A stretch of 31,130 nucleotides of DNA from Pilasporangium apinafurcum (Eukaryota > Oomycota > Peronosporomycetes > Pythiales > Pythiaceae), in NCBI GenBank assembly GCA_001600495.1, contig BCKE01000102.1:2765-33894 (forward strand). The letters run 5' to 3'. The notes under the pieces are model-generated. The model worked only from the letters and a program-made list of their open reading frames with translations. It was not told where the DNA came from and searched no databases. This document shows, in pieces, positions 1-31,130 of this stretch. The number at the start of each line of letters is the position of its first letter. The stretch's first letter is position 1. A program made the position numbers and the translations under genes.

Positions 1-3
1 AAT

Positions 4-30
4 AGTGGGTCTCAAGGATGAATGTAGAAC
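4..30 (+). repeat. Left terminal inverted repeat of the Harbinger element
   Basis: It begins AGTGGGTCTCAAGG and pairs with the reverse complement of 2341-2367 at 25 of 27 positions. It is preceded by AAT at the very start of the window. Confidence 0.9.
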
Positions 31-132
31 TGTGAACGTAAGTTCGAGTAATTTGTTATTGGTCAAATTTCACGATTAAATCGAGTATTTACGTAAACTT
101 TTGAACGTCTGGATATTCATCAAAATCGGTGA

Positions 133-1014
133 ATGTGGGGACGTACATTTAAACAAACAGTAAGCAAAATGAAAGAAGGGAGCAACGCAAGAACGACAGG
201 TAAGAAGCGCATTTCGTGGGAGAACGATGCTGCAAACGAGCACGGCAAGACATCGATGGACATCCTCCTAGAATGGATGACAACCCACGGGAATTACGAC
301 CGCTGGAAGGGTGGAGTGACGCAACATGGACAGTCTAAAGAGTCGCTATTGAGTGAGATAAATGAGAAGTTTCACAGCGCAGGAGTCCATCACAGGGACA
401 ACAGGGATATCCGCTCNAAAATTTCCGCTCTGGAGAAGAGCTACCGCGATGCTATCGATTGGCGCGCACGTACGGGGCAAGGAATCTTAGACAATGATCA
501 AAGCAGTGGTAATGAGCGTATACTGACGAATATGAGACGAATTTGTAGCCACTTTGACGAATTAGACCCCATAATGAGCGAAAGAGTGTCAACACGACCT
601 CTGTTTACGTCTGAAGATGACACTGCAGATTCGCTGAACGATTCGGAAGCTGGGGCTTCCGTCCCTTCCTATGCCTCTACCTCAACCTTCCTGGCTGGTG
701 AGGAGGTAGCCGAGTCTTCTCGACTAACAAACGCACGGAAAAAACGGACAGCGTCATCACCATTCCGTTTTTGGCAAAAACTCGAGGTCACAGCTCAATC
801 AATCGCCGAAAAGCGTCTAGATCTAGAGCGTGAAAAGAGTAAGAGAGAAGAAAAGCGGTTTGAACTAGAAAGTAAACTCCTGGAGGAAGATTTAAAAATG
901 AAGCGTCTAGCAGTTGCAGTGGAGAAAGGATTGGGTAGAAAGCGATTGCGAGACGCAGGGATTCCAGAGGAAGAGATAAATTTACTTCTCCCTTTCGACA
1001 AGGAGTTGCTTTAA
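133..1014 (+). CDS. Harbinger-associated Myb/SANT-like DNA-binding protein
   Basis: This is the second protein of the transposon, expected to bind the element ends and help bring the transposase into the nucleus. The N-terminal third (about residues 28-110) has the spaced tryptophans of a trihelix/Myb-SANT-like domain: a tryptophan in SWEND, another in LLEWM, a third in YDRWKGG, then DWRAR. A Ser/Thr-rich linker follows. From about residue 205 there is a long charged coiled coil (RLDLEREKSKREEKRFELE), ending in a short acidic tail. The ATG at 133 is the first in frame and sits about 100 bp inside the left terminal repeat. The last 33 bp overlap the end of the transposase on the other strand. 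One codon contains an N (base 417). The assignment rests on domain pattern and location. Confidence 0.8.
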   Translation: MWGRTFKQTVSKMKEGSNARTTGKKRISWENDAANEHGKTSMDILLEWMTTHGNYDRWKGGVTQHGQSKESLLSEINEKFHSAGVHHRDNRDIRXKISALEKSYRDAIDWRARTGQGILDNDQSSGNERILTNMRRICSHFDELDPIMSERVSTRPLFTSEDDTADSLNDSEAGASVPSYASTSTFLAGEEVAESSRLTNARKKRTASSPFRFWQKLEVTAQSIAEKRLDLEREKSKREEKRFELESKLLEEDLKMKRLAVAVEKGLGRKRLRDAGIPEEEINLLLPFDKELL

Positions 1015-2205
1015 TACAAGTTCTCGTCTATCACCTATTTCTATATTTTTCCATGTGGATTCATCATCACTGCTTTCGGATTCATCACGCATTTCTATCC
1101 ATTCGTCTGGTATGGTATCATCAATGCACAGATTGTGCAAGATACAACACGTGTCAATCATCCTCACCACTCGTTGCATTGACTGCCGATCACTAATTGC
1201 TAGCCTTATTCTCCGGAGGTGCTGGAATCTAGCTTTCAAAATGCCAATACAGTGCTCGATCGTGATACGTGCCCGAGAAAGTTTCTCATTGAAAAACTCT
1301 CTTTCTTGGATCAAATCGGACTGTATCCTCTTTTTAAATGCAGGCACAAAATGGTCGTGAGATGTAAACGCCGAATCACACAACACATACTCTCCAAACG
1401 AAAAAAAACTTTGATTGCTTGTATATAATTTTGCATTTGATAATACGCGCTGGTCATGTGCTGNACCTGGCCACCNGGCGTAGATGTAGCGTATTCTGCG
1501 GTTGTGATCGCAGACGATGATCGCGTTAACTGCGTAATTGCTTTTTCGTGTGTAGAAATCCTCGCCGCAAAACCGAGGTTTATACTCTAACGGAAACAGT
1601 GTTCCGTCTAGAAAGCCGACACAGTTAACAAACTCATGTGACCCTTGAATTGCTCTGGATATGGCTATACGCTCCTCGGCACTTGGCCAGCTCAAGACCT
1701 CATGCTTCAAAGATAGTATAGCACGCATGCACCGGTCACAGTACATCGTGACTGCGCCCTCGCTGCAACCAATATTTCGTGCGATTTTTGACAAAGAGCC
1801 TCCATTTCCGCAAAAACCAGTTCGCTGTAAGAGCACTAAGAGCTGCATAGCGACAGAGCNCTGTATATTGGCGGTACCCGACCTGAAAATCTGGTGGTGT
1901 TGAATGCGGCGAACGAGAAGCCAAAACGTTGTCCTCTCCACGCGAAACTCTTGTTTGAATACTTGGTCCGACGCATGGTCGAGGAAATACTGTGCGCGGG
2001 AGACATTTTGAGGACAGGGAGATCGATCAGATATGTATCGCTTGCTTTGAACAGCGAGTAATAGGAGATAAAGTTTCCGGTCCCGACCATCGTCTTCTTC
2101 GTCATGGACAAACTCAGTCACTCGGAGGTAACGATCGCAGAGGCGCTGAGCGAGCAAGTGTTCCAAGATGTGGATAAATTGTCTCTTCTTCGATATGCGC
2201 GGCAT
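982..2205 (-). CDS. HARBI1-like DDE transposase (DDE_Tnp_4 type)
   Basis: This is the nuclease that cuts and joins the Harbinger element. The catalytic triad is visible: Asp at about residue 199 in FLDGTLFPL, Asp at about 277 in VLCDSAFT, and Glu at about 317 in ITIEHCIGILKARF, the usual PIF/HARBI1 arrangement. Between the first two lie the characteristic GEDFYTRKSNYAVNA and HDQRVL motifs. A helix-turn-helix-like segment (SKIARNIGCSEGAVT) precedes the catalytic core. The first in-frame ATG is at 2205 and gives about 407 residues, close to the family norm. The frame stays open upstream to 2286, but only a TTG is present there. Three codons contain N. No inactivating break is seen. Confidence 0.92.
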   Translation of the reverse strand: MPRISKKRQFIHILEHLLAQRLCDRYLRVTEFVHDEEDDGRDRKLYLLLLAVQSKRYISDRSPCPQNVSRAQYFLDHASDQVFKQEFRVERTTFWLLVRRIQHHQIFRSGTANIQXSVAMQLLVLLQRTGFCGNGGSLSKIARNIGCSEGAVTMYCDRCMRAILSLKHEVLSWPSAEERIAISRAIQGSHEFVNCVGFLDGTLFPLEYKPRFCGEDFYTRKSNYAVNAIIVCDHNRRIRYIYAXWPGXAHDQRVLSNAKLYTSNQSFFSFGEYVLCDSAFTSHDHFVPAFKKRIQSDLIQEREFFNEKLSRARITIEHCIGILKARFQHLRRIRLAISDRQSMQRVVRMIDTCCILHNLCIDDTIPDEWIEMRDESESSDDESTWKNIEIGDRRELVLKQLLVEREK

Positions 2206-2340
2206 AATTTCTTTGTTAGTATGCGTGGCAATGAGGCGCGCGAGTGGTATGGGATCTATATTCAGATGGTCGTTCAGTGCACTCAAACCAATCTAAATGA
2301 CAATTCAACATGATTGGTAGAAATCGTATTTATAGTTGCT

Positions 2341-2367
2341 GTTCTACATTCAGCCTTGAGACCCGCT
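2341..2367 (-). repeat. Right terminal inverted repeat of the Harbinger element
   Basis: Read on the minus strand it begins AGCGGGTCTCAAGG, the partner of the left repeat. It is followed by AAT at 2368-2370, the second half of the target-site duplication. Confidence 0.9.
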
Positions 2368-2370
2368 AAT

Positions 2371-2670
2371 GTACCCCCATATTCACACGGTTAATAATAG
2401 TTACGCTGATCGGTCGCGCACAGTTATCAGAATGACGTCCCCGCGTTAAGCCCTTGTTTGGCGCCGGCATCTTCACTCAAAGTTGAAAATTCAAAAGTGA
2501 ATAGGCAAACCTGTGAGTGAATGGACATCTCTTGTTTAAGGTATCTGATTGGCTGAAAAAAGTACACATGAAAAATACAGAAGAAAAGAATGTGCAACTG
2601 CAGGCACCTCTTCTCAACCACTCATTCTTTTTCATTTTGTCACTGAACACTCATTCTTCAATTTGCCACG
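2371..2670. promoter_or_regulatory. Leader region of the first repeat-protein gene, with GATTGG box
   Basis: No gene is seen here. At 2547-2560 it contains GATTGGCTGAAAAA, the same box (an inverted CCAAT followed by an A-run) that precedes every other repeat-protein gene in the window, here 124 bp before ATG. The right end is pyrimidine-rich, with several CTCATTC/CACTCA runs just before the start codon. Confidence 0.5.
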
Positions 2671-4077
2671 ATGCCAGGAAGAGATATTCTCAAACGTAAA
2701 TGCCGGTCGATTGAGAGTTACATCAATTCCAGCCAGTTGCGCCCCAGAAAAGCTAAGAAAGTCAAAAAAGCGCATTTTAAGATCGATTTAACTGCGTTAT
2801 GGACCGATCCAAGATGTCACCATGTGCTGCTGTTTCTCGATTGGGATGAACTGTGTGACAGTCCAGAGTTGTGGATGCTATCACTCTTCGAAGCCCATCC
2901 AGACAAGCTCAACTGGGGAAATCTCTGCGCTGAACCTCGCCAATGGATGCTGTCATTCTTCGAAACGCATGTAGACAAATTAAATTGGAGAAAACTTTGC
3001 GAAACCCAGAAACGAGTACCCCGTTGCATTGGAGAGCATCAAAACGGACGCTTTTTTGGGGAACGCTATGGGTCATCACCATGGTGGAGAGTGCGACACT
3101 TTAAACCAGGCCAAGTGAAGCTCATTCAAGAACAACCTTGCAGATTACAAGAATGGATCTTGCCTCTTTTCAAAGCATATCCATACAAGCTCTGTTGGGA
3201 ACAACTATGCATGGAGCCTCAAGAATGGATGCTACCGCTTTTCAAAGCGCATCCATACAAGCTTCATTGGGGGAACCTTTCCAGTGAACGTCAACAATGG
3301 TTGCTACCGCTCTTTGAAAGCCATCCGAACAAGCTCCATTGGAAACAACTTTGCCACAAACCTCAAGAGTGGATGGTACCATTCCTTAAAGCGCATCTTG
3401 ACAAGCTTCATTGGTGGAATCTCTGCTACCAGCCTCAAAAACAAATACTATCGCTATTCAAAGCTCGTCCAAACAGGCTCAATTGGGAACAACTATGCAA
3501 GGAGCCTCAAGAATGGATGCTACCGCTTTTCGAAACGCATGCAGATAAGCTCCATTGGGGGAACCTTTCCCGTGAACCTCGGCAATGGATGCTGCCACTT
3601 TTCAAAACGTATCCAGGTAGACTTGTTTGGGGACAACTCTGCTACCAGCCTGGAGAATGGATGTTACCGTTCTTCAAAGCGCGTCCTGACGAGCTCGATT
3701 GGAGGCAACTATGCAACTTATCTCAAGAATGGATGTTACCACTCTTCGAAGGTCATCCGAACAAGCTTCATTGGGAACAACTATGCAAGGAACCTCAAGA
3801 ATGGATGTTGCCACTCTTTGAAATGTATCCAGAACAACTTTATTGGAAGCAACTATGCAAATATCAAGAATCAATGGTGCCAATACTACAAGCAAATTCG
3901 TATCGACGCGTTTATGGACTTCGTGAAACTCCTCAAGAATGGATGCTACCACTCTTTCTAGTGCATCTCGATAGGCTCCATTGGGGGCACTTGTGCAACA
4001 GACCTCAGGAATGGATGCTACCGCTTTTTGAATCAAATCCAGACAAGCTTTGTTGGAATGAAATATATGAACTGTAA
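2671..4077 (+). CDS. 24-residue-repeat protein, 5' part of an interrupted gene
   Basis: The function is unknown. The protein opens with a basic, NLS-like leader (LKRKCRS, RPRKAKKVKK). A conserved cap follows (FKIDLTALWTDPRC, then FLDWDELC), then about 16 copies of a 24-residue unit of pattern EWMLPLFxAHPDKLxWxxLC. Two units near residues 110-160 are degenerate. The reading frame ends at a TAA that is not native: it lies inside a 341-bp inserted element starting at 4073. The original gene continued into the unit-encoding sequence at 4414-4978, and the frame is continuous across the junction when the insert and one target duplication are ignored. The ATG at 2671 follows the pattern of its paralogues. 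The repeat resembles the NPDKIxW-type short repeats reported in giant-virus proteins; that link is by pattern only. Confidence 0.85.
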   Translation: MPGRDILKRKCRSIESYINSSQLRPRKAKKVKKAHFKIDLTALWTDPRCHHVLLFLDWDELCDSPELWMLSLFEAHPDKLNWGNLCAEPRQWMLSFFETHVDKLNWRKLCETQKRVPRCIGEHQNGRFFGERYGSSPWWRVRHFKPGQVKLIQEQPCRLQEWILPLFKAYPYKLCWEQLCMEPQEWMLPLFKAHPYKLHWGNLSSERQQWLLPLFESHPNKLHWKQLCHKPQEWMVPFLKAHLDKLHWWNLCYQPQKQILSLFKARPNRLNWEQLCKEPQEWMLPLFETHADKLHWGNLSREPRQWMLPLFKTYPGRLVWGQLCYQPGEWMLPFFKARPDELDWRQLCNLSQEWMLPLFEGHPNKLHWEQLCKEPQEWMLPLFEMYPEQLYWKQLCKYQESMVPILQANSYRRVYGLRETPQEWMLPLFLVHLDRLHWGHLCNRPQEWMLPLFESNPDKLCWNEIYEL

Positions 4078-4220
4078 GGAACTTGAGTGTTTGAAGGTAA
4101 ATTGAAAAGTGAGATTATTGTTTTAGCTTGCACTACTCTCTTTCTTTCTAACCATTCATTTTCTTATTGGCCTAAGAACCAACCATTCTTCCTTACACAT
4201 AAACATGCAATGATTACCTC

Positions 4221-4311
4221 GTAATTACGCTTTCGTAAATTAGTAATTACGTTTTCGTAAATATAGTAATTACACTTTCGTAAATACAATAATTACGCTT
4301 TCGTAAATGTA
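4221..4311 (+). repeat. Four tandem 22/23-bp iterons inside element copy A
   Basis: Four units start at 4221, 4243, 4266 and 4289, with consensus GTAATTACGCTTTCGTAAAT plus two or three variable bases. Each contains the 8-bp palindrome GTAATTAC (ATAATTAC in the last). The regular spacing, about two helical turns, would suit repeated protein binding or slippage expansion. Confidence 0.85.
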
Positions 4312-4365
4312 GAAATCATAACAATATCAGATATGTAGCTTGATATGCAAAATTATGAACTTGTG

Positions 4366-4376
4366 GGATTTGAACC
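4366..4376 (-). promoter_or_regulatory. tRNA-derived B box in element copy A
   Basis: On the minus strand this reads GGTTCAAATCC, a perfect Pol III B box. The sequence on either side (CCCACAA, TTTTGCATAT) matches the same part of copy B. No A box is present, so the copy is internally deleted. Confidence 0.6.
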
Positions 4377-4413
4377 AGGGACGTCAAGATATAAAAAGTC
4401 TTCAATCCTTACA

Positions 4414-4978
4414 TGAACCGCCAACGTGGATGTTGTCATTTTTCGAAACGCACCCGGACAATTTCAATTGGGATAAATTCTGCGACAGACCTCAGAGATG
4501 GATGCTACCACTTTTTGAAGCGCACCCAACCAAAATCAATTGGAAGGAACTTTGCCGGTTTCAGCAACATCAACGTCCGTCTCCACCCAATTTGCTCAGA
4601 CAACGTCTCGCTCAAAAGCAAGTATGCCACAAACCTCAAGAATGGATACTACCTCTCTTCAAGGCGCACCCTGACAAGCTCGATTGGGACCAGCTTTCTC
4701 AACCTCAAGAATGGTTTGTATTTCCTGAAATGCCCGCGTACTGTCGCACATATCTCCGCATTATACGTCAAGAATGGTTGTTGCCGCTTTTCAAAGAACA
4801 TCCTGACAAACTCAATTGGAAACAGCTTTGTGATAGACCACAAAAATGGATGTTGCCACTTTTCCAAGCGCACGCGGATAAACTTGATTGGAAACAGCTT
4901 TGTGATAGACCACAAAAATGGATGTTGCCATTTTTCCGAGATAATTCAGATAAGATCCATTGGGATCCAGAGAGATGA
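4414..4978 (+). pseudogene. 24-residue-repeat protein, displaced 3' part
   Basis: This is the C-terminal continuation of the gene at 2671, cut off by element copy A. It encodes about seven repeat units (pattern PPTWMLSFFETHPD, then QRWMLPLFEAHP) and ends with DNSDKIHWDPER before a TGA. It has no N-terminal cap of its own. An ATG at 4355 inside the inserted element could start a 207-residue product, but those first ~20 codons are element sequence. Two central units (around 4570-4620 and 4725-4765) are irregular. The last two units are near-identical in DNA (GGAAACAGCTTTGTGATAG occurs twice), so the 3' end was duplicated recently. Confidence 0.7.
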
Positions 4979-5058
4979 AAAATACATTTTTTCATTTTTG
5001 GTAATCAGATAAAAACACAAAAAGACTTACAGCAATTCGATACTATGTTGCAAACTCT

Positions 5059-5228
5059 AACGATAGGCGCGAGATCTTCTCTTGATTCTGATAGCTTTTT
5101 TAGATAATGCAATCAAGTGACGGGTTGTTTTTGCATATCGCTAACAAGAGTGCAAAAACAAACTGCCACTTGATTGCATTATCTAAAAAAGCTATCGGAA
5201 TCAAGAGGAAGATTTGGCGCCTATCGTT
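5059..5228. repeat. Long near-perfect palindrome (77-bp arms, 15-bp loop)
   Basis: The left arm 5059-5135 and right arm 5151-5228 are inverted copies with only a few mismatches and one single-base gap, starting AACGATAGGCGC on each strand. Each arm itself contains a smaller CTTGATT...AATCAAG inverted pair. No clear target-site duplication is seen. It sits between the 3' ends of two converging genes, so it could be a foldback/MITE-type element or a strong transcript-ending hairpin. Confidence 0.85.
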
Positions 5229-5251
5229 GAAATATACGACAAATACATGAA

Positions 5252-6177
5252 CTAAAACTTGGCATTGCGTTTCGAATGTCTTCTTGTTGGTGTCACTTTG
5301 GTCGGCGATACTTTTCTCAGCGATATTTTGTTCGGAGATGGTGTAGTTGACCCGTTACTGGTGTTCTCGATATTGGGATCATCCACAACCCCGTAATTCT
5401 CCGATTCCGTATCACTGAACTCGATCACGTTGTTATTGTTCATATTCCTGGGGACTCGAACGGCTTCATAAACATATTTCTCGATCGAATAATCTGTATT
5501 ACGGGTTGTGAGATCCAATAACTGCGTGGACTCGCATGCTTGTCAGCGATTTTGTACGGAGCGCAGGGTTTATGAACAAATTTATCCTTGGAAGGATGAA
5601 GATATATACAACGAGTATACTCGAATGCAGTTGGATTCCATTCATCGAATAAATGACGCCTTGGGTAATAAGCTTCTGGGACATCAGGTTCATCAATTGG
5701 TCTCATCAGCTGTGTTTGATAGTAGCTCCATTGTCGTTCTGCATCCTTGATAAAGGCATCATCAATACCATGCTTCTGCTTGAATTCTCGAGTAAACAAC
5801 TGCGAAATTTTATCTGGAATAACTTCGTCAAAATTTGGAGGATTGGCTGGAGGAAACAACAAATTGTAATGTTCCCTATAAAATGGATGAGTAGCTGGGT
5901 TGAAAACAAAATAGAATCGGCTTGGATCACGTGCTGCTCGAATGGCCATGTCAAATAGCAAGTCTTTGTTGGTTGGAAGCCATGGTACTTGCTTTTCAGC
6001 TCCAAGTTGAAATACTGGATCATCTTCAATAAATGGTGGAACAAATCCACGATACTTCAGCGATGCAATTTCATGTTTGATGCCTTTCACTAAATTGTAA
6101 ACATGGGCACGACGAGCATCTCGTGAAGTTTTGTATGCTTTGACAAAAGCTTGATCAAGGGGGTCGTCGCATTTCGC
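5252..6177 (-). pseudogene. Unknown protein gene, 5'-truncated and frameshifted
   Basis: I do not recognise the family. A protein-like frame is open from 6177 (just after an upstream TAG) and has no ATG in its first 75 codons; a GTG lies at 6090. It encodes an aromatic- and proline-rich globular region (PWLPTNKDLLFDMAIRAA, YPRRHLFDEW). Near 5515-5525 the coding signal moves to another frame and continues to 5252 with an acidic Asn/Ser-rich stretch and a basic Ser/Thr/Pro tail (SPTKVTPTRRHSKRNAKF) that looks like a nuclear localisation or chromatin-binding tail. The missing start next to the Fanzor region suggests the N-terminus was lost by an insertion or deletion there. Confidence 0.6.
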
Positions 6178-6296
6178 CTAACGAGATCATCATAGATGCC
6201 CAAGATACCAAAGTACCGGACATCCACAAATCAACTCTTGGGCCTATAACACCAGCAGAACTGGCAGGGCTCCTCGAAGAAGGCATCTCCGAATAG
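6144..6296 (+). other. Orphan coding fragment without a start codon
   Basis: A 50-codon open frame with no ATG lies between the truncated gene on the left and the Fanzor 3' end on the right. Its composition is protein-like (SPNEIIIDAQDTKVPDIHK, then ITPAELAGLLEEGISE and a stop). It may be the last piece of an otherwise lost gene, or part of the Fanzor element's flank. I cannot name it. Confidence 0.3.
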
Positions 6297-7196
6297 AAAT
6301 GACTAGAACTATTCTACGCTAATCCTAGTACAATACTTCCTATGTTCTTGTGAAAGATGTTCTTTGCTGCGCTAACGTCTCTGTCGTGTACGAAGTTGCA
6401 GCTTGAACAATTGTATACAATACTACCATTGAGATTGTTCTTGATTCTTCCACAGTTCGAACATGTGATAGATGTAAACTCTTCCTCACATTCGATCATA
6501 CGTCCACCAACACGTCCAAGCTTGTACTCCAACAACTTCTTGAACTTGTAATGCGATAACGACATCATAGCTCGTACTGTTGGACTGGTCAACTTGCGTG
6601 TTTTTTTCGATGGCGTTGGGATAGCAATAAGAGAGTTGTTCGGGGCAGCGTCCAATGCTACGCTCTTCTCATGCTTGCGAGCCATTTCAGAAGTATGGAA
6701 ACTTGGAAGGAGAACTGTCTTGTAATTCTTCGCAAGCCAGCTTGAAACCTTGTGATGTAGGTCTTCTACCATTCGAGTTACTTTACGCAAAGTGTACCGG
6801 ATCTTTCTTCTCAATCGATATCGATGACGGTGTTCTTTCGATTTCTCCGGACGTACTTTCAGTTAACGCAACTGCTGTTCCTTGATTTTTGTTTGTATTC
6901 TTTCCATATAGTTCTTCTCGCGTCCAGTTTCCATCTTCTTGAGTTCTAATTGAATCTTGGTTGCTTTTTCTGTTTTCAACTTGCGTAAATTCTTTTTCTT
7001 GACCTTCGTTCGTACTTTTTCAGTATACTTTTTCTTGCACTCATTCTCCATTTTTTTCAACTCTGATCGAAGCTTGTCTGCCATCTTGAAACGCTTGAGT
7101 AATGTCTTGTAAGCATCCTTTACACTCAAAGTTCTACCATCTGGATCATAAACCGTTGCGAAGTTTCGAACTCCGGGATCAATAGCACACACTCGA

Positions 7197-7600
7197 TGTA
7201 AGGATTGAAGACATTTATACATTGACACATCTAACACCTTTAGTTATCCCAGTTGGCTCAGCTGGTTAAGCACCTAGACTGCTATGTGTGTGACCGGGGT
7301 TCAAGTCCCACAATTACACACTTTTGCATATATTCATATTGTATGCCAAGTTTCTTCTTTTTGACCAAGTCATCACGTCATCATTCAAGGATAGTTAAAG
7401 ATAAAGGTTGTGGAGATGAGAAGCACATCATCCTAACATCTTTTGTATACTTACTACATGTTTGCGCATTAAGTAGAAACGAGTGGCTCTAGAGCGCTAA
7501 AAGAAAGGAATGGACAGGAGTAGCTAGAATACCAGACTTTTACGTTTAATGTCATTAATCTCACTTTCCAATTTACTTCAAAACAACTAAGCACCTTACA
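7197..7600 (+). mobile_element. Short TG...CA element with tRNA-derived Pol III promoter, copy B
   Basis: This 404-bp insertion in the Fanzor gene has ends TGTAAGG and CCTTACA. It is flanked by CTCGA at 7192-7196 and 7601-7605 (an 8-bp ACACTCGA direct repeat if the terminal ACA is counted). Ignoring the insert and one duplication, the Fanzor frame runs straight from PTKATRV into CAIDPGVRNF, so this is a clean insertion and not an intron; cutting at the nearest GT-AG would shift the frame. A tRNA-like A box and B box lie 57-112 bp from the left end. Both ends are homologous to copy A at 4073-4413. There is no coding capacity. Confidence 0.85.
7247..7318 (+). promoter_or_regulatory. tRNA-like sequence with Pol III A box and B box
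   Basis: The A box TGGCTCAGCTGG is at 7254-7265 and the B box GGTTCAAGTCC at 7298-7308, at tRNA spacing. GACTGCTA in the anticodon region recalls tRNA-Ser(GCU). The acceptor strands do not pair, the T stem pairs at only three of five positions, and the anticodon stem is poor. It therefore looks like a tRNA-derived promoter rather than a working tRNA. Confidence 0.7.
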
Positions 7601-8896
7601 CTCGAGTAGCTTTAGTTGGTTGGAAATCTACTTTCCGAGGAATACAGATGTAGTACTCTCCTTCTCGTAATCGCTGTAAACGAACTGAGTACACCACCGG
7701 AGGCATTGCTTCTCGTATTTCAATTCCTTCATTAGAGCCTCGTTTGTAGCCGAAAAAGTCAGCGTGAAAACGAACGTAATCCTTTCCATTCTCATGCGTA
7801 GCCTTGATAGAACGCGGACGCAATTCAATAGCGTTTGATCGAGAGAACTTGCACTTAAATCCGATCTCAGGAAATGTGTCTTCTTGTTCTCATCTTTCAA
7901 TTTCTTGTACGCTTCTATAGATGAGTCCACCGCTTTCTTGAAATCTCGATGAGCAGAATCACGTACTTCGTCGTTAGGTTCCAAATGACGTTGTAGTCCT
8001 CGCTTGTTCTTGAAATATAAAGGCATTGTTTCACATTGAGCTATTGGCCGATATCTTTCTTTCAGTTCATCCGGCGTCAAAAACTTTCTCATATTGGGAT
8101 CATTCTCATCCTTCTTCTCCACCAATCTTGTTTGACGATCGTTTCTCGAACGCGCAACTATTTTGTTATAGATAACACGATTGGTAGCAAACATTTGCTC
8201 AAGCTTCTTTCGTTGGGCTGGAGTTGGATAGAGTCTAAGCTTGACTGCGTTGTTCACGGGATCCTTTTTCTTCTTCTTATCTTCTCCGTTTTGTTTTTGT
8301 TTTGTTTTCTTGGGTTTCTTTTTCGTGACATGGTTAGCACTCATTTCTTTCATAGTCTCCTGAATTCGTGATGTTTGCCAGGAATAACCTCGAACAACAT
8401 TTGTATAGTTCGATATATCAAACCATGACGTAAGCATCGACTGTATCAATTGTTGGTCTTCAGGAACAGTCTTGGGAATACGTTCGCGTGGTTTCCGTTT
8501 TTCACGCTTTTTATGTTTCTTACGCTTCTTGCATAGTACTTTCTTTTGGCGTTGACGACGACGTGACTTTTGAGGCTTGGGAATAGCTTGTAACGACGTT
8601 GTTTCCGGTAACCATAGATCTTGAGCAATTGCTCTCTTGAACCAAGTTTTCGGATGTCCTTCTTTGTCATCGTCAGTATTTTTCTGCTCTTCCGATTCGA
8701 TTATAAGTTCGGAAGAAGGCTTTCGTTTTCTTGTTTTCACAGTAGTCTTTTTGGTCGTTGTTTTTGTCTTGGTAACTTTAACCTCTTCAGTCTTCTCGCT
8801 TCGCATTCGGGGAAGATTTGGCACGATGTCTTCGAAGTCGCTGTCATCACTATCTCCAGGCTCGCGCTTTTTCTTTTTCTTCCCCTTTGCAGGCAT

Positions 8897-9229
8897 ACTT
8901 GAAATGTATTGCTTGAGTAGAAGAAGGAAGTTTGAAGAATGAAAAAAGTTTTTGCAGGAAGAAACCAATGCGTGAGGTTTTTCAAGTCAGTGAGGTTTGC
9001 CTCTGATCATTCAAATACTAAGTACTGTGGTTCGTGGTTGACAAGCAACGAAGAAAGCCAGTTTGGAATATAATTGAGCTTCCGTCATCAATTCTTCGTA
9101 TGAGTGGTTATGTCACTAATTGATGAATGATAATTGTTTTGTTCTTAAATTTGAAGACAAATGATTTCATGGCTATATTTTACAATTTAAAAAACAATTT
9201 AGCTGTTTGTAACAGTCTAATATATAAGC
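8897..9229. promoter_or_regulatory. Divergent intergenic region between Fanzor and the membrane-protein cluster
   Basis: This region is AT-rich. A TATA-like TATATAAG at 9221-9228 lies directly before the ATG at 9230. On the Fanzor side no GATTGG box is seen. A 25-codon minus-strand frame at 9011-9088 (starting MTEAQLYSKLAFFVACQP) looks protein-like and could be the lost N-terminus of a neighbouring gene, but it is too short to assert. Confidence 0.35.
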
Positions 9230-10027
9230 ATGAAGCAATTTTTGGATATACTCATTATCGTTTGGATCATATGCGCCGTCGCAATGATGATCCTTGATCA
9301 CAAATACCATAAATGGATACTTATTGGTACTTGTGTTTTCTCTCTTTGTGCAGCGTTCTATTGTTGCTGCAAGTATCCCATAACTAAAAGTGGAGGCGTA
9401 TGTAGATCGAAGAACATCAACATGGAGAATTTCGACAAGAGCTGGTGCAAAAGAAAACGACTAAGTAACAAATATGTGTTAGATCTTCATACTGATTGGA
9501 ATAATGAATGCATTGAATCTTCGAAAAAAAAGTTTGTAGAGGGAAACGCAGCATGCGAACGAATATATAACAGTTCAAACCCAACTACTTCTACCTCATA
9601 TCAAGAACCATACGCATATAATCGACCGACTACTTCATATCAAGAATCGTACACATATAAACGGCCAAAACCTTCTACTCCATATTCAACACGCTATTAC
9701 CCAAGTGAAGAGATGTATGGAAACAAACGAACTTACACTCCGTACGAACCGCCACCATATCAAAGCGAACAAGAACGGTATAGAGCAAAGGCTGATGCTT
9801 ATCAAAAATGGAAGAAGGAGGAAGAAGCTCTGCAAAAAACAGAACAAGAAGGTCAGAGTGATATTGAAATTATATTCGGTGGTATTGTAGAGTCCTTGAG
9901 TTTTATTGCTAATGGTATTGGCATGGGGTTGCTCTATACTGGAACATTTGCTGTTATTGGTATCGGAGAAGGCCTTCTTACTCTAAAAGATGGCGTTGAG
10001 AATTTAGCGAATAACTTCCTAGAGTAA
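9230..10027 (+). CDS. Membrane protein with Tyr/Pro-rich middle region
   Basis: The family is not recognised. Two hydrophobic helices lie near the N-terminus (about residues 4-23 and 29-47), the second followed by a Cys cluster (FYCCCKYP). A soluble region with several cysteines follows. A Tyr/Pro/Thr-rich stretch with imperfect repeats (TSYQEPYAYNRP, TSYQESYTYKRP) spans roughly 120-180, then a short charged helix. The C-terminus (about 210-250) is a glycine-rich hydrophobic region (GIGMGLLYTGTFAVIGIGEG) that could be a third membrane segment. The ATG directly follows TATATAAG. It is the first of four co-oriented genes with 24-41 bp spacers. A structural or envelope-associated protein is possible from context, but this is inference. 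Confidence 0.75.
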   Translation: MKQFLDILIIVWIICAVAMMILDHKYHKWILIGTCVFSLCAAFYCCCKYPITKSGGVCRSKNINMENFDKSWCKRKRLSNKYVLDLHTDWNNECIESSKKKFVEGNAACERIYNSSNPTTSTSYQEPYAYNRPTTSYQESYTYKRPKPSTPYSTRYYPSEEMYGNKRTYTPYEPPPYQSEQERYRAKADAYQKWKKEEEALQKTEQEGQSDIEIIFGGIVESLSFIANGIGMGLLYTGTFAVIGIGEGLLTLKDGVENLANNFLE

Positions 10028-10051
10028 ATTTTCAATAATATAGAAAATGCT

Positions 10052-10753
10052 ATGAAAATTTTAGATTTTTGTAAGAAGCATAAAACCACAATTCTTTATG
10101 TGTTTGCAAGTTTGGTCATTATTACGACTCTACTAGTAACAATTCACTTCTTTTATCAAACTGTGAATGCGAGTATTGTGAAACATCCACCACCATATTC
10201 ATCATTAGCAGACCCAAATTCACTGACATCTAATTACAAGTTCAAAAACAAATCCTTCCGTCCTGTGGCGGAACGCATTTACGATTATAGAATTGCGAAA
10301 GAATATAATTCAGAGGCATATGATGACTTTGTTAGCATCTTTTTGGCAGCTAATAGAGAGAAAACCCCACCACCTGGATCTAAATTGAACGATATTACTT
10401 TATACAAACTAGTAATAGCCTCTGGCGACAGATTTAGCATTTTAGTTTCATACATACCTATATTCAATCATCCGCGATATGTTGTCTGTTTGAACGCATA
10501 CGATAAGACAACGTCTTCTTTTGGCCCCATTGAAAAAACCCGGAAAACTAAAGACATTATCATTAAGGATATTCTTGGTATCGCTGATGCAACAGTAGAC
10601 AACCTGTCATCAGCGATTGTCAATCATCTAAAAGCATCTAATCCCGAGTATGACACCAATGTAGCTAACCAGCTTATCAACTCAGTGCTACTAGCATCTC
10701 CAGACTCTGCGCTATACGACTTATTGGAGAATGGATACATTCCAAAGACATAA
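10052..10753 (+). CDS. Single-pass membrane protein, paralogue of the next gene
   Basis: The function is unknown. A short basic N-terminus is followed by one hydrophobic segment (about residues 13-36), then a soluble domain of about 195 residues. The segment after the membrane helix (pattern FKNKSFRPVAERIYDYRIAK) aligns with FLDHSYRFTAEAVASYKIDK in the next gene, and the two share the layout of membrane anchor plus helical domain, so they look like diverged duplicates. The orientation is probably N-in with the domain outside the membrane or in a lumen. The gene starts 24 bp after the previous stop and has AATATAG 11 bp before ATG. Confidence 0.75.
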   Translation: MKILDFCKKHKTTILYVFASLVIITTLLVTIHFFYQTVNASIVKHPPPYSSLADPNSLTSNYKFKNKSFRPVAERIYDYRIAKEYNSEAYDDFVSIFLAANREKTPPPGSKLNDITLYKLVIASGDRFSILVSYIPIFNHPRYVVCLNAYDKTTSSFGPIEKTRKTKDIIIKDILGIADATVDNLSSAIVNHLKASNPEYDTNVANQLINSVLLASPDSALYDLLENGYIPKT

Positions 10754-10781
10754 ACAACATGTTCTCTGATGTATTATACAA

Positions 10782-11270
10782 ATGGCATTACTCAACATAT
10801 TCCTAGCAATTTGCGCAATTATCACCATAATTCTTTTTATAGCAATGGTTATTATTTCTCGTATTGACGATGTCGAAGCTAAACGTTTGGTTCTGCCAAA
10901 TTACCCACAAACTGTTAGTCGAATGAATAACTTTGAATTTCTTGATCACTCATACAGATTCACCGCTGAAGCAGTTGCTTCGTATAAAATCGATAAATCT
11001 AAAGCACAAGTTATAGAGCCATCTCGGATGACTGATTATGCGCTCTATGTAATTATGACCACAGATATATTAAACACAAATCCTGATCATCTCAAGGTTC
11101 TCAATGACTCGAAGTTCGCTCATTTAATGAACCACTACGATCCAAGCAGTAACCAGTTTGATACTGACAATATCAAAAGTGATGTTAGAAAGCTATTGAG
11201 AAGGCATAAGTCTGGAGACTATAGTTCCATGACTGATCAAGAATTGTACAACATCATGATGGGATTCTAG
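10782..11270 (+). CDS. Small membrane-anchored protein, paralogue of the preceding gene
   Basis: The function is unknown. It has an N-terminal hydrophobic helix (about residues 3-26, pattern FLAICAIITIILFIAMVII) with almost no residues before it, so it could be a signal anchor. A soluble helical domain follows that contains the motif shared with the previous gene but is shorter by about 70 residues. The end (DQELYNIMMGF) is a short amphipathic tail. The upstream spacer of 28 bp contains TATTATACAA immediately before the ATG. Confidence 0.72.
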   Translation: MALLNIFLAICAIITIILFIAMVIISRIDDVEAKRLVLPNYPQTVSRMNNFEFLDHSYRFTAEAVASYKIDKSKAQVIEPSRMTDYALYVIMTTDILNTNPDHLKVLNDSKFAHLMNHYDPSSNQFDTDNIKSDVRKLLRRHKSGDYSSMTDQELYNIMMGF

Positions 11271-11311
11271 ATTATGAAAAAAAATTTGCACAGATAAATA
11301 TACTGAAGAAG

Positions 11312-11659
11312 ATGGGGTTTTTAAATATGCTTCGCGCATATAATACAAATCTAAAAAGAGTACATCCATGGTGCAGGCTGTTTGGCGTGTTAGTTGTAGC
11401 AGTTATACTTATAGTTATCCATTTTACCGTTAGTGGTCCAGCTGTTCCTTGGGTTTGTTGGATTGGTGGAACGATTGTAGCCATTGGAGCTATGAAAACT
11501 ATCAGAGATATTGAAAAGCTCAACAAACAGGAAGAAGAAATGAAAAAAATAAACGAAGCAAAAGCAATAACACGCACTGAACCTGTACTAGCTCCTCCTA
11601 TCGTTAGTACATATGACGAACAAAATCTCTCACCCAGCGAAAATTTATTAGAACCATAA
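11312..11659 (+). CDS. Small two-helix membrane protein
   Basis: This is a 115-residue protein with a basic N-terminus (RAYNTNLKRVHPW), two adjacent hydrophobic segments at about residues 22-42 and 45-61, and a charged cytosol-like tail with a short coiled coil (IRDIEKLNKQEEEMKKINEA) ending in a Pro/Ser-rich stretch. It is the last member of the four-gene run. TAAATATACTG lies about 10 bp before the ATG. No known family is recognised. Confidence 0.7.
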   Translation: MGFLNMLRAYNTNLKRVHPWCRLFGVLVVAVILIVIHFTVSGPAVPWVCWIGGTIVAIGAMKTIRDIEKLNKQEEEMKKINEAKAITRTEPVLAPPIVSTYDEQNLSPSENLLEP

Positions 11660-11722
11660 ACAATATCGACTCATTCAACATTTTTTTCACTGGTAGATTT
11701 CTTTGATTGGGTCCGCTCGATC

Positions 11723-12028
11723 TCAAATCACTTTTATCGGTGTCCCAAAATTATCATACAACACTAGCGTTGGGAAAGTTTTTACTTCAAACACTGGAAA
11801 GGTAAGGTTGGACCACTGAGTCAATAGGTTTTCATTCTTTGTGGATTCAAGAACCAGAAACGTGATATCGGAGTGTTGACTGCTCAGATTTTCGTATGTG
11901 GGCATATAGTCGGTACAATGAGGACACCATACTGCCTTGATCAACAACAAGTAATGGCTTGTATGGAAGTCTTCAATATTGTTCAGTGACTGAAGAACGA
12001 AATCCTTATATGAAACTTGATGGATCAT
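11723..12028 (-). CDS. Thioredoxin-like protein with WCPHC active site
   Basis: This minimal thioredoxin-fold protein (101 residues) is predicted to act in thiol-disulfide exchange. The active site AVWCPHC places the cysteines at residues 35 and 38. The conserved cis-proline appears in KTFPTLVLYD, with the usual strand and helix order between the two motifs. CPHC is closer to DsbA/PDI-type sites than to the CGPC of reducing thioredoxins, which hints at an oxidase or isomerase role. There is no signal peptide. It is convergent with the membrane-protein cluster, whose cysteine-containing products are plausible clients. The ATG at 12028 is preceded by TATAAATATAG within 20 bp. Confidence 0.88.
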   Translation of the reverse strand: MIHQVSYKDFVLQSLNNIEDFHTSHYLLLIKAVWCPHCTDYMPTYENLSSQHSDITFLVLESTKNENLLTQWSNLTFPVFEVKTFPTLVLYDNFGTPIKVI

Positions 12029-12089
12029 TGTTTCTCTATATTTATAACAGATATGAGTTAAATGTTTGAAATGCTAACTGCAACTTTTT

Positions 12090-12104
12090 GATTGGGTGAA
12101 AAAA
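12090..12104 (+). promoter_or_regulatory. GATTGG box before repeat-protein gene 2
   Basis: GATTGGGTGAAAAAA lies 69 bp before the chosen ATG at 12159. It is the same box and A-run as in the other five repeat-gene leaders. Confidence 0.5.
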
Positions 12105-12158
12105 ATGAACATCATTGGACACTTTTCAAAATCATCTACCAGCAAAGAAGGAAACAAA

Positions 12159-14118
12159 ATGTGGAAGCGACCATCGCGCGAGAACGACGACGGCGATTCT
12201 GAGGGAACTTCCAAGCACCAATGCCAAGATGCTAGAACACATGAAACTATAGCAAAAACAACAACATCACCAGCACGTTTCAAGATCAATCTGCTTGCGC
12301 TTTTTTCCGATCCGAGATGTCAGAACGTGCTTTCTTTTCTTGATTGGGATGAACTATGTCGCTGTCCGGACTTGTGGTTACTATCTCTCTTCGAGACGCA
12401 TCTAGACAAGCTCCAATGGAAAAGTCTTTGCGATAGACCCCAAGAATGGATGCTGCCATTATTCCAAGCGCGTCCAGATAAGCTTTATTGGGATACTCTT
12501 TGTCTAAAGTCCCAAGAGTGGATGTTGCCACTTTTCCAAGCGAATTTGGGTAAACTTGATTATGGAAAACTCTACAATGGATTTCGAGAATGGATGCTAC
12601 TACTCTTTGAAGCGCGTCCAGATGCCCTTTGTTGGTTACAACTCTGCAGGAACCCTCGAAAATGGATGCTGTCGCTCTTCAAAGCACACCCAGATAAGAT
12701 AGAGTGGGAAGAACTCTGCCATAAACCTCAAAAATGGATGCTACCGCTCTTCGAAGCGTATCCAGAGAAGCTCAATTGGACATTACTCTGCGACGGAACC
12801 CAAAAATGGTTACTTCCTCTCTTGACGGCACACAAGAGCAATATTGATTGGAAACAACTTTGTTCTTCTCCTCATATATCGATATTACCCTTCTTACGAG
12901 CAAATTTGGAAAAAACTCCAATGGAAACAACTTTGTACCCAACCTCAAGAATGGCTACTACCGTTTTTCGAGGAGCACAAGGACAAGCTTGAATGGGAAC
13001 AACTCTGTCTTGAACCTCTAGAATGGATACTGTCATTCTTTGAAGAAAACCCTGAAAAGCTCATTTGGACATGGCCCTACTTTACGCCTCAAAAATGGAT
13101 GTTGCCACTATTCGAATCACATCCAGAAAAGCTCCATTGGAGGACTATTTGCATTTCCCCGAAAGAATGGATGTTGCCTCTTTTCCAAGCAAATGGAGAT
13201 AAACTCATTTGGTTTTATCTTTGTAAGGATCCCCAAAAATGGATGTTCCCGCTTTTCGAAGTAAACCAAGACAAGCTTGATTGGACACAACTTTGCGTGC
13301 ATTCTCGAGAATGGTTGCTGCCACTCTTCGAAATATATCCAGATAAGCTAAACTGGACTCTTCTTTGTGGAAACCATGAAGAATGGATGTTGCCGCTTTA
13401 TCAAGCGAATCCAAATAAGGTTAATTGGTATTATTTTTGCGGAACGCCCCAAGAGTGGATGTTGCCACTCTTTCAAGCAAATCCAGACAAACTCTTCATT
13501 CAGGTTGATGAAGACAATCTCGACCTGCGTATTCTTTGTAAAACCGCTCAAAAGTGGATGTTGCCACTTTTTCAAGCTTACCCAGATAAGCTCTATTGGA
13601 ATACTCTTTGTCTAAAGTCCCAAGAGTGGATGCTGCCACTATTTCAAGCAAATCCAGATAAGTTTGACTTGCAAAATTTTAGGAATCGTCAATGGGCACT
13701 TCCGTTGTTCATCGCTTATCCAGACAGAATTGATTGGGAGTATCTTCTATCTGATCGTCCTTATTGGTATAACCATGAAGATTGGTTCATCGATTTATTT
13801 GAAGCGCATCCAGATCGTGTGAAAAAGTGGTATCCTCCATGTGACACTCTTACTGAGCGAGTGCTATCATTCATTCGAAAATATCCTAATACTGTTTGTT
13901 GGGATACACTTGGGGAAGATGAAATGGAATATTCAGCCATACCGTTGTTCGAAGCATTCCCTGAATATGTCAATTGGGACAATATATCGCGTCATAGATG
14001 GGCGAAATCACTAATTCGCAAGTATCCTCATCGTGCCAATTGGAGAATAGTGTCTCGACAATATTGGGGAAAAGCATTTATGGATGAATTTCCTTGGCAT
14101 ACATACATAAATTCGTAA
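12159..14118 (+). CDS. 24-residue-repeat protein 2, with one frameshift
   Basis: Two overlapping frames encode one protein. The first runs to 12992 and the second is continuous with the repeat pattern through 14118. The switch is at a run of six A at 12910-12915, where one base too many breaks a repeat unit; a homopolymer error or a fresh mutation would look the same. The product would have a charged leader (MWKRPSRENDDGDSEG), the conserved cap (FKINLLALFSDPRC, FLDWDELC) and about 24 units. The last five units lose the consensus (RQWALPLFIAYPDRIDW) and end WHTYINS, so this C-terminus differs from all the paralogues. I chose ATG 12159 because its distance from the box matches theirs; an earlier ATG at 12105 is possible. 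Confidence 0.8.
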
Positions 14119-14154
14119 AAATTTTATGTGGTTTACATAACAGTAACTTGTTTT

Positions 14155-14167
14155 GATTGGTTAAAAA
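14155..14167 (+). promoter_or_regulatory. GATTGG box before repeat-protein gene 3
   Basis: GATTGGTTAAAAA lies 61 bp before ATG, inside a conserved spacer. The spacer starts with ATGTGGTTTACA, contains GCATAATTTGGCGCG, and ends with ACATCATTTTTTT. Confidence 0.55.
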
Positions 14168-14215
14168 CAATGCATAATTTGGCGCGTTTTCTATCAACCC
14201 ACATCATTTTTTTCG

Positions 14216-15829
14216 ATGCCAGCGAAAGACGAGTGCAAGCGAAAGCACCCCCACTTTGAGGGAATTGTATCGGATCCCAATCAACCACCAACAAAGAAAC
14301 CCAAACTTAATCTACGTGCGCTGTTGTTTGACCCCAGATGTCAGAACGTGTATTCGTTTCTCGATTGGAGTGAGTTGTGTTACCGTCCAGAACCGTGGAT
14401 GCTACCGCTCTTCAAAGCACATCCAGACAAGCTTAAGTGGAAAAGACTTAGCAATACTGATGATGAATGGATGTTGCCATTGCTACAAGAGAATCCAGAT
14501 AAGCTCTATTGGGATCGTATTTGCTACAACCCGCAAAAGTGGATGATACCGCTATTACAAGCAAATTTAGATAAGCTTGATTGGGAAGAAGTTTCTCGGA
14601 GCCGTCGAGAATGGATGGTACCTTTTTGGGCAGAACACTTGGACAAGCTTCATTGGGAATACATTTGTGCTTTTCCTGAAGAGGAGATGTTATCATTTTA
14701 TCAAGCGAATATAGATAGGCTCGATTGGGAATCGTTTTGTCACAAGCCCAGAAAATGGATATTGGCACTCTTGACGATAGTAGATCCTGACAAACTCGAT
14801 TGGAAACTACTCTGCTATAAACCTCAAGAATGGATACTGCCATTTTTTCAAGCACATCAAGATAAACTCGATTGGGAAAGACTCTGGTTCAAACCTCAAA
14901 AATGTATGCTACCTCTATTTGAAGCAAATCCAGATAAGCTTCCTTGGAGAACTGTTTCCATTTTTCGTCCAAAATGGGCGCTACCACTTTTCCAAGCAAA
15001 CTCAAACAAAATTGAATGGAATCGTTTCTGCAGGTACCCTCGCGAATGGATGCTACCTTTTTTGACAGAGCATTTGGACAAGCTTGATTGGGCGCAGTTT
15101 TGCAAAACACCTGAAGAACAGATGTTACCTTTTTTAACAGAATATTCGGACAAGCTTGACTGGATAGAGCTTTGCAAGAATCCTCGAGAATGGATGCTAC
15201 CACTCTTTGAAGCCCATCCAGACAAGCTTGACTGGAAACAACTTTGCGATACTTCTTGGCATAAGGTACCATATTTCGCAGTGAACCCAACAGAGTGGAT
15301 ACTGCCATTTTTTCAAACGCACATAGATAAGCTTGATTGGGAGCGACTCTGCAATCAACCTCGAGAATGGATGCTGCCTCTATTCGAAGCGCATCCAGAC
15401 AAGCTTGATTTGAGGAGCTTCTGTTATAAACCTCAAAAATGGATGTTGCCGTTTTTTCAAGCGCGTCCAGATGAGCTCAATTGGATGGAACTCTGTAGTA
15501 AGCCTCAAGAATGGATGCTACCATTTTTTGAAGCGCATCCAGACAAACTCCATTGGAGATTTTTACTTTATAACTCTCAAGAATGGATGTTACCACTTTT
15601 CCAAGCAAATTTAGATAAGCTCGAATGGGGAGAACTCTGCGACACACCTCAAAAATGGATGTTGTCACTCTTTCAAGCACATCCAGATAGGCTCGAGTGG
15701 AGATACCTTTGCATGGAACCTCAAGAATGGATGTTGCCACTTTTCCAAGCGAATCCAGATAAACTCCATTGGGATCGACTTCGTGAAAATCCTCCAGAGT
15801 GGATATTGATGTGGTTTACACAACGGTAA
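14216..15829 (+). CDS. 24-residue-repeat protein 3
   Basis: This is an intact paralogue of 537 residues. It has a basic leader (MPAKDECKRKHPHF, then TKKPKLN), the cap (DPRCQNVYSFLDWSELC) and about 20 repeat units, all open. One unit near 15247-15300 is irregular (WHKVPYFAVNPTEW) and recurs at the same relative position in the gene at 17599. The C-terminus reads PPEWILMWFTQR: compared with its paralogues the final LPLLQN codons and the usual stop are missing, and translation runs on into what is the intergenic ATGTGGTTTACA motif elsewhere. A 17-bp deletion between two TTG triplets would explain this. Confidence 0.87.
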   Translation: MPAKDECKRKHPHFEGIVSDPNQPPTKKPKLNLRALLFDPRCQNVYSFLDWSELCYRPEPWMLPLFKAHPDKLKWKRLSNTDDEWMLPLLQENPDKLYWDRICYNPQKWMIPLLQANLDKLDWEEVSRSRREWMVPFWAEHLDKLHWEYICAFPEEEMLSFYQANIDRLDWESFCHKPRKWILALLTIVDPDKLDWKLLCYKPQEWILPFFQAHQDKLDWERLWFKPQKCMLPLFEANPDKLPWRTVSIFRPKWALPLFQANSNKIEWNRFCRYPREWMLPFLTEHLDKLDWAQFCKTPEEQMLPFLTEYSDKLDWIELCKNPREWMLPLFEAHPDKLDWKQLCDTSWHKVPYFAVNPTEWILPFFQTHIDKLDWERLCNQPREWMLPLFEAHPDKLDLRSFCYKPQKWMLPFFQARPDELNWMELCSKPQEWMLPFFEAHPDKLHWRFLLYNSQEWMLPLFQANLDKLEWGELCDTPQKWMLSLFQAHPDRLEWRYLCMEPQEWMLPLFQANPDKLHWDRLRENPPEWILMWFTQR

Positions 15830-15837
15830 CTTTTTTT

Positions 15838-15851
15838 GATTGGTTAAAAAT
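15838..15851 (+). promoter_or_regulatory. GATTGG box before repeat-protein gene 4
   Basis: GATTGGTTAAAAAT lies 89 bp before the ATG at 15927, preceded by TTTTTT and followed by GCATAATTTGGCGC, as in the neighbouring spacers. Confidence 0.55.
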
Positions 15852-15926
15852 AATGAATGCATAATTTGGCGCACCTTCTATCAACTCACATCATTTTTTT
15901 ATCTTTCATCGAACTCATCAATACCA

Positions 15927-17438
15927 ATGAAAGCCGAATGCAAGCGAAAGTGTTGTCCAGATCTCACACTACCACGGACCACGAAAAGCAAAGTGACCAA
16001 AGAGGAGAAGTTTAAAATTGATCTGATTGCGCTATGTACTGATCCTAGATGTCAGAACGCGCTTTTATTTCTTGACTGGAGGGAACTTTGTGACCGTCCA
16101 GATCCATGGATGTTACCACTTTTCCAAGCAAACCTCAACAAGCCCGATTGGACATCACTTTGTCGGCGGCCTAAAAAGTGGATACTGCCATTCTTTGAAG
16201 CGAATCCGGACAAGCTCGATTGGAAATTACTCAGCAACAATCTCCAAGAATGGATAATACCTCTCTTGATCGCATATCCCGATAAGCTTAATTGGGAACA
16301 AATTTGTCGTTATCATCAAAAAGCATTTGTATTGCCGCTATTCGAAACACACCCAGATAAGCTCAATTGGGAGGTACTCTGCTACGAACCTCAAGAAGAA
16401 TGGATATTACCACTGTTTCAAGCTCACCTAGATAAACTTAATTGGGAGTATCTTCACTACTTTGTAGAAGAATGGATGCTGCCACTTTTTGAAGCGAATC
16501 CAGACAAACTCAATTGGGAGAAACTCTGCACCGAATCTAAAGAATGGATGTTGCCGTTGTTTCAAGCAAATCCAGACAAGATTTTTTGGGAAGAACTTTG
16601 TTACAAATCTCAAGAGTGGTTACTACCATTCCTCGAAACGCACCTAGATAAAATCGCTTGGGAACAACTTTGCTACAAACCTCAAGAGCGGTTATTACCA
16701 TTTTTCAAAGCGCATCTAGATAAGCTCTCTTGGGAAGAACTTTGTTACAAATCTCAAGAGTGGTTACTACCATTCCTCGAAATGCACCTAGATAAAATCG
16801 CTTGGAAACAACTTTGCTACAAACCTCAAGAGCGGTTATTACCATTTTTCAAAGCGCATCTAGATAAGCTCTCTTGGGAAGAACTTTGTTGCAATTCTCA
16901 AAAATGGATGCTATCATTCTTCGAAACACATCCAGATAAGCTCCATTGGGATAAACTCTGCGAAAACTCTGAAGAATGGATGCTACCACTTTTTCAAANT
17001 CACCTAGACAAACTCAACTGGGAGAAACTCTACTACAAACCTCAAGAATGGATGCTGCCGCTTTTCAAGACATGCCCAGATAAGCTTAATTGGACGCGAC
17101 TCTGCTACAAACCTCAAGAATGGATGCTACCGCTCTTCGAAGCACATTTAGACAAACTCGATTGGAAAAAACTCTGCTTGTGTTCTCCAAAGTTGATGCT
17201 ACCATTTTTTGAAGCNCANCCAGATAAGCTCCATTGGACACGACTCTTTTTGTACGGTCCTCAAGAATGGATGCTACCACTCTTTNAAGCACACCCAGAT
17301 AAGCTNANTTGGNANAAACTTTGCAACNGGCCTAAGGAATGGATGCTACCTCTTTTTCAAGCAAATCCAGATAAACTCCATTGGGATCGACTTCGTGAAA
17401 ACCCTCCAGAATGGCTGTTGCCACTACTCCAAAATTGA
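15927..17438 (+). CDS. 24-residue-repeat protein 4
   Basis: This open paralogue has about 503 residues from the first in-frame ATG. The leader MKAECKRKCCPDLTLPRTTK matches the plan of gene 3. The cap is FKIDLIALCTDPRC plus FLDWRELC, and about 19 units follow. Units 8-11 contain a recent tandem duplication of a two-unit block (144 bp, two differences). Nine ambiguous bases fall between 16999 and 17328, clustered in the last third, which suggests allelic or copy mixing. It ends with the shared sequence PDKLHWDRLRENPPEW and LLPLLQN before a TGA. Confidence 0.85.
   Translation: MKAECKRKCCPDLTLPRTTKSKVTKEEKFKIDLIALCTDPRCQNALLFLDWRELCDRPDPWMLPLFQANLNKPDWTSLCRRPKKWILPFFEANPDKLDWKLLSNNLQEWIIPLLIAYPDKLNWEQICRYHQKAFVLPLFETHPDKLNWEVLCYEPQEEWILPLFQAHLDKLNWEYLHYFVEEWMLPLFEANPDKLNWEKLCTESKEWMLPLFQANPDKIFWEELCYKSQEWLLPFLETHLDKIAWEQLCYKPQERLLPFFKAHLDKLSWEELCYKSQEWLLPFLEMHLDKIAWKQLCYKPQERLLPFFKAHLDKLSWEELCCNSQKWMLSFFETHPDKLHWDKLCENSEEWMLPLFQXHLDKLNWEKLYYKPQEWMLPLFKTCPDKLNWTRLCYKPQEWMLPLFEAHLDKLDWKKLCLCSPKLMLPFFEXXPDKLHWTRLFLYGPQEWMLPLFXAHPDKXXWXKLCNXPKEWMLPLFQANPDKLHWDRLRENPPEWLLPLLQN
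16591..16878 (+). repeat. Recent 144-bp tandem duplication of two repeat units
   Basis: 16591-16734 and 16735-16878 are adjacent copies that differ at only two bases (a C/T and a G/A), while most units in the family have diverged much further. This shows that the arrays grow in steps of two 72-bp units. Confidence 0.85.
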
Positions 17439-17466
17439 TGTGGTTTACATAACGGTAACTTTTTTT

Positions 17467-17480
17467 GATTGGTTAAAAAA
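17467..17480 (+). promoter_or_regulatory. GATTGG box before repeat-protein gene 5
   Basis: GATTGGTTAAAAAA lies in the same spacer context (GTTTACATAACGG before it, GCATAATTTGGCGCG after it), 132 bp before the first usable ATG. Confidence 0.55.
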
Positions 17481-17598
17481 TAATGAATGCATAATTTGGC
17501 GCGCTTTCTATCTCAACTCATATCATTCACATAGTTCCTCAGTGTCAGCGAAAATAGCGGCACAATTTCATACTACCACGGGGTAAGGAAAAGCAACA

Positions 17599-19359
17599 AT
17601 GACCAAGAAAGAACGTTTCAAGATCAATCTGATTACGCTATGCACTGATCCCAGGTGTCAGAACGTGCTTTTATTTCTTGACTGGGATGAACTCTGCGAC
17701 CGTCCGAAATCATGGATGTTGCCGCTCTTTGAAGCAAACCCAAACAAGCTCCGTTGGGGAGATTTGTGCATCAGACCCCAAAAATGGATGTTATCGCTCT
17801 TTGAAGCGAATCTAGATAGGCTCTGTTGGAATTGGATTGGCAGTGAACCTCGAGAATGGACGTTACCACTATTACAAGCAAACCTAGATAAGCTCGATTG
17901 GGGATATCTTTGCTTGTGGCCTCGCAAATCGGTGCTACCGCTCTTTGAAGCACATCCAGACAGGCTCGATTGGAGACGATTCTGTGAAGAACCTCAAGAA
18001 TGGATAATACCGCTCTTGATAACATATCCCGATAAACTTGATTGGAAACGGCTTTGTCGTTATCCTGAAAACCCAATGTTATTGCCGCTCTTTGAAGCAC
18101 ATCCAGACAGGCTCGATTGGAAACAATTTTGCAAATTTCCTGAAGAATGGATGTTACCACTCTTTCAAGCGAATTTAGACAAGATCGTTTGGGAAAAAAT
18201 TTGTTTCAAGTCTCAAGAGTGGTTACTACCATTCTTCAAAGCGCACCCAGATAAGCTTGATTGGACGCTACTTTGTTGCAGTTCTCCAAAGTGGTTATTA
18301 CCGTTATTTGAAGCGCACTTAGATAAACTCTCTTGGAGAAATCTTTGCAGCAGACCTCAAAAATGGTTATTACCATTATTCGAAGCACACCAAGATAAGC
18401 TTAATTGGGGAGAGCTTTGTGATAACCCTCAAGAGTGGTTATTACCGTTCTTTGAGACGCACCAAGATAAACTCGTTTGGGACCGACTTTGTTGGGGTTC
18501 TTTTGAAGGGATGCTACCATTATTCGAAGCACACCAAGATAAGCTCCATTGGATGAGACTCTGTTACTATTCTCAAGAGTGGTTACTGCCGTTTTTTCAA
18601 ACTCACCTAGACAAACTCAACTGGGGGGAGCTCTGTTGTAGACCTCAAGGATGGATGTTGCCGCTCTTCGAAACATGCCCAGATAAGCTTAATTGGATAC
18701 GACTCTGCGAAACATCTCAAAAATGGATGTTGCCTCTCTTTGAAGCGCATCCAGATAAGCTCGACTGAAAAAAAATCTGCTTTGAATCTCAAGAATGGAT
18801 GCTGCCTCTCTTGGAAGCGCATCCAGACAAACTCAATTGGCAGAGCGTTTCCTGTGGATCTGAAAAATGGCAGCTACCTCTTTTTGAAGCACATCCAGAT
18901 AAGCTTCATTGGACACTTATTTGCGTCAGCCCTGAAAAATGGAAATTGCCATTTTTCCAAGCAAATTTAGACAAGCTCTATTGGAAACACCTTTGCCACG
19001 CGTCTCCAAAATGGATGATACCATTCTTGATGGAGCATCCAGACAAGCTTGACTGGACAGAGCTTTGCAAGACTTCTCAGAAACAGATGCTACCGCTCTT
19101 TGAAGCCCATCCAGACAAAATCAACTGGGAAAAACTTTGTGATACTTCTCGGTATAAAGTACCATTTTTGCCAGTGAATCCAACAGAATGGATACTGCCA
19201 TTTTTTCAAACGCACATAGATAAGCTCGATTGGGAGCGACTGTGCAACCAACCTCGAGAATGGATGCTACCACTTTTCCAAGCGAATCAAGATAAACTTC
19301 ATTGGGATCGACTTCGTAAAAATCCCAAAGAATGGATATTGCCATTACTCCAGAATTGA
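17599..19359 (+). CDS. 24-residue-repeat protein 5, with one in-frame stop
   Basis: The frame opens at ATG 17599 and stays in phase to 19359 except for TGA at 18766-18768. That TGA falls where the consensus unit has TGG (Trp), so a single-base nonsense change or an error is likely; as it stands the product is 389 residues. Cap: FKINLITLCTDPRC and FLDWDELC. About 23 units are encoded in total. The normal basic leader is lost: the equivalent start at 17542 reads GTG and its frame meets a TAA at about 17584, so translation must begin closer to the cap. The end (DKLHWDRLRKNPKEW, LPLLQN) matches gene 4. Confidence 0.8.
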
Positions 19360-19387
19360 TGTGGTTTACACAACGGAAACTTTTTTT

Positions 19388-19401
19388 GATTGGTTAAAAA
19401 A
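19388..19401 (+). promoter_or_regulatory. GATTGG box before repeat-protein gene 6
   Basis: GATTGGTTAAAAAA is preceded by the conserved GTTTACACAACGG motif. It lies 110 bp before ATG; ACATCATTTTTTG is present but TTTGGCGC is not. Confidence 0.55.
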
Positions 19402-19497
19402 ATGTGAATGCATAACAGCAATATCTTTTTTTTCAACCAATTATCTGGAAAGCGCTGAAATGCACATCATTTTTTGTTTTGAACTTTTCAACTTACG

Positions 19498-21660
19498 ATG
19501 CCGCCAAAAGGTAAGCGCAAGCGGAAGCATCGACAGAATAAGGATGAAGACAGCGACTTTGAAGAAACCGTATTAGATCTCGCCCAGTTGCGAACTAAAA
19601 AAGCTAAGCGTCAACGTCGAAGTACCAAAGCCCACGAAATTGCGCCGAAAATAACAGCGACATCAACGCGTTTCAAAATCAATCTGGCTACTCTATGGAC
19701 TGATCCAAGATGCCAGAACGTGCCTTTATTTCTCAACTGGAATGAGCTTTGCTATCGTCCGTACCCATGGATGCTTCCACTTTTTAAAGCAAATCCAAAT
19801 AAGCTTAATTGGATAAATCTCTGTCACAAACATCAAAAATGGATGTTACCACTTTTTCAAGCGAATCCCAATAAGCTTCATTGGAGAAAACTTTGCGACA
19901 AGCCCCAAGGATGGATATTCACGCTTTTTGAAATGTACCAAGACAGAATCGATTGGAAACTGCTTTGTTCTTATCCTCAAGTATCGACATTGCCGTTTTT
20001 AGAAGCGCATTTAGATAACCTTGTTTGGAAACAACTCTGCAATAAACCTCAAGAATGGATATTGCCGCTCTTTCAAGCTTACCCGGACAAACTTGAATGG
20101 AGCCATCTTTGTCGCTTTGCGAAAGAGTGGATGATACCGCTCTTTAAAATGAATGTAGACAAACTGAACTGGGACCATCTTTGTAAACAGCCACAGAAAT
20201 GGATACTGCCATTTTTACAAGCGAACCAAGACAAACTCAATTGGAGACAACTGTGTTATAAACCTCACGAATGGATGATTCCCTTTTTTGAAGACAATTT
20301 GGATAAACTGAGCTGGAAAGAAATTTGTTACAATCCTCAAGAATTGATACTTCCATTTTTGCAAGCACATTTGGACAAGATTGACTGGGAAAGGCTTTGC
20401 CATGGTCTAAATGAATGGACGCTGTTGTTTTTACAAAAGAATAATGACAAGGTCGACTGGGGTCAGTATTTATTTTATTTTGATCTTGGTGAAGAGTGTC
20501 GTCCGTTGTTTGAAGCAAACTCGGACAAGCTCAATTGGAGTAAACTTTGTGGATGCGCGAAAGAATGGATGCTACCACTTTTTGAAGCGAATTTAAACAA
20601 ACTTGACTGGAAAAAACTTTGTTCGACGCCCAAGCGATGGATGCTGCCACTGTTACAGGCCAATACAGACAAACTTGACTGGAGTGAGCTTTATCCCAAT
20701 GTGGAAAGATGGATGATACCACTAATAGAGGCCAATCCAGAAACATTCTTGAAAATGAATCTGAATTTTGTCGACTGGACAGTATTATGCTTTGAACCAC
20801 AAGAATGGATGCTCGAATTATTTGAGGCGTATCCAAGTAAACTTCGCTGGGAAGTTGTTTGTATCAGGTCCCGAGAGTGGATGTTACCACTTTTCCAAGC
20901 GAATCAAGACAAACTACATTGGGTTAATCTTTGTCGTGCGCCTCAAGAATGGATGTTGCCATTACTACAAGTGCATCCAAATAAACTGAACTGGGATGAC
21001 TTATGTAAAAACTCTCAAGAGTGGATGTTACCATTGTTACAAGCACATCCAGACAAACTACTCTGGACTAACCTTTGTCGCAGACCACAAGAATGGATGC
21101 TACCACTACTATTACATGCGCCTCCAAGTCAACTGCACTGGAATAGTCTTTGTCGCCACATGAAGAAATGGATGTTGCCACTTTTCGAAGCAAATCGGAA
21201 CATGCTCTCCATTCCAGCGAATACAAATGGACTCGATTGGTATTTTGTTTGTGAAAACCCCCAAGAATGGATGCTGCCATTATTTCAAGCGCGTCCAGAT
21301 AAGCTTCGCTGGTATCGTCTTTGCGAAAACCATCAAGAATGGATGTCGCCACTCTTCGAAGCGAATCCAGATAAACTCGTTTGGTATCATTTTTGTGGAA
21401 ACCCTCAAGAGTGGATGCTGCCATTGCTACAAGCAAATGCACATGAGCTTAGCTGGAGTCGTCTTTGTGACAGCCCTCAAGAGTGGATGCTACCTCTTTT
21501 TCAAGCAAACCCAGATAAACTTGTTTGGTATTATCTCTACAAAACACCCCAAGAGTGGATGTTCCCACTTTTCGAAGCAAATCCAGATAAGCTTAGATGG
21601 AGTTACTTTTGTGAAAATCTTCCAAAGTGGATGTCGCCATTACTTCAGAAAAAATGTTGA
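19498..21660 (+). CDS. 24-residue-repeat protein 6, the longest intact copy
   Basis: This is a 720-residue open reading frame. The leader MPPKGKRKRKHRQNKD, then EDSDFEETVLDLAQLRTKK, is basic then acidic then basic; it closely matches the leader of the Fanzor protein. The cap is FKINLATLWTDPRC and FLNWNELC. About 26 units follow. Three units are stretched by several residues (around 20460-20500, 20740-20775 and 21205-21235), which shows the scaffold tolerates insertions between helices. It ends ENLPKWMSPLLQKKC. It is the most reliable member for family searches. The leader suggests nuclear targeting, and the repeats probably form an alpha-helical solenoid; both are inference. Confidence 0.9.
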   Translation: MPPKGKRKRKHRQNKDEDSDFEETVLDLAQLRTKKAKRQRRSTKAHEIAPKITATSTRFKINLATLWTDPRCQNVPLFLNWNELCYRPYPWMLPLFKANPNKLNWINLCHKHQKWMLPLFQANPNKLHWRKLCDKPQGWIFTLFEMYQDRIDWKLLCSYPQVSTLPFLEAHLDNLVWKQLCNKPQEWILPLFQAYPDKLEWSHLCRFAKEWMIPLFKMNVDKLNWDHLCKQPQKWILPFLQANQDKLNWRQLCYKPHEWMIPFFEDNLDKLSWKEICYNPQELILPFLQAHLDKIDWERLCHGLNEWTLLFLQKNNDKVDWGQYLFYFDLGEECRPLFEANSDKLNWSKLCGCAKEWMLPLFEANLNKLDWKKLCSTPKRWMLPLLQANTDKLDWSELYPNVERWMIPLIEANPETFLKMNLNFVDWTVLCFEPQEWMLELFEAYPSKLRWEVVCIRSREWMLPLFQANQDKLHWVNLCRAPQEWMLPLLQVHPNKLNWDDLCKNSQEWMLPLLQAHPDKLLWTNLCRRPQEWMLPLLLHAPPSQLHWNSLCRHMKKWMLPLFEANRNMLSIPANTNGLDWYFVCENPQEWMLPLFQARPDKLRWYRLCENHQEWMSPLFEANPDKLVWYHFCGNPQEWMLPLLQANAHELSWSRLCDSPQEWMLPLFQANPDKLVWYYLYKTPQEWMFPLFEANPDKLRWSYFCENLPKWMSPLLQKKC

Positions 21661-21730
21661 TGCGGTTGAAAAAAACACAAACACAAATAAGCAATTACTT
21701 TTTATTGTATTACAAGGAGCAGTGAAAATA

Positions 21731-22081
21731 TTATTGTGTGTATGGATGAAATTGTGAATGACTAAGACTATTAGCTAGTGTTTCATTAGCATAAATAAAC
21801 ACAGCATTGGCTTCTTCACGAAGTTGTCTTTTGTTTTCATCAAGAACAGTAACAAATTCTTTCTCATATTCAGCTTTGTTTTGCTCAGCGATCTGCTGGA
21901 GTAAGTCGTTTGATGGTTCATTGTACGAACAATTTTGTGTTTCCTTGGTGCAATTGACGTAGAGCGAAACTGTGACGATTACTGGATTTGGACGACGATG
22001 ATTGGACGAAAGTCTATTTGGATGGTTTTGATTGGCTGAAACACAAGAATTTGAAAGGACGTTGGTGGGCGGAGGTGGCAA
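21731..22081 (-). CDS. Small Cys-containing unknown protein, no ATG start
   Basis: The frame is open from 22105 to 21731 but contains no ATG; the nearest alternative is TTG at 22081. The product would have a Pro/Asn-rich N-terminus (PPPPTNVLSNSC), a hydrophobic beta-like stretch (PVIVTVSLYVNC) with nearby Cys and an NCS glycosylation-type site, then a charged helix (EEANAVFIYANETLANS). An N at 22109 sits just upstream, so a start may be hidden by poor sequence or lie in an upstream exon. It converges with repeat-protein gene 6. It is protein-like, but the call is weak. Confidence 0.4.
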   Translation of the reverse strand: MPPPPTNVLSNSCVSANQNHPNRLSSNHRRPNPVIVTVSLYVNCTKETQNCSYNEPSNDLLQQIAEQNKAEYEKEFVTVLDENKRQLREEANAVFIYANETLANSLSHSQFHPYTQ

Positions 22082-22262
22082 CGTGAACGCAAAATGAAAA
22101 GTGAATTANATGGAGGACTTAGTTCGCTACCACTACATCTAAGCTCCCGTTGAGTGCATCTTTTCCTAATTTGATTACGATCAGCTTTCTACTTTCTTCC
22201 TTTACACGTGCATTTATATGCAACTATGTATTTCTGACTATTTTCCTTCTTAATGTATTAAA

Positions 22263-22799
22263 ATGACTTTGAGGTATGTAAGATCGTCTGACCTCGAACG
22301 CAAGGTGAGGCACATGCCGACGCTATGCTTGTTCCTTGCGTGCGAGGTCAGGCATGTGTTGCAAGTTTATACACGCAAAGACTCAGGGACTTTTACCAGT
22401 TATGACATTGGAGCATTTGCAAAAAGACATGTCAAACAAAAAGAAGTAGTGGATGATTGGACACCAATTTATACAAATGAAGAATACGAATCAGATGATA
22501 AAGACTGTATAACAAACCCGTCAAAGATAATTCCAACTAAAAAAATTTCTACAACTCGTTCACAAAAACAAAATTGTGTAAATGTAATTGAAAAGTATGA
22601 AGATGTTGGAATTACCAAATCAAAAAATGTAAAAGTGGGTAAAATCAGGCGACGAAAATCAGGTACGTCAAGAAACCAAATAGGTGATGACCTTAAAGAA
22701 TATGTTGACGAATCTGCCATCAAGACAAAGGGACACAAAATACAAACTCGATCAACCAATACCGACAGAGTCGTAGATGTCGAATGTATTGAATACTGA
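22263..22799 (+). CDS. Unknown basic protein with an inverted repeat in its 5' end
   Basis: The ATG at 22263 gives 178 residues. The first ~35 codons overlap an 18-bp inverted repeat and look unlike the rest. From about residue 38 the protein is hydrophilic, first acidic (NEEYESDDKDC), then rich in Lys/Arg/Ser/Thr (VGKIRRRKSGTSRNQ), mostly disordered-looking, and ends VVDVECIEY. No family is recognised. A 5' region of AT- and pyrimidine-rich DNA (22110-22262) holds no clear promoter. The inverted repeat may be a later insertion that supplied the start. Confidence 0.5.
   Translation: MTLRYVRSSDLERKVRHMPTLCLFLACEVRHVLQVYTRKDSGTFTSYDIGAFAKRHVKQKEVVDDWTPIYTNEEYESDDKDCITNPSKIIPTKKISTTRSQKQNCVNVIEKYEDVGITKSKNVKVGKIRRRKSGTSRNQIGDDLKEYVDESAIKTKGHKIQTRSTNTDRVVDVECIEY
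22288..22351. repeat. 18-bp inverted repeat with 28-bp spacer
   Basis: CTGACCTCGAACGCAAGG at 22288-22305 pairs with 22334-22351 at 17 of 18 positions. A related sequence, CTGACCTCAAAGCGAGG, follows the gene's stop near 22798, so the motif occurs three times around one gene. Confidence 0.75.
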
Positions 22800-22846
22800 C
22801 CTCAAAGCGAGGGAAGCATTGATGATGATTTTGGATTGAAAAGCAA

Positions 22847-24589
22847 TTACAAGTCAGACTGTTTCAACGCTTCGCGCAGCAAACTAACCTCATCACTACT
22901 GAATTGACAAGCATTCTGTACATCTTTAACCGACATTTTGTCATACTTTTGAAGATCCGAAAGCAAAATCCAAGTTTTACCCCTTTCGCGTCTGTTGATC
23001 CAAATAATGGGAACTTTGTTCAAATTGGAGCTCTTGGATATTTTCTCCGCGTAGTGCTCAGTGAGACGCTGGCATAGCCACCGTTTTGGGTGTTCGTGGC
23101 GTGGATCATTGATGTAGTACTTTCCCCAATAGACCTTACTAAAGCCATGATCAGAGAAAGCAACAGCAGCATCTTTGAGCAAAGCCTCGCGCGACATAAT
23201 TGGCCATTGCTTGTTCTTCTTAATTGTCTCTGCAAGATCTTCATTCGATGTTACGTCAATCAACTTGACTATGGATTCCATATAACTCAAAATGGCAAGT
23301 CCTGAATTGTCTTGGGCATTCTTCGTTAGAATCGCTTTAAATGTGAGCTCCATTCTTGACACCTTTGCGATAAAATTAATTACTTTTTCTGCATAAGATG
23401 CTTGCTTAGACGACGTGATGTTGAATCCGAATGCATGAATGGAATTGCTTGTACTAACGTATGAAAGTAGTATCCAACGATGACCCTTGAATATTGGGAA
23501 CAATGTGACTAGAGCAGGATCAATAAGTCTCCAAGCTTTACTGTCTTTTGTTTCAATTGCACGACATTGCCATGGTGAAAGCATACGAAGCCTCTTATAT
23601 GGGATCAGTTCGGCTAACCGCATGCTCAAAACGCGCATCATGTCTTCAGTGATGGTCTCATCTTGTTCAAGTATGTCTCTCCATCCTTGAGGGATTATCA
23701 ACCTGATTGTTCGACTTCCAGCTTGGCGTATAAGGATTGACGCTTCCAAATGACTGAAAGAACTAGTATCGGAGTCGGAAGATATTGTCGCATGATCATG
23801 AGGAAATCCATCAGAAGTATAGCGTAGTTCCATTTCGACTTCATCCAAACCATGGCTGTCAAAATTTTCGAGTGAATCGCAATTACTGTAACATTCATCG
23901 TGTCTATCAGATTCTCCGTCATATTCGGTGGATTCTTCGTCTTCGAGTCTCTCCATCGACTCATCGACTTGTTCATTAGATTCTTCATCTTCTCGTTCAC
24001 TGGATTCTTCACTATTGGGTTCATAGAAATTATCATATTTTTCATCGTTGTGTTCCTCCATCGGTTCATCGGCATGTTCTTCAGATTCAGCCAAGCAATT
24101 AATCGCTGGTTGACTGACTGCTGGATGTGTTGGTGGATCTTCTTCAGGATGATTGACATCCCATCGACTAAGGCGGTCGTTTAAATCAATCTCGGTCTTG
24201 CATGTTGACTTTCCGCTTTCGCGATTTCTTTTTTTACGTATCTGGTCTGTGATATATTCGTGCCTGCGCTTTTGTTTTCCTTGCAACTTGACTTCCTTTT
24301 TCACTTGAATTCCGATTATTTTACCAGCAGGATGATTATTGACTACACCAAAAGCTCCTTTATCCCATACATTGCGAGTCTTTTTTTCTGTTGGGTCAAG
24401 CTTGTACGCTCGTAATTTATCGCCAGCGTCGATACCAGCGCGCCATGCCGGTCCATTAACTGTCACATTCTGTGCAATATATCCTTCCGAATTGGAGTTG
24501 ATCGTCAATCCCATATTTTCTTCACCTTCCCATCTCAATAAGTAAAGCCAAATGTATCCCTTATTTGCCGCCATTTTATTTGAACTCAT
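22847..24589 (-). CDS. PDZ-domain protein with acidic linker and degenerate Ulp1-like C-terminal region
   Basis: The first in-frame ATG is at 24589 and gives 580 residues. Residues about 20-95 match a PDZ-type peptide-binding fold (MGLTINSNSEGYIAQ, GPAWRAGIDAGDKL). A basic stretch (KQKRRHEYITDQIRKKRNRE) is followed by a long Glu/Asp/Ser-rich linker (about 150-280) with repeats such as EESSEREDEESNEQ. The C-terminal half contains LVTLFPIFKGHRWILLSY, AFGFN, then QDNSGLAILSYMES, which follows the order of His, Asp and Gln/Cys motifs in Ulp1/SUMO-protease (C48) domains. The expected catalytic Cys is Ser (about residue 429) and the Asp is replaced, so it would be an inactive relative. The PDZ call is fair; the C48 call is tentative. 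Confidence 0.7.
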   Translation of the reverse strand: MSSNKMAANKGYIWLYLLRWEGEENMGLTINSNSEGYIAQNVTVNGPAWRAGIDAGDKLRAYKLDPTEKKTRNVWDKGAFGVVNNHPAGKIIGIQVKKEVKLQGKQKRRHEYITDQIRKKRNRESGKSTCKTEIDLNDRLSRWDVNHPEEDPPTHPAVSQPAINCLAESEEHADEPMEEHNDEKYDNFYEPNSEESSEREDEESNEQVDESMERLEDEESTEYDGESDRHDECYSNCDSLENFDSHGLDEVEMELRYTSDGFPHDHATISSDSDTSSFSHLEASILIRQAGSRTIRLIIPQGWRDILEQDETITEDMMRVLSMRLAELIPYKRLRMLSPWQCRAIETKDSKAWRLIDPALVTLFPIFKGHRWILLSYVSTSNSIHAFGFNITSSKQASYAEKVINFIAKVSRMELTFKAILTKNAQDNSGLAILSYMESIVKLIDVTSNEDLAETIKKNKQWPIMSREALLKDAAVAFSDHGFSKVYWGKYYINDPRHEHPKRWLCQRLTEHYAEKISKSSNLNKVPIIWINRRERGKTWILLSDLQKYDKMSVKDVQNACQFSSDEVSLLREALKQSDL

Positions 24590-24777
24590 ATGCTGTCTTG
24601 AAAGAAACTTGAAGAATGGCGTACTCAAAAATTACAAAAAGTGATGGTAGGTTCGAACGGTATACGTACTACACTAGATTAGTTCTCATCACCTGTATCC
24701 TTGATGTCGCATAGGGTAAAAACAATGCGACAGAACTGGATATTTTTCTTATTGATTGGTAGCCACGAACCTCAATA

Positions 24778-24797
24778 CTTGTTATTTGTATAACAAG
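24778..24797. terminator. Perfect 8-bp hairpin at the 3' end of the small membrane-protein gene
   Basis: CTTGTTAT, a four-base TTGT loop and ATAACAAG lie about 50 bp beyond the stop of the minus-strand gene at 24849. Short palindromes end transcripts in some giant viruses; that role is an inference here. Confidence 0.35.
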
Positions 24798-24848
24798 CAA
24801 AAAAGATAAAATCTTACATTGATCATTTTCAAATTCGTTTCGTTCTAT

Positions 24849-25095
24849 TCAAGCGAACAATTCAACATATTGACGAAGAGGGAGCGAAACAAACACCAGT
24901 GACATTTTTTCGTTGCCTTTGGTGATAATCGTATTGTGGGCGTCGAATGCAATGAATGTTAAGATCAAAATTGAAAAAAATATCATCAATATACCAAATA
25001 AGATAAGAAATGAACAACATTGATAAAATAACAAAAGCCATGGCGTACAATGCATTTCGGAAAACACTTGATACACCAGGCACTGACAAATTCAA
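24849..25095 (-). CDS. Small membrane protein, probable frameshift
   Basis: Two overlapping frames each encode half of a plausible protein. From ATG 25095 the first gives a short N-terminus and a strong hydrophobic helix (ALYAMAFVILSMLFISYLIW). After a run of seven T (plus-strand A-run near 24975-24981) the protein-like signal moves to the other frame (LTFIAFDAHNTIITKGNEK) and ends at 24849. One homopolymer indel would explain this. The product would be about 80 residues with one or two membrane segments. It is divergent from the gene at 25127, with 31 bp between the starts. No family is recognised. Confidence 0.4.
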
Positions 25096-25126
25096 TTTCC
25101 TCCGTAATACTGATTACGATTAGACA

Positions 25127-25468
25127 ATGGAGTGCCAGCCAGACGCAGTGTTGCAGCGCTTTATTGACATTGAGTCGTTTGAAGAAGCTCAACAAGTTGC
25201 AAAAATCTTCAAAGAACGTATTGGGACAATTTGCCTGTGCCGCGAATCAACATTTTGTCTTCCTGAGCCTGTAACGATCTTAGACGACATAGACATGTGG
25301 GAGAAATATTTGGAGCCAAAAAGTCGAAAGGCCCAGCAGTGGTTGAAGAAAGCGTTTATTGATGCAGGATTCAAGTATGCTCGCGAATGTGATAATGAAG
25401 AACTACGTCGTATTTATTACATGGATAAAAACTATCATGGAGATACCATGTATGGATTTTGGAATTGA
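25127..25468 (+). CDS. Small unknown helical protein
   Basis: This 113-residue protein starts at ATG 25127. It is acidic and mostly helical (LQRFIDIESFEEAQQVAKIF), with a Cys pair (TICLCRE) and an aromatic C-terminus (YHGDTMYGFWN). There is no signal peptide or membrane segment. It is divergent from the small membrane protein at 24849 and followed by 1.5 kb without genes. No family is recognised. Codon use looks like that of its neighbours. Confidence 0.6.
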   Translation: MECQPDAVLQRFIDIESFEEAQQVAKIFKERIGTICLCRESTFCLPEPVTILDDIDMWEKYLEPKSRKAQQWLKKAFIDAGFKYARECDNEELRRIYYMDKNYHGDTMYGFWN

Positions 25469-25740
25469 GCGCGCTAAGAATGACGTATGATTCGCGTTTC
25501 TTGTCGACTTGGAATAAATGTTGGCAAAGCGCGTATACTTGACTTTGTTTTTTTTCTCTTATCATGCCCATACATGCGCGATACTAGAAAAACATTTCAC
25601 AATAAAAATTGATCAGAATCACATTGAAAACACACTCAAATACTCATCAAGAAGATCGGGTTTTTGGCATTATCGTACTTGAATTGTAGAGCGCGAATGG
25701 AAAATCCATCTTCATAGTATCCAGCCATGTAGTCGTTTGC

Positions 25741-25960
25741 CAAATAGCCGTTTGAAAGGGGATTGATTCGAGGATGCGTCCACCCAGGTCGCCTCCCTTA
25801 TCAAAGACTATTTAACCAACTTCTACTGAAGAGAAATAGCGTTTGTATGGATATCAGCCATTTCAAAGGGGATTGATTAGAGGATGGGTCTATCCAGGTC
25901 GCCTCCCTTATCAAAGACTGCTTAACCAACATTCGCTGAAAAGAAGCCGTCTCATCTCTG
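25741..25960 (+). repeat. Two tandem ~110-bp repeats
   Basis: Copies start at about 25741 and 25851. Each contains AAAGGGGATTGATT, then CCAGGTCGCCTCCCTTATC and AAAGACT..TTAACCAAC, and ends near GAAGAGAAATAG or GAAAAGAAGCCG. They are roughly 80-85% alike by eye and non-coding. Confidence 0.75.
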
Positions 25961-25982
25961 TTGATTCTTTCTGATAATTGTT

Positions 25983-26264
25983 GATCAAGGGCATCCGCAC
26001 ATGGATCTCAAAAAGAGTTTTGAAGCAGAAAATCGCCCATTTCTACCATCACTCTAATCTAAAACTGCTGAGAGAGTTCATGACAAAGATTCGCCCACCT
26101 TTATCATCTCTCTAACAATTTTCGATCAAGGGCATTCACACACAGTTCTCGAAATGGTGCAAGGCAGAAATCACCGTCTCCACCGCCACTATATAAGAAC
26201 TGCTGAAAAGAAGCCGTCACAGAAATTTTCGTCTCCGTCAGACCTTCTCCTCCGTGATCGTACC
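25983..26264 (+). repeat. Second, more diverged ~141-bp direct repeat
   Basis: GATCAAGGGCAT begins copies at 25983 and 26124. Both continue through GCAGAAA, TC.CC.TTTCTACC-like text and AACTGCTGA. GAAAAGAAGCCGTC at about 26207 also ends the preceding 110-bp repeat, so the two repeat families share a tail. Confidence 0.5.
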
Positions 26265-27010
26265 CCTTATGCGAATCCATATGTATCAACATCTTTCAGT
26301 AGAAGCTTGATTGTAGTTGGTTACCGCTCTTTATTGGATGGCTGTTTGCCGAAGTTAGCTCTTGGATAGATTGACATTGGATGAGGCGTGTAATCTCCAG
26401 TTGGTTCGGCAATTCTTCGCTTGCGAGCTTCTTTCTGCTTGTGAGCAATGTAGAGCAAATTTGGAAATGAAAGAAAATGAAAAAGGAAAGCAGCAAGTAA
26501 ACAGAACGGCCTGGAGGGTGGAAAAACTGTGGAAGAACGCCATTTACTGTTTTTATTTTCATAAGGTTTTACTAAGAGCAAGAGCAATATGGCGTTATTA
26601 CCAATGAAAACAGATATGTCTCACATTTTACTCACAATTTTGACCAATTAAAATGATTAAACTGATACTATTACACAGTACTATCTCACGATACTCGGTT
26701 TGAATCTAGTGCATTTTTGTTAAATAATGTAAACCACATAAAAACAGGAGTGCTATTCGATAAAAAAAATTTTAGTGCAACAGTGTCGCCCTTCCGCATT
26801 CCTCCTTCTATAGTTAGTTTGAGTATGTCTTTCCTCGTTTTCTTACATTATATGTCTCCTCTCCTGGAATCCATAGTTACTTTTATGTGCCCAATATATC
26901 TTCTCTCCTTTTATTTACACGTTCGAAAAAAAAGACTCAAGTGCAACTGTTTCCCGCCCTCTCCATCCTCCTTCTCCCTTTCTCTTTCCCCTCTTCCCTT
27001 TTTATTTCCA

Positions 27011-28080
27011 ATGGTCACTTTCGAAAAAGACTCGTCTGACAAAGAAGAACTTTCTCTCACACAGAAGAACTCGATTCCAACGCAACTTGCGAGTGGCAAG
27101 ACACTCCTTGCCGACGAGACACTTTTTGCTGATGCTGACATTGGTGGGAAGAAGGTTTTTTTGTCGATGCTGTTCTCGGTGGGAAACGACTATTAATGTC
27201 GTCAAAGTGCTCTTTGAAAGAGATTAATCGTGAGTCTGATTCTACGACAACACTTCCTGTTGATGTGATCATCAATGGGAACAAGGAGGGCTGTTCTGTT
27301 GATATGATCATCAATGGGAAAAAGCCCTCCAAGTTGGCGAGAATGGAATGTCGCGATCAGCTTGCTATCATGCGGTTGCCATGGTTGAAGGACTATAATG
27401 TGTGCATGACGGGTTATTGTTGTGAGAAGTTTTCGATTCCATTGTTTGATTGTACCAATATTCCTGACGATTCATCTTGTGTGTTCCATGGTGAAGAGCG
27501 TCGACAATATTATATTGACTTGTTTTTTCAGAAGAGATTTTTTTCATTGAAGAATCGAATAAGACACCCAAGTCCACGTACACTCCTCGAAGCATGGAAT
27601 GCATTTATAAAAAGTTACATTAAAGACTCAACGAAGTGGCAGAATCGACTTGTCAAAGCACGCAAACGATTTGTCAAGTATTCTATCACTGGCACAAAAA
27701 TAGAAATCCACGAATTATCGATCAAAGAAGGTCTGCCATGCGCTGTTCGTGCGAACCAAGACTGTCCAATGTGTTACAACGACTCAGAGAAGCTACCAGA
27801 TGCTGCTCGACTTCATAATACCTCGAACTGGAAAATATCCAAAAACCTTCGCTTGCAGATGATTGATTTGGACCGTCGTTGCAAACAAGAAGATAGTTAT
27901 GCTGAAGTAATTCGCCAGAATGCTGAGCTTCGATTGGATCTATTACGCATGCGAGAAGATTTCAATACACTTGTTCAAGAAGTGAGATATTTACGTGGGG
28001 ACCATGAATATCTTCGCCTCTCCCATGACGATTTGGATAAAGCTTTCAATGCTTATATGATGAATATGAAGCGCAAATAA
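27011..28080 (+). CDS. CPMC-motif coiled-coil protein 1, with 5' frameshift
   Basis: The family is unknown. An intact frame runs from ATG 27196 to 28080 (294 residues). The coding signal clearly begins earlier, at ATG 27011 (MVTFEKDSSDKEEL), in another frame that joins this one at a run of seven T (27156-27162). The N-terminal region has four imperfect ~9-residue repeats (ADADIGGKK, VDAVLGGKR, VDVIINGNK, VDMIINGKK). The core carries ERRQYYIDLFFQKRFF, ELSIKEGLPCAVR and QDCPMCY; the spaced cysteines may bind metal. The last 70 residues form a coiled coil. It is a close paralogue of the gene at 29257. Confidence 0.7.
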
Positions 28081-28134
28081 TACCAGAAGATTGTCTTGAG
28101 TCGCGTACAGATCGATAAGTAATAATGTATTTTC

Positions 28135-28839
28135 TCATTCGTTGGCAGAATTTTTCAATTGTTCAATCAATTGCGTTTGTCGATCAATCTTCGCATCTTG
28201 TTGATCGATCCGCTTGATCAAATTTCGAACCAACTGCTTCAGTTCATCTTGGGGTTCTTGTTTCACTCTTTCATATCTCTTTTTTTGATAACGGCAAAGG
28301 TATTTTTGTGTGGTATTGTGCAATTCATCAAGCGCGTTCTTCTGTGAGTTCACCTCTCGTAGAAGAAAGTAGTTCCGTTGCTCCATTGATTGTAAAAATT
28401 GGTGTGCTTCGCGATACTTTTCCAGGCTTCCCATAGCATTGTTGAGTCGCAATTCGAGGTTAGATACGTCAGATTGTAAGCTACTAATGTAATAAGCGTG
28501 GTCATTGTGCGACTTCCAGACTTTTTCAATTTTTTTGTTCAGCAACCCCTGGTCTTGCTCCCCCATAGCCATGTTGATATCATCTTTCAAAGCATCAACT
28601 CGCTTCTTGAGAATACTTAAGTCGTTATGACGAGCTGTTGTGCTGGATATTTCTCGTTTTGACTTCTTGGATTTGCCAGGTTTTGCGTTCTGATGGACTG
28701 AATCCAGAGGGAGACTCCTTTTCTTTGATCGTTTCTTCTCTTCATTTTCAGCATATAAAGACGACGACGAAAGATCTGTAACCGGGTCGCAAAAATCGCT
28801 TGGCCCCTCGTACTGTTCTTGTTGCTGCTCGGAAACCAT
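28135..28839 (-). CDS. Nuclear-type coiled-coil protein
   Basis: The first ATG, at 28839, gives 234 residues (a GTG lies 13 codons earlier). A Gln/Glu-rich N-terminus is followed by two basic clusters (EKKRSKKRSLP and KPGKSKKSKRE) that look like a bipartite nuclear signal. From about residue 75 to the end there is a nearly continuous heptad pattern (LKKRVDALKDDINMA, VSNLELRLNNAMGSLEKY, LIKRIDQQDAKIDRQTQLIE), so it probably forms a dimer or trimer. It lies between the two CPMC-motif paralogues, which also end in coiled coils, so hetero-assembly is possible. No family is recognised. Confidence 0.65.
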   Translation of the reverse strand: MVSEQQQEQYEGPSDFCDPVTDLSSSSLYAENEEKKRSKKRSLPLDSVHQNAKPGKSKKSKREISSTTARHNDLSILKKRVDALKDDINMAMGEQDQGLLNKKIEKVWKSHNDHAYYISSLQSDVSNLELRLNNAMGSLEKYREAHQFLQSMEQRNYFLLREVNSQKNALDELHNTTQKYLCRYQKKRYERVKQEPQDELKQLVRNLIKRIDQQDAKIDRQTQLIEQLKNSANE

Positions 28840-29039
28840 TATGGGTTTGAACGACAGAGCTTGAAGGATGGATGGCACTGCTGGAGCAAGATGTCGCCCC
28901 TACTTTACATATTTGTTTTTGTATATACTAGAAACGCATCTTTTTCCTTCTTTTACGATTACATTTATATGTTTTCTCTCCTCACATTCATATTTATTCC
29001 TCATATACCAAAAATGTCTTCTCTCCTTGTATTTGCAAC

Positions 29040-29256
29040 ATGACGCTCATCTTCCAAAAAGATGACGTTCACTTTACGGCTCGCAAGGCTCGACACAATG
29101 CTCTGAAGAATTGTGGATGATGCAAAATCCCTGATGGAAGACCATCAACGGATTGTCAACACCTCTATGATGGAAGACCATCATAAAAGGTCCTTAAAGC
29201 TGCCTATAACGAAAGATCCTTATATGGTGGCTTTAGTTGACACGCATCTACCATAG
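29040..29256 (+). pseudogene. Decayed 5' end of CPMC-motif protein 2
   Basis: The ATG at 29040 starts MTLIFQKDDVHFTARK, comparable to the start of the paralogue at 27011, but the frame meets TGA at 29118. A second frame then carries the signal (SLMEDHQRIVNTSMMEDHH, a short internal repeat) to a TAG at 29254. That TAG replaces the TGG of LPW in the paralogue, directly before the surviving frame. The upstream DNA also matches the paralogue's upstream DNA (both have ...TCTTCTCTCCTT.TATTT). Confidence 0.55.
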
Positions 29257-30051
29257 ATGAGTGACTATAATTACTGGATGAAGGGCTGCTGTCGCCAGCA
29301 ACTTGAGGTTCGCTTGTTTGATGCCAGCGATATATTGGACCATACGTTACGTCGTTCTGTGTATGATGAAGAGCGCCAACGATATTATATAGATTTATTT
29401 TTTCAAATGCGATTCTTCACGTCCAAGACGAAAAAGCAACCATCAAGTCCAGATACGCTGCTCAAAGCATGGGGCGCGTTCGTCAAAAATTACTCCAAAG
29501 ATCCTACTGAGTGGAAACAGCGTTTGAGTGTTGAACGTGATCGCTTTATCAAGAATACAACTACTGGAATGAAGATGGAACTCCACCAACTTTCTATCAA
29601 GGAAAAGCTACCATGTGCTGTACGTAAGGATCAAGACTGTCCGATGTGTTACGTTGACTCACCAAAAATTCCCGATAATGGTCGCATGACTGACCATCCA
29701 AGGTACAAGATGTCAAAGGGTCTTCGATTAAAGATACATGATTTTGATCGACAGTGGGAAAAAGAGAGAATCGAGCGATATGAAGAAAAAGATGAAGACA
29801 ACTATACAGAAAAGAGAGAGATTCTTCGTCTAGAGCAGCGAGTTGTTACTTCACGTCTTGAACAACTACAGTTGAAAGAGTCATATCAAGATGTATTGCA
29901 AAGAGTGAAGAAGCTGGATGAATCGCACTCTGATCTTCGTGCGCTTCACAATGTGTTGTCTGATGAATATTATGGATTTGTCAATGATCTTCGACGCGAT
30001 GGTACCTCTGGTGAATGGCGTCGTCGAAGAGACTCCGATAGATTTATGTAG
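29257..30051 (+). CDS. CPMC-motif coiled-coil protein 2
   Basis: This 264-residue frame from ATG 29257 is a clear paralogue of 27011-28080. It shares ERQRYYIDLFFQMRFF, LHQLSIKEKLPCAVR, QDCPMCYVDSPK, and a C-terminal coiled coil of similar length. It lacks the N-terminal repeats of copy 1 because of lesions just upstream; the present ATG is two codons into the conserved domain, so the protein is N-terminally shortened. It ends in a basic tail (RRDGTSGEWRRRRDSDRFM) absent from copy 1. It overlaps the minus-strand gene at 30044 by 8 bp. The function is unknown. Confidence 0.72.
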   Translation: MSDYNYWMKGCCRQQLEVRLFDASDILDHTLRRSVYDEERQRYYIDLFFQMRFFTSKTKKQPSSPDTLLKAWGAFVKNYSKDPTEWKQRLSVERDRFIKNTTTGMKMELHQLSIKEKLPCAVRKDQDCPMCYVDSPKIPDNGRMTDHPRYKMSKGLRLKIHDFDRQWEKERIERYEEKDEDNYTEKREILRLEQRVVTSRLEQLQLKESYQDVLQRVKKLDESHSDLRALHNVLSDEYYGFVNDLRRDGTSGEWRRRRDSDRFM

Positions 30052-30181
30052 AATTTGTATTGTTTCTAGCAAAGTCTTTAAACGTATCAATAGTATGTGA
30101 GTAGTTTGTGTGTGCAATTGCGTTGTCTTCTTCTCCATCAATTTGGAAATAATGACTGTCATTTGCATCGAATTCGTCCAT
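30044..30181 (-). CDS. Small acidic protein or C-terminal part of the gene at 30188
   Basis: This 45-residue frame (MDEFDANDSHYFQIDGEEDN, then a Thr/Asn-rich end) is in the same phase as the upstream gene, whose TGA at 30188-30190 lies two codons before this ATG. It is therefore either a separate short protein or the end of one protein interrupted by a stop. Confidence 0.4.
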   Translation of the reverse strand: MDEFDANDSHYFQIDGEEDNAIAHTNYSHTIDTFKDFARNNTNST

Positions 30182-30187
30182 CGTTTC

Positions 30188-30442
30188 TCATTCAGGACTT
30201 CTTAGATATGACTTCTTTGGTCTCAATAGTTTATTGGAGTCTTTATTCATCAACGCTTCAAGCATGAATACTCGATATTCTGGTAAATCAACTAACCCAT
30301 AACAGTTTAATGATGGCCACCAAATCGCTGATGATGATTCAGATTCTTGGATTTTGTCAACAGTATTGACTAATTGGACATACCACGAGATATAAGGCTC
30401 TTTAGATATTACAGATGGCACTGAAAATGTCCATCCGATCAT
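30188..30442 (-). CDS. Small unknown protein
   Basis: This is an 84-residue frame from ATG 30442. It is aromatic-rich and globular-looking (MIGWTFSVPSVISKEPYISW, SSAIWWPSLNCYGLVDLPEY) with a basic end (KKSYLRSPE). No membrane segment is seen. Its stop is in phase with the next small frame, so it may have been longer. It is convergent with CPMC-motif protein 2. No family is recognised. Confidence 0.5.
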   Translation of the reverse strand: MIGWTFSVPSVISKEPYISWYVQLVNTVDKIQESESSSAIWWPSLNCYGLVDLPEYRVFMLEALMNKDSNKLLRPKKSYLRSPE

Positions 30443-31130
30443 AATATCACTAGTCTCTATTGAGGTCTAGCAATCTCTCAGTCACCTATAAGGGCACTAT
30501 AAGGACTCTTTTTTTATCATTCTTGGTGTAATGGGTCTCCATTACATATCAGACCCGGCGGGTCTGAAAACGAGATAAACCCAAACGAGTTGATAAAGTA
30601 CGATTTCTTACTGGTGTAGAGATGCGAACTTTTGCTAGGTGCGGTTGTTTANTGTTTACGGTTNGTCCGTAAATAAATCATGTTTTACAAGACATGGAAG
30701 AAATAGTGAACAATGCTATTCCCATGTTATCAAAGAAAAACAATCCTTTCATATACGATTTTGTATAGTTGGCTATGTTCGAATTGGACACTCGAACATC
30801 AGTCATTCATTTCACTTTCTAGGTAGCTTTATTAAAACAATAATTTAGTTCCTAATGTTCTTCCAAAAGAGTAAGTNTCTTTCGGTTTTTCTCTTTCCTT
30901 TCCTTTTGATTGACGACGTCCGTCGCCAAGCAACTGCGCTTCCTCACAGCACAACAGTGTAAGCCAGTAAAAGGGTTACCCTTTTACAGAGAGCGCGTTG
31001 CTGTTGGTATTTAGTTTTCCATATGTTCTTCTAAATTCAATCATGTTTACGTGATGTCAAAAGTTTGCAGTTGTGTAAAATACATCAAACTTTCCATTTT
31101 TTGCTCAATTGGCAGCGCATCTCCATAACG
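30443..31130. other. Non-coding right end with four short perfect hairpins
   Basis: No gene is supported. Hairpins lie at 30528-30545 (GTAATGG/CCATTAC), 30550-30566 (CAGACCC/GGGTCTG), 30655-30673 (TTTACGG/CCGTAAA) and 30967-30987 (GTAAAAGGG/CCCTTTTAC). The first two are only four bases apart. Three N bases occur (30652, 30664, 30877). Confidence 0.55.

Follow-up and report, generated by a model that had tools for sequence, protein, structure and literature searches.

Two short insertions of opposite orientation in the oomycete Pilasporangium apinafurcum raise the question of what kind of mobile element they are, and whether the tRNA-type Pol III promoter that they seem to carry is what moves them. 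Both lie in a 31,130-nucleotide stretch of contig BCKE01000102.1 (positions 2,765 to 33,894; the window, in whose numbering all positions are given). An initial annotation had described them as members of a new family of LTR-like elements with a tRNA-derived promoter.

The two insertions and their ends

4073 to 4413, minus strand: copy A, a 341-bp LTR-like unit of subfamily A
7197 to 7600, plus strand: copy B, a 404-bp LTR-like unit of subfamily B
4068 to 4072, no strand: TGAAC target duplication, left flank of copy A (sequence read)
4414 to 4418, no strand: TGAAC target duplication, right flank of copy A (sequence read)
7192 to 7196, no strand: CTCGA target duplication, left flank of copy B (sequence read)
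7601 to 7605, no strand: CTCGA target duplication, right flank of copy B (sequence read)
4222 to 4316 (limits approximate), minus strand: repeated TTTACGAAA(A/G)(C/T)GTAATTA words in copy A (sequence, self-matches)

Both copies were found to start with TGTAAGGATTGAAGAC and to end with CCTTACA, in agreement with the shared LTR-type ends (TGTAAGG...CCTTACA) and the separate 5-bp duplications first described. When aligned, the copies were identical at 27/31 positions of the left end, 29/34 of the B-box region and 38 of the final 48 bp. Three more genome copies of A were recovered by a genome search at 100% over 341 bp. On sequence grounds, the two insertions are best read as recent copies of a mobile-element end (LTR) that once bore a tRNA-like promoter.

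Family size and target duplications

The two copies belong to a dispersed family: the shared left end (≤ 1 mismatch) occurred 60 times in the 36.5-Mb genome and the reversed control pattern once. A comparison by STI1 placed this genome among the oomycetes and no finer, and a search with a Harbinger transposase gave no placement. From fetched loci, 54 units with both ends were gathered by using a pattern that required something like the 3′ block, and the conservation of their left end is partly a product of this collection. A TG start and a CA end were present in 53/54 units. Exact 5-bp duplications flanked 39/54, every one different in sequence, against a mean of 0.75 (maximum 5) after shuffling of the right flanks, and none of the 54 units had a duplication longer than 5 bp. 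Target sites were weakly palindromic (0/2000 permutations equally good); B-box-like words lay within 60 bp of 5/54 insertion sites and in 30/782 control windows, which gives no clear sign that Pol III units are targeted. The youngest group consisted of 13 full-size subfamily A copies (339–341 bp) with a mean identity of 99.7%, and exact 5-bp duplications were found at 12 of these 13.

tRNA-type Pol III boxes

7254 to 7265, plus strand: A box TGGCTCAGCTGG in copy B
7298 to 7308, plus strand: B box GGTTCAAGTCC in copy B, 44 bp past the A-box start
4366 to 4376, minus strand: B box GGTTCAAATCC in copy A, which has no A box (motif scan)
7322 to 7325, plus strand: T4 run soon after the B box of copy B, candidate weak Pol III stop (same place in a B unit)
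7358 to 7362, plus strand: T5 run in copy B, candidate Pol III stop (same place in a B unit)

The boxes of copy B were assigned by using the general A-box and B-box consensus. The original reading of a box pair in copy B and a lone B box in copy A was borne out. Pairing by chance was rare: among 20,000 first-order resamples generated from a B unit, an A and B box pair appeared in 9 under a less strict threshold and in none at the quality of copy B.

Some members of the family have the tRNA-type promoter. Both boxes at 44-bp spacing were present in 11/15 B units and 6/6 C units, while the A box was absent from 29/30 subfamily A units, of which 28/30 still had a B box (≤ 1 mismatch). The remaining A unit (L087) has an A box with one mismatch, 28 bp before its B box, and this unit and another (L085) resemble forms preceding A-box loss. 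In subfamily B, the A box was kept no better than its surroundings (p = 0.58); in subfamily C, it deviated less than the rest (1 of 72, p = 0.03).

No tRNA gene was found in the window (ARAGORN; Rfam at gathering threshold), and cmscan (E ≤ 1) gave no tRNA match at seven loci with A, B, B′ and C type units. Across all loci, ARAGORN returned at least two low-scoring hits outside units, among the matches listed. The likeness to a tRNA is one of promoter boxes and their spacing and not of a complete tRNA.

Unit size and the tRNA-type promoter would also suit a tRNA-headed SINE mobilised by a LINE, and there are RVT_1 matches in the genome, some probably of LINE type. Such an origin is highly improbable given the fixed 5-bp duplications, the TG...CA ends and the palindromic target, and the units end in CCTTACA with no A-rich tail.

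Pol II core promoter

A second promoter signal, the oomycete Pol II core promoter INR+FPR, was located in both copies by motif scan (definition from PMC3599244).

4097 to 4112, minus strand: INR+FPR motif TCACTTTTCAATTTAC in copy A
7561 to 7576, plus strand: INR+FPR motif TCACTTTCCAATTTAC in copy B

The motif was present near the right end of 49/54 units, with no other occurrence in 18,925 bp of unit sequence and none on the opposite strand, in a background count that took in overlapping loci. Since the collection pattern of the 54 units had itself asked for sequence like the 3′ block, the motif was recounted in 39 duplication-flanked units chosen by ends and duplication regardless of motif (74 listed entries, most units in both orientations, from which the 39 with known left-end type were counted); it was perfect in 36/39. 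It deviated less than the rest in subfamily A (14 of 480, p = 4e-8) and in subfamily B (0 of 240, p = 0.02), and its conservation was not significant in subfamily C (p = 0.18). The final 12 bp were more variable than the rest in subfamily B (p = 0.02).

These results do not support the idea that the family is driven by its Pol III promoter: the 13 youngest copies belong to the subfamily that lacks an A box in nearly all units, and almost every duplication-flanked unit retains the Pol II core promoter.

LTRs that bear tRNA sequence are not a new kind of element, although the initial annotation had taken a tRNA-based version to be new; according to the portions of Kojima 2024 (PMC10886601) drawn on here, TRIMs whose LTR has a tRNA-like sequence were named Helenus and occur in fungi, animals and plants. 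We consider it unlikely that the present family is Helenus in the strict sense (TRIMp3), in which the tRNA-type promoter works and the element RNA is a Pol III product, with LTR pairs lost or too rare to be met. The tRNA-spaced boxes of B and C units, the B box retained in subfamily A, the well-kept A box of subfamily C, and duplications of the same 5-bp length as those of fungal Helenus agree with it, and families known from solo LTRs alone are reported in those portions of the paper (PMC10886601). Opposed to it are the youngest subfamily without an A box, the A box of subfamily B, which shows no more conservation than the sequence around it, the T4 and T5 runs downstream of the B box in B units, and a Pol II core promoter that is both present and kept.

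Search for paired LTRs

Pairs were sought as same-strand neighbours within 12 kb in a list of 79 left ends that covered two left-end types (neither B′ nor D); the second left-end pattern gave eight control hits, so a few of the 79 are noise. Paired copies around a primer-binding site, which the initial annotation had proposed to look for, did not turn up: no LTR pair was shown among 10 neighbour pairs, of which those on C25, C48, C90 and C126 were only partly readable, and no interior was found in which a primer-binding site or polypurine tract could lie, nor did either come to light near any unit of the same set. Three pairs (C22, C40 and C79) were rejected when each unit proved to have its own duplications, one (C1) when the neighbour proved to be a C fragment, and two (C66 and C50) as nested insertions. 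In the C90 pair, the units are 9 kb apart, and the one at L093 is truncated and interrupts a Copia reading frame. Since neither paired LTRs nor a primer site or polypurine tract turned up, membership in Helenus is unproven.

Against a reading as solo LTRs stands the lack of any pair found, even though the youngest copies hardly differ from one another. The solo share of LTR-1_PTrit, computed from numbers in the sections of Kojima's paper used here (PMC10886601), is about 63%, at which 39/39 single units would be very unlikely; this too counts against solo LTRs. On a further reading, which we regard as unlikely, the single LTR-sized unit would itself be the mobile form, given dozens of units of which none was seen as LTR-interior-LTR; an integrase would then act on one-LTR molecules. 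The lineage would also have been moving from a Pol III to a Pol II start, and the A-box deletion with which its most successful branch began would be the visible trace of this change.

Relationship to other LTR elements

A Gypsy element on contig C114 has ends of TGTAA...CCTTACA with a 5-bp duplication, as does a solo LTR of its family (locus L043), and contig C83 holds one full and two partial LTR matches of this family. The 3′ block of A resembled this solo LTR (3/2000 resamples equally good) and a further family, D (0/2000), and both contain INR+FPR; the C114 LTR itself is one base short of the motif and only weakly like the 3′ block (29/2000). Copy B was weakly like the L043 solo LTR (23/2000), and the left ends showed no likeness (601/2000). 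The LTRs of the C114 Gypsy family and family D share with the A/B family the TGT...TTACA ends, a predominance of single copies and a 3′ block that contains INR+FPR or nearly so; they differ in that no tRNA-type boxes were seen in them, and their bodies are unlike A or B beyond the 3′ block.

A Copia element on C90 was rejected as a helper candidate: its reverse transcriptase is cut by an A unit, which was rejected as an LTR of that element.

Duplications of 5 bp are also made by integrase-like Ginger/Tdd transposons. The units could be MITEs, the alternative raised in the initial annotation: non-autonomous DNA transposons with short inverted ends (TGTAAGG/CCTTACA), 5-bp duplications and a captured tRNA piece. 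Units seen singly only, inverted ends of 7–8 bp, shared ends that enclose differing interiors and six rve matches in the genome (those on C114 were inspected) are consistent with this. We nevertheless hold it to be quite unlikely: the INR+FPR 3′ block is common to the Gypsy-family solo LTR and family D, the inverted ends are very short for a MITE, and a non-systematic look found no transposase between such ends.

Proposed origin

Copies A and B are probably solo LTRs left by a lineage of non-autonomous LTR retrotransposons in which Pol II would start transcription. U3 would carry, near the left end, the tRNA-type Pol III promoter, which is complete in C units and most B units. In the subfamilies, about 37 nt separate INR+FPR from the right end; a Pol II start at the INR would leave only about 37 nt for R plus U5. 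Enzymes of a different LTR retrotransposon, perhaps a relative of the C114 Gypsy element, would reverse-transcribe the element RNA and integrate the product in trans, giving rise to the 5-bp duplications. Recombination between two LTRs would then remove the interior and leave a solo LTR. The Pol III boxes may give a short RNA at most and would be dispensable: the A box of subfamily A was probably lost by deletion between TTGAC repeats, with the greatest spread afterwards.

Comparison with known systems

The A/B family agrees with Helenus, to the extent described in the parts of Kojima's paper relied on here (PMC10886601), in several ways: an LTR-like unit encloses A and B boxes, target duplications measure 5 bp (the length seen in the fungal and plant forms), one genome holds several families, solo LTRs are common, and an autonomous LTR element is probably needed. 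What is new is the oomycete host, the Pol II promoter in a tRNA-bearing LTR, and the loss of the A box in the most successful branch, which is also the youngest. Table 1 of that paper contains no oomycete, and the longest Helenus LTR given there is 323 bp, compared with units of 341 and 404 bp here. In contrast to Helenus, paired LTRs, a primer-binding site and a polypurine tract did not come to light in the A/B family, and what hint there is of a helper suggests a Gypsy element, in place of the Copia link described for fungal Helenus (PMC10886601).

If correct, our reading extends tRNA-bearing LTRs to stramenopiles. One genome contains both subfamilies that have the A box and subfamilies that lack it, nearly all of them with a Pol II core promoter, and this amounts to a natural experiment on whether the Pol III promoter of such LTRs has any role. 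Pol III transcription of Helenus is untested according to the passages of Kojima used here (PMC10886601), and should the active branch prove to be the one that lacks an A box, boxes alone would not justify the name TRIMp3 (Pol III-driven).

The plant TRIM Cassandra likewise has a Pol III-type promoter inside the LTR of a non-coding element; it differs from the A/B family in its 5S type, paired LTRs and known Pol III transcripts, as outlined in the same passages (PMC10886601). Among oomycetes, the infSINEs of P. infestans and repeats of P. effusa are also short and tRNA-bearing; they are called SINE or SINE-like in the excerpts of the papers drawn on (PMC11540230, PMC3522703), and are likened to A/B by description only. 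The present family suggests that some oomycete SINE-like repeats and surplus tRNA genes merit a check for LTR ends.

Copies and subfamilies in the source genome

Two insertions of the TGTAAGG...CCTTACA family were described in the initial annotation, and their positions, ends and 5-bp duplications were confirmed by re-reading the window sequence:

4073-4413 (-): copy A, 341 bp, duplication TGAAC
7197-7600 (+): copy B, 404 bp, duplication CTCGA

The genome containing the window (36,473,033 bases, 136 contigs) was searched with each copy, and further copies were recovered as at least 33 matches to copy B and at least 48 to copy A. The left end TGTAAGGATTRAAGAC occurred 60 times at ≤ 1 mismatch, versus once for a reversed control, and the right-hand block AATCTCACTTTYCAATTTAYC at least 104 times at ≤ 2 mismatches (control, 0). 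Both ends were present in 54 units among the fetched loci, a set without truncated or interrupted copies (e.g., L017, L018, L019, L024, L077, L081, L085, and L093).

Units by subfamily (number; length; exact 5-bp duplication)
A: 30; 262-363 bp; 23/30
B: 15; 395-404 bp; 9/15
B': 3; 2/3 with duplication
C: 6; 298-354 bp; 5/6

The 13 A units of 339-341 bp had a mean identity of 99.7%, with 29 of 78 pairs identical and 12 exact duplications. Mean identity was 97.3% in subfamily B and 90.8% in subfamily C.

Target sites and genomic surroundings

Overall, 39 of the 54 units had exact 5-bp duplications, every one different; with shuffled right flanks the mean was 0.75 and the maximum 5 (2000 trials). 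None of the 54 had a duplication longer than 5 bp. The unit at locus L003 is without a duplication because another repeat, CAGTGACTCAC, which is also present in L026 and L090, adjoins its end. This unit also adjoins a partial STI1/HOP coding sequence, whose best named relatives were both in Oomycota (Pythium insidiosum, 67% over 91%; Nothophytophthora, 80% over 54%), with matches lacking a species name reaching 76%.

The 39 clean target sites were symmetric about the duplication, with A at position -3 and T at its mirror in 22 sites each; C occupied position -2 in 19 sites, and the mirrored G was present in 15. Their palindrome score was reached by 0 of 2000 column permutations. Symmetric target sites are usual with retroviral-type integrases, and some DNA transposases have them likewise.

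The following features accompany the two copies in the window:

133-1014 (+) and 982-2292 (-): Harbinger-like DDE_Tnp_4 transposase next to a weakly Myb/SANT-like ORF
~2647-4978 and 12078-21660 (+): row of ORFs with repeats like CxxPQEWMLPLFEAHPDKLDWxxL, copy A within the first member
~5105-5182: strong hairpin, an inverted repeat around TAATGCAATCAAGTG
6314-8986 (-): Fanzor/TnpB-like gene in pieces (HTH_OrfB ORF, 7628-8986; Cas12f1-like TNB domain ORF, 6314-6862)

Copy A interrupts its repeat-protein ORF, and the two parts (2647-4077 and 4322-4978) lie in one frame after discounting 346 bp (the unit plus one duplication), as expected of a recent insertion. For the repeat ORF at 14165-15829, no Pfam match was found at E ≤ 0.01. 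Copy B sits between the HTH_OrfB and TNB ORFs of the Fanzor/TnpB-like gene, which has an additional stop ahead of the insertion. A weak, chance-level Rfam match (mir-2076) in L031 is reported alongside the hairpin.

Promoters within the units

An oomycete core promoter of 16 nt, made up of an INR (YCAYTYY), two bases and an FPR (MWTTTNC), is defined by Roy et al. (2013, PMC3599244), who found no TATA box and described the INR+FPR combination as apparently unique to oomycetes. The motif reads as follows in the two copies:

Copy A: TCACTTT TC AATTTAC
Copy B: TCACTTT CC AATTTAC

It was found near the right end of 49/54 units (A, 26/30; B, 15/15; B', 2/3; C, 6/6), with no second match elsewhere in 18,925 bp of unit or on the opposite strand; the remaining fetched DNA held 44 matches in 340,304 nt (both strands, overlapping loci counted). 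The motif was present in 36 of 39 units selected solely for the ends TGTAAGG and TTACA plus an exact duplication; the INR adenine lay 37-38 nt from the unit end in 34 of these 36 and 49 nt in 2. Another INR+FPR lies 5 nt upstream of the ATG at 2671 of the repeat-protein ORF, and a fragment of another repeat (AACACATGCCTGACCTCGCACGC...; window ~22362 to 22089, -), also in L081, L093 and L058, carries one as well.

In 11/15 B units and 6/6 C units, the tRNA-type B box starts 44 bp after the start of the A box, an ordinary tRNA spacing. Resampled units contained such a pair in 9/20,000 (B) and 6/20,000 (C) cases at a looser threshold, and in none at ≤ 1 total mismatch. Copy A had been annotated with a B box only and copy B with both; the former pattern holds for subfamily A generally, where the best A box candidate has ≥ 3 mismatches in 29/30 units, the exception being L087, with a 1-mismatch A box 28 bp upstream of its B box; the B box (≤ 1 mismatch) is kept in 28/30. 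Between left end and B box, the truncated copy L085 has additional sequence containing TTGAC words and a degenerate A box, versus one TTGAC in A units, from which we infer that subfamily A lost its A box by deletion between TTGAC repeats. T4 and T5 runs closely downstream of the B box in a B unit could act as Pol III stops within the unit.

Conservation was measured as deviations from the column majority per subfamily; the p-values are too small, given the common ancestry of the copies.

Deviations from column majority
INR+FPR, A: 14/480 vs 941/10,219 overall, p = 4e-8
INR+FPR, B: 0/240 vs 112/6051 overall, p = 0.02
INR+FPR, C: 4/96 vs 170/2096 overall, p = 0.18
A box, B: 4/180, p = 0.58
A box, C: 1/72, p = 0.03
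B box, A: 22/330, p = 0.12
B box, C: 2/66, p = 0.17

The terminal 12 bp of B units were more variable than the remainder (p = 0.02). The difference in conservation between the two promoters, combined with the lack of an A box in the youngest group, indicates that mobility would not depend on Pol III transcription from the A box and probably does require the Pol II promoter.

Relation to LTR retrotransposons

Domain searches of the genome gave 6 rve, 3 RVT_2 and 10 RVT_1 matches, with 2 rve and 1 RVT_1 under the curated cut-off. Contig C114 carries a Gypsy-type element whose reverse transcriptase and integrase matches fall inside 1586-aa open frames on one strand; it has two LTRs (one of 204 bp, the other partly unreadable) with the ends TGTAA...CCTTACA. 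A CACTC duplication, a purine-rich stretch upstream of the right LTR and a chromodomain-like ORF end were recognized by eye. This Gypsy family had 16 genome matches, in the two-LTR arrangement on C114 and otherwise apart, bar C83 (one full and two partial matches).

A separate LTR-like family, D (L020, L022, L041, L067, and L091), reads TGTGACGTGGCCATCTGAACAGCCAATCAG...GTTACA and carries a CCAAT-like word and INR+FPR; no tRNA-type boxes were found at these five loci. In family D the motif lies 58 nt from the end. In the C114 Gypsy family it lies 47 nt from the end of the solo LTR at L043, and the C114 LTR itself is one base short of a match.

Resampling of the 3' block (resamples as good)
A vs family D: 0/2000
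A vs L043 solo LTR: 3/2000
A vs C114 LTR: 29/2000
B vs L043 solo LTR: 23/2000

Left-end resampling gave 601/2000 as good. The 3' block likeness to Gypsy-family LTRs and family D supports reading the units as LTRs and is no more than a hint of a helper related to the C114 element.

Paired copies around a primer-binding site, as envisaged in the initial annotation, did not appear: none of 10 same-strand neighbour pairs (four read partially) had this arrangement or formed an LTR-interior-LTR copy. Likewise, no spaced pair was found among 21 family D left ends genome-wide, two of which lie 41 bp apart on C97. For LTR-1_PTrit, 529 LTRs and 144 interiors are given by Kojima (2024, PMC10886601), from which a solo share of about 63% of loci was computed. 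At that rate the chance of 39/39 single units is about 1e-8, so LTR-LTR recombination would need far greater completeness than in LTR-1_PTrit. The absence of pairs reflects either very efficient LTR-LTR recombination or mobility of the single unit itself; recombination is favoured, since the single-unit route is without known mechanism.

Units nested in related units were seen at C66:237525-237930, C124:6532-7016 and C50:1165-1874 (all G000), two near the B box. Nested insertions exceed expectation from area alone, yet insertions may cluster. At L058 (C14:659485-662771), a C unit's right end and flank are present in two copies separated by ~1 kb, resembling either a tandem duplication or alleles that were joined.

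Comparison with known systems

SINEs are already known in oomycetes (PMC11540230 and PMC3522703, in passages citing Whisson 2005), and no tRNA-bearing LTRs from oomycetes were found among top-ranked results for openly accessible literature. The tRNA-based LTR had been thought new; tRNA-bearing TRIM LTRs were already named Helenus by Kojima (2024, PMC10886601) and grouped with Cassandra and Ajax as TRIMp3, with fungi, animals and a lycophyte, and no stramenopiles, as Helenus hosts in Table 1.
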